Below are positions 1 to 64,000 of a DNA stretch of 64,000 nt, piece after piece. A program made the translations under genes and the position numbers. Source of the stretch: a bacterium (GTDB lineage: Bacteria; Desulfobacterota; Deferrisomatia; Deferrisomatales; Deferrisomataceae). Location: assembly GCA_027021615.1 (NCBI GenBank), contig JALUTY010000107.1, forward strand, positions 1-64,000, given 5' to 3'. Under the pieces are notes generated by a model that did not search any database, was not told the DNA's origin, and worked only from the letters and a program-made list of their open reading frames with translations. How positions within the stretch are numbered: the stretch's first letter is position 1; the number at the start of each line of letters is the position of its first letter.

Positions 1-405
1 AGCGCAAAACCCGCTCTCCCCTGGCCATGATGAACACTTGACGCTATGCTCATCCACCCCAGCGTCGCTTCGCGCCGCTACCGTTCGGCTTGCCCGGATT
101 CGGTGTTCACTTTCAGCGGAATACGCACCCATCCGCGGCGCCCCCATCAAAGCACGGTGGAGGGGGTAGAGCGTGTGCCGCTCCAGGATCTCGAGCGGAG
201 TGAGTCCCGCGGGCCCGGCGAGCAGGCAGGCAAACCGCTCCATTCCCCGGCCGTCCCACTCGCCGAGCGACCGGCACCGCGCGCCCCATAGGCGCTCGCC
301 GGTGTACTGCTCTCGTGGCAACTGGGCCAGGATGTGGTATCGGATCGCCACACTGTGGAGCATTTCGCCGGGCGCCGGCACCGGCACCGGCAATCCCAGG
401 CTCAC
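1..405 (-). CDS. tniQ: Second TniQ/TnsD-family target-selection protein (N-terminal part, cut by window edge)
   Basis: An open frame begins with GTG at 405-403, overlapping the tnsD stop codon as GTGA, and stays open for 135 codons to the window edge. It aligns by eye with the N-terminus of the neighbouring TnsD: a PGE...RYHILA block matches PDE...RYQVLA, and LTPLEILERHTLYPLHRAL matches LTAVEIIERHTHLPYYRPF. That block is typical of the TniQ domain, which couples a target-recognition factor to the TnsC ATPase ring. The C-terminus, and hence the target recognised, is not visible. A second TniQ beside TnsD is found in some type I-B CRISPR-associated transposons but also in elements without CRISPR, so function is open. 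Homology is fairly sure; role is inference. Confidence 0.75.
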   Translation of the reverse strand, partial: MSLGLPVPVPAPGEMLHSVAIRYHILAQLPREQYTGERLWGARCRSLGEWDGRGMERFACLLAGPAGLTPLEILERHTLYPLHRALMGAPRMGAYSAESEHRIRASRTVAARSDAGVDEHSVKCSSWPGESGFCA

Positions 406-2372
406 CGTGACGCTCCCGTGTCGGCTGGCCCAAGCACGCCCGGTATGGCCATCTGGCCGGCCGCTTCCCGGATCGCGGCGCGAACACGCGCCGTCGGGGC
501 ACACCCGATGCCGGCGAGCCGCTGGATTCGCCAGGCGGCCGGCGGGATCCCTTGCCTCACGAGCTCTTCTCGGGCCCACTCGATCCGGCGGATCTGGTAC
601 TCCTCAACGGTTTCAACGACCTTCTCCAGAGCCAGTTCCGTCCGCGGAAGCTTGTCGAGCCGGTGCTGCAGCAGAGTCAGCGCCCCTATCATCCTACCTA
701 CCGTAGACGGGCTGACCCGTATCGGCCGGCCCGGGCGAGTGCGGATGGCGTCGGCCGCCTCGATGACCTGCTGCGCCAGCTCCCGATCGCGGCAAGCCCA
801 GTCCACCCGGGTAGCGGGGGGAGACGGGGCCACGGGACCAGGGGAATGGGCCCGGAGCCAGTCCCGGTCGTGCCGGTAGAGCCAGGAGTAGGCCGCGGGC
901 ACCCGGCGGCGGATCTCTGTGGCTGACGCTTCCGGGTGGGATTCCCGGGCCGCGCTATAATCTGAGCGATGTCGGTGTCTGGCTCGGCGAAAAAGGGAAT
1001 AGCGGCGTCGGTAGGAGATCTGCGGGTGGGCCCGCAGTATTCTCGTAAGGTGCGAGCGAGAAAACCGGGTAGCAGCGAGGATGTCCTCCATCGGTGCCCC
1101 ATGTCGCAGCAGGCGCTGCGCCCGGCGCTCGTCGGCCGGACGGTGTTGCGTCGGACGCCTCCTCCCAAAGGGAATTCCGTACCGGGCGGCATAGACACTC
1201 AGGGTAGTGACGCTCGTGCCCAGGACCTGCGCAGCGCTGCGGAGGGATCGCCCCTCGGCCACCAAGAGATGCCGCAGGAGCGCCGGATCAACGCGGGGGG
1301 TCCCGTCTCCCCTGTCCGGCGGCGCGGGAGGCGGCGCGGAGCACGGCACAGCGGCCCGATCGAGCTCTCGAAGAAATGCTTCCCAATCCCCGAAAAGGAA
1401 CGCGATAAGGAGGATGTGTTGGAATGGGTGCCCCCGTCGCCTCGCCCCCCTCGCGAGGGTGGCCAGCCAGGTTTGGTCACACGTCGTGAGCATCCCCAAA
1501 AGTCTGCCGTACGGGGACACAGACGATACGGCCCGGTAGTGGTGCTGGAACGCGTCCCTCAAGGCGGCTTGCCGTACCTGCCCCGCCGGGGTGATCCAGC
1601 CGCGACGCTCGAATGCGACGCGATAGGCCTGCCGGATTCGCGCACACGGCAGGCTGGGCGTGGCCGACCACAGGATGTCGCGGCTGATGCAAGCGGTGGC
1701 CAGGAGACGGCGGAACGCTCCGTCACCGAGCCCCGCAGCCAGATCGGTGTAATGCCGGTCCTCCACGGGCTCCGCGGGCGGCAGCGAGAACCCGTGCCGC
1801 GCCGGGGCGTCCAGGGGCCGGTTCAGCTGCCTGAGGCCGATCCTGTGGTCCGCGCAAACGAGCACGCCCGGGAGCTGATGCTGACGATGCCAGTACGCCA
1901 CGCCGTAGCACTCGATATCCGCAGATCGACACGCGGGGCAGTAGCGGAGCGGATCTGCGGCCCCCACCCGGCCAGCGAGTAGACCCCCCACAGCCTTTGG
2001 GGCGGCCCTACTACGTCCTAACATGGCCCGTTTCATGCGGGCCACCGTTGCGGAGCCTCGAAATGGGCGGTAGTAGGGGAGGTGGGTATGGCGTTCGATT
2101 ATCTCGACGGCTGTAAGGCCAATATCCGGCGGTAGACGATCGGCGAGAAGACCTACGTACGTGGGGAGATTTGAGGAAGTCACCGGCATCCCGCGGCCGA
2201 ACAATGCGCGGAGGCTCTCCCGCGCGGAGCAGTGCACGGCGAGGACCTGGTAACGAGCGCACATTCCCATCACAGTTTCATCCGGCAGCGCGGTCGGGAA
2301 GTGCGTTAGCGCGAGCAGGTGTTGCTGTACCATTGGCATTCGCCGCAGGCTGGGGAGGACCCTATAGGTCAT
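402..2372 (-). CDS. tnsD: TnsD, site-specific target selector (TniQ family, 656 aa)
   Basis: TnsD binds the 3' end of glmS in the canonical system and recruits TnsC and the TnsAB transposase to attTn7. The N-terminal TniQ domain (about residues 25-180) carries a zinc ribbon with CPAC (145-148) and CADH (173-176). The C-terminal half has helix-turn-helix-like segments and the TnsD-type block with AYSWLYRHDRDWL followed by VDWACRD, characteristic of long TnsD proteins rather than short TniQ. The length is somewhat above the 508 aa of Tn7 TnsD. The start overlaps the tnsC stop by 11 nt; an ATG 11 or 13 codons further in is possible. The location of the element next to glmS fits homing by this protein. 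Confidence 0.9.
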   Translation of the reverse strand: MTYRVLPSLRRMPMVQQHLLALTHFPTALPDETVMGMCARYQVLAVHCSARESLRALFGRGMPVTSSNLPTYVGLLADRLPPDIGLTAVEIIERHTHLPYYRPFRGSATVARMKRAMLGRSRAAPKAVGGLLAGRVGAADPLRYCPACRSADIECYGVAYWHRQHQLPGVLVCADHRIGLRQLNRPLDAPARHGFSLPPAEPVEDRHYTDLAAGLGDGAFRRLLATACISRDILWSATPSLPCARIRQAYRVAFERRGWITPAGQVRQAALRDAFQHHYRAVSSVSPYGRLLGMLTTCDQTWLATLARGARRRGHPFQHILLIAFLFGDWEAFLRELDRAAVPCSAPPPAPPDRGDGTPRVDPALLRHLLVAEGRSLRSAAQVLGTSVTTLSVYAARYGIPFGRRRPTQHRPADERRAQRLLRHGAPMEDILAATRFSRSHLTRILRAHPQISYRRRYSLFRRARHRHRSDYSAARESHPEASATEIRRRVPAAYSWLYRHDRDWLRAHSPGPVAPSPPATRVDWACRDRELAQQVIEAADAIRTRPGRPIRVSPSTVGRMIGALTLLQHRLDKLPRTELALEKVVETVEEYQIRRIEWAREELVRQGIPPAAWRIQRLAGIGCAPTARVRAAIREAAGQMAIPGVLGPADTGASR

Positions 2373-3825
2373 CCAGGTCAGCGATCAGGCCCTGACGGCC
2401 CAGGGCGCCGTGCGGGTCCTCAGTCTTTTGTGCTTCTACGATGGCGTGGTCCGGATCCATGTGTGGTGCGGGCAAATCGTCCCCGGGGCCGCCATCCCGA
2501 CCTTCGGTATTGGTTTGCGGGCGGAGCACCTCGCCGGCCCCCTGTTCGCCAGAGGAACGCTGCCCGCCGGCCAACGGCACCGCCCAGTCTCTCCACCCCA
2601 CGGGCGGGGCAATATCCGGATAGTGTTGCATAGCGACCGGATCGCCCAACCGGAGTGCCTCCAGCTGCGCGCGGATCGGCTTTCCCTGCGTCGCCCCAGC
2701 GGCTGCCAAGTCCCGGTGCGACAGCGTCGCCGCGCCTGTCTCGATCGCCCACCGCTGCGCCCGGATGAACGTCCGCACGGCGAGATCAATGATCCCCTGG
2801 GACATGTCGTACAGGGTGTCGGCAATCTCCACGCTAAAAGGATCTTGACCCTCTATCAATTGCAGACGCCACAGTTGCTGTGCAAATGCCTTCCAGGCTT
2901 TAGAACCCCTCTCGTGTCGTTTAAACTCCACAAATCCAGCGTCCATCATCCTGCGACTGACTTGAAATTCGCCCATCAAAATTCTGGCTAGCCCGTATGT
3001 TCCAACAAAAACAATGGGGACGCCCACAACATTCACCATTGATCTTAGAAATGCCAAAAATTGCTTCGCGCCGCCCGTCCTTGCCAAGCTCAAATTCTGC
3101 AGTTCATCAACGACCAAGATCCCTAAGTTCAGCACTCTTGCCAATCGTCCCATCTGTATTTGCAGGTTTTCTGTCGAGCGGCGCGCGGAACCATACTGGT
3201 CGAGGTAATTTGTACCGATTGCGTTGTCGACGGCCTGAAAAAATTGGAGACACAGGTCCTTCCTTGACGCGTTCGCGGGACAATCCACGTGGAGCCAAAC
3301 GACTTGCACACTATTAAGCTTTTGGCCATTATATTCGCGATGCCTTATGACCTGCGGATACGTTGCTAAAACTCTCCGGATTGCCGTTGTTTTTCCGCAC
3401 CCACTGGCCCCTATTACAAGGCAACTACCGGCAGTTGTGCTGGTTTGCACGGGCGACCAGTCAATATTCTCCCCGCACAACTGATAGGTAAAACGAACCG
3501 CATTGGGGTCCATAATGTTTCTGGTCGCGTAACCTCTTCGAATCGCCCGCCCTAGATCAATATACAGCTGAATGCATTCGTAGAACGGAACGTATAGATC
3601 CTTCGCCCGATCGACCAACATCAATCGCTCCGTGGGACTCCGCAACCGATCGGCCGGATCCTGCGACACGGGCCGGTACAGCGCCCGTCGGGCATCGTCC
3701 GCCTCCAGCACCAGCGGCAACGCCTCAATGAGCGGGTTCCCGGCAGTCTCAGGTATCTCGGCCGGTCGGTATTCCGCCACCGGTATGCGCCCCGCTAGGC
3801 CCCGATCCCGATCATTCGTCGTCAT
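2362..3825 (-). CDS. tnsC: TnsC, AAA+ transposition regulator ATPase
   Basis: TnsC forms an ATP-dependent filament or ring on target DNA that links TniQ/TnsD to TnsAB. The 487-aa protein has Walker A GASGCGKTT at residues 139-147 and Walker B LGILVVDELQNL ending at D240-E241, as in the TnsC/TniB group. The start codon overlaps the tnsB stop (ATGA), implying translational coupling. The tail runs into tnsD. Its base composition is less GC-rich than the chromosomal genes further right, in keeping with horizontal origin. No inactivating change is visible. Confidence 0.92.
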   Translation of the reverse strand: MTTNDRDRGLAGRIPVAEYRPAEIPETAGNPLIEALPLVLEADDARRALYRPVSQDPADRLRSPTERLMLVDRAKDLYVPFYECIQLYIDLGRAIRRGYATRNIMDPNAVRFTYQLCGENIDWSPVQTSTTAGSCLVIGASGCGKTTAIRRVLATYPQVIRHREYNGQKLNSVQVVWLHVDCPANASRKDLCLQFFQAVDNAIGTNYLDQYGSARRSTENLQIQMGRLARVLNLGILVVDELQNLSLARTGGAKQFLAFLRSMVNVVGVPIVFVGTYGLARILMGEFQVSRRMMDAGFVEFKRHERGSKAWKAFAQQLWRLQLIEGQDPFSVEIADTLYDMSQGIIDLAVRTFIRAQRWAIETGAATLSHRDLAAAGATQGKPIRAQLEALRLGDPVAMQHYPDIAPPVGWRDWAVPLAGGQRSSGEQGAGEVLRPQTNTEGRDGGPGDDLPAPHMDPDHAIVEAQKTEDPHGALGRQGLIADLDDL

Positions 3826-6002
3826 TTTTTAACTCCTCGTGGCCTTGCTAGGAATTCACATAACGCGTCTCCGTCGAGGTCGCGTAGTTGGCTCTCAATG
3901 GATGTATCCGCTGGCGACTTTGTGTGGACACAGTCAATTCCATCCGTAAACTCACCGGTCGCCAGACGCCGGGCTTCCGCTCTTCTGTTTTCCCGGATGT
4001 TTTTTAGCATCTCTTTGTCGTCACGCCCGCTTGCTTTCGCCTCTTTTATGGCATTGTTCACGATATCCGCGACGCTTTTGTCAAGATCTATGGCGCTCTC
4101 TAAGGCGCGTGAGGCTCTGTTTTCCGCCGGTGCCTTCTCTCTTGCACGCGCATCTAGTATCTCTTCAACTGGCAGTCCACGATATTTATCCGCGTCTGGA
4201 TTGCACACTTCGCACGGTTCGAATCGATTGATTTCTGTCTGCACCCAAACATGGTCTGTGTTCGCCGGATCGTAACGAATTTCTATTTTTCGTCGCCCTT
4301 TCTGCCGAGCAATGGCACGCCAGTTTTCCGCCGCCTCCGTAGCACACGAATATCTCCGTCCATGCCACACAATTCCAGACTCCGTAATTGACGCCATTTC
4401 ACGAGGCAATAGGTGCCGGTAGACCAGTTGAGAATCCACAGCACGAAGCGTGCCTGTGATATTCTTGAGACCCCACCTCCACAAAGCTATGGGAGTCGGG
4501 GGAACATTGGCGGCTAACATTTCCTGAGTGAGGAGGTCCGGGTATTCGTGGTGGTGGTTGTGATACAGAATCAACCGGCAAATGATATTCCCGACTTCTC
4601 TAATATTGAGGGTCGCATCAAGGCGGTAATCCCGCTCGCCTCGTTCACGGTGCCTCTTTTTAACGGCCCCCGGGAGAAAATGAATAACACCTTCTTGTAA
4701 GGTGCGGAAGCGAGATTCTACAACACCTTTCCAATCCGCCCGAAAAGGCGGGCAGTTTTCGACGGTAATACCGAGCCCCATAATCATGTCATCTGCTTTT
4801 TCTCCCCTCAGTTCGCCATTATCAACTAATATACTGCTGGGCAGCACTTCGCATGGCCAATCTTCCTCAGATATCGTTATGCCGTACTCTTTGCACAGGT
4901 CTACCTTGTTGCGAAATGCATTATACACGGCGATCCGTGCCGTGTTCCAACTCGGCCCCTCTAACGCCAAGTGGAATCCAAGAATTAGTCTTGAGAAGAC
5001 GTCGATAATTACATACAGGATGGCTCTGCCGATAGGAATTTGCCGAGACAGAAGGCTCGTTAAGTAAAGATCCAAAGTCGTGCTGTCCATTTCCGCCCGA
5101 TCACCGGGCCCGACTACGCCATCGACTGCACGACCTCGGAGTCCTCGACCCTTGAGCGCCCACTTTCGGGGTCCCTGGCGCGCTTTGCGCGTTTCTGGGT
5201 CCTCTGTGTGTTGCTGCGCCCAATAATAGAACTGACCGTAGGTGGGGCGGTTTTTGTGGAGCACCCTTCTTGTGTTTCCATTTTCGTCGATAATTTGTTC
5301 CGAAAAGAATTGTTCTATCATTCTCCGGTATACGAATTGAAGCGACCGTCCGTCGGCGGTTCGGTACCAGCGGTCAATGGACACGGCGATAATTTGGCGT
5401 ATCTCATCGGTTACATTCGTTCCCACGTTTTTCGGGTCTTCACCGTTGGATACGCATTGACGCGGTCGGCCTCTTTTTTTCGCTCCCGATGATTTCCTTT
5501 TTCCGCGCCCTCCACAAGCCAGATAGTTGTTCTGTAGCGCCGCCGGAATAGAGCCGTATTTCCAGTATCGGAAAAGCCATCTCTTGATCTTTTTTTTCGA
5601 AACTCCCGTACGAGCGGACGCAGCAGCAATTTTTTTTGAGAGGGACCCTTGGACGAAAATCCATTCACGCAAGGGCTGGCTTGTAATATCTGCGATGGAG
5701 TCGAGCCTATCTTGTATGAAGTTACGTTGTTCGTCGCTTATGTCGCAAAATAAATAGGCTGGCAGTTCGTAACGGACGATTGTGGCCAGTCCGGAGGAAA
5801 GCATGTTCGTCAGTTGGCTTAGGGGAAAATTCAAAGGGTTGCGAGTAGAGTCTCTCGATGGGTCTACTTCAAACAACGCGGCAAGGTCGAGCGTACCGTC
5901 AATCGCGAGAATTCTGTAGCACCGCTCCCTCATACCAGGATCGTCATACTCTGGCGCGATCAACACGACAGCGTTTTCTTCGAGTTTCGGTTTCACGGAC
6001 AT
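3822..6002 (-). CDS. tnsB: TnsB, DDE transposase of Tn7-like element
   Basis: TnsB binds the transposon-end repeats and performs 3'-end cleavage and strand transfer. The 726-aa protein has an N-terminal DNA-binding half, a retroviral-integrase-fold core and a Mu-type C-terminal beta-barrel region. Candidate catalytic residues are D306 (in EMDSTT), D394 (in ILVDNGEL) and E429 (in KGVVESR); the spacing of the last two is close to DD35E. It overlaps tnsC by 4 nt and is separated from tnsA by 7 nt, so tnsA-B-C-D-tniQ looks like one operon. The gene is clearly less GC-rich than the host genes. The 20-bp repeats at 20378-20457 are its likely binding sites. Confidence 0.93.
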   Translation of the reverse strand: MSVKPKLEENAVVLIAPEYDDPGMRERCYRILAIDGTLDLAALFEVDPSRDSTRNPLNFPLSQLTNMLSSGLATIVRYELPAYLFCDISDEQRNFIQDRLDSIADITSQPLREWIFVQGSLSKKIAAASARTGVSKKKIKRWLFRYWKYGSIPAALQNNYLACGGRGKRKSSGAKKRGRPRQCVSNGEDPKNVGTNVTDEIRQIIAVSIDRWYRTADGRSLQFVYRRMIEQFFSEQIIDENGNTRRVLHKNRPTYGQFYYWAQQHTEDPETRKARQGPRKWALKGRGLRGRAVDGVVGPGDRAEMDSTTLDLYLTSLLSRQIPIGRAILYVIIDVFSRLILGFHLALEGPSWNTARIAVYNAFRNKVDLCKEYGITISEEDWPCEVLPSSILVDNGELRGEKADDMIMGLGITVENCPPFRADWKGVVESRFRTLQEGVIHFLPGAVKKRHRERGERDYRLDATLNIREVGNIICRLILYHNHHHEYPDLLTQEMLAANVPPTPIALWRWGLKNITGTLRAVDSQLVYRHLLPREMASITESGIVWHGRRYSCATEAAENWRAIARQKGRRKIEIRYDPANTDHVWVQTEINRFEPCEVCNPDADKYRGLPVEEILDARAREKAPAENRASRALESAIDLDKSVADIVNNAIKEAKASGRDDKEMLKNIRENRRAEARRLATGEFTDGIDCVHTKSPADTSIESQLRDLDGDALCEFLARPRGVKK

Positions 6003-6009
6003 GGTTTCC

Positions 6010-6957
6010 TCATTTCTCGCTCGCCAAAGCCCAAGGTAAGGGGTACGGAAGCCCTACGCGGCGAGAGAGATTCAGAGGAAGGTGGCCGTGCCAGATGGCG
6101 TGGCGAGCGAGTGACACGGCCTGAGCCTCGGGGAGGCTGCATGTACGGGCAACCGAGAGGATGACGCGCCGGAAGGGGGTGGTTGTGTCCGCTCGGTAGT
6201 CGAGGATCGCGTTCAGAAACCGCTCGTACCCGCGCTCTGAGATCCGGCGGGAAGGGTCGAGGACGGCGTCAATGCGGCACCAGTGGAGGGTCTGGCACCG
6301 ATAGCCGTGCGCAGCGAGGTCGCGGTCGGTAACGACTCGCCAGGCCACCCCATGATGGTGGCAGTACTGCCGATCGATCTCTTGAAGTTCGGCCACACGG
6401 GGGCGGGCGAGCTGTGCCGCGGGCTTCACGGACAGGGCAAGCTGCCGCTCTCGTTGCCCGTCTCGGAGTGTCACCAGAAAATCCACGGTGGGAACGTACG
6501 GAGGTCTCCCGCGGCTTTTTTTTCCGAGGAATGCGGGGCAACGAATCCCCAGATGCTTCGCGATGGCCCGTACCAGGCGCACGTCGATGAGCGGATACTG
6601 CTCGCGGACATCCGCCACGCCGGGATGGGACTCCAAAAGCAGAAACGTTCGGTATTCTAGGTCGGAGAGGAGGTGATGGATCCGTCCGGTACGGACGCCG
6701 CGCAGTGTCCGGCGCCGACCGCTACTGGGAACATGATGCTTCAAGAGCCATGGGCGATATTCTTTCTTGGCTCCGACGCCATGGCCTTTCGCTAAATGGC
6801 GCGCGACGTCCGGGGGCACCAGTATGGGGCGAGGACCTTCTAGCCGGTGCGGGTCAAGTGGAGCGTAGACCCACTCCGAGGTGGGGTCTGGATCTTTGGC
6901 GGGCGCAGGGCAAGAGGCCCCCTTGACACTCCCGGGGCGGGGTGCGATAGTGATCAT
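6010..6957 (-). CDS. tnsA: TnsA, heteromeric transposase endonuclease subunit
   Basis: TnsA cleaves the 5' strands at the transposon ends, making transposition cut-and-paste with TnsB. The 315-aa protein has the restriction-like catalytic set: E101 (in SDLEYRTF), D159 (in PTVDFLV) and K178 (in SVKP). A winged-helix C-terminal part follows, as in the 273-aa Tn7 TnsA. I chose the ATG at 6957 because an AGGA sits just upstream; an ATG at 7050 would add 31 residues of low-complexity sequence. It is the first gene of the tns operon and is divergent from the XRE regulator gene. The intact triad argues against a copy-and-paste element lacking TnsA activity. Confidence 0.88.
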   Translation of the reverse strand: MITIAPRPGSVKGASCPAPAKDPDPTSEWVYAPLDPHRLEGPRPILVPPDVARHLAKGHGVGAKKEYRPWLLKHHVPSSGRRRTLRGVRTGRIHHLLSDLEYRTFLLLESHPGVADVREQYPLIDVRLVRAIAKHLGIRCPAFLGKKSRGRPPYVPTVDFLVTLRDGQRERQLALSVKPAAQLARPRVAELQEIDRQYCHHHGVAWRVVTDRDLAAHGYRCQTLHWCRIDAVLDPSRRISERGYERFLNAILDYRADTTTPFRRVILSVARTCSLPEAQAVSLARHAIWHGHLPLNLSRRVGLPYPLPWALASEK

Positions 6958-7310
6958 GCAGCAATCCTTTTGTTTGCGGGCCTCGGGGCTGCCTCCCCGG
7001 GGCCCGCTGCGTATATGGCTTTCCTCTAGTAGTTCTCCTCCCGCGCGCATATCCGACTCGCCCGACGAGGCCGTCGGGTCACGCTACGCCAGCCAGCATA
7101 GCCCCCCGATCCCGGGGCGTCAACCCGTTCGGGGGCAAAATAATCTCCGACGAGCTGAGGCGTCTCGATCCGTCAGGGTGAGAGTTCCTGTGTATGGTAC
7201 AATATCTTACACCGGCCTCAGGATGGCACCTTGCGAACAAAGCCATATGGGTATATGCTATTACCCCGAATGGGTTGATTCCCTCGCGGGCGACCATGTA
7301 ACCCTTTAAT
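6958..7310. promoter_or_regulatory. Divergent intergenic region between tnsA and xre, with a long-range inverted repeat
   Basis: This 353-bp gap holds no gene. CAACCCGTTCGGGG at 7121-7134 and its inverted near-copy CCCCGAATGGGTTG at 7264-7277 match at 13 of 14 positions, 129 bp apart. They flank the space where both divergent promoters must lie, so they are candidate operators for the XRE protein or sites for a transposition protein. The TGTC-type 20-bp repeats found at the glmS-side end are absent here, so this does not look like the transposon end. No clear sigma70 promoter was identified. Confidence 0.4.
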
Positions 7311-7796
7311 ATGGAAACGAAAATGGCCGTAGGCGATCGACTGAAGGCTCTTCGCGGAAACGAGTCTGTCCAGAATTTCGCGGACCGGTTGGGTGTGCAT
7401 CCGAACACAATCCGCCGGTACGAGGCGGGCGAAAGAGACCCTGACACCGCGTTCCTTCTCCGCCTCTGGTCCCTGCTTCGGGTGCGCCCAGACTGGGTCG
7501 TCACGGGCGAAGGGGAAATGTTCGCACCGGCGGCTCGAGCGTTGTCGGCTTCACCGGAGGAAGATGGCCAGGAACTGTCGGAGCGGCAAAAGGCCGCCCT
7601 TCACTTTTGCACGGTGCTTCTCCGGAGCGAAAAGCTCCACAAGAGCTACCGCGTCGCTTCCCTCTCCGACTCGCGAGAACTCACGCTCACCCCGACGGAA
7701 CGGCGACTCCTCCAGGGATTCCATGCCGCGTCCGCCGCGAAGAAACGCCTGCTCATGGAACTCGCCGAAGAGGAGATCCGAGGCCCCGAGGACTGA
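7311..7796 (+). CDS. XRE-family (CI-like) transcriptional regulator
   Basis: The 161-aa protein has an N-terminal helix-turn-helix at about residues 8-62 (GDRLKALRGNESVQNFADRL, then HPNTIRRYEAGERDPD) typical of Cro/CI-type repressors. The C-terminal half is charged and shows no recognisable peptidase or sensor domain. Two start codons are possible (7311 and 7323). It is divergent from tnsA and probably controls the tns operon, itself, or both; regulators in this position occur in several Tn7-like and CRISPR-associated transposons. Directly after its stop the sequence becomes a truncated IS1634-type transposase, marking a rearrangement junction. Confidence 0.75.
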   Translation: METKMAVGDRLKALRGNESVQNFADRLGVHPNTIRRYEAGERDPDTAFLLRLWSLLRVRPDWVVTGEGEMFAPAARALSASPEEDGQELSERQKAALHFCTVLLRSEKLHKSYRVASLSDSRELTLTPTERRLLQGFHAASAAKKRLLMELAEEEIRGPED

Positions 7797-7800
7797 GCCG

Positions 7801-8934
7801 GGTGCAACACGGGTGGCGAATCTGTTGAACCTGCAGGTGGACCTGATCTTCTACGACACGACCTCGTTGCACTTCGAGGTGGACGAAGAGGATCCGGACG
7901 GTGGAGAGGAGTCGGAAGGGGGCAAGGGGCTTCGGAAGCGGGGGCACTCGAAGAACGGCCGAGGGGACGCGCCGCAGATCGTGGTGGGGCTTGCGGTGAC
8001 GCGCGATGGGTTCCCGGTGCGGCACTGGGTGTTCCCGGGGAACACGGTGGACGTGACGACGGTTCGGCAAGTCAAAGAGGACCTGCGGGGGTGGCGGCTG
8101 ACCCGGTGCGTGTTCGTGGGGGACGCCGGGATGGTGTCCGAGGAGAACCTGCGGGGGCTGAGCCTTGGGGGCGGCAAATACATCGTGGGGATGCCGATGC
8201 GCCGGGAGACGGAAGTGAACCGGGAGGTGCTGGGGCGGGCGGGGCGGTACCGGGAGGTGGCCGAGCACCTGAAGGTGAAAGAGGTCGTGGTGGGCGAGGG
8301 AGAACGGCGACGGCGCTACGCGGTGTGCTACAACGCGAGGGAGGCCGAACGCCAGCGGGCGCATCGGGAGGAGGTGCTGGAAGAGCTGGAGGCGGAGCTT
8401 GCGGCACTGGGAGAGCTGGAAGGGGAGCCCCACACGAAGCGGGTGTGTGGCCTGCGGGCGAGCCGCCGGTACGGGAAGTACCTGAGGCAGACCAAGGGGG
8501 GGCGCTTGGTGATCTCGCGGGAAGCCGTGCGGGAGGAAGAACGGCTCGACGGGAAGTTCGTGGTGCATACGAACGACGACACCCTGTCGGCGGAAGACCT
8601 GGCGCTGGGGTACAAGCAGCTCATGCGGGTGGAAGAGGCGTGGCGGACCTTGAAGACGGGGCTGCGTCTGCGGCCGGTGTACCACCGGGCGGAGCACCGG
8701 ATTCGGGCGCACGTGGCGCTGTCGGTCTTGGCGCTCCTACTGGAACGGGCAGCCGAACACGCGTGTGGAGACACGTGGCGCAACATCCGCGACGACCTCA
8801 AACAGATCAAACTTGCGCAATTGTCGAGCCCGCACGGGGAGGTGTGGCAGGTGACGGAGGCGCGGCCGGCAGCACTGAACCGGCTGAAATCCTTGGGGAT
8901 CAAGAAACCGGCAGAAGTACTTCGGATGGGCTGA
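7801..8934 (+). pseudogene. IS1634-family transposase, N-terminally truncated
   Basis: The frame becomes transposase-like at about 7811 (RVANLLNLQVDLIFYDTTSL) without any start codon, immediately after the xre stop. The rest is complete: D in FYDTTSLHFE, D in FVGDAGMV, and the Y-x2-R-x3-E-x6-K-like block YKQLMRVEEAWRTLK typical of the IS4/IS1634 superfamily. About the first 150 residues of a normal transposase of some 530 aa are missing. It is therefore a remnant, cut when the xre/tns segment was joined here or by deletion. It cannot be expressed normally. Confidence 0.85.
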
Positions 8935-9193
8935 GGACCTACATACCGCCGGAAAGGCGCCAGTTCCCAGTGGGCGCTGTGACTGCAGAACACTTCGGCA
9001 TCCCAACGTTTTCCCCGGCATTTTCCCGTACTCTACCCCGGACGGACAGGATCTGACCAATGTCCATGATACATAAACCCTTCGTCCGTTCGGGCGGGTA
9101 GCGGATTGGGAGCGTGCGTTGTCCCAAGGGCCCTCGGTACGGTAAGATCCGAGCGCTATTTCTGGGGAGGGGGTTTGGATGCCCAAGACTCGC
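8935..9193. other. Non-coding sequence between the IS1634 remnant and IS21
   Basis: No gene or convincing repeat is seen. The sequence must contain the right end of the truncated IS1634 element, but with the left end gone its inverted repeat cannot be fixed. The last five bases, CTCGC at 9189-9193, are one copy of the IS21 target duplication. Confidence 0.5.
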
Positions 9194-9343
9194 TGTCACG
9201 GATCGCCCTAATGGAGCCACCCATGATCGGCGTAATGGAGCCAGTTTGGGGGTGCCATGATCGGGCTAATGGAGCCGGGTCATGATCGGCGTAATGGAGC
9301 CACTCAGACCGGCCTGCCTCAGAGGGTCCCGGCGGTGTTGACC

Positions 9344-10126
9344 CTACCCCTTCCGACGCGTCGAGGCAACGGCCTCCCGGGGGGCGTCGTCCGGCAGGGG
9401 GCGGGGTGAGCGGTAGCTCTGGCCTTCCAGGACGATCCGGTAGGCGCCGTGGCGGATCCGGTCGATGGTGGCGGCCCCCAGCAGGCGGTTGGGGAAGGCC
9501 TGGCCCCACTCGCCCAGGTCGAGGTTGCTGGTGAGGATGGTGGAGGCGCGCTCGTAGCGTTCGTTCATGAGGTCGTGGAAGTCCTCGTCCTGGGGTGGGC
9601 GCAGGGGTTTGAGGCCGAAGTCGTCGATGATGAGCAGATCGACCCGTGCCAGGGCGGCGAAGCGGCGTTCGTAGGTATCGGTGGCCCGGGCGGCATGGAG
9701 CGAGCCCAGGAGCTTAGAGGCGGAGGTAAACAGCACATCGTGGCCCTGGCGGATGGCGCAGTGGCCGATGGCCTGGGCGAGATGGCTTTTGCCGGTGCCG
9801 GTGGGGCCGACGATGAGGACACAGACCTTTTCGTGGAGGAAGCGGCAGGTGGCGACATCGAGGATGAGAGCCTTGTTGACGCCGGGGTTGAAGGCGAAAT
9901 CGAAGTTCTCGATGGTCTTCTCGCCGCGGAATCCGGCACGCCGGAACCGAAGGGCGAGCTTTTTGTGCTCGCGGCGGGCGATCTCGTCCTGGATGAGCAG
10001 GGAGAGGAACTCGGTGTAGGAGAGCTGATGCTCCACGGCCTGACGGTTTCGGGCCTCGAGGGAGTCGAGGATGCCGGAGAGGCGAAGCTGCTTGAGCAAG
10101 GGGGCGAGCTGAGGCATGGGGTTCAT
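9344..10126 (-). CDS. istB: IstB, IS21-family helper ATPase
   Basis: IstB is the AAA+ helper that remodels target DNA and stimulates the IstA transposase. The 260-aa protein has Walker A GPTGTGKSHLA and Walker B LLIIDDFG, with the DnaC-like fold typical of the family. The start is the ATG at 10126, preceded by GGAG; a longer frame upstream is GC-rich read-through. It follows istA by 61 nt. The length matches the family norm and no damage is visible. Confidence 0.95.
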   Translation of the reverse strand: MNPMPQLAPLLKQLRLSGILDSLEARNRQAVEHQLSYTEFLSLLIQDEIARREHKKLALRFRRAGFRGEKTIENFDFAFNPGVNKALILDVATCRFLHEKVCVLIVGPTGTGKSHLAQAIGHCAIRQGHDVLFTSASKLLGSLHAARATDTYERRFAALARVDLLIIDDFGLKPLRPPQDEDFHDLMNERYERASTILTSNLDLGEWGQAFPNRLLGAATIDRIRHGAYRIVLEGQSYRSPRPLPDDAPREAVASTRRKG

Positions 10127-10187
10127 GGGTTCGTCTCCGTTGAGTGGAGGGGTGGAAGAGGAACAGGCTCCGCAGTGAGGCGGCACC

Positions 10188-11774
10188 TCAGTGGGGTTCG
10201 CCGGGTCCGGGCCGCTGGGGTGCCGGGGGTGGATCCCACAGGCGCAGTTGGGTGGCATCCCGGCAGAAGCGACCCTTGCCGGTGTAGGCCTCGGCAAGCG
10301 CGGAGGGCTCGGCCGGTTCGGGCTGTTGATCGAGGCCTTTTTGGAGGATGGTCTTCACGGTGCGGTAGCGGGGGTCGTCGAAGCGAAGGGCGCGGCGGCA
10401 GGCGGCCTCCAGGCGTTCGGGCCCGAAGCGCTGGGCCAGGCGGATCACCCCCTGGGCGGCACGGAGGTTGTCGAGGACCCGGTGGGCGAACAGGCGCTCG
10501 ATGAGCTCGTGGGTGGCGGGCCCCAGGGAGCGGGCCTTCTTGAGGCACCACTGGGGATCTTGCATCCAGTAGGCCACCGCCTCCGGGGGGAGGTGATCGG
10601 CAACCGTGGAGCGCTCGCCGGGGCGAGCCAGCCGAGGGTGGGAGGCGACGAGCTCGTGGTCGAGGTAGAGCTCCACGGTCGAGGGGGTGGCGCGCAGCCA
10701 CAGCGTCTGGCGCACGAGGCGAAAGGGGGCGGAGTAGTAAGCCTTCTCGAACGTGACGTGGCAGTTGCCGTGGAGCTTCACGCGGGTCCACACGCCGATG
10801 ATGGGGGGCACGTCAGGAAGGGGGCGAAGCACGTGGCGCTCCACCTCGGCGAACCGGGTGAGGGGCCGCTCGTGGGTGGTGCCGTGGAGGCGGTTTCCGG
10901 CGGTGGAGCGGATCCACTCGTGGATCTGGCGGTTGGCGTCGGCCAAGGAGCGGAACTCGCGCAGCGGCAGAAACGAACGCTTGATGTACTTCACCCCCGA
11001 CTCCACCCGGCCCTTCTTCTTGGGGTCCTGGACGGGACAGGGGGCGATGAGGAACCCGTAGCCCTCGGCCAGCTCGGCGTAGGAGCGCTGGACCTCGGGA
11101 TCGTGGTAGCAGGCGCGCACGATGGCGCACTTGGCGTTGTCGATGATGATCCGGGCGGGAACGCCGCCGAACCACTCGAAGGCGCGGCGGTGGCAGGCGA
11201 GCCAGGTGGAGACCTTCTGGTCGGGGACGACCTCGGCGTACTGATGGCGGCTCCAGGCAAGGGTCATCACGAAGACCCAGGTGGACTGGGGCTCGCCGGT
11301 GAGGGGATGGGGGATCGTGGGCCCCTTGCCGAAGTCGACCTGGGCGGCCTCTGCGGGGGCGAACTCCAACATCACGGTGGCCTGGGGGTTGGCCTTACGG
11401 ATCCCCCGCACGAAGCGGCGCACCGAAGAGTAGTGTCCAGTATAGCCGTGCTTTCGGCACAGGGCCTCGTGGATGGTGGTGCCCTGGATGCCGAGTTCGA
11501 TCCAGCGGGTGATCTCGTCGCGGTAGCGCTCGAGGGAGGACCCGGCCCGCGGGGTGGCCCGCCCGGTGGAGCCGAGGGCCTGGGCGATGGCGGCCTCGTC
11601 GGGCACGGGGGAGTCGGGATCGAGCCAGCCGTTCTGGACGGCGAGTTCCCGGAAGGAGCTGGCCTTGGCGCGGCCCATGAGGCCGGCCTTGGCGATCTTG
11701 CGGTTGGACTCGCCGAGCCGCATGCGAACGAGGACGTTTCGGTACTGGTGCATCTCGAACCTCCGGTTGGCCAT
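10188..11774 (-). CDS. istA: IstA, IS21-family DDE transposase
   Basis: IstA excises and integrates the element. The 528-aa protein begins with MANRRFEMHQYRNVLVRMRL, the helix-turn-helix part of the family, followed by the integrase core with D in EAAQVDFGKGP, D in ARIIIDNAKC and E in KKGRVESGVKY. The C-terminal part is the usual IS21 extension. AGGAG precedes the ATG at 11774. Length and motifs are normal, so the gene appears functional. Confidence 0.95.
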   Translation of the reverse strand: MANRRFEMHQYRNVLVRMRLGESNRKIAKAGLMGRAKASSFRELAVQNGWLDPDSPVPDEAAIAQALGSTGRATPRAGSSLERYRDEITRWIELGIQGTTIHEALCRKHGYTGHYSSVRRFVRGIRKANPQATVMLEFAPAEAAQVDFGKGPTIPHPLTGEPQSTWVFVMTLAWSRHQYAEVVPDQKVSTWLACHRRAFEWFGGVPARIIIDNAKCAIVRACYHDPEVQRSYAELAEGYGFLIAPCPVQDPKKKGRVESGVKYIKRSFLPLREFRSLADANRQIHEWIRSTAGNRLHGTTHERPLTRFAEVERHVLRPLPDVPPIIGVWTRVKLHGNCHVTFEKAYYSAPFRLVRQTLWLRATPSTVELYLDHELVASHPRLARPGERSTVADHLPPEAVAYWMQDPQWCLKKARSLGPATHELIERLFAHRVLDNLRAAQGVIRLAQRFGPERLEAACRRALRFDDPRYRTVKTILQKGLDQQPEPAEPSALAEAYTGKGRFCRDATQLRLWDPPPAPQRPGPGEPH

Positions 11775-12005
11775 GGGGATCTCCTCTGAGGCTCCTGGGA
11801 AAGGGGAGCGAGGAGGATACCCCGGTGGATGGAAGTCCGAGACCCTCGGGCAGACAGATCAGGTGGCTCGATTACCCCGATCCTGGGGTGGCTCGATTAG
11901 GCGATCATCGGGTGGCCCCATTAGGCGATCATGAGGTGGCTCGATTACGGCGATCCTCGAATGGCTCCATATTGGCGATCAGCAACACTCGCACTGTGTG
12001 AGATC

Positions 12006-12049
12006 AACGGCCTCGTCCGGCGGACCGGTTCCGCCGGCGGGGCCGTTTT
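12006..12049 (+). terminator. Rho-independent terminator-like hairpin
   Basis: AACGGCC (12006-12012) pairs with GGCCGTT (12041-12047), and CCGGCGGA (12017-12024) pairs with TCCGCCGG (12030-12037), followed by TTTT. It lies just outside the IS21 right end. The transcript it once ended was interrupted by the insertion or is unknown. Confidence 0.55.
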
Positions 12050-12395
12050 CGTGTCAGCTCCTCGCGGCCGATCTGGCTCAGGATAAGGTCGGCACCGCGT
12101 GGGGTTCGGTGGACCCAACGCAACACGCAACCTCGAAAGTTCAGCCGTAAGCAGATAGACAGGCTGATTGTGTCGTACGAAGGCGGGCCCGAATCCTTCA
12201 TGGCCGGGCGGGGCTCCGGAGATGATCCACGCCCCTCACGGGCCTCCTGATAAGGAGTGGAGAGCACGCTAATCCCTGCTGTGGGGCCCGAGGTGCGTCG
12301 CGCAAGACTGGGTTCCAAGCCGAGTGGCGCGCGACATCGCGGCTAGGCCGACTGGTGGCGGTGGGAGGTTATCTCTTCAGTGATATGGAGGACTA
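12050..12395. other. Non-coding cargo sequence
   Basis: About 345 bp with no supportable gene. A minus-strand frame of about 100 codons runs through it and the hairpin to its left, but it has no ribosome site and an implausible composition. The last 20 bp hold the Shine-Dalgarno GGAGG of the next gene. Confidence 0.5.
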
Positions 12396-12881
12396 ATGAG
12401 AGCGTACACTTGTCCTTCCTGTTCGGTTGTCGTTACGGAATCGGAGAAGGCCTGGGACATGCTCACGGGGTCTGGCCTCTGCCCAAAGTGCGGCAGTGTA
12501 GTTCAAAGGGGACACCGCGAAAACGGGCATGTCAGCCCGAGCGTTGGCGCTGTGAAAGGCGGAAACAAATCAAGAGTGGATGTCAGCAAGTCAAACAACG
12601 CTGGGGGGTACCGCGCGTTGGATGGTAGGCAAAATGTTGGGAATCACTCTCCCCAGAAAGGATCTGCCCGTGCAGGGGCTACAAGTTCTCTGACCCTGAA
12701 TCGAGCTCAGCGCTGGACGCTAACTATCGCGGTACCGATTGCTGCCTATATCTTTGGTGCGGGTGTCCTAGAACTGCCGGGGTGGCAAGATTTAGGCATG
12801 ATGGACCCGGAGGAAGTCGGTAAATGGCTTGCGTTGCTGGGTGTTATCGTCTCCTTTCAGTTATGGATCTGGAGAGACTAG
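12396..12881 (+). CDS. Zinc-ribbon membrane protein of unknown function
   Basis: The 161-aa product starts with a zinc ribbon (CPSC at residues 5-8, CPKC at about 30-33). A polar, low-complexity linker follows, then two hydrophobic stretches near the C-terminus (about 112-130 and 142-158) that look like membrane helices. GGAGG lies 5 nt before the ATG at 12396. I do not recognise the family. Its place among restriction and phage-resistance genes suggests a cargo or defence accessory role, but this is inference only. Confidence 0.6.
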   Translation: MRAYTCPSCSVVVTESEKAWDMLTGSGLCPKCGSVVQRGHRENGHVSPSVGAVKGGNKSRVDVSKSNNAGGYRALDGRQNVGNHSPQKGSARAGATSSLTLNRAQRWTLTIAVPIAAYIFGAGVLELPGWQDLGMMDPEEVGKWLALLGVIVSFQLWIWRD

Positions 12882-13173
12882 TCAGTCGGCGTCTGGGCCC
12901 AATGCCTGATTCCGGACGTTGCGAAACCGGGGGACCTGTTTGGCCGCGCGGAGGAGGCGCCACCTCTTTCCACCCCCCTCCCACGGGCGCCCGCCGGAGG
13001 CGCTAAAAACAATCTTTGCATTGGGCCCTGTGTTGCTCACCGTCGTAGTGACATCGCCCCCGGCTCGCTACGCTCACCGGGGAAGCGAACCCAAACCCCT
13101 ACTTCACACGACAACTACCCTGACACAGGGAGGATGACGCGCGACGCACGACGTGCGATGTGGAGACGCGATC
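12882..13173. other. Non-coding region upstream of the restriction locus
   Basis: Nothing gene-like is seen. It probably contains the promoter for the DUF6079-remnant/hsdRMS operon, but no convincing -35/-10 pair was found. Confidence 0.4.
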
Positions 13174-13407
13174 ATGAGATATGGAAGCCTGATCCAGTTC
13201 GAGCCTATCGAGTCCGTAGTCCAGCTACGGGATGTCGATGAGGCCACAAGCGCCAGAGATCTGGTGAGCACCGGAGACATCTACGCACCCCTGGGGGCCA
13301 CGGCCGAAGATCTGCGCGACGCGCTCTGCCTCTACCAGCCCGGCATCGAGGACCTGGGCGGAGACCCGGTCGATAGTTTTCCTTCGTTGGCGGAGTTGGC
13401 GGCATGA
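13174..13407 (+). pseudogene. Internally deleted remnant of a DUF6079 (PglY-like) phage-resistance ATPase
   Basis: The 77-aa frame begins [20 protein letters not shown], which resembles the N-terminus of the large DUF6079 ATPases found with BREX-like phage-resistance systems. It then jumps to [20 protein letters not shown] and [10 protein letters not shown], which I recall from much further along the same family. The Walker motifs between them are gone, so an in-frame deletion is likely. Its stop overlaps the hsdR start (ATGA), so it may now serve as a translated leader that couples hsdR expression. Recognition is from memory of the family, not a search. Confidence 0.55.
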
Positions 13408-16064
13408 GAAACGAAGCCGACACCCGGGCGACCCTCATCGACCCGAAGCTGAAAGCCGCAGGTTGGACTGACACCCAGATCACCCGGGAGCACTACTACC
13501 AACGAGATCACCAGTACACCCAGGGCCGGGTCATCTTGGTGGGGGACCGAGTCCGGAGAGGAGAAGCCCGGAAGGTGGACTATCTCCTTCGGCTGTCGGA
13601 CGCCTTCCCGATCGCCGTCGTGGAAGCAAAGGCCGAGTCGGAGCAGGCAGAGGCAGGACTCGAGCAGGCGAAGCGCTATGCAAAGGATCTTGGGCTCGCC
13701 TTCGCCTATGCCACGAACGGTCACAAGATCATCGAGTTCGACTTCTTCACCAACTCCAGCCGGGAGATCGAACGGTTTCCCTCGCCTGACGACTTATGGA
13801 GCCGATGGCGGCAAAATGCTAGTCCAGTGGACGCCCTCGGCGTCGCTGAACCCGCCGCTGAATACGGCGCGGACAAGCGGTCCAACCCGCTCCTCCATCC
13901 ATACTGCCCCGAAACAGTGTGCGGGAGGAAGCCTTTCTACTACCAGGAGGTCGCGATCCGCGAGGTGGTAAAGCGGCTCGTGCTGGGCCGGAAACGAGTC
14001 CTCCTCACCATGGCCACGGGCACAGGGAAGACATTTGTCGCGTTTCAGGTGGTCTGGAAGCTCGTTAAGTCCGGCTGGCTTCAGAGGTTTCATCCGGAGC
14101 GTCCTGGCCGTTTGCTCTTTCTCGCCGACCGCGTGGTGTTGCGCGACCAAGCCTACAATACCTTCGCCCCGTTCGCGGATGGAACCAGTGAGCCGCGCTT
14201 CAAGATCGAAGGCCACCCACCGAACCTGAACCGGGATCTTTACTTCGGCATTTATCAGACGCTATGGAGCCCGGACGCGGAAGGGCGGCGTCTCTTTGAG
14301 AAGTTCCCTCCGGACTTCTTTGACTTCGTCATCATCGACGAGTGCCATCGTTCGGGCTTCGGGACCTGGAGGGAGATCCTTGATCACTTTGGTTCGGCTA
14401 TCCATCTCGGAATGACGGCGACACCCAAACAGGACGAGAACATCGACACCTATGCCTATTTCTGTACGGAAGAGTCCGAAGTGGCCATCGACCCCGAGGA
14501 CCCGGAACGAGGCACCTGGCGGCCGCCCGCCTACCAGTACAGCCTAGGGCGCGGCATCGAGGACGGCTTCCTGGCAAGCTACAAGGTCCACCGGGTGCGC
14601 ACAACGGTGGACGCCACGGGCCTGCATCTCGAAGATGCGGTGGAGCAGGGCGCCGAGGTCTTCATCCCCGAGGACGTGGATCCTCGCGAGTTCTACACCA
14701 CGCCCCAGTTCGAGCGGGAGATCACGCTGCCCGACCGAACGTGCGCCATGGTTAAACACCTGGCCGGGCTTCTCCGCCGCTTCGGGAAGATGGAAAAAAC
14801 CATGGTCTTCTGCGTGGACATGGAGCATGCCCGGCTGGCGGCGCGACTGCTCCAGGACGAGTTCGGCCCGGAGACCGGCTTCTCCAACTACGCTGTGCCC
14901 ATTATCTCGGAAGAGGGCGAAGAGGGGCGGCGGGCGCTCGAGGCCTTTGCCGATTCGGACAAGCCGGCACCTGTTGTGGCCACGACGGCGGAACTCCTCT
15001 CTACCGGAGTGGACGTGCCTTCCTGCCGCAACATCGTTTTCATGAAGACCCTTTCTTCCCCCATTCTCTTCAAGCAGATCATCGGCCGCGGCAGCCGGCT
15101 CGACCCCGGAACGGATAAGTACTGGTTCCGCATCATCGACTACACGGGGGCGACAAGGCTCTTCGACGAATGGGATCGTCCCCCGGTTCCTTCTCCTCAG
15201 CCTCCACCAGGCCCGCAGACTGCCACCCTTGAAGGAACGGTGCGCCACGCCGAAACCGAAGACCTCATTGTGGCAGCCAAAGTCAGCGTCCGCACCGGGC
15301 CAAACAGCCAGCAAGGCCCTATTGTGACCGACGAAAACGGTCGCTTCCGCTTCGAGAGGCTTCCGGCCGGCAAGCTCCAGCTTATCGTGAGCGCGCCCGG
15401 TTTTGCCGGCCGCACCATCGGAGTCGAGACGGTTGCGGACGAAACCACGGAAGTGGACGTGCTGCTGAAGCCAGCTAGGAAGAAGGGCGGCAAGATCCGC
15501 GTCGAAGGTCTGGAAGTGACCGTCGCCGACGAGGCGGTCTTCGTCATCGAGGCCACCGGCGAGCAACTCACCCTCCAGCAGTATCGGGACTACACGCGCC
15601 GAAGCATCCTTGAGCGCGCGCCCACACGCCGCGATCTGCGCGCCGTTTGGGTGGATAGCGCCCGCCGGCGCGCCTTCCTCGAGGAACTTCACAGATCCAG
15701 CATCCATCCGGAGGTGCTCGCCGAGGTCCTCGGACAATCCGAAGCCGACGCCCTTGATCTCCTCTGCCATATCGCCTTCGGCAGCCCCATCCGCACCCGG
15801 AGCGAACGGGCCGAGGCCTTCCGAAACCGCGAGCAGGGCTTCATCCAGCAGCACGCCGAAGGTGCCCGTCGGGTCATCCTGGAGCTTTTGGAGAAGTATC
15901 GCGTCGGCGGCATAGATGAGCTCGAACCGGAGATCTTCGGCGTGGCACCCTTCCGTGAGTGGGGCGGCGCCGCTCGCATCAGCCAATGGTTCGGCGGCGC
16001 TGCGAAGCTTGGAATCTCCCTGAATGAAATGAGACAACGCATCTACCCCGAGGAGGCTGCTTGA
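13404..16064 (+). CDS. hsdR: Type I restriction endonuclease R subunit (EcoEI-like) with an inserted beta-sandwich domain
   Basis: HsdR is the ATP-dependent translocase and nuclease of a type I restriction system. The 886-aa protein has an N-terminal nuclease domain with the PD-(D/E)xK-like pair D in KVDYLL and EAK in AVVEAKAE. A superfamily 2 helicase core follows, with TGTGKT (about residue 205), DECH (about 310), GMTATP and QIIGRGSR. It ends with an EcoEI-type C-terminal domain. Unusually, residues about 605-685 look like a carboxypeptidase-regulatory-like beta-sandwich (LEGTVRHAE..., [18 protein letters not shown]), a domain normally of secreted proteins. The start overlaps the preceding remnant and the stop overlaps hsdM (TGATG). 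Confidence 0.92.
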
Positions 16065-17563
16065 TGAACGGCCCCCAGACCCGCGAGACCCTTGCCAACG
16101 AGATCTGGCGCGCCTGCGACATTCTGCGCCGCGACAACAACTGCGGCGGCGTCATGGAGTACGTGGAGCATCTCGCTTGGCTTCTTTTCCTGCGTTTCCT
16201 CGATGCTCAGGAAGACGAGTGGGAGACCCAGGCCCAGCTCGCCGGGCGCGGCTACACGCGCATTCTGGACGGCGAGCTCCGCTGGAGCGCCTGGGCGGCC
16301 AAGGATTGGCCCGCGGACCGGCTTCTCGAGTTCGTGCACGGACGGCTGATCCCGTATCTCCAGAGCCTGGCGGGCGATCCGCTCCGCGAAACCATTCGCA
16401 GCGTTTTCGCCGAACGCAACGTGATCGTCTGCGCCTCCGGCTACAACCTCAAGGAAGTCCTCGAGATCATCAGTGGCATCGACTTTCACAGCCAAGACGA
16501 CATCTTCACAGTGTCCCAGGTTTACGAAGAGCTGCTCCGCCGCCTCGGCAACGAGAACCGCATGGCCGGCGAGTTCTACACCCCGCGGCCCGTGGTGCGT
16601 TTCGTGGTGGAAGTCGTGGCGCCGAAGATCGGCGAGACGGTTTACGACCCGGCCTGCGGCTCCTGCGGCTTCCTTGCCCAGGCCTACCTCTTCATGAAGA
16701 AAAACGAGCGGACCATCGAAGACCACAGGGCGCTTCAGGAAAAAACCTTCTTCGGCCAGGAAAAGAAGCCGCTTCCTGCCCTGCTGGGCCTCATGAACAT
16801 GGTTCTGCACGGCGTCACCGCCCCGCGCATCGTCCGCCGCAACACGCTGGAGGAGAATATCCGACAGGTGAGCGAACGTTTCGATGTCGTGCTCACCAAT
16901 CCTCCCTTCGGAGGCAAAGAAGGCCGGCACATCCAGGCCAACTTCCCGGTCCAGGCCACGGCTACAGAGCTCCTCTTCCTCCAGCACATCATGAAGAAGC
17001 TCAAGAACCATGAGGGCGCCCGCTGCGGCATGGTGGTTCCGGAAGGGACGCTCTTTCGCGGCGGTGCCTTCGCCGCGGTCAAGCAGGACCTGCTGGAGCA
17101 GTTCCACCTTCATACCGTCGTGAGCCTGCCGCCCGGCACCTTCTCGCCCTATTCGGACGTGAAGACCGCGCTCCTCTTTTTCGAGCGTCCGGGTCCGACA
17201 AAGGAGATCTGGTACTACGAGCTTTCGCTGCCCGAGAGGCTCAAGAAGTTCAGCAAGGGAAGCCCCATCCAGGACGAGCACTTCGCGAAGGCCCGTCGGC
17301 TGTGGAAGGCCTGGGACGCCTACCGCCAGGGTGAAGGTCCCCGCGAGGCCTGCCTTTCGGAGAACGCCTGGATCGTCCCGGCTGAGGAGATCAAGGAGCG
17401 CGGCTATGACCTCACCGCACGCAACCCCAACCGCAAGGAAACCGAAAACCTCCCGTCACCCATGGAGATTGTGGCGGGGCTTTTGGAGCGCGAGCGGGAG
17501 ATCCTGAGCATCGTGGAGGAGCTGGACGAGATGCTGGGCAACGGGGAGGCGAATAATGGCTGA
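16064..17563 (+). CDS. hsdM: Type I restriction-modification DNA methyltransferase M subunit
   Basis: HsdM methylates adenine in the HsdS-specified site, protecting host DNA. The 499-aa protein has the N-terminal helical HsdM domain, the S-adenosylmethionine motif YDPACGSCGF (about residue 195) and the catalytic NPPF motif in LTNPPFGGKEG (about 277), the latter diagnostic of N6-adenine methylation. GAGGAGG precedes the ATG, whose A is the last base of the hsdR stop codon. The gene overlaps hsdS by 8 nt. All motifs are intact, so the modification arm should be active. Confidence 0.96.
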   Translation: MNGPQTRETLANEIWRACDILRRDNNCGGVMEYVEHLAWLLFLRFLDAQEDEWETQAQLAGRGYTRILDGELRWSAWAAKDWPADRLLEFVHGRLIPYLQSLAGDPLRETIRSVFAERNVIVCASGYNLKEVLEIISGIDFHSQDDIFTVSQVYEELLRRLGNENRMAGEFYTPRPVVRFVVEVVAPKIGETVYDPACGSCGFLAQAYLFMKKNERTIEDHRALQEKTFFGQEKKPLPALLGLMNMVLHGVTAPRIVRRNTLEENIRQVSERFDVVLTNPPFGGKEGRHIQANFPVQATATELLFLQHIMKKLKNHEGARCGMVVPEGTLFRGGAFAAVKQDLLEQFHLHTVVSLPPGTFSPYSDVKTALLFFERPGPTKEIWYYELSLPERLKKFSKGSPIQDEHFAKARRLWKAWDAYRQGEGPREACLSENAWIVPAEEIKERGYDLTARNPNRKETENLPSPMEIVAGLLEREREILSIVEELDEMLGNGEANNG

Positions 17564-18797
17564 GGGTCCCTACAAGCTCCCCCCGGGCTGGCGTTGGGTG
17601 CGGTTGGGGGAGGTGTGCAGCATCAATCCGCGGCGTTCACGTCTTTCGAGGTGTCCGGAGGCGCCCACTACGTTTGTTCCAATGAGAGCCGTTGACGAGG
17701 AGACCGGGACCATCACGGGTGCCGAGATCCGGCCGTTCGCTCAGGTTCGGAAGGGCTACACTTATTTCCAAGAAGGGGATGTTCTTTTCGCCAAAATCAC
17801 TCCGTGCATGGAGAACGGTAAGTCAGCAATTGCGCGGAACCTTCTCGACGGCATTGGGTTCGGAACGACAGAGTTTCACGTCTTGAGGCCCACAGGAGAG
17901 GTCACTCCGGAATGGATATGGCTCTTCGTGCGAAGGGACGGTTTTCGGGCAACTGCCAAAGCGGCGTTCAGGGGTGGAGTTGGCCAACAGCGAGTGCCAG
18001 CGGAGTTCCTCCGAGAACACCCACTTCCCCTCCCCCCGCTCCCCGAACAGTGTCGCATCGTGGCGCGGATCGAGGCGCTGATGGAGCGCATCCGCGAGGC
18101 GTGGCGACTGCGCGAGGAAGCCCGCCAAGACGCCGACCGCCTCTGGCAGTCGGTCCTCGCCGACACCTTCCCCCGCCCCGGCTCCGAGCTCGCCCCGGGC
18201 TGGCGTTGGGTGCGGTTGGGGGAGGTGTGCAGCATCAATCCGCGGCGTTCACGTCTTTCGAGGTGTCCGGAGGCGCCCACTACGTTTGTTCCAATGAGAG
18301 CCGTTGACGAGGAGACCGGGACCATCACGGGTGCCGAGATCCGGCCGTTCGCTCAGGTTCGGAAGGGCTACACTTATTTCCAAGAAGGGGATGTTCTTTT
18401 CGCCAAAATCACTCCGTGCATGGAGAACGGTAAGTCAGCAATTGCGCGGAACCTTCTCGACGGCATTGGGTTCGGAACGACAGAGTTTCACGTCTTGAGG
18501 CCCACAGGAGAGGTCACTCCGGAATGGATATGGCTCTTCGTGCGAAGGGACGGTTTTCGGGCAACTGCCAAAGCGGCGTTCAGGGGTGGAGTTGGCCAAC
18601 AGCGAGTGCCAGCGGAGTTCCTCCGAGAACACCCACTTCCCCTCCCCCCGCTCCCCGAACAGTGTCGCATCGTGGCGCACCTGGAATCGGTGCGAGAGCG
18701 GGTGCAGGCGTTGAAGAATGTCCAAGAACACACCGAAGCCCACCTCAAGGAACTGGAACGCTCCATCCTGGACAAGGCCTTCCGCGGGGAGTTGTAA
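17556..18797 (+). CDS. hsdS: Type I restriction specificity subunit with two identical target-recognition domains
   Basis: HsdS sets DNA specificity through two target-recognition domains (TRDs), each reading half of a bipartite site. Here both TRDs are the same: 17581-18066 and 18193-18678 are identical over 486 bp. They are separated by a helical spacer (IVARIEALMERIREAWRLRE) and followed by a C-terminal helix (HLESVRERVQALKNVQEHTE). Natural HsdS proteins nearly always carry two different TRDs. With identical TRDs the pseudo-dyad arrangement predicts a palindromic interrupted target. The 413-aa length is normal. The event looks like recent gene conversion or duplication and would have changed specificity. 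Confidence 0.93.
   Translation: MAEGPYKLPPGWRWVRLGEVCSINPRRSRLSRCPEAPTTFVPMRAVDEETGTITGAEIRPFAQVRKGYTYFQEGDVLFAKITPCMENGKSAIARNLLDGIGFGTTEFHVLRPTGEVTPEWIWLFVRRDGFRATAKAAFRGGVGQQRVPAEFLREHPLPLPPLPEQCRIVARIEALMERIREAWRLREEARQDADRLWQSVLADTFPRPGSELAPGWRWVRLGEVCSINPRRSRLSRCPEAPTTFVPMRAVDEETGTITGAEIRPFAQVRKGYTYFQEGDVLFAKITPCMENGKSAIARNLLDGIGFGTTEFHVLRPTGEVTPEWIWLFVRRDGFRATAKAAFRGGVGQQRVPAEFLREHPLPLPPLPEQCRIVAHLESVRERVQALKNVQEHTEAHLKELERSILDKAFRGEL
17581..18678 (+). repeat. Perfect 486-bp direct repeat inside hsdS
   Basis: Copies at 17581-18066 and 18193-18678 are offset by 612 bp. They start at CCCCGGGCTGG and end at CATCGTGGCGC; flanking bases diverge at once on both sides. Perfect identity across 162 codons including third positions shows very recent duplication or gene conversion, or an assembly artefact. 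Confidence 0.95.
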
Positions 18798-18821
18798 ACT
18801 CGGGCTGCCTTAGGTGAAGCC

Positions 18822-19775
18822 ATGAAATCGCGGGCACGTAAGTTATTAGATAAATCTATCGCTGCGATGGTGGCTGCTATCGACGTGTACAACAAGCCTG
18901 ATTTTGCATATCGAGGGGAAGCTTTCACCATCCTGGCTCTGAACGCTTGGGAGCTCCTGCTCAAGGCAAAGTGGCTTCAGGACCACAATCACCGGGTACA
19001 GAGTCTCTATGTTCGGGAGAAGCCAGAGAAAAAGCGTCCTCGGTACAAGCGGACGCGCTCTGGCTCTTACCTGACTCATGGCGTTCAATACCTTGCGAGG
19101 AAACTTGCCGAGGAGGGCAAACTGGATTCAAGAGCGCTTAAGAATCTCGAAGCTCTTATGGAGTTACGAGATACATCAACCCATTTCTATCATCAATCAC
19201 CGGCACTGGATGAACGGGTCCTCGAAGTGGGAATGGCGTGTGTCAAAAACTTCGTTTCTGCCGTACACGACTGGTTTGACGAGGGTTTGGCCAGGTTTAA
19301 GTTTTATTTGATGCCGCTTTCATTTGTCACAGCATCCAGCTCGGAAGCAATTCGCCTCAACCGGGAGGAGGAAGCCTTTGTTCAGTTTCTCGACAGCCTC
19401 AACTCTGATCATACAGACCCTTCTGATCGCTACGCGGTGGCCGTCAATGTTGAGCTACGCTTCGTACGCTCGAAAGCCAGTTCAGCATATCCCGTGCGTG
19501 TCACGAAAGACCCTACGGCCCCTGCGGTTCGTTTAACCGAAGAACAGATTCGTGAGCAATACCCATGGGATTACCGGGAGCTAACGAAACGATGCCGGGA
19601 AAGATATAGGGGCTTCAAGGTGAACCAGAAGTATCACGAGATTCGAAAGCCTCTCCATGGCGATCAGCGCTTCGCACACGAGCGCCGACTGGATCCGGAA
19701 AAGCCCAGACCCAGGAAGATCTTTTATGCGCCTACCATCCTTGACGAACTCGATAGGCATTACGAAAAGAAGTGA
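18822..19775 (+). CDS. DUF3644-type protein of restriction/defence loci
   Basis: The 317-aa protein begins with SRARKLLDKSIAAMVAAIDV and FTILALNAWELLLKAKWL, the pattern of the DUF3644 family often found in type I restriction and phage-defence islands. The middle part (LEALMELRDTSTHFYHQ) resembles the conserved helix-turn block of that family. No catalytic residues can be assigned and biochemical function is unknown. It starts 24 nt after hsdS and may be co-transcribed with it. Its lower GC content than chromosomal genes fits cargo status. Confidence 0.7.
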   Translation: MKSRARKLLDKSIAAMVAAIDVYNKPDFAYRGEAFTILALNAWELLLKAKWLQDHNHRVQSLYVREKPEKKRPRYKRTRSGSYLTHGVQYLARKLAEEGKLDSRALKNLEALMELRDTSTHFYHQSPALDERVLEVGMACVKNFVSAVHDWFDEGLARFKFYLMPLSFVTASSSEAIRLNREEEAFVQFLDSLNSDHTDPSDRYAVAVNVELRFVRSKASSAYPVRVTKDPTAPAVRLTEEQIREQYPWDYRELTKRCRERYRGFKVNQKYHEIRKPLHGDQRFAHERRLDPEKPRPRKIFYAPTILDELDRHYEKK

Positions 19776-19787
19776 ACACCCCCAAGC

Positions 19788-20300
19788 AGTAATCTGACCG
19801 AGCGCGGCTTCGAGGTGGTGTGTCTCAACGGATCAATGGACATGGAGGAGCGCAAGCGGGTCCAAGACGCATTCGCCAAGGATGCCCGCATCCTCGTCTT
19901 GACGGACGCCGGCGGCGAGGGGCTCAATCTCCAGTTCTCTCACGTGGTCATCAACTACGACATCCCCTGGAGCCCGATGCGCCTGGAACAACGCATCGGT
20001 CAAGTGGACCGTATCGGCCAGACCCACACGGTGCGCGTCATCAACTTCGTGTTCGAGGACTCGATCGAACACCGTGTCCGCGAGGTCCTGGAGGAGAAAC
20101 TGGCGATCATCTTCGAAGAGTTCGGCACCGACAAGACCGGTGACGTGCTCGACTCTGCCCAGATCATGGCCTCCTATCCATTTTGGGCTGCCGTGGCTTC
20201 GGAGGCAGGGCGGCTATTCCGGCTACAAAGCAGTATCAGCAACAGGCCAGGTGAGCCGACGTGTCATTGCCAAGATTCGAGATCAGGAGGCCGATGCTAG
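19788..20300 (+). pseudogene. C-terminal fragment of an SNF2-type helicase
   Basis: The frame enters without a start at about 19788 and carries the second helicase lobe: VVCLNGSMDMEERKRV, LVLTDAGGEGLNLQ, VINYDIPWSPMRLEQRIGQ and DRIGQTHTVR (motifs IV-VI of SNF2/Rad54-like proteins). The first lobe with the Walker motifs is missing. The last 20 residues after LFRLQSS look like out-of-family read-through. SNF2-type helicases accompany DISARM and DUF6079/BREX-like phage-defence clusters, so with the remnant at 13174 this suggests a decayed defence system whose middle was replaced by the hsd genes. Dead as a helicase. Confidence 0.75.
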
Positions 20301-20345
20301 GGGCGGGCCTGCTCGGGGCAAAAGACTCGCCCCCGACCGGTGGAT

Positions 20346-20457
20346 TTGGACAAACTTTTTTTGATAACCAAGAGTCGCATTAGGGGGGAGTTGGACACAC
20401 TTTTTTTGATTTGGACAGACTTTATTTTACTTGGACAGACTTTTTTTTAGATCGACA
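20346..20457. repeat. Tn7-like transposon end with tandem 20-bp TnsB-type sites
   Basis: Read inward from 20457 on the minus strand, three abutting 20-mers occur: TGTCGATCTAAAAAAAAGTC (20457-20438), TGTCCAAGTAAAATAAAGTC (20437-20418) and TGTCCAAATCAAAAAAAGTG (20417-20398). A degenerate fourth follows (20397-20378) and another copy is centred near 20355. The outermost base triplet is TGT, the terminal trinucleotide of Tn7-like elements, and abutting sites resemble the right end of Tn7. The tract is A/T-rich in a GC-rich genome. No matching copies were found near tnsA. Confidence 0.85.
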
Positions 20458-20481
20458 AGAGGTCAAGCGGCCGGTCGGCGG

Positions 20482-20484
<3 letters not shown>
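20458..20484. other. attTn7 junction downstream of glmS
   Basis: Exactly 24 nt separate the transposon terminus (20457) from the glmS stop codon (20484-20482). Tn7 inserts about 25 nt beyond glmS in many bacteria because TnsD reads the conserved glmS 3' end. The proximal five bases, AGAGG at 20458-20462, should recur outside the far end of the element as the target duplication. Confidence 0.85.
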
Positions 20485-22311
<1,827 letters not shown>

Positions 22312-22320
22312 GGGATGCTC

Positions 22321-22391
22321 CGTTGGGACGGTAGGACGTACGAACGTTAGGACGTTAGGACGTTGGGACGTGCGGACGTTGGGACGGCGGG
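22321..22391 (-). repeat. 8-bp degenerate tandem repeat in the glmS leader
   Basis: On the minus strand the segment reads as about nine consecutive 8-mers of the type CCCAACGT / CCTAACGT / CCGCACGT and stops about 8 nt before the glmS ATG. It occupies the ribosome-loading region, and no strong Shine-Dalgarno is visible apart from CGGAGC. The same style of short tandem leader is seen before other genes in the window. Confidence 0.8.
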
Positions 22392-22447
22392 AGCCGAGAC
22401 AGGGCGTCTGCGCGTTCGCACGCCCCAGCGTCCGCTCGGGGTAACGG

Positions 22448-23839
22448 TCAGCGACCCTCGTCCCGGGGTTTGGGCTTGGGCCGGGACGACCAGCCCTCCA
22501 CGTTGCGCTGCTTGCCCCGGGCCACGCCCAGGGCGCCGGAGGGCACGTCTTTCGTGATGGTGGAGCCCGCGCCCACCACGGCGCCCTCGCCCACCCGCAC
22601 CGGCGCCACGAGGCTGGTGTTCGAGCCGATGAACGCCCTGTCGCCGATCACGGTGGGGTGCTTGTTCACGCCGTCGTAGTTGCAGGTGATCGTGCCGGCG
22701 CCGATGTTGGCGCCCTCGCCCACCTCGGCGTCGCCCAGGTAGGTGAGGTGGTTGGCCTTGCTGCCCCGGCCCAGCACGGCCTTTTTCATCTCCACGAAGT
22801 TGCCCACCCGGGCCTGGGGGCCCACCACCGCGCCCGGCCGCAAGTGGGCGAACGGGCCCACCTGGGCCCCGGCCTCGAGCCGGGCCTCGGTGAGCACGCA
22901 GTAGGGTTTTAGGTGACAGTCCGGCCCCACCTCGGTGTCCACCAGCACGCACCCGGTATCGATGCGGGTGCCGGCGGCCACCCGGGTGGCGCCGGCCAGC
23001 CGCACCTCGGGCCCCAGGGTGACGTCGGGCTCGAGCTCCACCCCCGGCTCGATCCAGGCGGTGGCCGGGTCCTCCAGGGTCACGCCGGCCTCCATCCAGG
23101 CCCGGTTGATCCGGTCGCGCAGCTCCCGGCCGGCCTCGGCCAGGTGGACCCGGGAGTTCACGCCCAGGGCCTCGGTGGGGTCGGGCAGGGCCACGGCCGC
23201 GGCCGCTCCGTCCCGGGCGGCCAGGGCCACGGCGTCGGTCAGGTACACCTCGCCCTGGGCGTTGTCCGAGCCCACCCGGGCCAGGGCCTGCCACAGCCAG
23301 GGCAGCTCCACCGCGTAAGTGCCGGTGTTCACCTCGCGGATGGTCTTCTCCTCCCCGGTGGCGTCGGCCTCCTCCACGATCCGCTCCACCCATCCGTCCG
23401 CGTCGCGCACCAGCCGGCCGTAGCCGGTGGGATCGTCCGGCTCCATGGTGAGCACGGTGATCCGGGCCCCGGCATCCCGGTGGGTGGCCACGAGCCGGCA
23501 CAGGGTGTCGGGCCGGATCAGAGGTACGTCGCCGCACAGGATCAGGGCCGTGCCGGCGAAGCCCTCCAAGGCTTTCCGGGCGCACAGCACGGCGTGGCCC
23601 GTGCCGTTTTGCTCGCGCTGCAGCGCGAAGCCCATGTCCGGCGCAGCCAGGCTCCGGCGCACCGCGTCGGCCTGGTGCCCCACCACGGCGACGATCCGTT
23701 TCACCCCTGCCCGGCGGCAGGCGTCCAGGGGGTAGGCCAGAAGGGGCCGGCCGAGCAGGGGGTGGAGCACCTTGGCCGTGCTCGATCGCATCCGGGTGCC
23801 CTTGCCCGCGGCAAGGACGATGGCAGCCACGTCGTGCAT
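22448..23839 (-). CDS. glmU: Bifunctional UDP-GlcNAc pyrophosphorylase / glucosamine-1-phosphate acetyltransferase
   Basis: GlmU acetylates glucosamine-1-phosphate and then uridylylates it, giving UDP-GlcNAc. The 463-aa protein has the N-terminal nucleotidyltransferase motif LAAGKGTRMRSS and the magnesium-site ILCGDVPLI. The C-terminal left-handed beta-helix holds acetyltransferase hexapeptides and NLTYLGD-like NHLTYLGDAEVGEGANIGAG and NYDGVNKH. The start is the ATG at 23839, preceded by GAGGAG. Length matches the family. It precedes glmS in the same direction, so both pathway ends are probably co-expressed. Confidence 0.98.
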   Translation of the reverse strand: MHDVAAIVLAAGKGTRMRSSTAKVLHPLLGRPLLAYPLDACRRAGVKRIVAVVGHQADAVRRSLAAPDMGFALQREQNGTGHAVLCARKALEGFAGTALILCGDVPLIRPDTLCRLVATHRDAGARITVLTMEPDDPTGYGRLVRDADGWVERIVEEADATGEEKTIREVNTGTYAVELPWLWQALARVGSDNAQGEVYLTDAVALAARDGAAAAVALPDPTEALGVNSRVHLAEAGRELRDRINRAWMEAGVTLEDPATAWIEPGVELEPDVTLGPEVRLAGATRVAAGTRIDTGCVLVDTEVGPDCHLKPYCVLTEARLEAGAQVGPFAHLRPGAVVGPQARVGNFVEMKKAVLGRGSKANHLTYLGDAEVGEGANIGAGTITCNYDGVNKHPTVIGDRAFIGSNTSLVAPVRVGEGAVVGAGSTITKDVPSGALGVARGKQRNVEGWSSRPKPKPRDEGR

Positions 23840-23928
23840 GGGGTCTTCACTCCTCGAAGGGGTCCGCCCGCTCGGGCGCGCATTATCCGCGGGCCGGCCC
23901 GTCCGCGGCAACCCGGGCCGGCCCGCGC

Positions 23929-24546
23929 TCATCGCGGTCGCAAAAGGAGGTACGGGCCGTCGGCCTGGAGCTCCACCCGGAACGCCCCCAAAAAGTCCAT
24001 GCCCAGGAGCCCGTCGGCGCCGGCCACGGCGTCGTGCACCACCACCTTGAGCGGCCCACGGCGCCGGCCGCCCACCTCCAAGGTCTGGACCTCGGCCCAC
24101 CCCGCCCGGATCTTCCCCCCGGCCGTGTGGAGCTCCACCGGTGGGTTCCGTCGCACCCTGATGCCTACCCGCCGGGCCGCCTCGGGGCTCAGCACGGTGG
24201 AGGTGGCCCCGGTGTCGAGCACCAGCCGCAGCGGGCCCCGGCCGTTCACCCGGACCTCGGCCAGGTACCCGGCCCCGACGTTGGTCAAGGGGATCCGGTC
24301 GGGGGGGCGGGGGGGGGGGAGGCGGTCGTCCAGGGTGCGGACTCGGGACCGGAACTCGGGGGGCACCTGCCCCAGGCTGTCGGTGTAGTGGACCGTGCCG
24401 TCGGGGCCGGTCCACCGGTAGATCTCGGCCCGGCCGACACCGGCGGCTAGCGCCAGTGACAAAGCGAGCACAGCGCCTGCGCGTCGGCCCGCAGACGGGC
24501 GGCGCGGCGGTCGGGGTCGGCGTGGGGCTCGTGGCAGGTGGCGCAT
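23929..24546 (-). CDS. Secreted retropepsin-like aspartic protease with DUF4124 module
   Basis: The product has a hydrophobic signal segment (VLALSLALAAGVGRAE), then a DUF4124 module (IYRWTGPDGTVHYTDS). A retropepsin-like domain follows with the catalytic motif VLDTGATSTVLS and the second conserved turn GADGLLGMDFLG. Such single-lobe clan AA proteases act as dimers in the periplasm. Using the ATG at 24546 it overlaps the cytochrome gene by 100 nt and has an Arg/Pro-rich start; a GTG at 24471 would leave a 25-nt overlap and a shorter signal. The gene is downstream of the cytochrome and TPR genes, suggesting a role in envelope maturation. The substrate is unknown. Confidence 0.8.
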   Translation of the reverse strand: MRHLPRAPRRPRPPRRPSAGRRAGAVLALSLALAAGVGRAEIYRWTGPDGTVHYTDSLGQVPPEFRSRVRTLDDRLPPPRPPDRIPLTNVGAGYLAEVRVNGRGPLRLVLDTGATSTVLSPEAARRVGIRVRRNPPVELHTAGGKIRAGWAEVQTLEVGGRRRGPLKVVVHDAVAGADGLLGMDFLGAFRVELQADGPYLLLRPR

Positions 24547-25814
24547 GTGACCTCACTCTGAGGGCCGAGGGGCAGGCTCGGGTCGGGTCGGATCTTGCCC
24601 GACGGCACCTTCAGATGATCGGCATTCGCGGGGTGCAAGTTTACGCTGTGGCAGCGCAGGCACACCATCTTCGGCGAGGCCACCAGCTCGTGGCCCTCGG
24701 CCGAGCCGGGCACGGGCACGGCCACGTGGCAGGTGGGGCAGGTCTTGGGGTCGTCCACGTGGGGGCTGGCCTGGGTCAGCACCGACCGGTCGTGGCAGGC
24801 CCCGCACAGGTCGCTGACCCCCCGGCTCCGGTCGTAGTACCGCTCGCCCATGTGCTGGTCGCCCGAGGCGCAGTGGTTGTCGTGGCAGGTGGTGCACACG
24901 ATCTCGCCGTCGGGGCCCAGGGGGAGGTCGAGCCCCGAGGCGGCCAGGCGGGCGACGGCCGGGGCCGACGGCGGGAACCCGGTGGGGTGGTGGCTGCGGT
25001 CGGTGACGTGGCAGCTGATGCACAGCACGTTCACGTCGCCCCGGTACCGCAGGGCGTACCCCGGCGGCCGGATCGCGTCGGGGTCGGAGGTGGTGTGGCA
25101 GGCCCGGCAGGCGAAGTACTCGGGCACATGGGGGTTCGCCTCCCGGCCCCGTTCCAGGTGCCGGGCCACCTCCGTGCGCAGCAGGTGGGTGGTCTGGGTG
25201 GTGCCGTGGGGGTCGTGGCAGGTGAAGCAGGTCCAGGCTCTGCCGGGCCCCATGGGCACGTCCTTGGGCAGGCTCAGGTCCGGGTCCACGTTGCGGGGGT
25301 GGCCTTTGGCGAGCACGTCGTGGCAAAAGTTGCACAGCCGCTTGATCTCCAGCCGGGCCGAGCCCCGGCCGGTCAGGAGCCGGCCGCCCCTGCGCACGTG
25401 GCAGAACCCGCACCGGCCCTCGCCCCGCCGGGCCCGGTGGGGGTTGGCATGGTCCAGGGACGAACCGTGGCACTGGATGCAGAACCCCATGCGGGTCATG
25501 CCGGGCTCGGCCCGCAGGAACTCCCGGTCGGGGTCCCCGCCGTGGAGACGGTGGCAGGTGCGGCACAGCAGGGCGCCGTCGGCGGCCAGGGGGAACCCCT
25601 CCGGGATGCGGGCATCCCGGGCCGCGATGCCCACGGGGTGGGGGTTCTCGGCTGCCTCGTGGCAGTTCCAGCAGTCCGTGATCCGTGGCCCGGAGTGGCA
25701 GTCGTCGCAGGCCAGCTCGGCATGGCTGCCCGCCAGCGGTGCCGGCGTTTCCGGGGCCGCCCGGGCCGCCACGCCCCAGACCAGCAGAACCAGGGCCCCG
25801 GCCAAGCGCCTCAC
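24447..25814 (-). CDS. Periplasmic 15-haem c-type cytochrome
   Basis: The 455-aa protein starts with a signal peptide (RRLAGALVLLVWGVAARA) and contains fifteen CXXCH haem-binding motifs, from CDDCH near the N-terminus to CSLCH four residues before the end. Spacing is irregular, with DPHG/EPHAD segments typical of doubled-CXXCH cytochromes of metal-reducing deltaproteobacteria. It likely transfers electrons in the periplasm or on the outer surface. A GTG start overlaps the TPR gene stop (GTGA), so the two are translationally coupled. Redox partner and acceptor cannot be told from the sequence. Confidence 0.93.
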   Translation of the reverse strand: MRRLAGALVLLVWGVAARAAPETPAPLAGSHAELACDDCHSGPRITDCWNCHEAAENPHPVGIAARDARIPEGFPLAADGALLCRTCHRLHGGDPDREFLRAEPGMTRMGFCIQCHGSSLDHANPHRARRGEGRCGFCHVRRGGRLLTGRGSARLEIKRLCNFCHDVLAKGHPRNVDPDLSLPKDVPMGPGRAWTCFTCHDPHGTTQTTHLLRTEVARHLERGREANPHVPEYFACRACHTTSDPDAIRPPGYALRYRGDVNVLCISCHVTDRSHHPTGFPPSAPAVARLAASGLDLPLGPDGEIVCTTCHDNHCASGDQHMGERYYDRSRGVSDLCGACHDRSVLTQASPHVDDPKTCPTCHVAVPVPGSAEGHELVASPKMVCLRCHSVNLHPANADHLKVPSGKIRPDPSLPLGPQSEVTCATCHEPHADPDRRAARLRADAQALCSLCHWR

Positions 25815-26767
25815 GGCACGCCCCCCAGCCGGATCAGCAGCCTCCGGGTCGCCTCCTTCGCCCGTTCGTCCGCGATGCGGGGGAACCGGTCCAGGTTCTC
25901 CCGGAGCAGGGCGAGGGCCTCGACGGTCTGCCCCCGACCGGCCAGCATCCGGGCCAGGTCGAGGCGCACCCCGTAGGTGAGGGGGTCGTCCGGATCGGTG
26001 GCCAGGATCTCCCGGAACACCCGCTCGGCCTCGGCCGTGCGGCCCAGGCGGGCCAGGGTCTGGGCCTCGAGCCGCCGACCGGGCAGGTACCGGGGCGCGA
26101 ACTCCCGCAGCCGCGCCAGCCGCCGCAGGGCGGCCTCGGGCTGGCCGGACCGGGCCAGGGCCACGGCCTCGTTGTAAGTGGAGAGCCGCGTGTACACGCT
26201 GCGGAGGTTGAACCGGGCCTCGGCAAAGTCGGGATCCGCCTCCAGGGCCTTGCGGAACGCGGCCACGGCCGCGTCGAACCGGTCCAGGGAGTACAAGGCC
26301 ACCCCCCGGGCGTTGTGGACCCGCTCCACCGCGTAGAAGTCGGGGGCCACCTCCAGGAACCGGTCCAAGACCCGGAGGGCCTTCTCGTACTCACCCCCCT
26401 TGAGCAGGAGCAGCCCCTGAAAGTAGTAGGCCTGGTACAGGGCCTGCTCGGTGGGGCCGGGCGGGGTGATCCGCAGGAGCAGCCCTACCCGGTCGTAAGC
26501 CAGGGCTGCGTCCCGGTAGTGGGTCATGTCCTGCTCAAACAGCTGGTGGTAGATCCGGGCCAGGGCCAGGGGCGGGTAAGGGTAGGTGGGGTCGGCGTCC
26601 TCCGAGCGCTCGAACCCTTCCAGCGCCTGCTGGATGCGGCCGGCCCGGTAGGACCGCATCGCCTTCTTGTACAGCTCGGCCGCCTGTTTCCGGTCGGCCC
26701 GCGCGGGCGCCGGGCCCAGGGCGAGCCACACGGCCGCCGCCAGGGCGGCCCAGGCGAAACGGCCCAT
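25811..26767 (-). CDS. Secreted TPR-repeat protein
   Basis: The 318-aa product begins with a signal peptide (MGRFAWAALAAAVWLALGPAPARA). It consists of tetratricopeptide repeats, for example AELYKKAMRSYRAGRIQQAL, HNARGVALYSLDRFDAAVAA and AERVFREILATDPDD. I chose the ATG at 26767 because an upstream ATG (26851) would put 28 polar residues before the signal. It is the first gene of the cytochrome-protease operon and probably acts as a periplasmic scaffold for cytochrome assembly or complex formation, an inference from context. Confidence 0.85.
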   Translation of the reverse strand: MGRFAWAALAAAVWLALGPAPARADRKQAAELYKKAMRSYRAGRIQQALEGFERSEDADPTYPYPPLALARIYHQLFEQDMTHYRDAALAYDRVGLLLRITPPGPTEQALYQAYYFQGLLLLKGGEYEKALRVLDRFLEVAPDFYAVERVHNARGVALYSLDRFDAAVAAFRKALEADPDFAEARFNLRSVYTRLSTYNEAVALARSGQPEAALRRLARLREFAPRYLPGRRLEAQTLARLGRTAEAERVFREILATDPDDPLTYGVRLDLARMLAGRGQTVEALALLRENLDRFPRIADERAKEATRRLLIRLGGVP

Positions 26768-26995
26768 CCTCTTTGCCTCCCGCCCCACCCAACCTCCCTC
26801 CATGTCACACCCCACGGCCCCAAGGATACCCGCCACCCCCTGCAGGCGCATCCCCCTTTGGGGTGAGACCAGAGGGATTCCCGCAGGTTTTGTGCTTGTT
26901 CTTCCGATTTCTTACTTGCGCACTCCCCGTACGGGTGTAATCCTTGGCAGCTCTCGGGTATCCGTCTCACCCCGACGACCGAAAGGAGGACCGAC

Positions 26996-27154
26996 ATGAA
27001 GAAGTACCAGTGCACCGTGTGCGGCTATGTCTACGATCCTGCCAATGGCGACCCGGATCATGGGGTCCAGCCGGGCACGGCGTTCGAGGACCTGCCCGAC
27101 GACTGGACCTGCCCGGACTGCGGCGCCGAGAAGGACATGTTCGAGGAGATGTGA
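26996..27154 (+). CDS. Rubredoxin
   Basis: The 52-aa protein is a classical rubredoxin with CTVCGY at residues 6-11 and CPDCGA near residue 39, the four cysteines that hold one iron. It passes single electrons to oxygen- or superoxide-detoxifying enzymes in anaerobes. GGAGG lies 7 nt upstream of the ATG. The stop codon overlaps the start of the flavodiiron gene (TGATG); rubredoxin is the usual electron donor of flavodiiron proteins. A plausible promoter, TTGCGC-16 nt-TAATCC, lies at 26916-26943. Confidence 0.96.
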
Positions 27155-28336
27155 TGCATCCGGTGGAGGTCGCCAATGGGATCCACTGGGTGGGGGTGCT
27201 CGACCCGCAGCTTCGCATCTTCGACGTGATCATGCGGGCCGAGCAGGGCACCTCGTACAACGCGTACCTGGTGCAGGGCCGGGCCAGGACCGCCCTGATC
27301 GAGACGTCCAAGGGCCGGTTCGCCGACACCTTCCTGGAGACCCTGGGCAGGGTCGTGGACCCGGCCCGGATCGACTACGTGGTGCTGAACCACCTGGAGC
27401 CGGATCACTCCGGGGCGTTGGGGACGCTGGCGGAGGTGGCGCCCCGGGCCCGGGCGGTGGTGACCAAGCCGGGCAGCGTGTTCCTGCGCCAGATCCTCAA
27501 CCGCGACGTGGATCCGCTGGTGGTCACGGACGGCCAGGAGATCGACCTGGGGGGCAAGACCCTCCGGTTTCTCCTGACCCCTTTCCTCCACTGGCCCGAC
27601 ACCATGTTCACCTATGCCGTGGAGGACCAGGTCCTGTTCCCGTGTGACTTCCTGGGGGCCCATTACTGCGACGACCGGTTGTTCAACGATCTGGTGGACA
27701 ACTACGAGTACGCCTTCCGGTACTACTTCCACGTGATCATGCGGCCCTTCAAGGAGCACGTGCGCAAGGGTCTGGAGAAGATCCAGGACCTGCCGCTGCG
27801 GGCGGTGTGCCCGAGCCACGGGCCGATCCTGCGGACCCGGATCCGGGGAGTACCTGGAGAAGTACCGGCGGTGGGCCACCGAGCCCGACAAAGGGCCGGC
27901 CAAGCCGCTGCTGGTGTTCTACGCCAGCTCCTACGGGAACACCGAGAAGATGGCCCGGGCTATCGCGACCGGGGCCCGTCGGGCCGGGTCCGACGTGGCC
28001 CTGTTCGACCTGGTGGGCGTGGACTTCGAGGCCGTTTTGGACGACCTGGAGGCGGCCGACGGGGCGGCCGTGGGGTCGTGCACCATCAACGGCGATGCCC
28101 TGGAGCACGCCTGGCTGCTGCTCGCGTCCATGGCCACGGTACGCGTGAAGGGTAAACTGGGCGCGGCGTTCGGCTCCTATGGCTGGAGCGGCGAGGGGCC
28201 TAAGATGCTGGCGGAGCGGATGCGGGGCCTCAGGTTCCGGGTGCCCGAGGATCCGCTGCGGGTGCAGCTCGTTCCCTCGGACGAGGACCTGGCGGCCTGC
28301 GAGGCATATGGTCGGAGGTTGGCCGAGGCCCTGTAG
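27154..28336 (+). pseudogene. fprA: Flavodiiron protein (FprA type) split by a +1 frameshift
   Basis: Flavodiiron proteins reduce oxygen or nitric oxide with electrons from rubredoxin. The first frame (27154 to about 27850) holds the metallo-beta-lactamase diiron domain with all ligand motifs: HLEPDH, HWPD, CDFLGAHYCD and CPSHGPIL. The flavodoxin domain (EYLEKYRRWATEPDKG, FYASSYGNTEKMARAI) is in another frame, to 28336. The switch falls in ACCCGGATCCGGGG at 27835-27848; removing one base restores a continuous 394-codon protein of normal length. It may be a real mutation, a slippage site or a sequencing error. As read, only a truncated diiron domain with a 150-codon foreign tail is made. Confidence 0.88.
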
Positions 28337-28358
28337 CCCGCGACCCTCCGAGAGCCGA

Positions 28359-28389
28359 GAGGTCCGGCAAAGCGCCGGGCCTCTTTTTT
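28359..28389 (+). terminator. Rho-independent terminator of the rubredoxin/fprA operon
   Basis: GAGGTCCGGC (28359-28368) pairs with GCCGGGCCTC (28374-28383 region), followed by six T. It lies 23 nt after the fprA stop codon. Confidence 0.85.
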
Positions 28390-28430
28390 ACCGAACTTTA
28401 ATGCGGCACTAAGGCGGCTTTCATGTTGAG

Positions 28431-28570
28431 GGGGTACGCTATAAATCGTAGGCGAAGCAAACGGGACGACCCCGGCGGGTGGCAGCGCCGGGACGCCGCG
28501 AGCCTCTCCTCATCTTCCTCCTCCTGCCCGAAGGGGGCCGCCGACGTCGGTGGTCCCCTTCGGGTTTTTT
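28431..28570 (+). ncRNA. Candidate small RNA ending in a strong intrinsic terminator
   Basis: No gene lies here, yet a GGGGT/ACCCC stem (28431-28435 with 28466-28470) and a hairpin CGGCG-GGTGGCAG-CGCCG (about 28470-28490) are followed by a textbook terminator. There is a TATAAA -10-like box at 28440, but no good -35. No plus-strand gene follows within 16 kb of contiguous reading direction (next plus gene at 34045), so a riboswitch is unlikely and a free small RNA more likely. The fold does not match any RNA class I can name with confidence. Confidence 0.4.
28527..28570 (+). terminator. Strong Rho-independent terminator without an upstream protein gene
   Basis: CCCGAAGGGG (28527-28536) pairs perfectly with CCCCTTCGGG (28555-28564), with further inner pairs (CCGCCGAC with GTCGGTGG), followed by six T. 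The closest upstream gene already has its own terminator at 28359, so this one should end a separate short transcript. Confidence 0.85.
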
Positions 28571-28581
28571 GGGGATCAGGG

Positions 28582-28738
28582 GGCGAATCTGGGGCCTCCG
28601 ACGGAGCGCGACGCCCGAGCAGTCGAGTCGCCCGGTGCAGGGGAGCGGCTGCGGCGCGTGCTCTCACGCGCCGCAGCGGACCGAACCGTGGCGGCCCCTG
28701 TGAGGGCGTTCAGCGGAGGAGGAGACCCCAGATTCGCC
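28582..28738. other. Large nested inverted-repeat structure (candidate structured RNA)
   Basis: GGCGAATCTGGGG (28582-28594) is perfectly complementary to 28726-28738. Nested inside are CCTCCG/CGGAGG (28595-28600 with 28714-28719), ACGCCC/GGGCGT (28611-28616 with 28704-28709) and CAGGGG/CCCCTG. A perfect 13-bp hairpin GCTGCGGCGCGTG around a CTCT loop (about 28647-28676) sits at the apex. The 157-nt rod with internal bulges resembles a long folded RNA such as 6S, or a transposable palindromic element. The strand is undecided. Confidence 0.5.
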
Positions 28739-28747
28739 TGAGACGGG

Positions 28748-29236
28748 TTACTCCGTGTGCCTCACGATCAGCACCGGCACCCTGGCGCGCTGGGTCACCC
28801 TGTGGGCCACCGAGCCCAGCAGCACCTCGCCCATGGCCGAGTGGCCGTGGGAGCCCATCACGATCACGTCGGCTCCGCACCGCTGGGCCTCGTCCAGAAT
28901 GGCCTGATAGGGCCGGCCCTCCACGACCCGGATCTCCCCGACCCGGTCCCGGCCGGCCAGGTCGGTGCAGGTCTCCTCCTGGCAGAACAGCTCCAGACGC
29001 TCCCGGATTCTCCCCAGGATGCGCTCGCGCCCCTCCGCGTCGAGCTTCTCCCGGGTCTCCTTGGGCAGGTACAGGTCCACCATGCTCCGGGCCGTGGGGT
29101 TCAACGGCTCCAGGGCGTGGACCACCACGATCCGAGCGTCGTACCGCTGGGCCAGGCTCACGGCCCAACGGAACACCCGGGGGGCGTGGGAGGAGAGGTC
29201 CGTGGCGAACAGGATCGTGCGGATCTCGGGCAGCAT
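28748..29236 (-). CDS. Universal stress protein (UspA family)
   Basis: The 162-aa protein has the UspA fold, with the ATP-binding signature GSHGHSAMGEVLLGSVAHRV near the C-terminus and the N-terminal strand TILFATDLS. UspA proteins bind ATP and respond to energy and redox stress; the exact role is unknown. It is the last gene of the dctPQM-glcD operon, 37 nt downstream of glcD, so it probably responds when that carboxylate is used. A second UspA gene lies at 45071. Confidence 0.93.
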   Translation of the reverse strand: MLPEIRTILFATDLSSHAPRVFRWAVSLAQRYDARIVVVHALEPLNPTARSMVDLYLPKETREKLDAEGRERILGRIRERLELFCQEETCTDLAGRDRVGEIRVVEGRPYQAILDEAQRCGADVIVMGSHGHSAMGEVLLGSVAHRVTQRARVPVLIVRHTE

Positions 29237-29273
29237 GGGGGGCTCCTCCTCGCTCAGGTGGACGGGCCCGGTG

Positions 29274-30662
29274 TCAGCCGGGCAGCATCTTGCCGGGGTT
29301 CAGGATGTTCATGGGGTCCAGGGCCCGCTTGATCCGGCGCATGTACTCCAGGGCCGGGCCGTGCTCGGCCTCGACAAAGGCGAGCTTGCCGATGCCCACT
29401 CCGTGCTCGCCGGTGCAGGTGCCGCCCTTCGCGATGGAGTGCTCCACCACGGCCCGGTTCACCCGCTGGACCCTTTGTTTCTCGGCTTCGTCGGCCGGGT
29501 CGAACAGGAGCCCCAGGTGCAGGTTGCCGTCGCCGGCGTGGCCCCAGAAGAATCCGGTGACCCCCTCCCGCTCCACGGCCGTCTTTGCCGCGTCCACCAT
29601 CTCGGCGTACCGGCTGATCGGCACGCAGGTGTCCACCAGGAGCACCAGGCGGCCCGGATGGTTTCGCTTGATGGACTCCAGGGCCCCGTGGCGCACCTCC
29701 CACAGGCGCGCCCGCTCGTCGGCGCCAATCCCCTTGTCGATCCGCAGCGCCCCGTGCTCCTGGAGAACGGCCTCTACCATCTCGTACTGGCTCTCCAGGG
29801 CCGCCTGGTTCACGTTGTGAAACTCGAGGAAGAGCATGGGCTTCTCCTCGAGATCCATCTTCTGGTCGCGGTTGATCTCGGCCACCACGGCCTCGTCCAT
29901 CAGCTCCAGGGCCGCCGGGTTCAGGCCGTAGCGGATCGTGTCGCTCACCGCCTCACAGGCCGCGTGCACCGAGGGGAACGTGGCCACCACGGTGAGGTAC
30001 TCGGGCGGCAGGCCTCGGAGCCGCAGGGTGGCCCGGGTGACGATCCCCAGGGTCCCCTCGCTCCCGATCAGAAGACGCAGCAGGTCGTACCCCGAGGAGC
30101 TCTTGATGGCGCGGCTCCCGAGGCGGATCACCTCGCCGTCGGCCATCACCGCCTCCATGGCCAGCACCGAGTCCCGGGTGGCGCCGTAGGCCACGGTGCG
30201 CACCCCCGAGGCGTTGTTCCCGATCATCCCCCCGATGCAGGCCCAGGCCCCCGGGTCCGGAGGGAAGAACAGGCCGAAGTGGCGCAGCCTGTCGTTCAGG
30301 TCCCGGTACTGGATCCCCACCTCCACGTCCACCTGGAGGTCCTTCTCCCGGATCTCCAGGATCCGGTTCATCTCGTTGAAGTCCAACACGATGCCTCCGT
30401 GGACCGGGATCGGGTTGCCCTCGAGGCTGGTGCCGGCGCACCAGGGGGTCACGGCATACCCTTTCTCGCCGGCGAGCCTCACCACGGCCACCACGTCCTC
30501 GGTCTTCTGGGGCCACACCACCACGTCGGGCCGGTGGGGCTCGTGGTAGGACTCGTCCCGGGAGTGGAGATCCAGGTTCGACTCCCCGGCAGAGACGTGC
30601 CTCTCGCCGATCGCCTCCTTCAGGTACGCGATGTCCTCTGGGATCACACGGGGGTGGGACAC
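29274..30662 (-). CDS. glcD: FAD-linked 2-hydroxyacid oxidase/dehydrogenase (GlcD/D-lactate dehydrogenase type)
   Basis: The 462-aa protein is a member of the FAD-binding type 4 oxidase family. The PCMH-type domain shows CAGTSLEGNPIP and GGMIGNNASGVRTVAYG, and the C-terminal cap shows GFFWGHAGDGNLH and GTCTGEHGVGIGKL, shared by GlcD and cytochrome-type D-lactate dehydrogenases. It would oxidise D-lactate, glycolate or a similar acid. No fused or adjacent iron-sulfur subunit (GlcF) is seen. The gene follows the TRAP transporter genes, suggesting uptake and oxidation of the same acid. Substrate choice is open. Confidence 0.9.
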   Translation of the reverse strand: MSHPRVIPEDIAYLKEAIGERHVSAGESNLDLHSRDESYHEPHRPDVVVWPQKTEDVVAVVRLAGEKGYAVTPWCAGTSLEGNPIPVHGGIVLDFNEMNRILEIREKDLQVDVEVGIQYRDLNDRLRHFGLFFPPDPGAWACIGGMIGNNASGVRTVAYGATRDSVLAMEAVMADGEVIRLGSRAIKSSSGYDLLRLLIGSEGTLGIVTRATLRLRGLPPEYLTVVATFPSVHAACEAVSDTIRYGLNPAALELMDEAVVAEINRDQKMDLEEKPMLFLEFHNVNQAALESQYEMVEAVLQEHGALRIDKGIGADERARLWEVRHGALESIKRNHPGRLVLLVDTCVPISRYAEMVDAAKTAVEREGVTGFFWGHAGDGNLHLGLLFDPADEAEKQRVQRVNRAVVEHSIAKGGTCTGEHGVGIGKLAFVEAEHGPALEYMRRIKRALDPMNILNPGKMLPG

Positions 30663-30704
30663 GGGTCTCCTCCTCTCGGCCGGGGCGCATCCGCCCCGGA
30701 AAGG

Positions 30705-32093
30705 CTACCGGTAGGCCACGGCAGGGAGCCAGGTCACGAGGGCCGGGAACATCGCCACCAGCACGAGCCCGATGAGCTGGAGCACGATGAACGGCACGAC
30801 GCCCTTATAGATGTCGATGAGCTTCACGTCCGGGGGGCACACCCCCTTGAGGTAGAACAGGGCGAACCCCACCGGCGGGGTGAGAAACGAGGTCTGGAGG
30901 GCCACCGCCACCAGCAGCACGAACCACACCAGCTCCGGGTTGTCCACCTGGCCGTACCCGTTGATGGCCAGGCCCAGCTTCGACACCACGGGGGCCACCA
31001 GGGGCAGCACGATCAGGGTGATCTCGATCCAGTCCAGAAAGAACCCCAGCAGAAACACAACCCCCAGAATGAAAGCGATGATCCCATAGGGGCCGAAGGG
31101 CAGCCCCGTGAGCACCTGCTCGATCACCTCGTCCCCCCCGAGGCCCCGGAGCACCAGGGCGAAGCAGGTGGCGCCCAGGAAGATGGTGAAGATGTAGGCC
31201 GTGGTGTTGTAGGTGCCGAGCAGCACCTCCTTGACCACCTTCAGGCTCAGGCGTCGGTTGTGGAGCGCCAGCAGCGTGGCCCCCAGGGCCCCTACACCGC
31301 TCGCCTCGGTGGGGGTGGCGATGCCGGCGAAGATCGAGCCCAGCACGGCCAGGATCAGGCCGGCGGCCGGCAGCACCGTCTTGACCACCTCCCACAGGGC
31401 CCCCAGGCTCACGTGGGCGTCCATGTCCTTGGGCAGGGGCGCCGCCGAAGGGCGGATCCAGCAGTATACCAGGATGTACGCGATGTACAGGAGCCCGAGG
31501 ATGAGCCCGGGTAGCACCGCCCCCATGAACAGGTCCCCCACCGAGAGCCCGAGCTGGTCGGCCATGATCACGAGCATGATCGAGGGAGGGATCAGGATCC
31601 CCAGGGTGCCGGCCCCGGCGATGGTGCCCAAGGCCAGGGGCTTCTCATACCCCTGCTTCGTCATGGCGGGCAGGGACAGGAGGCCCAGGAGCACCACCGA
31701 CGCACCGATGATGCCCGTGGAGGCGGCCAGGATGATGCCGATGGCCGTCACCGTGACCGCCAGCCCGCCCCGGACCTTGCCGAAGAGCCGCTGCATGGAG
31801 TGCATCATGCGCTCGGCGATCCCGGAGCGGTCCAGCATCAGGCCCATGAAGATGAACATGGGCAGGGCCACGAGGACCCAGTTGTCCATGTACTTGTAGA
31901 TCCGGTTCACCACCATGCCGAGCATCATGTAGTCGAGCCCGGTCATGGCATCGAGGTACCGGTCCGCGAGCCATCCCACGAACGTAAACAGCACCCCCGT
32001 GCCCCCCAGCACGAACGCGATCGGGAACCCGGTGAAGAGCCCCGCGACGAAGGTGGCGAACATCGCCACCACCAGGATGTCGTTGATCACCAT
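30705..32093 (-). CDS. dctM: TRAP transporter large permease subunit
   Basis: DctM is the ion-coupled transport subunit of tripartite carboxylate transporters. The 462-aa protein is almost entirely hydrophobic helices, with family blocks such as GASVVLLGLLSLPAMTKQGY and AGAGTLGILIPPSIMLVIMA, and GIATPTEASGVGALGA. It starts 45 nt after dctQ and is followed by glcD after 42 nt. With the DctP and DctQ genes upstream it completes a TRAP system for an organic acid, most likely the substrate of the following oxidase. Confidence 0.96.
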   Translation of the reverse strand: MVINDILVVAMFATFVAGLFTGFPIAFVLGGTGVLFTFVGWLADRYLDAMTGLDYMMLGMVVNRIYKYMDNWVLVALPMFIFMGLMLDRSGIAERMMHSMQRLFGKVRGGLAVTVTAIGIILAASTGIIGASVVLLGLLSLPAMTKQGYEKPLALGTIAGAGTLGILIPPSIMLVIMADQLGLSVGDLFMGAVLPGLILGLLYIAYILVYCWIRPSAAPLPKDMDAHVSLGALWEVVKTVLPAAGLILAVLGSIFAGIATPTEASGVGALGATLLALHNRRLSLKVVKEVLLGTYNTTAYIFTIFLGATCFALVLRGLGGDEVIEQVLTGLPFGPYGIIAFILGVVFLLGFFLDWIEITLIVLPLVAPVVSKLGLAINGYGQVDNPELVWFVLLVAVALQTSFLTPPVGFALFYLKGVCPPDVKLIDIYKGVVPFIVLQLIGLVLVAMFPALVTWLPAVAYR

Positions 32094-32138
32094 GGGCTTG
32101 GATCCTTCCGGTATGGATCGGGCTCAGGGGTTCTCATG

Positions 32139-32687
32139 TCAGGTGGAGGCGGACCGGTCGGGGTGGCGGAGTGCGTGCACCGACCGGATCAGGCGCGAGA
32201 GGGTGGCCAGCCCGAGCAGCACGAAGCTGACCGGGATCACGCCCTTGATGGCCCACCGGAAGGGGAGGCCCGCAGGGGCGTCGGAGCGCTCTCCCACCCG
32301 CCACGACTCATACACGAAGTCCAAGCTGTGGTGGAACACCACGACGAGGAACGGGATCAGGAACACCAGGATCCCGAAGATCTCCCACTTCGCCTTGGTG
32401 CGTTCCGAGAAGCGCATGTAAAGGATGTCGACACGGATGTGGGTGTTCTCCACCATGGCGTAGGAGATCCCGAACATGATCCCCAGCGCGTACAGGTGCC
32501 ACTCCAGCTCCTCCAGGAACACCAGACCGTGGCCGAAGCCGTAGCGCAGCACCACCTGGACGATGATCACCCCGATCAAGATCCCGTTGGTCCACATGAG
32601 CCAGTAGCCCAGCTTCCGGATGCCCGAGTCGATCCCGTCGGCCACCCGGAGGGAGAACGGCAGTCTCTCGTTTTCCACGGCTCGCAC
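32139..32687 (-). CDS. dctQ: TRAP transporter small permease subunit
   Basis: The 182-aa protein has four predicted membrane helices. LMWTNGILIGVIIVQVVLRY is the first, and the family region with EELEWHLYALGIMFGISYAM and HIRVDILY follows. DctQ links the binding protein to the large permease. It lies 85 nt downstream of dctP and 45 nt upstream of dctM in the same direction. Length and motifs are normal. Confidence 0.94.
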   Translation of the reverse strand: MRAVENERLPFSLRVADGIDSGIRKLGYWLMWTNGILIGVIIVQVVLRYGFGHGLVFLEELEWHLYALGIMFGISYAMVENTHIRVDILYMRFSERTKAKWEIFGILVFLIPFLVVVFHHSLDFVYESWRVGERSDAPAGLPFRWAIKGVIPVSFVLLGLATLSRLIRSVHALRHPDRSAST

Positions 32688-32772
32688 CTCGTCGGTTCGG
32701 TGTCGGCCCTTCGTTCAAGGCCCCCGGGAAAAGGGCCGGGCGGCTCCGGCGTCCGCCCGGCCCGGGGCGCTA

Positions 32773-33858
32773 CTACTTGATCTCCACCTCGTCCGGCTTG
32801 GGCCGGGGCAGGAAGGCGTAGGCCTGCCAGACCTTGTAGTCCTTGCGGAAATTCTGAAGGTCGTTCCAGACCTTCGCGAAGAACGGGTCCTTCGCCGCCT
32901 CCTCTTCCGCGACCTCGTTCCACGTTTTGCGGTAGAGATCCAGCATCTCCTTCGACCAGTACTTGAGGTGCACGCCGTGCTTCTGGACGTTCTCCTTCAT
33001 GACCGCGAACTGGATCGCCTCGCCGTAGGCAAAGGAGTCCAACATGCTGGCCCTGGCGATGATGTCCAAGACGGTCTGCTGGTGCTTGCTCATGCTGTCC
33101 CAGACCTTCTTATTGATGAGCAGCTCCAGGATCGTGGACTGCTGGTGCCAGCCCGGGAAGTAGTTGTACTTGGCGATCTTGTAGAAGCCGAGCCTCTTGT
33201 CGATGGCTGGCATGGAGAACTCGGTGGCGTCCAGGGCCCCCTTCTCCAAGGCAGGGAAGATCTCGCCGCCCGGGAGCACGCTCACCGAGGCGCCCAGCTT
33301 CTCCATGACCTTTCCGCCCAGGCCGTAGAACCGGATCCGCAGGCCCTTCAGGTCCTCGGGCCCCTTGATCTCCTTCCGGAACCAGCCCGAGGTCTCGGGG
33401 GCCAGGAGCGCCACGGGCAACACCTTCACGTGGTACCCGGCCTGGTCGTACATCTCCTGGTACAGCTTCAGGCCGTTGCCGTAGTACATCCATGCGAGGT
33501 ACTCCCCCGCCTCGGGCCCGAACGGGACGGCCGAGAACAGGGGCGCCGCCGGGATCTTTCCGGTCCAGTAGCCCGCAGCCGCGTACCCGGCGTTCACCTT
33601 GCCGGTGCTCACGGCGTCGAGGATCTCGAACGGGGCCACCAGCTTGCCCGGCTCATACACCTTCATCTTGAGGGTGCCGCCGCTGGCCGCGTCGAGGCGC
33701 TCCGCCACCCACAGGATGGTGGACCCCAGCCCCGGCAGCGCGGTGGAGAACGCGATCGGGACCTTGAGCAGGATCTTCTTCTCCTTGGCCGCTGCCGGGC
33801 CCGCCGCGAGCCCGAGCGCCACCAGCGCGATCAGCGTTACGCGAAGCTTCGCCTTCAT
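32773..33858 (-). CDS. dctP: TRAP transporter substrate-binding protein
   Basis: The 361-aa periplasmic protein starts with a signal peptide (MKAKLRVTLIALVALGLAAG, cleaved after about AAAK). It shows the DctP family pattern: WVAERLDAASGGTLKMKVYE near the N-terminus, the ligand-contacting KIRF-like segment LKGLRIRFYG, and GGEIFPALEKGALDATE. A strong GGAGGAGCG precedes the ATG at 33858. It is the first gene of the five-gene operon and captures the acid in the periplasm. The exact ligand cannot be read from sequence; a lactate- or glycolate-like acid fits the downstream oxidase. Confidence 0.95.
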   Translation of the reverse strand: MKAKLRVTLIALVALGLAAGPAAAKEKKILLKVPIAFSTALPGLGSTILWVAERLDAASGGTLKMKVYEPGKLVAPFEILDAVSTGKVNAGYAAAGYWTGKIPAAPLFSAVPFGPEAGEYLAWMYYGNGLKLYQEMYDQAGYHVKVLPVALLAPETSGWFRKEIKGPEDLKGLRIRFYGLGGKVMEKLGASVSVLPGGEIFPALEKGALDATEFSMPAIDKRLGFYKIAKYNYFPGWHQQSTILELLINKKVWDSMSKHQQTVLDIIARASMLDSFAYGEAIQFAVMKENVQKHGVHLKYWSKEMLDLYRKTWNEVAEEEAAKDPFFAKVWNDLQNFRKDYKVWQAYAFLPRPKPDEVEIK

Positions 33859-33894
33859 CTCGCTCCTCCTTTCCCGGTGGGGGGTGCCGCCTGT

Positions 33895-34023
33895 GATGGT
33901 ATAGAAGTCTGACCACAGAAATAAACCGTTGTTCCGATCCTGTGTCAAGGGGAAAGGGGATTGTCGGGTGTATGCAGCGTCGACAGCTTGTCCCCGGCAT
34001 GGTAAAGTCGAATAGGTTTTACC
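33895..34023. promoter_or_regulatory. Candidate FadR-type operators between dctP and the GntR regulator
   Basis: Two dyads occur in the divergent intergenic region. GGTAAA (34001-34006) and TTTACC (34018-34023) form a 6-bp inverted repeat just before the regulator's start. TGGT (33897-33900) and ACCA (33912-33915) form another just upstream of dctP. FadR-subfamily regulators bind dyads with GGT/ACC halves, so either may be the operator, but the half-site spacing is wider than the classical one. Confidence 0.4.
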
Positions 34024-34044
34024 GATTTTGCGAGAGCTGATCCC

Positions 34045-34809
34045 ATGGCATACGATCCGGTGCGTCCGCCCAAGCTCTCGGACGCGATCGTCAAGCAGAT
34101 CGAGGGGCTCATCCTTGAGGGCACGCTGCGGCCGGGGGAGCGGCTTCCCCCGGAGCGGGAGCTGGCCCGGCGGCTGGACGTGTCCCGACCGAGTCTCCGG
34201 GAGGCCCTCCAGAAGCTGGAGGAGCGGGGGTTGGTGGAGACCCGCCAGGGTGGGGGTACGTACGTGGCTGCGGTGCTCAACCCCACGTTTACCGACCCCC
34301 TGGTGGATCTGTTCCACCGCCACCCGGACACGGCCTACGACCTCATCGAGTTCCGTCAGGCCTTGGAGACCATCGGGGCGTACCACGCGGCCCTGCGGGC
34401 CACCGACACCGACCGGGAGATCCTTCGGCGTCGGTTCGAGGCCATCGAGCATGCCCACGAGGAGGGGGACCCGGTGGCCGAGGCCGAGGCCGACGCCGAG
34501 TTCCACCTGAGCATCGCCGAGGCCGCCCACAACGTGGTTTTGCTCCACATCATGCGGGGTCTGTTCGACCTGCTCCGGCGGGGGATCCTGTCGTCGAGGG
34601 AGAAGCTGTACACGCGCCCGGGGGTGAGGGACACCCTGATCCATCACCACCGGGAGCTGTACGAGACCATCGTGCGAGGCGATGCCCGGGCGGCCCGCAG
34701 GGCCGCCTCGGACCACCTGGCGTTCGTGGAGGAGACCCTGCGCCAGATCGACCGGGAGTCCCAGCGGGAGGAGCGCTCCCGCAGGCGCCTCGAGCGGATG
34801 GGCGGGTGA
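34045..34809 (+). CDS. GntR-family regulator, FadR subfamily
   Basis: The 254-aa protein has an N-terminal winged helix-turn-helix (ERLPPERELARRLDVSRPSL, REALQKLEERGLVETRQGGG) and a helical C-terminal FCD ligand domain (EFRQALETIGAYHAA, DAEFHLSIAEAAHN, HHHRELYETI) with the usual Asp/His metal residues. LldR, PdhR and GlcC belong to this group and sense hydroxy acids or pyruvate. It is divergent from the dctPQM-glcD-uspA operon and probably controls it. It ends 3 nt from the convergent acyl-CoA synthetase gene. Confidence 0.94.
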   Translation: MAYDPVRPPKLSDAIVKQIEGLILEGTLRPGERLPPERELARRLDVSRPSLREALQKLEERGLVETRQGGGTYVAAVLNPTFTDPLVDLFHRHPDTAYDLIEFRQALETIGAYHAALRATDTDREILRRRFEAIEHAHEEGDPVAEAEADAEFHLSIAEAAHNVVLLHIMRGLFDLLRRGILSSREKLYTRPGVRDTLIHHHRELYETIVRGDARAARRAASDHLAFVEETLRQIDRESQREERSRRRLERMGG

Positions 34810-34812
34810 GGC

Positions 34813-36456
34813 TCACCCTCCCTGTCGGCGGGCCTTTTGCTCCCGATCCCGGCGCCGCAGCTCGTCCCTCTTGATCTTGCCGGTGGCGGTCACCGGGAAG
34901 CTCTCCACGAACTCCACCTCCCGGGGGTACTCGTGGGCGGCGAGACGCCGCTTCACATGATCCTGGATGCCCCGGGCGGTCTCGGGGCCGGGCTCGTGCC
35001 CGGGGGCGAGCGCCACGAACGCCTTGACCACCTCCCCCCGCACGGGGTCGGGGCTGCCGATCACGGCTGCCCGGGCCACGGCCGGGTGCTGCATGAGGCA
35101 GTCCTCGATCTCGGTGGGTCCGATGCGGTAGCCCGCGCTCATGATAAGGTCGTCGGTGCGCCCCTGGAACCACAGGTATCCGTCGGTGTCCGCTCGGGCC
35201 AGGTCCCCGGTCCGGCACCACTCCCCGGTAAACTTGCGCTCCGTGGCCCCGGGGTTCCCCCAGTACCCCAGAAACATCACCGGGTCGGGCCGGCGCACCG
35301 CGATCTCGCCCATCTCCCCGGGGGGCAGGGGGGTGCCGTCCTCCCCGAGCACCGCCACCCGGTGCCCCGGGATGGGGCGGCCCATGGAGCCCGGCCGCAC
35401 CTCCATGACCGCGGCGCAGTTGCCCACCACCAGGTTCACCTCGGTCTGGCCGTAGAACTCGTTGATGGTCAGCCCCAGGGCCTCGCGTCCCCACGCCAGG
35501 GTGTCCTCCCCCAGGGACTCGCCGCCGCTGCCCACGGTGCGCAGCCGCACCCCGAACCGGCCGGGGTCGGGGACCTGGCGCATCATCCGCAAGGCCGTGG
35601 GAGGAAGGAAGGCGTTCCGGACCCGGTGGCGGCCGATCCGCCAGAAGGCCTCCTCAGGGTCGAACTTGCGGGCCCGGTAGGCGAGCACTGGCACCCCGTG
35701 GTGCCAGCTGGGCAGGAGCACGTCGATCAGGCCGCCGATCCAGGCCCAGTCGGCCGGGGTCCAGAACAGGTCCCCCGGCCGGGGGAAGAACTCGTGGGGA
35801 AACTCCACCCCGGGCAGGTGCCCGAGCAGGGTACGGTGGGCGTGGAGCGCCCCCTTGGGCGGCCCGGTGGTGCCCGAGGTGTAGATGATCAGGGCCGGGT
35901 CGTCGGCCGCGGTGTCCACCGGCTCGAAGCGGTCGCTCCCCTGCTCCAGCAAGGGCCAGAACGGCTGGGCTCCCTCCGGTGCCCCGTCCCCCACCGCGAT
36001 CACGAACCGCAGCCCGGGCAGCCGCTCCCGGATCTCGAAGATCTTGGGGAGGTTGTCGGCGTCCGTCACGATGCCCCGGGCGCTGCTGTTGGCCAGCCGG
36101 TACTCCAGGGCGTCGGGCCCGAACAGGGTGAACAGGGGCACGGCCACGGCCCCCAGCTTGTAGGCCGCGATGTGGGCCAGGGCGGTCTCAGGGCACTGGG
36201 GCAGCAGGATCCCGAGCCGGTCCCCCCGCTCCAGGCCCTGGGCCCTGAGGGCGTTGGCGAGCCGGTTCGACAGGGCCCGGAGCCGGGCGAAGCTGAAGGT
36301 CTCCTCCCTGCCCCCGGGGTCCACGTAGATCAGAGCCAGCCGGTCGGGGTCGGCGGCGTGCCGGTCGCACACGTCCACGCCGATGTTGTAGCGCTCGGGG
36401 ACCTCCCAGCGGAACCGGGAGACCACCTCGTCGTAGGTTGGGCCGGGCACGAGCAT
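34813..36456 (-). CDS. AMP-forming acyl-CoA synthetase (acetyl/medium-chain type)
   Basis: The 547-aa enzyme activates a carboxylic acid to its CoA thioester through an acyl-adenylate. It shows the P-loop YTSGTTGPPKGALHAHR, the motif NEFYGQTEVN, the hinge GRTDDLIMSAGYRIGP and the catalytic lysine region FPVTATGKIKRDEL. Length and the ESLGEDTLAWG segment resemble AcsA/medium-chain synthetases rather than long-chain FadD. It is convergent with the GntR gene (3-nt gap) and has its own promoter. The acid may be one taken up by the nearby TRAP system, or a fatty acid; unresolved. Confidence 0.92.
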   Translation of the reverse strand: MLVPGPTYDEVVSRFRWEVPERYNIGVDVCDRHAADPDRLALIYVDPGGREETFSFARLRALSNRLANALRAQGLERGDRLGILLPQCPETALAHIAAYKLGAVAVPLFTLFGPDALEYRLANSSARGIVTDADNLPKIFEIRERLPGLRFVIAVGDGAPEGAQPFWPLLEQGSDRFEPVDTAADDPALIIYTSGTTGPPKGALHAHRTLLGHLPGVEFPHEFFPRPGDLFWTPADWAWIGGLIDVLLPSWHHGVPVLAYRARKFDPEEAFWRIGRHRVRNAFLPPTALRMMRQVPDPGRFGVRLRTVGSGGESLGEDTLAWGREALGLTINEFYGQTEVNLVVGNCAAVMEVRPGSMGRPIPGHRVAVLGEDGTPLPPGEMGEIAVRRPDPVMFLGYWGNPGATERKFTGEWCRTGDLARADTDGYLWFQGRTDDLIMSAGYRIGPTEIEDCLMQHPAVARAAVIGSPDPVRGEVVKAFVALAPGHEPGPETARGIQDHVKRRLAAHEYPREVEFVESFPVTATGKIKRDELRRRDREQKARRQGG

Positions 36457-36562
36457 GAGAGACCCTCCGGAATGGAGAACACCGGTTCGGCAAAGGTACC
36501 TGGTCCCCTATGTTTTGCAACCCCCGGCGCTTGACTCGCCCGGCCCACACCCTTATGTAGAG

Positions 36563-37776
<1,214 letters not shown>

Positions 37777-37780
37777 GGGC

Positions 37781-40543
37781 TCAGACCGTCTCGGCCATGA
37801 CCCGGTCGAGGGTGGCGACCAGGAGCTGGAGCCGGTAGGGCTTGGGCAGGAACTCAGCCGCACCCTGCCCGATCAGCCGCCGGATCCGGGCCCGGTCGGC
37901 ATAGCCTGACACCACCACGATACGGGGCGTCGGCGTTCGAGCGAGCAGCTCTTCCATACACCGTTCCCCCCCCATACCGGGCATGCCCAGGTCGAGCACC
38001 ACGGCCTTGACCCCGGGGTGCCACCGCTCCAGACACTCCTCCCCTGTGGACGCGGCGATCACGTCCCACCCGCGCTCGCTCAGGAAGTCCACCACCATCT
38101 CCCGGATGGGCTCCTCGTCGTCCACCACCATCACGGTGCCCCGATGGACCGAGGCAGGGTCTGCTGCCTCCTGGGGGGGCTCGGGTTCAGGCCCGCCGGC
38201 GTGGTGCCGGCACCGGGGCAGCAGCACCGTGAACGAGGTGCCCTCGCCGGGGCTGCTCCGGCAGGAGATGTGGCCGCCGTGGGCCTGGACGATGCCGTAG
38301 ACCGTGGCCAGGCCCAGTCCGGTACCGGCGCCCACCTCCTTGGTGGTGAAGAACGGGTCGAAAATCTGAGCCAGGGTCTCGTCGTCCATGCCCCGGCCCG
38401 TGTCTGACACGGTCAGGCGTACCCAGTCCTCCGACGCTCCTTCGCCGGGGGCGTGCTCGGCCACGTCCTCCGGCCGGGCCGGGCCGGTCTCGATGGTGAG
38501 GCCCCCCCCACAGGGCATGGCGTCGCTCGCGTTCAAGGCCAGGTTCACGAGCACCTGCTCGATCTGGGCGGGATCGGCGCGCACCGACGGGAGGTCCCCT
38601 TCGAGCACCGTGCGGATCTCGATCATCCGGGGCAGGGTGCCCCGGAGCACCTCCACGATCTGCCGGACCTCGTGGTTCAGGTCCACCGGCCGCAGGCGGG
38701 ACTCCACCTCACGGCTGAACGTGAGCAGCTGGGAGGTGAGCCGGGTGCCCCGCCGGCAGGCCTGGGCGATCCGGGCCACGCGGCGGCCCAGAGCCGGCTC
38801 GCCCCCGAGGGCCCCCTCCAGAAGGTCGGCCTGGCCTTGGACGATCTGGAGCAGGTTGCGGAACTCGTGGGCGATGCCTCCCGCCAACGTCCCCACCGCC
38901 TCCAGCCTCTGGGCGTGGCGGAGCCGGTCCTCCAGCCGGTGGCGCTCGGTGAGGTCGTGGAGCACCAGGAGCACGACGGGCCGCTGCCCCAGCAGGAGCC
39001 GCTGGCCCGCCACCTCCACCGGCACCTTGGCGCCGTCCGGGCGGAGGATGCCGGCCTCGGCGGGGCCGATTCGGTCGGCCCCCTGAAGGGCCAGGGCCCA
39101 CAGGGACTCGCCCCCGGCGTCGGCCCACAGGGGGGCCACCGTGCCGCCGGCGAGGCGGGCCTCCGGCCATCCGGTCAGCCGGCGGGCAGCGGGGTTGGCC
39201 TCCCGGATCGTGCCGGTCTCGGCGTCCACCACCAGGATCGCGTCGGGCGCGGCCGCGAACAGGGCCCGGTACCGGGCCTCGCTCTCCCGCAGGGCCGCCT
39301 CAACCCGGCGCCGCTCCTCGATCTCCCGCGACAGCCGCGCGTTGGTCCGCTCCAGCTCCTGGGTGCGCTCCCGCACCAGCTCCTCGAGACGGGTCCGGTA
39401 CCGGGCCAGTTCGGCATCCCTGCGGCGGTGCTCGGTCACGTCCCGGTAAATCACGATGTCGCCGGCGATGTTGCCGTCCTCGTCGCGTACCAGGGCGGTG
39501 TGGAGCTCGATGTCCAGGACCCGGCCGTCCTTGGTGAGGCGGCGGGTGTCCAGGAGCACTCTCTCGCCGGCCAGGGTGCGCGCGACGGCGTCGCGGGTGC
39601 GCTCGGCCTCCTCCTCCGGCACGAAATCGATGCCTCGGCCCTGGATCTCCTCCAGGGTCCACCCGAAGATCCGGGTGAACGCCGGGTTCACGTACAGCAC
39701 CTTGCCGTCGGCCGAGTACACGTTGATGGCGTCGGGCGAGGCGTCCATCAGCAGCCGGTACCGAGCGCGGGTCTCCCTCAGCTCAGCCAGGGCCCGACGC
39801 TTGGCCGTGAGGTCCCGATAGATCACGATGTCGGCCGTGATGTTCCCGGCCGGATCCCGGATCGCGGCCGTACGCAACTGGATGTCCAGGACCCGGCCGT
39901 CCTTGGTGAGGCGGCGGGTGTCCAGGAGCACGCTCTCGCCGGCCAGGGTGCGCAGCACGGCATCGCGGGTGCGCTCGGCCTCCTCCGGGGGCACGAAGTC
40001 GATGCCCCGGCCACGGAGCTCGTCCAGGGTCCAGCCGAAGGTGTGGGTGAAGGCGGGGTTCACGTACAGGACCCGGCCGTCGGGGGAGTACACGCTGATG
40101 GGGTCGGGCGAGGCCTCGAGGAGCTGCTGGTACCGGTACTCGCTGCGGGCCGCCTCTCGCTCCCGTTCCCGCAGCTCGCTCAGGTCGCGGTGGATGACGT
40201 AGATGCCCTCCACCTCGCCGTCGGGGGTCCGGGCCGTGACGGCCCGGATCTCGATGTCGAGGACCCGGCCGTCCTTGGTTCGGCGGCGGGTGGAGAAGGT
40301 GACCTCGCCCTCGCGCAGGGTCCTCTGGATCGCCTCCCGAGTAGGTGCCTCCTCCTCAGGGGGCACGAACTCCACCCGCCTGCCCAGCCACTCCTCCCGG
40401 GACCACCCGTACACCTGCTCGAACGCCCGATTCAGGAACCGCACCCGGCCCTTGGGGTCGTAGAACACGAACGGGTCCGGGTACCCCTCGATCAGGCGGA
40501 GGACGTCCGGATCGTCCGGTTGGTAAGGGCCGGGCGGGGGCAT
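37781..40543 (-). CDS. Hybrid sensor histidine kinase with four PAS domains and a receiver
   Basis: The 920-aa cytoplasmic kinase has PAS domains at about residues 12-130, 140-260, 265-385 and 425-545. PAS2 and PAS3 are near-copies (both contain LLDTRRLTKDGRVLDI). A coiled-coil (ELERTNARLSREIEERRRVE) precedes PAS4. The HisKA motif IAHEFRNLLQ has the phospho-acceptor His near 559; the ATP lid and GAGTGLGLATVYGI G2 box follow. A C-terminal receiver carries LDLGMPGMGGE with the Asp near 850. There are no membrane segments, so it senses an internal redox or ligand signal. It lies 15 nt downstream of pilT on the same strand. The output partner is unknown. Confidence 0.95.
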   Translation of the reverse strand: MPPPGPYQPDDPDVLRLIEGYPDPFVFYDPKGRVRFLNRAFEQVYGWSREEWLGRRVEFVPPEEEAPTREAIQRTLREGEVTFSTRRRTKDGRVLDIEIRAVTARTPDGEVEGIYVIHRDLSELREREREAARSEYRYQQLLEASPDPISVYSPDGRVLYVNPAFTHTFGWTLDELRGRGIDFVPPEEAERTRDAVLRTLAGESVLLDTRRLTKDGRVLDIQLRTAAIRDPAGNITADIVIYRDLTAKRRALAELRETRARYRLLMDASPDAINVYSADGKVLYVNPAFTRIFGWTLEEIQGRGIDFVPEEEAERTRDAVARTLAGERVLLDTRRLTKDGRVLDIELHTALVRDEDGNIAGDIVIYRDVTEHRRRDAELARYRTRLEELVRERTQELERTNARLSREIEERRRVEAALRESEARYRALFAAAPDAILVVDAETGTIREANPAARRLTGWPEARLAGGTVAPLWADAGGESLWALALQGADRIGPAEAGILRPDGAKVPVEVAGQRLLLGQRPVVLLVLHDLTERHRLEDRLRHAQRLEAVGTLAGGIAHEFRNLLQIVQGQADLLEGALGGEPALGRRVARIAQACRRGTRLTSQLLTFSREVESRLRPVDLNHEVRQIVEVLRGTLPRMIEIRTVLEGDLPSVRADPAQIEQVLVNLALNASDAMPCGGGLTIETGPARPEDVAEHAPGEGASEDWVRLTVSDTGRGMDDETLAQIFDPFFTTKEVGAGTGLGLATVYGIVQAHGGHISCRSSPGEGTSFTVLLPRCRHHAGGPEPEPPQEAADPASVHRGTVMVVDDEEPIREMVVDFLSERGWDVIAASTGEECLERWHPGVKAVVLDLGMPGMGGERCMEELLARTPTPRIVVVSGYADRARIRRLIGQGAAEFLPKPYRLQLLVATLDRVMAETV

Positions 40544-40558
40544 GGCGAAGCCTCTGGG

Positions 40559-41656
40559 TCAGTCGGGCAGGGCTCCCCCCGAGTTCAGGAGGACCGCCCG
40601 CTCGAAGTCCGACGGGTTCGTGGCGGCCGACCGAGCCGTCTCGAACGAGATCACCCCCCGGGCGTACAGGTCCATCAGGTGCTGGTCGAAGCTCTGGGTG
40701 CCGTAGGTGTCCCGGCCGGCCTCGAGCACGTCCTTGATCTCGTGGGTCTTCAACGGATCCTTGATGCACTCCTCAATATGCTTGGTCATTCGCAGGATCT
40801 CCAGGGCGGCCACCCGGCCCCGGGTGTCCTTTCGGGGCAGGAGCCGCTGGCTCACTGTGGCCTTGAGGTTCTCGGCCAGCCGGATCCGCACCATGTTCTG
40901 CTCGGCCGAGGGGAACACGCTGATCAGCCGGCCCACGGTCTTGGCCGCGTCGGTGGTGTGGACCGTGCTGAACACCAGGTGCCCCGTCTCGGCCGCCCGC
41001 AGGGCGATGTCGATCGTCTCGGTATCGCGCATCTCGCCCACCAGAATGATGTCCGGGTCCTGGCGCAATGCCGCCCGGAGGGCCTTGTTGAAGTCGGGGG
41101 TGTCGAGCCCGATCTCTCGCTGGCTCACCGAGCTCCTCCTGTTTTTGTGGATGAACTCGATGGGGTCCTCGATGGTGAGGATGTGGCACCGCTTGTGCTC
41201 GTTGATGTGATCGATGAGCGCGGCCAGGGTAGAGCTCTTCCCGCTGCCCGTGACCCCGGTGATCAGCACCAGGCCTCGCTCCTCCATGGCGATCTCCTTG
41301 AGCACCGGCGGGAGCCCCAACCCGTCGAGGGTGGGAACCTCGAGCGGGATCACCCGCAGAATCACGGCGAAGGTGTTGCGCTGGCGGTACACGTTGACCC
41401 GAAACCGCCCCACGCCGTTCACCGAGTAGGACCCGTCCCACTCCCGGATCGCTTCCACGTCCACCGGGGGGTGGGCCCCTGCCACGATGGCCTCCACCAC
41501 GGCCCGGGTGTCCTGGGGCGTGAGCAGGGGGCTCTTCACCTCCTGGAGCACCCCGTTGACCCGGAACAGCACCGGGGTGCTCACCTTGAGGTGGATGTCG
41601 CTGGCCCCGGCCTTCATGGCCGCGGCCAACACTTTGTGAAAGGTGTCTCGCTCCAT
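40559..41656 (-). CDS. pilT: Type IV pilus retraction ATPase PilT
   Basis: PilT powers pilus retraction for twitching and surface sensing. The 365-aa protein has the family start (AGASDIHLKVSTPVLFRVNG), Walker A GVTGSGKSST (about residue 140), the Asp box DPIEFIH, Walker B EIGLDT...DPDIILVGEMRD and the His box HLVFSTVHTTDAAKT. The C-terminal AIRNLIRE-like signature is not obvious (GVISFETARSAATNPSDFER is present). GGAGCGGCA lies upstream of the ATG at 41656. Its partner genes (pilB, pilC) are not in the window. Confidence 0.95.
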   Translation of the reverse strand: MERDTFHKVLAAAMKAGASDIHLKVSTPVLFRVNGVLQEVKSPLLTPQDTRAVVEAIVAGAHPPVDVEAIREWDGSYSVNGVGRFRVNVYRQRNTFAVILRVIPLEVPTLDGLGLPPVLKEIAMEERGLVLITGVTGSGKSSTLAALIDHINEHKRCHILTIEDPIEFIHKNRRSSVSQREIGLDTPDFNKALRAALRQDPDIILVGEMRDTETIDIALRAAETGHLVFSTVHTTDAAKTVGRLISVFPSAEQNMVRIRLAENLKATVSQRLLPRKDTRGRVAALEILRMTKHIEECIKDPLKTHEIKDVLEAGRDTYGTQSFDQHLMDLYARGVISFETARSAATNPSDFERAVLLNSGGALPD

Positions 41657-41676
41657 AGGGAATGCCGCTCCTCGGC

Positions 41677-41898
41677 TCAGTGGTCTCCAGTCAAAGGCCG
41701 CATCGGCGCCGGCAACCCTCGCACGAACCACTCCGGGATCGTCGCCTGCTGCTGCAGGGATCGGCAGGCCGGGCACAAGGTGACCCAGAGCCGCTCGGTT
41801 CCAGAGGCCCGCACGAAGGTGATAAGCTCTCCGTGTCCGCATCGGGGGCAGGAGTTGGGCTGGGGGCTGACACGGATCCGGGGGGTCAGAGTGGACAA
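41677..41898 (-). CDS. Small zinc-ribbon protein
   Basis: The 73-aa frame starts with TTG, preceded 7 nt upstream by GGAGG, and contains two CXXC pairs (CPRC and CPAC) about 25 residues apart, a zinc ribbon. It ends 20 nt before the pilT start and may be the first gene of the pilT-kinase operon. Function is unknown. It is divergent from the gene at 41975. An ATG further upstream (42102) would run through the divergent promoter and is unlikely. Confidence 0.55.
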   Translation of the reverse strand: MSTLTPRIRVSPQPNSCPRCGHGELITFVRASGTERLWVTLCPACRSLQQQATIPEWFVRGLPAPMRPLTGDH

Positions 41899-41974
41899 AG
41901 GTATCCTCCGCTGGCGTGGGCACCGGGTGCCCGATCGGCCGGCGGAGGGGAAATCTTGAGCGAGGAGACGGTGG

Positions 41975-42460
41975 ATGGGGCAGGGGTCCTGGGGGGAGGG
42001 GTTGGGAGAGTGGCTCGGGGCGTTGGCGAACGACCGGCCCACGCCGGCCGGCGGGGCGCTGGCCTGGGTCACCCTGGCCGGAGCCGCGGCGCTCGCGGCC
42101 AAGCTGGCGGAGCTGAACGGCCGGCACGGTACCGGCCTGCTGGGCGCTGTCCGGGGCTTCGCCGACGCCGCCCGTCACGACGCCGAAGGGTTCGCCGCGG
42201 CCCGCACCCCGGCGGAGCGGGCCGCCTTTCTGGAGAGGTGCGTGGAGGATCTGGAGGGGGTGGACCGGTTCCTGGCCGAGGTGCGCCAGGCCCGGAAGGG
42301 GTGCGGCCGGCCCGGCCTGCGGGCCGACTGGGAAGCGGTGGAGCGGCTGGCCGAAGCGGCTTGGGAGGTGCTGTGGGAGAACGCGAGGGCCAACGAAGAG
42401 GCTTGGGACACCGGGCTGGGAGACCGGCTCCGGACGGTCCGGCCTCCGGGGGCGGGGTGA
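41975..42460 (+). CDS. Short FTCD/cyclodeaminase-like helical protein
   Basis: The 161-aa protein begins with NDRPTPAGGALAWVTLAGAA followed by a hydrophobic helix, which resembles the conserved PTPGGGS start of the formiminotransferase-cyclodeaminase (FTCD C-terminal)/cyclohydrolase family. The remainder is helical, as expected, and slightly shorter than the family's usual 180-210 aa. AGGAG lies 8 nt before the ATG. The family removes ammonia or opens rings in one-carbon metabolism, but substrate residues cannot be confirmed. It overlaps the next small gene (GTGA). Confidence 0.65.
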   Translation: MGQGSWGEGLGEWLGALANDRPTPAGGALAWVTLAGAAALAAKLAELNGRHGTGLLGAVRGFADAARHDAEGFAAARTPAERAAFLERCVEDLEGVDRFLAEVRQARKGCGRPGLRADWEAVERLAEAAWEVLWENARANEEAWDTGLGDRLRTVRPPGAG

Positions 42461-42576
42461 GCGGCGGATGGGGGTGCCCCCACGAGGACCGCGGCTCGTG
42501 CCTCCGACGGAACGAACCGTGCGAGGCCGGGGCCGATGGCTGCGTGTTGGAAGAGGCGTTTCGCCGCGGCCGATGA
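42457..42576 (+). CDS. 39-aa cysteine-rich protein, probable metal binder
   Basis: A GTG start overlaps the stop of the preceding gene (GTGA) and gives SGGWGCPHEDRGSCLRRNEP followed by CEAGADGCVLEEAFRRGR. The four cysteines and one histidine (CPH, SC, PC, GC) form a pattern like small zinc- or iron-binding proteins seen in deltaproteobacterial genomes. It is followed 16 nt later by the pseudouridine synthase gene. Coupled start, correct spacing and the cysteine pattern support a real gene; function is unknown. Confidence 0.6.
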   Translation: MSGGWGCPHEDRGSCLRRNEPCEAGADGCVLEEAFRRGR

Positions 42577-42592
42577 GGTCGGGAGGAGGGCC

Positions 42593-43504
42593 GTGAGGAA
42601 GCTCCTGACCCTCACCGGATCCCCCGGGGAGCGGCTGGACCGGTTCCTGGCCGGGGCGGTGCCGGGCACCAGCCGCCGCCGGGCCAAGCGGTGGGTGGAC
42701 GCCCGGCGGGTGTGGGTGGACGGCCGGATCGAGCTCATGGCATCCCGGGTGCTCCGGGGGGGGGAGCGGATCGTGGTGGAGCCGGAGCCTGAACCGGACC
42801 CCGGAGAACCGCCTGAGATCCCGGTGGTGTGGGAGGACGAGCACGCCTTGGCCGTGGACAAGCCGGCCGGAATCCCCTCGGGGCCGACCCGGGACCCCCG
42901 CCGGGCCCACGTGCAGAGCGTGATGCAGGCCCGTTTGGGCCGGCCCTTGGTGCTGGTGCACCGGCTGGACCTCGATACCACCGGCGTGCTGCTCCTCGCC
43001 AAGGATCCCGAGACCGGGGCGGCGCTGGCCCGGCTGTTCCGGGAGCGCGCCGTGAGCAAGACCTACCTTGCTTTGGTCCGGGGCCGACCCCCCAAGGAGT
43101 TCCGGGTGGTCTCCCATCTGAGGGAGGGGCACGGACGGGTCCACGTGGTCCGAGCGGGCGGCCTGCGGTCCGAGACCCGGTTCGAGACCCTGGCCTGGGC
43201 CCGGGGGGTGGCCTTGGTGAAGGCCGTGCCCCGCACGGGACGGATGCACCAGATTCGAGCCCACCTGGCCGGCGAGGGGGTCCCGATCCTGGGTGACCCG
43301 GTGTACGGCGGCCCCTCCCGCCTGGGTTCCCGGATGGTGGGCCGTCAGATGCTCCACGCGCTTGAGCTGGGGTTCCGCCACCCCCTGTCGGGCCAGACGG
43401 TTCGGGTGACGGCTTCGGTGCCCGCCGACCTCCGGGGGATCGGCCAGGCGTTGCTGGGGCCGGACCGGTGGCGCCGAGCCCTAGCCGCGGCAAGGTCCGG
43501 TTAG
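42593..43504 (+). CDS. RluA-family pseudouridine synthase with S4 domain
   Basis: The 303-aa enzyme converts uridine to pseudouridine in rRNA or tRNA. It has an N-terminal S4 RNA-binding domain (RLDRFLAGAVPGTSRRRAKR) and the catalytic core with HRLDLDTTGVLLLAK, whose second Asp-containing loop holds the nucleophile, plus GRMHQIRAHLA near the end. I chose the GTG at 42593, preceded by GGAGGAGGG; an ATG at 42536 would add 19 residues overlapping the small gene. Which of RluC, RluD or another position it modifies cannot be told. Confidence 0.9.
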   Translation: MRKLLTLTGSPGERLDRFLAGAVPGTSRRRAKRWVDARRVWVDGRIELMASRVLRGGERIVVEPEPEPDPGEPPEIPVVWEDEHALAVDKPAGIPSGPTRDPRRAHVQSVMQARLGRPLVLVHRLDLDTTGVLLLAKDPETGAALARLFRERAVSKTYLALVRGRPPKEFRVVSHLREGHGRVHVVRAGGLRSETRFETLAWARGVALVKAVPRTGRMHQIRAHLAGEGVPILGDPVYGGPSRLGSRMVGRQMLHALELGFRHPLSGQTVRVTASVPADLRGIGQALLGPDRWRRALAAARSG

Positions 43505-43923
43505 CCGCTAGGGGCTCGGTCCTCCGGGCCGAACAACCGGACCTCCTCGGCCCGGAACTCCTGGGCCCGGCGTTCCCATCCGGCCCATCCCTCCATGAGC
43601 CGGAGCATGCGGGGATAGGCGGTCACGAAGCCCACCCCCCGCACCCGGTGGGGCAGCCGGCAGTGGTGGCACCGCACCAGGATCAACAGGTCGTTGCCCC
43701 GGCGGCAGCACCTGCCGAACACGCAGTCCATCTCTTCCAGCACCCAGGCCGTGCCGCAGGCCGGGCACCGGATCTCGGCGCCCAGCGCCCGCACCCGAAA
43801 CTCCACCCGGGGCCAGAGCCCCCGGGCGTCGGGCCGCCAGTCTGCCGGACCGATGCGGTCCATGCCGTCACGGGTCTCCACGACGTACCAGCGCCCTTCA
43901 GGGGTCTGGCGGGCCTTTCGCAT
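43501..43923 (-). CDS. Hypothetical protein with zinc-binding cysteines
   Basis: The 140-aa product contains CPAC, CVFGRCC and CHHC clusters (about residues 53-86), suggesting one or two zinc sites. Charged N- and C-terminal segments flank them. I do not recognise the family. It is convergent with the pseudouridine synthase gene and the 3' ends overlap by 4 nt. Codon use matches the neighbours, so a real gene is likely. Confidence 0.6.
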   Translation of the reverse strand: MRKARQTPEGRWYVVETRDGMDRIGPADWRPDARGLWPRVEFRVRALGAEIRCPACGTAWVLEEMDCVFGRCCRRGNDLLILVRCHHCRLPHRVRGVGFVTAYPRMLRLMEGWAGWERRAQEFRAEEVRLFGPEDRAPSG

Positions 43924-44255
43924 GACGGATCTGCCTGTCAGGGGCCACTCCGCTAGAAGGCTTGAAAACCTGCCGGATTCCCACGCCTTCCAGAAATCAC
44001 CACGCCTCTCGGCCCACCCACCACGGTCCGGGGGGCAGGGGGATCCGGGGTCAGAATTCAGAAGTCGGTGGACAGGGAAAAGGCTCTCCGGTGCCTCCAG
44101 AGGATCTCCCCATGCCCCGCCTCCGCCTCACCGTCCGAGCTCCCCGGAAGTTCTCTAGTTTCTAGTCTCTAGCCCGCAGGGGCCTAATGGGGCTTCCCAG
44201 CGAAACATCGGCCCGACAGGCGCTTCGGGGCGGCCTCGGAAGGCCGCCCCGGGGC
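43924..44255. repeat. Intergenic repeat-family region
   Basis: This 330-bp gap holds no gene. It contains GGGTCAGAATTCAGAAGTCG then GTGGACAGGGAAAAG (about 44047-44081), resembling a stretch at 51410-51450, and TCTCTAGTTTCTAGTCTCTAG at 44151-44171, resembling 63876-63912. A GGGGCGGCCT/AGGCCGCCCC hairpin at 44227-44250 could end the minus-strand rubredoxin-like gene. Confidence 0.6.
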
Positions 44256-44369
44256 TCACTTCTGCTCTTTCTTCGTGAACTGCACCGGCTTTTCGCAGGT
44301 GGGGCACTTCTTGGGCTTGCAGCGGGAGTCGCGCTCGTAGCCGCAGTCGGAGCATACCCAGGTCGCCAT
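44256..44369 (-). CDS. RCKP-type small rubredoxin-like protein (37 aa)
   Basis: The protein MATWVCSDCGYERDSRCKPK followed by KCPTCEKPVQFTKKEQK has two CXXC pairs and an RCKPKKCP core, the pattern of small rubredoxin/rubrerythrin-like iron or zinc proteins common in anaerobic deltaproteobacteria. GGAGG lies 8 nt before the ATG at 44369. It is downstream of hpt on the same strand, with a leader cassette between them. It may act in electron transfer or oxidative stress, but function is unproven. Confidence 0.85.
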   Translation of the reverse strand: MATWVCSDCGYERDSRCKPKKCPTCEKPVQFTKKEQK

Positions 44370-44410
44370 GGTGCACCTCCTTCATGGGTCGGGTTGTCGG
44401 AAGGGGCCGG

Positions 44411-44449
44411 CAGAAACTTCGGTCGTTGGTCGCCGGTCTGGGGCCTTCA
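44411..44449 (-). repeat. Leader cassette copy upstream of the rubredoxin-like gene
   Basis: On the minus strand, directly from the hpt stop codon, the sequence reads AAGGCCCCAGACCGGCGACC then AACGACCGAAGTTTC. These are the same blocks as before dnaJ, folK and the gene at 51654. It again lies in sense orientation upstream of a start codon, here about 40 nt away. Confidence 0.8.
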
Positions 44450-44968
44450 AAGGGTCTCGCCCTCCTCCATCACGTAGATTCCGGGCAGGTTCCGGTACCG
44501 CTCGTCCAGGTCCAGCCCGTAGCCGATCAGGAACCCGGCCTCCAAGCGGAATCCCCGGTAGTGGACCGGGATCTCCGCCTCACGCCGGCCGGTCTTGTCC
44601 ACCAGCGTGCACACCCTGAGGCTTGCCGGCCCCTGGGCCTCCAGCTCGTCCAGGAGCTTTGCCAGGGTGGTGCCCGAGTCCACGATCTCCTCCACCACGA
44701 TCACGTGCTGGCCGCCGATAGGGTCCTTCAGGGGGATCTTCTCCTCCACCCGTCCGCTCGATTGAGTGGAAGACCCGTAGCTCGAGAGCCGCACAAAGTC
44801 CACCGAGCACGGCACCTCGATCTGGCGGACCAGGTCCGCCAGGAAGATGAACGCTCCCTTCAAAACCCCGATCAGGTGAATTTGATGACCTTTATAGTCT
44901 TTGTTAATCTGCTTTGCAAGTTGTACGGTGGCCTCTCGGATGGCGTGGGGGGAGTAGACGAGTCGCAC
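44447..44968 (-). CDS. hpt: Hypoxanthine phosphoribosyltransferase
   Basis: Hpt salvages hypoxanthine and guanine with PRPP. The 173-aa protein has the PRPP-binding motif VIVVEEIVDSGTTL, where the second acidic residue is Glu-Ile rather than the commoner Asp-Ile. It also has the N-terminal LIGVLKGAFIFLADLVR, the flexible loop LSSYGSSTQSSG and the family ending with LIGYGLDLDERYRNLPGIYV. Length is normal. It is upstream of the small rubredoxin-like gene. Confidence 0.96.
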   Translation of the reverse strand: MRLVYSPHAIREATVQLAKQINKDYKGHQIHLIGVLKGAFIFLADLVRQIEVPCSVDFVRLSSYGSSTQSSGRVEEKIPLKDPIGGQHVIVVEEIVDSGTTLAKLLDELEAQGPASLRVCTLVDKTGRREAEIPVHYRGFRLEAGFLIGYGLDLDERYRNLPGIYVMEEGETL

Positions 44969-45070
44969 GGTTCACCTCGGTTGACACGAAAGGGGAAGGG
45001 GATACGTTCTCGGGCGGTGCCCAGAGCGCCGGCGACGGGTTTCTACCACAGCCGAAGGGAGGACTCCACC

Positions 45071-45523
45071 ATGGACGTGCTGGCACGGATCGTGGTTCCC
45101 GTGGACTTTTCCCCGTTCTCCAAGCGAGCCCTGCGGACGGCGCTGCGGCTCGGCCGGACCTGTGGGGCCCAGGTGCACCTGGTGCACGTGGTGCCCGAGT
45201 ACGACCTTCCGAGCGCGTTCCACATCCGCCTGCCCGACCGGGAGGAGCTGGAGGCCCGAGTGTCCCGGTGGGCTGGCAAGGCGTTCGACGACTATCTGCG
45301 CAGGGAGGGCACGGAAGGGGTTCGGCTGGTCCGAGCGGTACGCTACGGCAAGCCGGCCAGGACCATCTGCGAGTACGCCACCGAGGTGGGGGCCGACCTG
45401 ATCCTGATCGCGAGCCACGGCCGCTCCGGGTTCCAACGGGCCGTGTTCGGGAGCGTGGCCGAGAAGGTGCTCCGGCTGGCCGAGCAGCCGGTGATGATTG
45501 TGAAGGGGCCGCCCGAGGCGTGA
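45071..45523 (+). CDS. Universal stress protein (UspA family)
   Basis: The 150-aa protein has the strand IVVPVDFSPFSKRALRTALR, a central helix and the ATP-binding signature ASHGRSGFQRAVFGSVAEKV. It is a single-domain UspA. The ATG at 45071 is preceded by GGAGG. It is followed 31 nt later by the redoxin gene and may be co-transcribed with it. It is only moderately like the other UspA at 28748. Confidence 0.93.
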   Translation: MDVLARIVVPVDFSPFSKRALRTALRLGRTCGAQVHLVHVVPEYDLPSAFHIRLPDREELEARVSRWAGKAFDDYLRREGTEGVRLVRAVRYGKPARTICEYATEVGADLILIASHGRSGFQRAVFGSVAEKVLRLAEQPVMIVKGPPEA

Positions 45524-45554
45524 GCCGACGGCCGGGAACGAACAGGAGGGAGCG

Positions 45555-46637
45555 ATGAAGCGGTGGGTGTCCCGGATGGCCGTAGTGGTCGCCTGCCTGG
45601 CCGGGGGGTGGGCCGCGGCCATGGTGGGTGAGGGGCGCTTAGAGCAAAGAATCGGCGAGCCGTTCCCGGACATGGAGTTCCCCGCGCTCCTGGGCTCTGA
45701 CGACTACCGGGCCCTGGGGCTCGGTCGGGTCTCGGGACCGTTCCGCCTCTCCGAGATCCCCGGGGCCCTGCTGATCTTGGAGTTTTTCAACCGATACTGC
45801 ATCACCTGCCAGCGGCAGGCGCCCTACCTGACCGAGGTGTTTCGCAGGGCCCAGGATGGGGATCTGGCGGGTCGGGTTCGGGTGCTGGCCGTGGGGGTGG
45901 GGAACCGCCCCCTCGACTTGCGAAGGTTTCGGCAGGAGACGGGGGCCATGTACCCCATGGCCGCCGATCCGCTGTTCGAGCGGTGGATGGAGCTGGGCGA
46001 TCCCGGCGGCACCCCGTTCACCCTGTTCCTGCTGAAGCGGAAGGAACGATGGGTCCTCGCCGACTTTCACCTGGGTCTCCAGGGCGACACCGAGATCCTG
46101 GCACGTGCCCGGGTGATGCTGGAGGGAGGGGTCGATCTGAGCCGGCGGGTCGTCACCAGCACCCGTTCCGACTTCCATCCTCCCCTCGGGCTGACGCCCG
46201 AGGAGAAGGCGGCCAGGGCCCGATCGTTCCTGAGCCGGGTGGCGGGTCAGTCCGTGGACGTGGAGCGGATCGTGGTGGAAGGGATCGAGGTGTACCGGGC
46301 CCGGGAGCCGGGCGGCCCTGGCCTGGACCTGTACGCCAGGATCTCGAGCCGGGATCCGGTGTGCGACGTGTGTCACGCCGTGCACTTCCTGCTCGCGTTC
46401 GACCGCCGGGGCCGGGTCCGGGGGTTCGAGCCGATTCACGTGACCAAGTTCGGAAACGAGCCCTGGAGCCGGGAGGACGCGGAGCGCATGGACCGCATCC
46501 TGGCGGGCCGGCCCATGGAGGGGCTCCGGTTCGACCCGGACACCGATGCCGTGACCAGCGCCACCATGAGCTCGGCCCTCATCTTTGACGAGGCTCGGCG
46601 CACCGCGGCCCTGCTGGCCAAGCTCCCGGGTTCGTGA
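45555..46637 (+). CDS. Exported redoxin fused to an FMN-binding-like domain
   Basis: The 360-aa protein has a signal segment (SRMAVVVACLAGGWAAAM) and a thioredoxin-fold redoxin domain (about 30-190) with CITC in FFNRYCITCQRQAPYL as the active-site pair. A C-terminal domain (about 225-355) holds VTSATMSSALI, like the FMN-attachment motif of NqrC/RnfG-type FMN-binding domains. Between them CDVCHAVHF looks like a CXXCH haem-binding site. It would join thiol-disulfide chemistry to flavin or haem electron transfer in the periplasm. FMN attachment and haem are inferred from motifs only. Confidence 0.75.
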   Translation: MKRWVSRMAVVVACLAGGWAAAMVGEGRLEQRIGEPFPDMEFPALLGSDDYRALGLGRVSGPFRLSEIPGALLILEFFNRYCITCQRQAPYLTEVFRRAQDGDLAGRVRVLAVGVGNRPLDLRRFRQETGAMYPMAADPLFERWMELGDPGGTPFTLFLLKRKERWVLADFHLGLQGDTEILARARVMLEGGVDLSRRVVTSTRSDFHPPLGLTPEEKAARARSFLSRVAGQSVDVERIVVEGIEVYRAREPGGPGLDLYARISSRDPVCDVCHAVHFLLAFDRRGRVRGFEPIHVTKFGNEPWSREDAERMDRILAGRPMEGLRFDPDTDAVTSATMSSALIFDEARRTAALLAKLPGS

Positions 46638-46657
46638 GAGGGGCACCCGGGTTGAAC

Positions 46658-47800
46658 CTACTCCCCGTGCACGTCCACGTGGATCACGGCGTCGGCCACC
46701 CCGGGGAGGGCCCGCACTGCCTCCTTAATGCGGTGGGCGATGGCGTGGGCCTCGCGCACCGTGAGTTCGGGGTGTACCTCGATGTCCAGGTTCAGCAGGT
46801 ACCCCGACTCCAGGGGCACCACCCGGGTGCCGTGGAGGCCGAGCACCCCGGCCTCGTCCCGGGCCAGGGCCTCGCTCTCGGCCACCACCCGGGACCGGGT
46901 CGCGGGGTGGAACAGCCCGCCCTCCCGGGCCCCTACCGGCTCCACGTGGACCATGGCGTCGCGCACCCCCTTGCCGCCGGCCAGCAGGGCCCGGCGCACC
47001 GCCCGGGCCACCTCGTGGCCTTGGGCCACGTTGAGCTCGGGGTCCACCTCGATCTCCACGTCCACGAGCACGTCCCGTCCCAGGCGGCGGGCCCGTAGGC
47101 CGTGGAGGCCCCGCACTCCCTCCACGGCCAGGGCGGTGCACCGGAGTCGCTCCAAAGTGGAGACCTCCACGCTGGTGTCCACCAGGTCGCGCAGGGCCTG
47201 CCAGGTGAGGTCCCATCCCACCTTGGCCACCAGCAGGCTCACCACCCCGGCCGCGGCCGGGTCGGCCCAGCGCCAGCCCCACCGGGCCCCGGCCACGCCG
47301 GCAACGGCGGCCACGGACGACAGCGCGTCGGAGCGGTGGTGCCAGGCGTTGGCCAGCAGCAGCCGGCTCTCCGTCTCCCGGGCCACCCGGGCGGTCCACC
47401 GGTACAGCCCCTCCTTGACCACGATGGACACCGCCGCGGCCACCAGGGCCAGGAGGCCCGGCGGGCCGTGGGGCGTGGGCTCCCACAGGGAGCGCACGGC
47501 GCTGCCCGCCATGGACAGCCCTGCCGCCACGAGGATCAGCCCCACCGCTCCCGTGGCCAGGGTCTCCACCTTGCCGTGGCCGTAGGGGTGGGAGTCGTCC
47601 TCGGGCAGCCGACCGAACCGATAGCCCACCAGCACCACCAGGTCGCTGGCCAGGTCCGACAGGCTGTGGAGGGCGTCGGCCACCAGGGCGGAGCTGCGGC
47701 CCATAATGCCGGCCGCCATCTTGACCACCACCAGCACCAGGTTCACCAAGCTGCCGCCCAGGGTGACCCCCTCGCCGGTGCGGAGGAGCGAGGGCAGCAA
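46658..47800 (-). CDS. Cation diffusion facilitator transporter with two C-terminal dimerisation domains
   Basis: The protein exports divalent metal ions (zinc, iron, manganese or cadmium). Six membrane helices carry the metal sites: HSLSDLASD in helix 2 and HHRSDALSS in helix 5. The cytoplasmic part has two ZT-dimer-like domains (VDVEIEVDPELNVAQGHEVA and LNLDIEVHPELTVREAHAIA). A TTG at 47800 preceded by GAGG gives 380 aa. The ATG at 47899 would cross the divergent fmdB promoter and start codon, so I prefer the TTG. It is divergent from fmdB. Confidence 0.85.
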   Translation of the reverse strand: MLPSLLRTGEGVTLGGSLVNLVLVVVKMAAGIMGRSSALVADALHSLSDLASDLVVLVGYRFGRLPEDDSHPYGHGKVETLATGAVGLILVAAGLSMAGSAVRSLWEPTPHGPPGLLALVAAAVSIVVKEGLYRWTARVARETESRLLLANAWHHRSDALSSVAAVAGVAGARWGWRWADPAAAGVVSLLVAKVGWDLTWQALRDLVDTSVEVSTLERLRCTALAVEGVRGLHGLRARRLGRDVLVDVEIEVDPELNVAQGHEVARAVRRALLAGGKGVRDAMVHVEPVGAREGGLFHPATRSRVVAESEALARDEAGVLGLHGTRVVPLESGYLLNLDIEVHPELTVREAHAIAHRIKEAVRALPGVADAVIHVDVHGE

Positions 47801-47806
47801 GGCCGG

Positions 47807-47835
47807 TTGCCTCGGGCCAGACCCAGTGTTATAAG
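47807..47835 (+). promoter_or_regulatory. Sigma70-type promoter of fmdB
   Basis: TTGCCT at 47807-47812, a 17-nt spacer and TATAAG at 47830-47835 lie about 57 nt before the fmdB start. The spacing is ideal, and the position supports a short start for the divergent transporter gene. Confidence 0.6.
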
Positions 47836-47891
47836 ATGGCGCCCGTCGGGATCCTGGGGATCCCGTATCTTCGTGTGTCGGAGGTGTCGTC

Positions 47892-48167
47892 ATGCCCATC
47901 TACGAGTACCGCTGCGACCGGTGCAACGACGAGTTCGAGGTGACCCAGAAGATCAGCGACCCGCCCCTGGCCGAGTGCCCCCGCTGCCAGGGGCCGGTGC
48001 ACAAGCTGATCTCGCAGAGTTCGTTCGTGCTCAAGGGCTCGGGCTGGTATCTTACCGACTACGCCCGGAAGAAAGAAAAGTCCGGGCAGAAGAAGTCCGA
48101 GGCTCCGGCGTGCAGCCAGGCCGGGTCCAAGTCCTCCTGTTCGTCCTGCGCCGCCTCGGGCGACTGA
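47892..48167 (+). CDS. FmdB-family zinc-ribbon protein
   Basis: The 91-aa protein begins MPIYEYRCDRCNDEFEVTQK and has CXXC pairs at CDRC and CPRC, the FmdB/CxxC-CxxC regulatory zinc-ribbon family. A Ser/Cys-rich tail (CSSCAAS) follows. FmdB proteins are linked to regulation of amide/formate metabolism in some organisms, but most members are uncharacterised. It has its own promoter (47807-47835) and terminator (48194-48217). Confidence 0.92.
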   Translation: MPIYEYRCDRCNDEFEVTQKISDPPLAECPRCQGPVHKLISQSSFVLKGSGWYLTDYARKKEKSGQKKSEAPACSQAGSKSSCSSCAASGD

Positions 48168-48193
48168 TCGGCGCCTCGAGCCGGAGACGAGAG

Positions 48194-48217
48194 GGAGCCT
48201 GCGGGCTCCTTTTCTTT
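48194..48217 (+). terminator. Rho-independent terminator of fmdB
   Basis: GGAGCC (48194-48199) and GGCTCC (48204-48209) flank a 4-nt loop, followed by TTTTCTTT. Confidence 0.85.
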
Positions 48218-48309
48218 ATGCTCGCGTCCCCGGTTTTTTTGACTTGCCCCAGGCCGGTTGGTAGCATTCGCGGCCATCGTCAGACGCCACGCGATCAGGA
48301 GGTTTTCCC

Positions 48310-49191
48310 ATGTTTCGCGGGACCATTACCGCCCTCGTGACCCCGTTTCGAAACGGCCAGGTCGACGAAGAGGCCTACCGGAGGCTGATCGACTGGCAGA
48401 TCTCCCAGGGGGTGGACGCCATCGTTCCCTGCGGCACCACCGGCGAGTCGGCCACCCTGAGCCACGACGAACACAACCGGGTGATCGACATCGCCGTGGA
48501 CGAGGCCCGGGGCCGGGTGCCGGTGATCGCGGGCACCGGCTCCAACAGCACGGCCGAGGCGGTCCGCCTCACCCGCCACGCCAAGGACGCCGGCGCAGAT
48601 GCGGCGCTCCTGATCACGCCTTACTACAACAAGCCCACCCAGGAGGGCCTGTACGAGCACTACAAAAAGGTGTCCGAGGAGGCCAAGTTCCCGATCATCG
48701 TGTACAACGTGCCGAGCCGCACCGGGGTGAACCTGCTCCCGGACACGGTGGCTCGGCTGGCCGGCCTGCCCGACATCGTGGGCATCAAGGAGGCCACGGG
48801 CGATCTGCGGCAGGTCAGCGAGGTGCTCGAGAAGTGCGGGGACCGGATCACCGTGCTGTCGGGGGACGACTTCACCGTGTTGCCGCTGCTGGCCGTGGGA
48901 GGCCGGGGGGTGATCTCGGTGGTGTCCAACGTGGCTCCGGCGGACATGGCCGAGATGATTCGGGCCTTCGAGGCCGGAGATCTGGTCCGGGCCCGGGAGC
49001 TCCACTTCAAGATGATGCCCTTGGTGCGGGCCCTGTTCCTCGAGACGAACCCGGCCCCGGTCAAGACCGCCCTGGCCTGGATGGGCCGCATCGGTCCCGA
49101 GATCCGGCTTCCGCTGTGCCCCTTGCGTCCCGAGAACCGGGAGAGGCTGGTGGCCGCCCTGCGGGGCTACGGGCTGCGGGAGGGCGCGTGA
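48310..49191 (+). CDS. dapA: 4-hydroxy-tetrahydrodipicolinate synthase
   Basis: DapA condenses pyruvate with aspartate semialdehyde, the first step of lysine and diaminopimelate synthesis. The 293-aa protein has GTTGESATL, YYNKPTQEGL, the tyrosine-containing YNVPSRTGVN and the Schiff-base lysine in GIKEATGDL (about residue 161). AGGAGG lies upstream of the ATG. Its stop overlaps the dapB start (TGATG), so two consecutive pathway enzymes are translationally coupled. Confidence 0.98.
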   Translation: MFRGTITALVTPFRNGQVDEEAYRRLIDWQISQGVDAIVPCGTTGESATLSHDEHNRVIDIAVDEARGRVPVIAGTGSNSTAEAVRLTRHAKDAGADAALLITPYYNKPTQEGLYEHYKKVSEEAKFPIIVYNVPSRTGVNLLPDTVARLAGLPDIVGIKEATGDLRQVSEVLEKCGDRITVLSGDDFTVLPLLAVGGRGVISVVSNVAPADMAEMIRAFEAGDLVRARELHFKMMPLVRALFLETNPAPVKTALAWMGRIGPEIRLPLCPLRPENRERLVAALRGYGLREGA

Positions 49192-49991
49192 TGGTGCGGG
49201 CCCTGGTGACCGGCGCCGCCGGCCGGATGGGGACCACCCTGGTGCGACTGATCGGCGAGACCGAGGGGATCGAGGTGGCCGGCGCGGTGGAACGACCGGG
49301 CCATCCGGCGGTGGGCCGAGACGCCGGAGAGGTCGCCGGGGTAGGAGCCCTGGGCGTGCCCATCGGTGACGACCTGGAGGCCCGGCTCTCCGACACGGAC
49401 GTGGTGGTGGACTTCACCAGTGCCACGGCCTCCATGGGGCACGTGGATGCGGTGTGCCGGGCAGGGAAGGCGATCGTGGTGGGGTCCACCGGGTTCAGCC
49501 CGGAGGACCGGGCCCGCATCGAGGCCCGGGCGGCCGAGGCCCGGATCTTCCTTGCGCCCAACATGAGCATCGGCGTGAACGTGCTCCTGCGGGTGGTGGC
49601 CGACGTGGCCCGGGCCCTGGGGGACGCCTACGACGTGGAGATCGTAGAGACCCACCACCGGTTTAAGAAGGACGCCCCCAGCGGCACGGCCTTGGCCCTG
49701 GCCGAGGCGGTGGCCCAGGCCCTGGGGCGTCGCCTGGAGACCGACGCAGTATACGGCCGCCACGGCCTGGGCGGAGGCCGGCCCCCCTGTCAGATCGGTA
49801 TCCATGCCGTGCGGGCCGGAGACGTGGTGGGGGACCACACCGTGGTCTTCGGCGGCCTGGGAGAGCGGGTGGAGGTCACCCACCGGGCCACCAGCCGCGA
49901 GACCTTTGCCCGCGGTGCGATCCGGGCGGCCCTGTGGGTGGTTGGGCGGCCCAACGGGTTCTACGGCATGGCCGACCTGTTGGGCAGATGA
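49191..49991 (+). CDS. dapB: 4-hydroxy-tetrahydrodipicolinate reductase
   Basis: DapB reduces the DapA product with NAD(P)H. The 266-aa protein has the Rossmann motif VTGAAGRMG, the STGFS and NMSIGVN blocks and the signature EIVETHHRFKKDAPSGTAL with the catalytic HH and K. The length is normal. The start is the ATG overlapping the dapA stop. It ends 3 nt from the convergent DUF2267 gene. Confidence 0.98.
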   Translation: MVRALVTGAAGRMGTTLVRLIGETEGIEVAGAVERPGHPAVGRDAGEVAGVGALGVPIGDDLEARLSDTDVVVDFTSATASMGHVDAVCRAGKAIVVGSTGFSPEDRARIEARAAEARIFLAPNMSIGVNVLLRVVADVARALGDAYDVEIVETHHRFKKDAPSGTALALAEAVAQALGRRLETDAVYGRHGLGGGRPPCQIGIHAVRAGDVVGDHTVVFGGLGERVEVTHRATSRETFARGAIRAALWVVGRPNGFYGMADLLGR

Positions 49992-49994
49992 TCC

Positions 49995-50240
49995 CTAACG
50001 GGTGACCGCGGCCTCGAAGATCATCTCCTCCTTCTCGAGGATGCCGGAGGGATGGCCCATCTCGGAGGCCCAGTCCCCCCGCAGCTCGGCCGGCAGCATC
50101 GACGTGACCTCCCGGACCTCGTCCGGGGTCATGTCGGCCTTGAGCCCGTCCATGACGGTGTGGAGGATCAACTCGGCCCGCTCGACCGAGGCGATCCCGC
50201 CCAGGTGACAGATTCTCTGCAGCAGCTCAGCACGGGTCAT
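49995..50240 (-). CDS. DUF2267-like small protein
   Basis: The 81-aa product is helical, with VERAELILHTVMDGLKADMT, a pattern like the DUF2267 family (tandem helix bundles seen in stress-related proteins). GGAGG lies 7 nt before the ATG. It is convergent with dapB. Function is unknown; assignment rests on overall pattern. Confidence 0.65.
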   Translation of the reverse strand: MTRAELLQRICHLGGIASVERAELILHTVMDGLKADMTPDEVREVTSMLPAELRGDWASEMGHPSGILEKEEMIFEAAVTR

Positions 50241-50727
50241 GGTGCACCTCCTGCCCCCCCGGCTCGGTGGGGTCCTGCCCCTTCAACCTAGCGCGGAAAG
50301 AGGGGGTTCGGAAGGTGGGGGCATGGGTTTTTCCGGCTTCGCACCCGGCGCTCCAGCAGCCCCCCATGCCGCACCGAGCGTTTGGCGGCAGGGCATGGGG
50401 CCTGCTTCCGACCGCGCGCGAAGCCGGACATTGAGATTCGCCGCGCAGGCACGGAGCACCGGCGGTGGTTTCATGACCGGTCGGTGGGGCACGAACGAGC
50501 TCACGGTACGAGCGTGGGAGGCGCTGCGCGGCGAGCCAAGGAGCCGCACGCGGCTCTCCAGCAGACCCCATGCCCCCCGGGGGTTGGCGCGGCTCGAGAG
50601 CCGCCTGGCCGCCCGGCGGGCCGAAGGCCCCCGACCGACGACCGACGACCGACGACCGACGACCGACGACCGACGACCGACGACCGACGACCGACGACCG
50701 ACGACCGAGGTTACCTGGAGACGTTCC
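50241..50727 (+). repeat. Composite intergenic repeat region upstream of folK
   Basis: This 487-bp gap holds no gene. It contains a module at about 50396-50575 (GCGCGAAGCCGGACATTGAG then ATTCGCCGCGCAGGCACGG, later GGCGCTGCGCGGCGAGCCAA) that recurs before pth at 59027-59195. It then has GGCGCGGCTCGAGAGCCGCC (50585-50604), also seen at the right window edge, and the leader cassette with GGGCCGAAGGCCC and CCGACGA repeats up to folK. Confidence 0.75.
50632..50711 (+). repeat. 7-bp tandem repeat (GACCGAC)n in the folK leader
   Basis: About ten and a half uninterrupted copies of a 7-mer (GACCGAC) lie from about 50632 to 50706, ending in GACCGAGGTTACC just before the Shine-Dalgarno GGAG of folK. 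It is an expanded form of the GACCGACGACC block of the leader cassette. Confidence 0.95.
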
Positions 50728-51267
50728 ATGGCTGAAGGCCCGGTGCGGGCGCTGGTGGCGTTCGGGGGCAACCTGGGGCCGGTTGAGGAGAACCTGAGGG
50801 CCGCCCTGGAGGCCCTGGCCCGGCTGCCCGGCACCCAGCTCCTGCGGATCTCCTCCCTGTACCGGACCGCGCCGGTGGGCGTCACGGATCAGCCGGCGTT
50901 CCTGAACGGGGTCGCGCTGGTGGAGACCGGGCTGGACGCCCCGTCCCTGCTGGACGCCCTGCTGGGCATCGAGGCCGACCTGGGCCGGGTGCGGCGCCAG
51001 CGGTGGGGCCCCCGGACCGTGGACCTGGACCTGATCCTGTACGGAACGGGCGTGGTGGCCCGACCGAACCTGCAGGTGCCCCACCCCCGGATGCACGAAA
51101 GGGGGTTCGTGCTCGTGCCGGCAGCCGAGGTGGCCCCAGACATGGTCCATCCGGAGTTGGGCCGCACCGTGGCGGAGCTGTGCGACGCTCTGGGCCCCAC
51201 GCCCGACGTGGCCGACCTGGGCCGGCCCCCGTGGGCCGGGGCCCTGGAGGCCGACCCCCCGGGGTAG
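50728..51267 (+). CDS. folK: 2-amino-4-hydroxy-6-hydroxymethyldihydropteridine pyrophosphokinase
   Basis: FolK transfers pyrophosphate from ATP to the pterin in folate synthesis. The 179-aa protein has FGGNLG near the start, TAPVGVTDQPAFLNGV, the ATP/magnesium segment RTVDLDLILYG and the signature PHPRMHERGFVLVPAAEV. The ATG at 50728 is preceded by GGAG. Upstream in-frame sequence is the tandem repeat and not coding. No other folate gene is beside it. Confidence 0.96.
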   Translation: MAEGPVRALVAFGGNLGPVEENLRAALEALARLPGTQLLRISSLYRTAPVGVTDQPAFLNGVALVETGLDAPSLLDALLGIEADLGRVRRQRWGPRTVDLDLILYGTGVVARPNLQVPHPRMHERGFVLVPAAEVAPDMVHPELGRTVAELCDALGPTPDVADLGRPPWAGALEADPPG

Positions 51268-51653
51268 GCGCGACCTCCCGGCCGCGACCCCGGGCCGAGA
51301 GACCCGGAGGCCGCTCCCAGGGGGAAGCCCCCTTCGGTCCCTGCGGGGCCCTACAACGGGGAAGGTAACGTTCCATGATCCAGGGGCCACGGCTGGCGGC
51401 GGGGCATGGGGTTCAGGAACCAGATTTCAGCGGACAGAAGACAGGAAAAGAGCAAAAACACTGTGGCCAAAGCGACGTCGTGGGACCACGACCCGTCCAC
51501 TGACCTCTGTCCTCTGACCCCTGAAACCCCTGCCCCACCGGGCGTTTGGCGGCGGTTCGGGGAAGCGGCCCGGCCGCCTAGCGGCCTAGCAGCCTAGCGG
51601 GCCGAAGACCCCCGACCGACGACCAACGACCGAAGTTACCGGAGGTTCCTCCG
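51268..51653 (+). repeat. Composite intergenic repeat region upstream of the small membrane gene
   Basis: No gene is seen in this 386-bp gap. It holds the stretch at 51410-51450 shared with 44047-44081, a run of near-repeats (CTGACCTCTGTCCTCTGACC at about 51500-51519, then CCTGAAACCCCTG) and AAGCGGCCCGGCCGCCTAGC. The leader cassette GGGCCGAAGACCC, GACCGACGACC and AACGACCGAAGTTACC follows, up to 51643. Confidence 0.7.
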
Positions 51654-51911
51654 TTGCTCATCCGTCTCCTGTTCTACGGCGTCCTGATCTGGCTGGTGGT
51701 GAGGCTCGTGAAGGGCCTGAAGCCCAAGCCGCGGGTCCGGCCCCGGCCCCGACCCGCTCCGGGCCGGGCGATCCAGGGCGGCGAGCTGGTCCAGGACCCC
51801 CACTGCGGGGTGTACGTGCCCAAGGAGTCGGCGGTCCGGGGGCCCGACGGCACCTACTTCTGCAGCGAGGCCTGCCGGGACGCCCACGCCAAGGGGGGCG
51901 GCCCGGCATGA
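51654..51911 (+). CDS. Small membrane-anchored metal-binding protein
   Basis: The 85-aa product starts with TTG, preceded by GGAGG. It has an N-terminal membrane helix (LIRLLFYGVLIWLVVRLV), a basic Pro/Arg linker, and a C-terminal metal-binding module with DPHCGVYVPKESAV and FCSEACRDAH, resembling the PP0621/YHS-type zinc domain. It overlaps the aldehyde oxidoreductase gene by 4 nt (ATGA), so the two are coupled. Function is unknown. Confidence 0.8.
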   Translation: MLIRLLFYGVLIWLVVRLVKGLKPKPRVRPRPRPAPGRAIQGGELVQDPHCGVYVPKESAVRGPDGTYFCSEACRDAHAKGGGPA

Positions 51912-53698
51912 AGGGGTGGACCGGCCGGCTCCTGCGGGTGGACCTGTCGGCGCGGCGCGCCAGGGCCGAGGAGATTCCGGCCGGGGTGCTCCGGGACTAC
52001 CTGGGCGGCCGGGGCCTGGGCGCCCATCTCCTCTACGCCTCGGGCCGGCACCGGCTCGACCCGCTGGCGGCCGAGGCGGCGTTCGTGGTGGCCACCGGGC
52101 CGCTTACCGGGACCCGGGCGCCCACCGCCTCCCGAACCAGCTGCACCGCGCTCTCGCCCCTGACCGGCACCCTGTTCGACGCCAACTCCGGGGGGCTCTT
52201 CGGCATCCGCCTGAAACGGGCAGGCTACGACGCCCTGTGGGTCGAGGGCGCGGCCGACACTCCGGTGGTCGTGGTGGTGGACCCGGACGGGGTCCGGTTC
52301 GACCCGGCAACGGAGCTCTGGGGCATGGGCAACCGGGCCGTGCGGGCCGCCCTCAGGGGTCGGTACGGGCCGAAGGCCGCCGTGCTCACCGTGGGGCCGG
52401 CGGGCGAGACCGGCTCCCGGCTCGCCAACGTCGCCCACGGCGAGCGGTTCTTCGGCCGGGGGGGGCTGGGAGCGGTGCTCGGGGCCAAGCGGGTGAAGGC
52501 CCTGGTGGTCCGGGGCGACGGCCCGGTGGGGGTGGCCGACCCCCAGGGGTTCGGGTTCGTGGTGGGGGAGTGCCGCAAGTGGCTGGCGGCCCACCCGATC
52601 ACCAGCCGGGGCCTGCCCGGGTTCGGGACCGCGGTGCTGATGAACGTGGTCAACGCCGTCGGTGCCCTGCCGGCCCGCAACTTCCGGCAGAGCCGGTTCG
52701 GCCGGGCCGAGGCGGTGTCCGGCGAGGCGCTGCGGGAGGTGACCACGGGGCGCAAGGCCTGCCCCGGCTGCCCCATCGCCTGCGGCCGGAGGGTGAGCCT
52801 GGACGGCCGGGAGGTGCAGGGGCCGGAGTTCGAGACCCTGTGGTCCTTCGGGGCCGACCTGGGGCTGGCCGACCTCGAGACCGTGATCCGGCTCAACCTG
52901 CTGTGCAACGACCTGGGGCTCGACACGATCTCGGCCGGGGCCACCCTGGCCGCGGCCCGGGAGCTGTGGGAGGAGGGAGCCCTGGACTTCGACCCCCTGG
53001 AGGGCGGGCCCGCGGGCGTGGCCAGGCTCCTCGAGGCGATGGCTCGGGCCGAGGGGCCAGGGGAGCTGCTGCGCCACGGCAGCGACCACCTGGCCCGCAC
53101 CGTGGGCCGGCCCGGGGCGGCCATGACCGTGAAGGGCATGGAGCTGCCGGCCTACGACCCCCGGGGGTGCCAGGGCCAGGGCCTGGCCTACGCCACCTCC
53201 AACCGCGGGGGCTGCCACCTGCGCTCCTACATGGTGGCGCCCGAGATCCTGGCCACCCCCAAGCGGGTGGACCGGTTCGCCTGGTCGGGCAAGGCCGGGC
53301 TGGTGATCGTGCAGCAGAACCTGAACGCGGCGGTGGACAGCCTGGTGCTGTGCCGGTTCACGGGGTTCGCCCTGTCCGAGGGGTACTACGCCCGGCTGGT
53401 GCGGACCGCCACGGGGTGGGACCTGGACGGCCAGGAGCTGCTCACCGTGGGGGAGCGAATCTACACGGTGGAGCGGCTCGCCAACCTGGACCGGGGGCTC
53501 GGCCGGGACCACGACACCCTGCCCCGCCGGCTCCTGGACGAGCCGGTGCCCGACGGGCCCAGCGCCGGCCACACGGTGCGGCTGGATCCGATGCTCGACG
53601 AGTACTACCGGTTCCGGGGTTGGGACGAGGGGGGCCGACCCACGGCCCGGAAGCTGGCCCGGCTGGGCCTGGGCGGGCCGGAGGCGGCCGATGTTTGA
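51908..53698 (+). CDS. aor: Tungsten/molybdenum aldehyde:ferredoxin oxidoreductase
   Basis: AOR oxidises aldehydes to acids with ferredoxin as acceptor, or reduces acids in reverse, using a bis-pterin tungsten cofactor and a 4Fe-4S cluster. The 596-aa protein has the family start (GRLLRVDLSARRARAEEIPA; LGGRGLGAHLL), cofactor segments (GPLTGTRAPTA, NVAHGERFFGRGGLGAVLG) and the cluster motif CPGCPIAC with a distal Cys in SLVLC. Length is typical. It is coupled to the genes before and after by 4- and 8-nt overlaps. Substrate is unknown; the adjacent aldolase may supply an aldehyde. Confidence 0.94.
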   Translation: MKGWTGRLLRVDLSARRARAEEIPAGVLRDYLGGRGLGAHLLYASGRHRLDPLAAEAAFVVATGPLTGTRAPTASRTSCTALSPLTGTLFDANSGGLFGIRLKRAGYDALWVEGAADTPVVVVVDPDGVRFDPATELWGMGNRAVRAALRGRYGPKAAVLTVGPAGETGSRLANVAHGERFFGRGGLGAVLGAKRVKALVVRGDGPVGVADPQGFGFVVGECRKWLAAHPITSRGLPGFGTAVLMNVVNAVGALPARNFRQSRFGRAEAVSGEALREVTTGRKACPGCPIACGRRVSLDGREVQGPEFETLWSFGADLGLADLETVIRLNLLCNDLGLDTISAGATLAAARELWEEGALDFDPLEGGPAGVARLLEAMARAEGPGELLRHGSDHLARTVGRPGAAMTVKGMELPAYDPRGCQGQGLAYATSNRGGCHLRSYMVAPEILATPKRVDRFAWSGKAGLVIVQQNLNAAVDSLVLCRFTGFALSEGYYARLVRTATGWDLDGQELLTVGERIYTVERLANLDRGLGRDHDTLPRRLLDEPVPDGPSAGHTVRLDPMLDEYYRFRGWDEGGRPTARKLARLGLGGPEAADV

Positions 53699-54290
53699 GC
53701 AGTTCCGGGAGATCGGGCGGGACCTGTTCGTGGCGGGGCTCATCACCTCCCACGGCGGCAACATGAGCGTGCGGCTGGGCGACCGGATCGTGATCACCCG
53801 CCGGGGTGCCATGCTGGGGCGCCTGCGGCCCGAGGACCTGGTGGAGACCGGGCTCGAGGCGGACGACGCCATGGTCACCCTGGCCAGCACCGAGCTGGTG
53901 GTCCACCGGGCCATCTACCGGGCCACCAGCGCCCTGGCCATCGTCCACACCCACCCCTTGCACGCCACGGCCCTGTCGCTGGTGGAGGACGCGATCGTGC
54001 CCGTGGACTCGGAGGGGTCGTACCTGCTGCACCGGGTGCCGGTGGTGGCGGCCGCCAAGACCGTGGGCAGCTTGGAGGTGGCCCGGATCCTGCCTCCGGC
54101 CCTGCGCGACCACCCCATCGCCGTGCTCCGGGGCCACGGCGCGTTCGCCGTGGGCGCGCTGCTGGAGGAGGCCTACATGGTCTCCACCACCCTGGAGGCC
54201 TCGGCCCGAATCCTGTGCATCCTGCGTTCGCTGGGAACCGACCGCATCCGCGAGTACCGGGAGGGCGCCGACCGGTATGACCGGTGGTAG
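53691..54290 (+). CDS. Class II aldolase/adducin family protein
   Basis: The 199-aa protein has GLITSHGGNMSVRLGDR, the metal-binding HTHP motif in AIVHTHPLHA and a third zinc ligand in LRGHGAF, as in L-fuculose-phosphate and related aldolases. Zinc-dependent class II aldolases of this type cleave sugar phosphates to aldehydes. It overlaps the AOR gene by 8 nt and may be functionally linked to it. The exact substrate cannot be inferred. Confidence 0.88.
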   Translation: MFEQFREIGRDLFVAGLITSHGGNMSVRLGDRIVITRRGAMLGRLRPEDLVETGLEADDAMVTLASTELVVHRAIYRATSALAIVHTHPLHATALSLVEDAIVPVDSEGSYLLHRVPVVAAAKTVGSLEVARILPPALRDHPIAVLRGHGAFAVGALLEEAYMVSTTLEASARILCILRSLGTDRIREYREGADRYDRW

Positions 54291-54301
54291 GAGGAGATCC
54301 G

Positions 54302-54442
54302 ATGGCAAAGACCCCCAAGCCCCGCCGCCCGGAACCCCCATCCCTGGAGGAGAAGCTGGGCCAGGTCTGGGGCGGGCTGTTCGTGCTGCTGGTGCTCACA
54401 TTGGTGGTGGTGCTGGTCGGAAAGGCCTGTCTCTTCGAGTGA
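54302..54442 (+). CDS. 46-aa single-pass membrane protein
   Basis: The frame gives MAKTPKPRRPEPPSLEEKLG, then a hydrophobic helix (LFVLLVLTLVVVLVGKACLF). GGAGG lies 7 nt before the ATG, and it starts 11 nt after the aldolase gene. A basic N-terminus suggests the tail is outside or in the periplasm. It is probably the last gene of the AOR operon. Function is unknown; the ribosome site and helix support it as real. Confidence 0.65.
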   Translation: MAKTPKPRRPEPPSLEEKLGQVWGGLFVLLVLTLVVVLVGKACLFE

Positions 54443-54506
54443 TCCGAGCCCCTGGGAGCCCCCCTGGGGCCCCTGCGGGACGGACGAGGGGAGGAGGTCT
54501 TCCTGA

Positions 54507-54545
54507 CCCCGAGCCTCCCAGCCTCGCTAGCTTTCCAGCTTCCCA
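54507..54545 (+). repeat. Degenerate 8-9 bp repeat in the leader of the kinase gene
   Basis: The sequence CCTCCCAG, CCTCGCTAG, CTTTCCAG, CTTCCCAG lies directly before the start codon at 54549. It is the same kind of short imperfect tandem leader as upstream of glmS, but with a different unit. Confidence 0.65.
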
Positions 54546-54548
54546 GCC

Positions 54549-56174
54549 GTGAAGGCCATGGACTTCGAAGCCGTGACCGCGGCCCTGTGCCGCCCCGATG
54601 CGTACCCCCATCCGTGCCGCGACGTGGTGATGCGGCAGACCCACATTTCGGCCGTGTTCCTGGCCGGCCCCTACGTCTACAAGATCAAAAAACCCCGGGA
54701 CCTGGGGTTCCTGGACTTCACCACCCTGGAGCGGCGGCGGCACTTCTGCGAGGAGGAGGTCCGGCTGAACCGGCGCCTGGCGCCGGGGGTGTACCTGGGC
54801 GTGGTCCCGGTCACCGTGCGGGCCGGCCGGGTGCGGGTGGACGGGGAGGGCGAGGTGGTGGAGTGGGCCGTGTGGATGCGGCGCCTGCCCGAGTGGGCCA
54901 CCCTTTTGCGGCGGCTGGAGGCCGGGGCCGAGGGGCCCGAGGACCTGGAGGCCTTGGCGGCGTTCCTGGCACGGTTCCACGCCGGGGCCGATCGGGGTCC
55001 CCACACGGCCCGGTACGGCCGAAGCGCGGTGGTGGCCCGCAACGCCCTGGAGAACTTCGAGCAGACCGGGGGGCACCGGGGCACCACGGTGTCGGACGAG
55101 GTGTACGACCGCGTCCTCCGGCGGACCCGGGAGGCGCTGGAGGCCCTGGGGCCGCGGATCGACGACCGGGCCCGGCGGGGCGTTCCCTGCGACACCCACG
55201 GCGACCTGCACCTGGACCACGTGTACGACTTTCCGCGCCGGCCGCCCGACCGGCGGTGGGTGGTGGTGGACTGCATCGAGTTCAACGAGCGGTTCCGGTA
55301 CGCCGACCCCGTGGCGGACGCGGCGTTCCTGGCCATGGACCTGGCGTTCCGGGGCCGCAGGGACCTGGCCGGCCGGTTCCGACGGGCCTACGCGGCCGCC
55401 GCGGCAGACCCGGAGGGCGAGGCCCTGTTCCCGTTCTACGCCGCCTACCGGGCGTGCGTGCGGGCCAAGGTGGAGGGGTTCGCGGCGCTGGAGCCCGAGG
55501 TGCCCGCCGACCAGCGGGCCCTGGCCCTGGCCTCGGCCCGGGCCCACTGGCTGGTGGCCTTGGACGAGCTGGAGCCGCCGGAGCGGCGGCCCGCCCTGCT
55601 GGGGGTGGCCGGCCTGCCGGGGAGCGGGAAGTCCACCCTGGCCCGGGGCCTGGCCGAGCGGGCGGGGTTCTGGGTCATCGACACGGACCGGGTTCGCAAG
55701 GAGCTGGCCGGTTTCGATCCGGAGGAGTCGGCCGCGGCCCCGTTCGGCCGGGGCATCTACACGGCCGAGTGGACCGAGCGGACCTACCGGGAGGTGTTCC
55801 GGCGGGCCTGTGAGGGCCTGTTTCGGGGCCGGCGGGTGCTGGTGGACGCGTCGTTCCGCGAGGCCCGGTGGCGCCGGGAGCTGGCGGCCGTGGCCCGGTC
55901 GTGGGGGGTGCGGTGCGGCCTGATCGGGTGCCGGGCCTCCGAGGCGGAGATCCGGCGGCGGCTGTCGAAGCCCCGCAGGGGGCCGTCGGACGCGGGATGG
56001 GAGGTGTTCCGCCGGGCCCGCCGGGCGTGGGAGCCCCGGGCCGAGGGCGAGCCGGCCCAGACCTGGGTGTCCACCGACGGCCCCAAGGGCCGGGCCCTGG
56101 AGGAGGCCCTGGGGTTCCTGCGAACCTTGGGGCTCGCAGGGGGGGCCGGGGATCCCCCGGCTGGAGCGTCTTGA
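54549..56174 (+). CDS. Fused aminoglycoside-phosphotransferase-like and P-loop kinase protein
   Basis: The 541-aa protein has an N-terminal kinase-like domain of the APH/choline-kinase fold (ALCRPDAYPHPCRDVVMRQT; catalytic CDTHGDLHLDHVY at about 210; VVDCIEFNERFRYADPVAD). A C-terminal AAA/gluconate-kinase-like P-loop domain has GLPGSGKSTLARGLAE (about 360). This fusion is widespread in proteobacteria, and its substrate is not known; antibiotic resistance should not be assumed. The start is GTG at 54549 or ATG at 54558. tRNA-Phe follows after 42 nt. Confidence 0.9.
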   Translation: MKAMDFEAVTAALCRPDAYPHPCRDVVMRQTHISAVFLAGPYVYKIKKPRDLGFLDFTTLERRRHFCEEEVRLNRRLAPGVYLGVVPVTVRAGRVRVDGEGEVVEWAVWMRRLPEWATLLRRLEAGAEGPEDLEALAAFLARFHAGADRGPHTARYGRSAVVARNALENFEQTGGHRGTTVSDEVYDRVLRRTREALEALGPRIDDRARRGVPCDTHGDLHLDHVYDFPRRPPDRRWVVVDCIEFNERFRYADPVADAAFLAMDLAFRGRRDLAGRFRRAYAAAAADPEGEALFPFYAAYRACVRAKVEGFAALEPEVPADQRALALASARAHWLVALDELEPPERRPALLGVAGLPGSGKSTLARGLAERAGFWVIDTDRVRKELAGFDPEESAAAPFGRGIYTAEWTERTYREVFRRACEGLFRGRRVLVDASFREARWRRELAAVARSWGVRCGLIGCRASEAEIRRRLSKPRRGPSDAGWEVFRRARRAWEPRAEGEPAQTWVSTDGPKGRALEEALGFLRTLGLAGGAGDPPAGAS

Positions 56175-56216
56175 CAGGGGGGAAACGGCCGGGGTAATCT
56201 CCGCAGCCTCGGAAGG

Positions 56217-56292
56217 GCCCAGGTAGCTCAGTCGGTAGAGCAGGGGACTGAAAATCCCCGTGTCGGTGGTTCGATTCCGCCCCTGGGCACCA
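56217..56292 (+). tRNA. tRNA-Phe (anticodon GAA)
   Basis: A full cloverleaf of 76 nt: acceptor GCCCAGG pairs with CCTGGGC, D-arm AGCTCAGTCGGTAGAGC, anticodon loop CTGAAAA with GAA, T-arm GGTTCGATTCC and discriminator A, with CCA encoded. It lies between the kinase gene and ispE. Confidence 0.97.
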
Positions 56293-56357
56293 TGCGCCGC
56301 GAGAAGGGCTTGGGTCGCGAACCCAGGCCCTTTTCCTTTGACGGAGCCGCGAGAGCC

Positions 56358-57236
56358 ATGCCCCAGCTGCCCCTGTGGGCGCCCGCCAAAGTGAACCTCT
56401 ACCTCGAGGTGCTCGGCCGACGGCCCGACGGGTACCACGACCTGCGCATGCTGATGGCGCCGGTGTCGTGGTTCGACCGGCTCGTGCTCACGCCCCTGGC
56501 CGAGCCCGGCCGGGTCCAGGTGGAGGGCGGGGGCCCGGAGGGCGACGAGAACCTCTGCGCCCGGGCCGCGCGGTACTACCTGCGGGCCACCGGGGTGAGG
56601 GCCGGGATCCGGATCTCCCTGGACAAGCGCATCCCGGCCGGGGCGGGGCTGGGAGGCGGGTCGAGCGATGCGGCGGCCGTCGTGCTGGGCATGGAGCGGC
56701 TGTTCGGCCGCACCCTGTCCGAAACGGCCCGGAGGGAGGCCGCCTTTCGGGTGGGCGCGGACGTGCCGTTCTTCTTCGCGGCCGGCCCGGCCTGGGTCGA
56801 GGGGGTGGGCGAGCGGGTCCGGCCCGTGGCCCAGGCCGAGCCCCTGTGGCTGGTGGTGGTGTGGCCCGGCGTAAATCTTTCGACGGCCCGCGTGTTTTCG
56901 GGCTTTGCCGGGGGCTTGACTTCCCCGGGGCCGCCCCCTAGGATAGCGCAGTTCAATTTCCGGGGGGTCCGGGCACAGGTGCGCAACGACCTGGAGCCGT
57001 CCGCCCGGGCCGAGTGCCCGGAGGTGGCCGAGGCCGTGGAGGCCCTCCGCGGAGCCGGAGCGGCAGCGGCCGCCATGACCGGGTCCGGGTCCGCGGCCTT
57101 CGGCCTGTACCCTGACCGGGGGGCTGCGGAGGCCGGCCTCGCCCGGCTCGGGCCCCGGGCCCGGGAGCGGGGGTGGACGGCACGGGTGGTGCGAACCCTG
57201 GGCCCGGGGGAGTTCCCGTTCCAGGACAGAAGCTAA
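56358..57236 (+). CDS. ispE: 4-diphosphocytidyl-2-C-methyl-D-erythritol kinase
   Basis: IspE phosphorylates CDP-methylerythritol in the MEP isoprenoid pathway. The 292-aa GHMP kinase has APAKVNLYLEVLGRRPDGYH at the start, the ATP loop PAGAGLGGGSSDAAA and the C-terminal AAAMTGSGSAAFG. I chose the ATG at 56358 because it starts the domain; an ATG at 56292 lies in the tRNA CCA end and would add 22 unrelated residues. tRNA-Gln follows after 11 nt. Confidence 0.95.
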   Translation: MPQLPLWAPAKVNLYLEVLGRRPDGYHDLRMLMAPVSWFDRLVLTPLAEPGRVQVEGGGPEGDENLCARAARYYLRATGVRAGIRISLDKRIPAGAGLGGGSSDAAAVVLGMERLFGRTLSETARREAAFRVGADVPFFFAAGPAWVEGVGERVRPVAQAEPLWLVVVWPGVNLSTARVFSGFAGGLTSPGPPPRIAQFNFRGVRAQVRNDLEPSARAECPEVAEAVEALRGAGAAAAAMTGSGSAAFGLYPDRGAAEAGLARLGPRARERGWTARVVRTLGPGEFPFQDRS

Positions 57237-57247
57237 CCGGTTCGTGT

Positions 57248-57322
57248 TGGGGCGTCGCCAAGAGGTAAGGCACCGGATTTTGATTCCGGCATTCGCAGGT
57301 TCGAATCCTGCCGCCCCAGCCA
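57248..57322 (+). tRNA. tRNA-Gln (anticodon TTG)
   Basis: Cloverleaf of 75 nt: acceptor TGGGGCG pairs with CGCCCCA, anticodon loop TTTTGAT with TTG, T-arm AGGTTCGAATCCT and discriminator G, with CCA encoded. It resembles E. coli tRNA-Gln closely. It lies between ispE and prs, a common arrangement in deltaproteobacteria. Confidence 0.97.
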
Positions 57323-57376
57323 GACCCCAGACTCCCGGCGGCTCCCCGGCCGACCGGGTCTTTCGTCGATATCCCA

Positions 57377-58318
57377 ATGCATAACGTTCGAGTGTTCACA
57401 GGCAATGCCAACCGCCCGTTGGCCGAGGCGATCTGCCGCCGGCTGGGCCTGCCCCTGGGCCGGGCCGTGGTGCGCCGGTTCAGCGACGGCGAGGTGGCGG
57501 TGGAGGTGGAGGAGAGCGTCCGGGGGTGGGACGTGTTCGTGGTGCAGCCCACCTGCCCGCCGGTCAACGACCACCTGATGGAGCTCCTGGTGATGATGGA
57601 TGCTTTGAAGCGCGCGAGCGCCAACTCCATCTCGGTGGTGATGCCCTACTACGGGTACGCCCGCCAGGACCGGAAGGTGAACCCCCGGGTGCCGATCACG
57701 GCCAAGCTGGTGGCCGACCTGGTCACCGTGGCCGGGGCCGACCGGATCCTCACCGTGGACCTCCACGCCGGCCAGATCCAGGGGTTCTTCGACATTCCCG
57801 TGGACAACCTCTACGCTACCCCGGTGCTGCTCGAGGAGTTCCGGCGGCGGCTCCCCGGCGACGACCTGGTGGTAGTGAGCCCCGACGCCGGCGGGGTGGA
57901 GCGGGCCCGGGCGTTCGCCAAGCGCCTGGACGCGGGCCTGGCCATCATCGACAAGCGTCGGGAGAAGGCCAACGTGAGCGAGGTCATGCACATCATCGGC
58001 GACGTGCAGGACCGCGACGCCCTGCTGCTGGACGACATGATCGACACCGCCGGCACCCTGACCAACGCGGCCCGGGCCCTGAAGAAGAACGGGGCCCGCC
58101 GGGTGTTTGCGGCCGCGACCCATCCGGTGCTGTCGGGCCCGGCGGTGGACCGCATCGTGGACTCCCCCCTGGAGCAGGTGGTGGTGACCGACACGATCCC
58201 CCTGAGCGCCAAGGCCCGGGAGAGCGGCAAGATCCACGCCGTCACCGTGGCCGGACTGCTGGCCGAGGCGATCCGGCGGATCACCGAATGCGGGTCGGTC
58301 AGCTCCCTTTTCGTCTGA
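57377..58318 (+). CDS. prs: Ribose-phosphate pyrophosphokinase (PRPP synthetase)
   Basis: Prs makes PRPP from ribose-5-phosphate and ATP for nucleotide synthesis. The 313-aa protein has [20 protein letters not shown] at the start, the PRPP-binding segment [17 protein letters not shown] and the signature [18 protein letters not shown]. It lies directly downstream of tRNA-Gln and upstream of rplY, the usual ispE-prs-rplY-pth order in related bacteria. Confidence 0.98.
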
Positions 58319-58353
58319 TTCCGAAGACGTTCCCTTGGAAAGGAAGAAGAGCC

Positions 58354-58968
58354 ATGCATGCCGAAGTCGAGTTCTCCGTGGAGATTAAGGAAGGGGTCGG
58401 CAAGGGCGCGGCCCGCAAGGCCCGGGCCGCCGGCCGAACCCCCGGGGTGGTGTACGGGCCGGAGTTCGCCCCCCGGATGGTGACGTTTCGTGAGCAGGAT
58501 CTGGTGCGGGCCCTGAACACCCCGGCCCAGCGCAACGTGTTCCTCCGGCTGAAGAGCGGCGACCCCGATCTGGAGGGGATCCGGGTGATCGTGAAGGACC
58601 TGCAGGTGGACCCTGTGAAGCGGCGGTTCATCCACGCCGACTTCTACAAGCTGGACCCGAGCCGGACCATCTACGCCACCCTCCCGGTCCACGTCGAGGG
58701 CACGGCCATCGGCGTGAAGCTGGGCGGCATCCTCCAGATCGTGCGCCGGGAGGTGCGGGTGGCCTGCAAGCCCGACGACCTGCCCGACGCCATCGTGGTG
58801 GATGTGACCGAGCTGAAGCCCGGCGAGTCGGTGCACGTGGGAGACCTCAAGCCCCCCGAGGGGGTTCGGATCCTCACCAGCCCCGAGCTCGCGGTGTGCG
58901 TGGTGGTAGCGCCCACCGGGTACGAGGAGGGCGGCGAGGAGGCCGAGGAGGAAGAGGCCGAGGCCTAA
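58354..58968 (+). CDS. rplY: 50S ribosomal protein L25/general stress protein Ctc
   Basis: L25 (Ctc form) binds 5S rRNA in the large subunit. The 204-aa protein has the L25 domain (ARKARAAGRTPGVVYGPEFA; VIVKDLQVDPVKRRFIHADF), a C-terminal TL5/Ctc beta domain (GVKLGGILQIVRREVRVAC) and an acidic tail (EEGGEEAEEEEAEA). GGAA and AGGAAGAAG lie before the ATG. It is between prs and pth, as expected. Confidence 0.97.
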   Translation: MHAEVEFSVEIKEGVGKGAARKARAAGRTPGVVYGPEFAPRMVTFREQDLVRALNTPAQRNVFLRLKSGDPDLEGIRVIVKDLQVDPVKRRFIHADFYKLDPSRTIYATLPVHVEGTAIGVKLGGILQIVRREVRVACKPDDLPDAIVVDVTELKPGESVHVGDLKPPEGVRILTSPELAVCVVVAPTGYEEGGEEAEEEEAEA

Positions 58969-59247
58969 ACGGCACCCAGAGTGGGTGCGTTCCTTTGGAG
59001 GTGGGGCAAGGGATCCACCTCCGGCCGGGCGCGAAGCCAGAAACTGAGATTCACCGTGCGGGCGCGGGGCATGGGAGCAGGGTTCATCGCGATGCCGTGT
59101 AGTGAGCACCGTTTCGCGGTCCGCACGTCAGGAGGCGCCGCGCGGCGAGCGAAGAGGCCGCGCCCGGCTCTCCGGCGGGCCCCTTGCCTCCCGATCCCGA
59201 AGGTGAGCGCGCCCGTCCGGTCGCCGGGCTGACGGTACGGGGCGGAC
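58969..59247 (+). repeat. Dispersed intergenic repeat copy upstream of pth
   Basis: No gene is seen. The section 59027-59195 resembles 50396-50575: GGGCGCGAAGCCAGAAACTG, GAGATTCACCGTGCGGGCG, GGGCATGGGAGCAGGGTTCA and CGCCGCGCGGCGAGCGAAGA occur in the same order as in the folK leader, with many substitutions (perhaps 65-70% identity). Both copies point toward the following gene. Confidence 0.7.
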
Positions 59248-59814
59248 ATGGCGCCTTTTCTGGTGGTGGGGCTCGGCAACCCCGGGCCCGAGTACGAGGC
59301 CACCCGGCACAACATCGGGTTCCAGGTGGTGGACGAGGTGGCCGGTCGCGTCCGGGCCGGCCGATGGCGCGATACCTGCCGGGCCCGGGTGGCCGAGGGG
59401 CGGTGGGCCGGCACGCCGGTGTGGTTGGCCAAGCCCCAGACCTACATGAACCGAAGCGGGGAGGCGGTGGGCCGGCTCCTGGACAAGGTGGGGTTGGAGC
59501 CCGACCGTCTCGTGGTGGTGCACGACGACCTGGATCTGCCGTTCGGCACGATCCGGATCCGGGTGAAGGGGGGACACGGGGGCCACAACGGCATCCGCTC
59601 GATCCTGGCCGTGCTGGGAACCGGCGAGTTCATCCGGGTGAAGGTGGGGATCGGCCGGCCGGAGGGGAAGGGGGACGTGGTGGACTACGTTCTGAGCCCC
59701 TTCACGGGCGACGAGGCCGTGGAGATTCCGGCGATTCGGGAGCGCGCCGCCGACGCCGTTTGCCATATCGTTGGGGAAGGGCCTGTCCGGGCCATGAACC
59801 GGTTTCACACCTAA
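59248..59814 (+). CDS. pth: Peptidyl-tRNA hydrolase
   Basis: Pth recycles peptidyl-tRNAs dropped from ribosomes. The 188-aa protein has VVGLGNPGPEYEATRHNIGF (catalytic His20 region), KPQTYMNRSGEAV, VVVHDDLDLPFGTIRIR and GGHGGHNGIRSI, all characteristic. The start is at 59248. It lies 280 nt after rplY because of the inserted repeat, and is followed after 24 nt by hppA. Confidence 0.98.
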   Translation: MAPFLVVGLGNPGPEYEATRHNIGFQVVDEVAGRVRAGRWRDTCRARVAEGRWAGTPVWLAKPQTYMNRSGEAVGRLLDKVGLEPDRLVVVHDDLDLPFGTIRIRVKGGHGGHNGIRSILAVLGTGEFIRVKVGIGRPEGKGDVVDYVLSPFTGDEAVEIPAIRERAADAVCHIVGEGPVRAMNRFHT

Positions 59815-59838
59815 CTCTTTTTCGGAAGGGAGGGAAAC

Positions 59839-61836
<1,998 letters not shown>

Positions 61837-61869
61837 AGCGGCCGGAACCGGGTCGAACAACCGATGAGA

Positions 61870-61898
61870 GCCGGCCCCGCAAGGGGCCGGCTTTTTTT
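61870..61898 (+). terminator. Rho-independent terminator of hppA
   Basis: GCCGGCCCC (61870-61878) and GGGGCCGGC (61883-61891) form a perfect 9-bp stem with a GCAA loop, followed by seven T. Confidence 0.95.
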
Positions 61899-61930
61899 GC
61901 CCCACCCCGGGAAAAAGTCGCCGAAATCGG

Positions 61931-62118
61931 TTGACGGCTGCATAACGCGATTTTATTATTGGGCCCTCACGGGACCACGCCGGGAGGCGTGGTCCTGGGC
62001 GCCGATCCGGATGCTCGGAGGGCGCGGCCGGAAACCCGCGAGGAGACGCCGGCCGGCGCGTTTTGGAAAAGCTGGGGTGTGTTTTGCTCTTGACCCTCTG
62101 TGGGGCCGCGGGTAGAAT
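61931..62118 (+). promoter_or_regulatory. Two sigma70-type promoters with an intervening hairpin upstream of iclR
   Basis: P1 is TTGACG (61931-61936), 17 nt, TATTAT (61954-61959). P2 is TTGACC (62090-62095), 17 nt, TAGAAT (62113-62118), 66 nt before the GTG start of the regulator. Between them GGGACCACGC and GCGTGGTCC (about 61970-61996) form a stable hairpin at the 5' end of the P1 transcript. It has no U-tract and may be an operator or RNA control element. Confidence 0.65.
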
Positions 62119-62183
62119 GAACGGCCTTTCACAAGCGAGAAACCCTTTCACGGCCCCTGCGGGGGGCAGGCACAGGGATTCCG

Positions 62184-62978
62184 GTGGCTAGGAGAAAAAA
62201 GTCCAGTTACATCATTCAGTCGGTGACCAACGCCCTCGATTTGCTAGAGGAGTTCCGGGGTGAGGAGACGGAGCTCGGGGTGACCGAGCTGTCCAAGCGG
62301 CTCGGTCTCCATAAAAACAACGTGTTTCGGCTCCTTGCCACCCTGGAGAGCCGGGGGTACATCGAGCAGAACAAGGTCACGGGCAACTACCGCCTGGGCC
62401 TGAAGGTTCTCGAGCTGGGGCAGGTGTTCATCAAGCACATGGGGCTGCTGAAGATGGCCCGGCCCATCCTCGAGGAGATCGTGGAGAAGTGCAACGAGAC
62501 CTCGTACCTGGGCCTGATCCGGGACGACCGCGTGGTGTACGTGGACGTGGTGGAGGCCCGGCAGCCGGTGCGGGTGATCAGCCGGGTGGGGGTGGGGCTG
62601 CCCGTGTACTGCTCGGCCGTGGGCAAGGCCCAGATCGCGTTCGAGTCGGCCGACGAGGTGGAGCGGATCCTGAGCGAGACGCCGATGAAGCGCTACACCC
62701 GCAACACCATCACCGACAAGGACGAGCTCCTTCGACAGCTGGAGGCGATCCGAGGGCAGGGCTACGCCATCGACGACGAGGAGTTTGATGAGGGCATCCG
62801 GTGCGTGGGGGTGCCCGTGCGGGACTACACCCGACGGGTGGTGGCGGGCATCTCGATCTCCGGCCCGGCGTATCGGTTCACGGACGAGCGGCTTCAGGAG
62901 GAACTGATCCCCCTGGCGGTGGACGCCGGGAAGAAGCTCTCGGCCCGCCTGGGTTTCGACGTGGGCCAAGGCGCGTAG
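62184..62978 (+). CDS. IclR-family transcriptional regulator
   Basis: The 264-aa protein has an N-terminal winged helix (IIQSVTNALDLLEEFRG; VTELSKRLGLHKNNVFRLLA) and the C-terminal IclR effector domain (GLPVYCSAVGKAQIAFES; GIRCVGVPVRDYTRRVVAGI). The start is GTG at 62184, fitting promoter P2. IclR proteins regulate carbon or aromatic catabolism; the target here is not visible because no enzyme gene is adjacent. A terminator follows at 63007. Confidence 0.95.
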   Translation: MARRKKSSYIIQSVTNALDLLEEFRGEETELGVTELSKRLGLHKNNVFRLLATLESRGYIEQNKVTGNYRLGLKVLELGQVFIKHMGLLKMARPILEEIVEKCNETSYLGLIRDDRVVYVDVVEARQPVRVISRVGVGLPVYCSAVGKAQIAFESADEVERILSETPMKRYTRNTITDKDELLRQLEAIRGQGYAIDDEEFDEGIRCVGVPVRDYTRRVVAGISISGPAYRFTDERLQEELIPLAVDAGKKLSARLGFDVGQGA

Positions 62979-63006
62979 ACCCCTGCCCCGTCTCGGTTTG
63001 GATCGG

Positions 63007-63031
63007 ACCCGCCCTCTGGGGCGGGTTTTTT
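63007..63031 (+). terminator. Rho-independent terminator of iclR
   Basis: ACCCGCC (63007-63013) pairs with GGCGGGT (63020-63026), followed by a run of six T. Confidence 0.9.
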
Positions 63032-63047
63032 GCGGCCGACTTCTTTA

Positions 63048-63058
63048 TTTAGGCTAAA
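63048..63058. promoter_or_regulatory. Palindromic candidate operator upstream of the XRE-cupin gene
   Basis: TTTAGGCTAAA is a perfect 5-1-5 palindrome, and a half-copy AAGGCTAAAAG follows at about 63070-63080, 20 nt later. Spacing of about two helical turns fits a dimeric repressor binding both. It lies about 100 nt before the regulator start, so autoregulation is plausible. Confidence 0.5.
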
Positions 63059-63163
63059 GTATTTTGAGTAAGGCTAAAAGCGCTTGACCCGCTTGGAGTC
63101 GCCCCATAGAATGCGGTGACTTTTTGGTCTCTACCCCGTGTCCTGTGCAGGAGTCGAACCGCC

Positions 63164-63844
63164 TTGGCCGACGAGACCGCCGATTCCCGACCCACCTCGG
63201 CACCGGGCCAGGCACCCGCTCGAAGCCGGGGCCGGCGGTCCCGCCGCCGGGTGGCCGGCTCCGACACCGGGGCCGAAGAGTTCAACATCGGCAACAAGAT
63301 CAAGGCGCTGCGCCTCAGCCGCCGGAAAACCTTGCAGGAGGTGGCCGACGAGACGGGGTTCAGCCCGGCCCTGATCTCCCAGATCGAGAACAACAACGTC
63401 TCCCCCCCCATCGCCACGCTGTCGCGGATCGCCAAGGTCCTGGGCGTCTCGATGGGGTACTTCTTTCGGGATGAGGGACCCGAGCACGCCTACGAGGTCC
63501 TGCGGCGGGAGGAGCGGCCGGTGGTCACCCGGGTCATCTCCCGCACCGGCGGGAGCCACGGGTACGTGTATCAGGCGCTGACCCACCGCAAGCGCGACAA
63601 GATCATGGAGCCGTTCCTCCTGTACGTGGACCCGGGGACCCGGGAGGACGAGACCCAGTACAGCCATGAGGGGGAGGAGTTCCTGTTGATGCTCGAGGGG
63701 GAGGCCGAGCTCCTCCTGGAGGACCAGCGGATCGTCCTGCGGGAGGGGGACTGCGTGTACTTCGAGTCCCACCTGCGCCACCGCCTGCTGGCCAAGGGCG
63801 ACCAGGGCGCCCGGGTGCTGGCGGTGCTCGCGAAGCGCCATTGA
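63164..63844 (+). CDS. XRE-family regulator with C-terminal cupin sensor domain
   Basis: The 226-aa protein has a basic leader, a helix-turn-helix (IKALRLSRRKTLQEVADETG; FSPALISQIENNNVSPPIAT) and a cupin domain (EEFLLMLEGEAELLLEDQRI; GDCVYFESHLRHRLLAKGDQ). Such regulators (PuuR, SutR-like) sense small metabolites. I chose TTG at 63164, preceded by GGAG; a GTG at 63116 would add 16 residues. The likely operator is at 63048. Confidence 0.88.
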   Translation: MADETADSRPTSAPGQAPARSRGRRSRRRVAGSDTGAEEFNIGNKIKALRLSRRKTLQEVADETGFSPALISQIENNNVSPPIATLSRIAKVLGVSMGYFFRDEGPEHAYEVLRREERPVVTRVISRTGGSHGYVYQALTHRKRDKIMEPFLLYVDPGTREDETQYSHEGEEFLLMLEGEAELLLEDQRIVLREGDCVYFESHLRHRLLAKGDQGARVLAVLAKRH

Positions 63845-64000
63845 CGCGGTCGGGGAGACGCCTTCAGCCCCGATCTAGACACTAGAAACTAGAGACCAGA
63901 ACCTAGAGAAATTCCTGGGATCTCGGCCCGTTAGGGGGCGGGCGCTCCACCAGCCCCCATGCCCCCGAGCTTTGGCGCGGTTCGAGAGCCGCCTAGCTGC
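63845..64000 (+). repeat. Intergenic repeat-family copy at the right window edge
   Basis: TCTAGACACTAGAAACTAGA followed by GACCAGAACCTAGAGAAA (about 63875-63912) resembles 44151-44171. GCTCCACCAGCCCCCATGCC (about 63948-63967) and GGCGCGGTTCGAGAGCCGCC (63975-63994) resemble the folK leader at 50349-50370 and 50585-50604. By analogy a gene start may lie just beyond the window. Confidence 0.65.

Follow-up and report, generated by a model that had tools for sequence, protein, structure and literature searches.

Does the pair of tandem target selectors at the left edge of the DNA analysed here belong to a CRISPR-associated transposon (CAST), or to a Tn7-like element that selects its targets by other means? 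The window (the whole stretch analysed, 64,000 nucleotides) is taken from contig C107, of which it forms the first 64 kb; the draft genome, from a bacterium of the Deferrisomataceae, has 134 contigs. The original prediction, made from the window alone, described a Tn7-like transposon with two tandem, coupled selectors that might be CRISPR-associated; the first part of this description is upheld by our analysis, whereas the second is not. We consider it probable that the locus is a dual TnsD/TniQ Tn7-like element at attTn7, in which TnsD directs insertion to glmS and the second selector, here called TniQ2, served a second, non-CRISPR route that is now disabled.

The transposition genes lie on the minus strand and are transcribed in the order tnsA, tnsB, tnsC, tnsD and tniQ2, with neighbouring genes overlapping or nearly touching, and a Tn7-like core of tnsA, tnsB, tnsC and a tniQ/tnsD gene is contained within one operon. 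The TnsA endonuclease (6010..7050; PF08722, 1e-13) is followed by a DDE transposase of 726 aa, TnsB (3822..6002; PF09299, 4e-8), with the invariant residues D306, D394 and E429, and by the AAA+ ATPase TnsC (2362..3825; PF13401, 1e-22; PF05621 TniB, 8e-17), whose Walker A motif reads GASGCGKT. TnsD (402..2372), a protein of 656 aa and the predicted glmS (attTn7) selector, combines a TniQ core (PF06527, E=2.5e-18) with a TnsD C-terminal domain (PF15978, E=3e-52) and matches the E. coli Tn7 TnsD structure 8glu at E=8e-16 (phmmer). TnsB is isolated: it shares 33–39% identity with its counterparts in the 80 best loci from GTDB species genomes and 30–39% with any relative found, and no other TnsB match at E<1e-100 was present among 395 sampled genomes of the phylum. 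The comparison covered 87 loci, 80 from genomes and 7 from plasmids. Two TniQ/TnsD matches occurred in 35 of the 87, some of these matches being gene fragments; clear tandem pairs were seen in Pseudomonas (TnsD-TnsD2), in Metabacillus (L085; open frames of 624 and 474 codons) and in Anabaena (L065).

The GTG-started frame at position 405 was originally described as translationally coupled to tnsD, and the two genes indeed share a GTGA overlap, with the tnsD stop TGA at 402-404 and the tniQ2 start GTG at 403-405. Only the 5' part of tniQ2 lies in the window (128..405, minus strand), where it matches PF06527 positions 3-101 (E=1.8e-5, just short of the curated cut-off). Because the window is the start of C107, its position 1 is a contig edge, and this edge falls within an insertion sequence (IS): positions 1..127 (minus strand; terminal inverted repeat TGCGTATTCCG...) are the end of an IS that interrupts tniQ2 and that had escaped the original prediction. 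Positions 10-129 are also the end of contig C6, at 100% identity, as expected of a repeat. The opposite IS end lies at positions 1-108 of contig C45 (locus L009; terminal inverted repeat TGCGTAATCCG). Both ends carry the terminal inverted repeat TGCGTA and are flanked by the 6-bp target site duplication (TSD) GATGGG, at 128..133 in the window and at 109-114 on C45. Judged by its termini, the IS is IS21-like; its body is absent from the assembly, and the join of C107 to C45 therefore rests on the continuity of the TSD, the reading frame and the domain profile. A further copy of the same IS end is present on contig C90; pairing C107 with C90 across the IS was ruled out, as the IS-adjacent flank of C90 lacks GATGGG.

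Across the empty site the tniQ2 frame is unbroken for ~398 codons and reads ...MGAPRMGFGELGHRMRYCPAC..., with its remainder at C45 110-1030 (plus strand). A TniQ profile search of this genome located the missing part of the domain, PF06527 positions 104-139, on C45. The concern that the frame might stop shortly past the window edge can thus be set aside, given that a gene of ~398 residues resumes on C45 after the IS. The operon accordingly encodes a second TniQ protein of ~398 aa beside the 656-aa TnsD. As to the predicted kinship of the two selectors, PF06527 matches both parts of the split gene, and the window's own TnsD is the best match of TniQ2 among all sequences compared, at 25–26% identity. 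TniQ2 lacks the TnsD C-terminal domain (no PF15978 match) and consists of the TniQ core and a short tail. An ortholog of TniQ2 was found nowhere that we searched: a single-sequence scan of 84,980 species genomes returned no relatives, plasmids gave distant N-terminal matches only, 99 relatives yielded next to nothing, and phmmer found no match in the PDB.

The boundaries of the element could be placed on both sides. TnsB-like sites are predicted in two arrays with the consensus GGACAAACTTTATTTT. The right end (20348..20457) carries four of them, at 20348, 20393, 20413 and 20433 (spacing 45/20/20), and terminates in ...GATCGACA. The left end, sought to the left of the window as the original prediction had advised, was found on C45, with sites at 13374, 13428 and 13609 and the terminus ...CGTCCACA at 13634; the sites span 20348-20448 on the right and C45 13374-13624 on the left. 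The 5-bp TSD AGAGG that follows the right end (20458..20462) also abuts the left end, at C45 13635-13639, where it reads CCTCT. Putative TnsB-site arrays, TGT...ACA termini and a 5-bp TSD together delimit a Tn7-like element of ~36 kb, made up of ~13.5 kb on C45, 20.3 kb in the window and the unassembled IS.

Next to the right end lies the host gene glmS (20482..22311, minus strand), which encodes a 609-aa protein with SIS and GATase domains and the C-terminus PRNLAKSVTVE; TnsD is predicted to bind at the 3' end of this gene, attTn7. The AGAGG duplication is 19 bp past the glmS stop codon, and the right end is proximal to glmS, the standard orientation. For Tn7 itself, the insertion point is ~20 bp past glmS, and TnsD binds positions +23 to +58, counted from the middle of the duplication (PMC2918618); here the glmS stop codon occupies +22 to +24. 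In the congeneric genome G002, GlmS is 99% identical and is followed by the same AGAGGTCAAGCGG, including AGAGG, without the end array of the element. From this position and from the family to which TnsD belongs, TnsD is predicted with high confidence to be a glmS-homing selector.

The same site holds a second set of Tn7-like sequences. At C45 13640-13735, another TnsB-like array in the opposite orientation (sites at 13645, 13665 and 13709; terminus TGTGCAGGG) faces the left end of the element across a single AGAGG. Its spacing of 20/44 resembles that of the right-end array, which points to an older Tn7-like element or a remnant of one that probably occupies the same attTn7. Beyond this array lie another type I hsdR and a YgjP-like gene; the far end of the presumed older element was not found on C45.

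With the element bounded, the CRISPR question can be addressed from its full gene content. No cas genes were found among the larger open reading frames of C45 110-13634 and window 128-20457, which were scanned or read, and searches for repeats across C45 1-20000 and window 130-20500 detected no CRISPR array. Over the part of the window covered, this agrees with the original statement that the window holds neither, and the left flank, on which the CRISPR link had depended, proved equally devoid of them. Genome-wide searches returned no match to Cas5 (PF09704), Cas7/DevR (PF01905) or Cas7 Csd2/Csh2 (PF05107), and none of the spacers tested convincingly matched the element. As a positive control, the I-B-type CAST of Calothrix (L097) was recovered with cas6-cas8a1-cas7-cas5 directly after a 330-codon tniQ, so that the scan was able to see a CAST where one is present.

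These results bear directly on the proposal that the element is a type I-B CAST, in which TnsD would home to glmS and TniQ2 would recruit a transposon-encoded Cascade. In its favour, the gene order tnsABC-tnsD-tniQ with a glmS-homing TnsD recalls I-B1 CASTs (PMC11406308), the size of TniQ2 fits, and a tree in which TniQ2 is constrained to group with CAST-like TniQ proteins (L097, L059), although 12.9 lnL units worse than the best tree, is not rejected (p-AU 0.18). However, the element as assembled is complete and has neither cas genes nor an array; the genome-wide searches gave no match to Cas5 or a type I Cas7, and tniQ2 is followed by two genes, orfX and orfY, where cas6-cas8-cas7-cas5 follow tniQ in L097. 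Structure prediction also leans the other way, although the model of the C-terminal 306 aa of TniQ2 is of low confidence (pLDDT 61): its top fold match is Tn7 TnsD 8glu (probability 0.99, yet E=0.04 and TM 0.37, a weak match), and the I-B CAST TniQ 8fcu scores far below it. The CAST identity was rejected on the full gene content and the genome-wide searches for Cas5 and type I Cas7, and we regard it as highly improbable.

The genome does carry CRISPR components elsewhere. Its sole cas locus found is of type III-B, at 1-15900 of contig C87 (L120), and encodes Cas10/Cmr2, Cmr3, Cmr5, Cmr6, a Csm6-type ring nuclease and Cas1; a Cas2 domain sits inside a larger frame, an array of 37-nt repeats adjoins the locus, and a second, partial Cas1 match lies at 10668-10880. 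On C90 (L128/L129), positions 26600-28204 hold an orphan array with 23 or more repeats (GTTTCAATCCACGCCCCCGCGCGGGGGGCGAC), which on our reading are type I-C-like; where the contig ends, this array is cut off by the IS that also splits tniQ2.

How, then, did the second selector arise, and did it ever function? In a tree of TniQ cores, TniQ2 sits on a very long branch, beside the window's own TnsD in the best tree, with a support of just 71/51. Tandem TniQ/TnsD loci are known and have mostly been attributed to in situ duplication (PMC10293859), and TniQ2 likewise probably arose by duplication of tnsD in place. One may ask whether the product was simply a decaying duplicate, in a lineage that only ever used TnsD at glmS. 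The long branch, the shortening of the segment that joins the helical domain to the zinc finger, the interruption by the IS and the lack of orthologs in our searches would all be compatible with decay. Against it, the frame, coupled to tnsD, was open from end to end before the IS inserted, and TniQ2 retains the zinc-finger ligands CxxC...CxxH together with other TniQ invariants; moreover, the perfect TSD of the IS suggests a recent insertion into a gene that was intact until then. We find decay without function doubtful, while granting it some weight.

Our preferred reading of a functional, dual-route element can be set out as follows. TnsD, through its C-terminal DNA-binding domain, would recognise the 3' end of glmS and recruit TnsC and the TnsAB transposase, which would yield insertion with the 5-bp AGAGG duplication. 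The probable duplicate of tnsD, TniQ2 (~398 aa), would have opened a second route without CRISPR, its most likely destination being plasmids or other mobile DNA; this target is proposed by analogy with the known two-pathway lifestyle, in which a chromosomal pathway is retained beside a plasmid pathway by most Tn7-like elements (PMC11406308). TniQ2 may have acted by means of its tail or together with a partner whose gene lies next to it. With tniQ2 split by one IS and an IS66 element lying between tniQ2 and the next gene, the glmS route alone would be left, and only this route should still work.

An alternative for the second route is that TniQ2 itself recognised the sequence of a different fixed site, on the chromosome or on a plasmid, in the manner of the Pseudomonas TnsD/TnsD2 pairs. 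Such tandem pairs are present in many Pseudomonas loci, and the best single-sequence matches of TniQ2 among the fetched loci are Pseudomonas TnsD/TnsD2 proteins. TniQ2, however, has no long TnsD-like C-terminal HTH region, whereas the second copies in Pseudomonas are ~544 aa in length, and we judge this alternative to be unlikely.

In one published model, a small TniQ bridges to a further selector (PMC10293859), and since the element contains no CRISPR system, the partner so bridged would be of another kind. By position, OrfX is the sole candidate, which we treat as a lead. Once the IS66 element is discounted, the ATG of orfX (C45 3496-4575, 359 aa) is found 18 nt beyond the tniQ2 stop codon and is preceded by GGGGAG, and the N-terminus of OrfX appears HTH-like by eye. 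OrfX has no Pfam or PHROG match and no relatives in plasmids, viral contigs or Tn7-like loci; one weak relative (E=7e-5), from the same phylum, was found among 395 genomes, beside F-type traI/traD. Its AlphaFold model is unusable (mean pLDDT 43). It is conceivable, if improbable, that TniQ2 and OrfX formed a new non-CRISPR target-selection module, in which DNA undergoing conjugation or replication would be marked by OrfX and TniQ2 would link OrfX to TnsC, much as TniQ bridges TnsF in Tn6022.

The cargo is rich in defence genes, as is typical of Tn7-like elements (PMC8649781). In the window, an HTH repressor-like gene of the RstR/DicA type (7311..7796, plus strand; PF13560/PF01381; NF041951, 2.4e-9) is succeeded, at 7797-8934, by a DDE transposase frame that overlaps the region of this gene and resembles an IS copy without its N-terminal part. 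An IS21-type IstB/IstA pair, assigned by reading the translation, has inserted inside the transposon (9344..11774, minus strand); short repeats with units of 22-24 nt (for example, CATGATCGGCGTAATGGAGCCA) flank it at 9198-9302 and 11858-11970 and are presumably its multiple transposase-binding repeats. A type I restriction-modification system follows on the plus strand (13404..18797), with hsdR at 13404-16064, hsdM at 16061-17563 and hsdS at 17556-18797. Within hsdS, a 300-bp direct repeat of 99% identity (17570-17869 and 18182-18481) suggests two near-identical specificity-subunit halves or a recent intragenic duplication. Next comes a DUF3644 gene for a candidate defence protein, PDC-S19 (18822..19775, plus strand; PF12358, 8.5e-49; PADLOC PDC-S19, 8.5e-122). 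Near the right end, a helicase fragment at 19815-20300 matches the middle of BrxHI-type helicases (PADLOC, 4e-71) and is probably a truncated defence gene. The left arm on C45 contains the IS66 element (1046-3484; 8-bp TSD GGAGAAAA), orfX, orfY, a Phd/YefM antitoxin-like gene, a DUF4143 fragment, a PrlF/MazE antitoxin-like gene, an FRG-domain gene and a complete type II CBASS operon (8437-12996) encoding a patatin-like phospholipase, a CD-NTase, an E1-E2 protein and a JAB protein.

Comparison with known systems places the element more precisely. It shares with E. coli Tn7 the proteins TnsA, TnsB, TnsC and a detectably related TnsD, insertion ~20 bp past glmS with the right end towards the gene and a 5-bp TSD, and TGT...ACA termini with arrays of TnsB-like sites; it differs in that no tnsE was recognised among the scanned open reading frames, the second TniQ standing in its place. 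Dual TniQ-TnsD Tn7-like elements have been described at 998 loci (Faure et al. 2023, PMC10293859), and, as in those, a larger TnsD is accompanied by a smaller tandem TniQ that probably arose by in situ duplication; the class does not require CRISPR. Unlike those, the present element represents an isolated lineage in its phylum, and its tniQ2 is interrupted by an IS. I-B1 CASTs (AvCAST, Tn7743 and the L097 example) resemble it in pairing a glmS-homing TnsD, a class assignment taken from the literature, with a TniQ of 300–400 aa, but encode cas6, cas8, cas7 and cas5 where it has orfX/orfY and no array. The Pseudomonas TnsD-TnsD2 loci (L019, L020 and L062 among others) also have two tandem selectors downstream of tnsABC, and L019 and L020 have no cas genes annotated, as in the element here; in contrast, both of their selectors are ~545–570 aa, whereas TniQ2 is ~398 aa and has no TnsD C-terminal domain.

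The element is thus a divergent addition to an already known class of dual-selector elements. As the suspected CAST proved to be a fully bounded element of an ordinary class, it should be kept off lists of CASTs. Its value is twofold: it adds a dual-selector Tn7-like element, divergent and heavily loaded with defence genes, from a phylum in which 395 sampled genomes yielded no other close TnsB, and it illustrates how two Tn7-like ends can be stacked at a single attTn7. If it were true that OrfX partners TniQ2, the pair would represent a new kind of selector.
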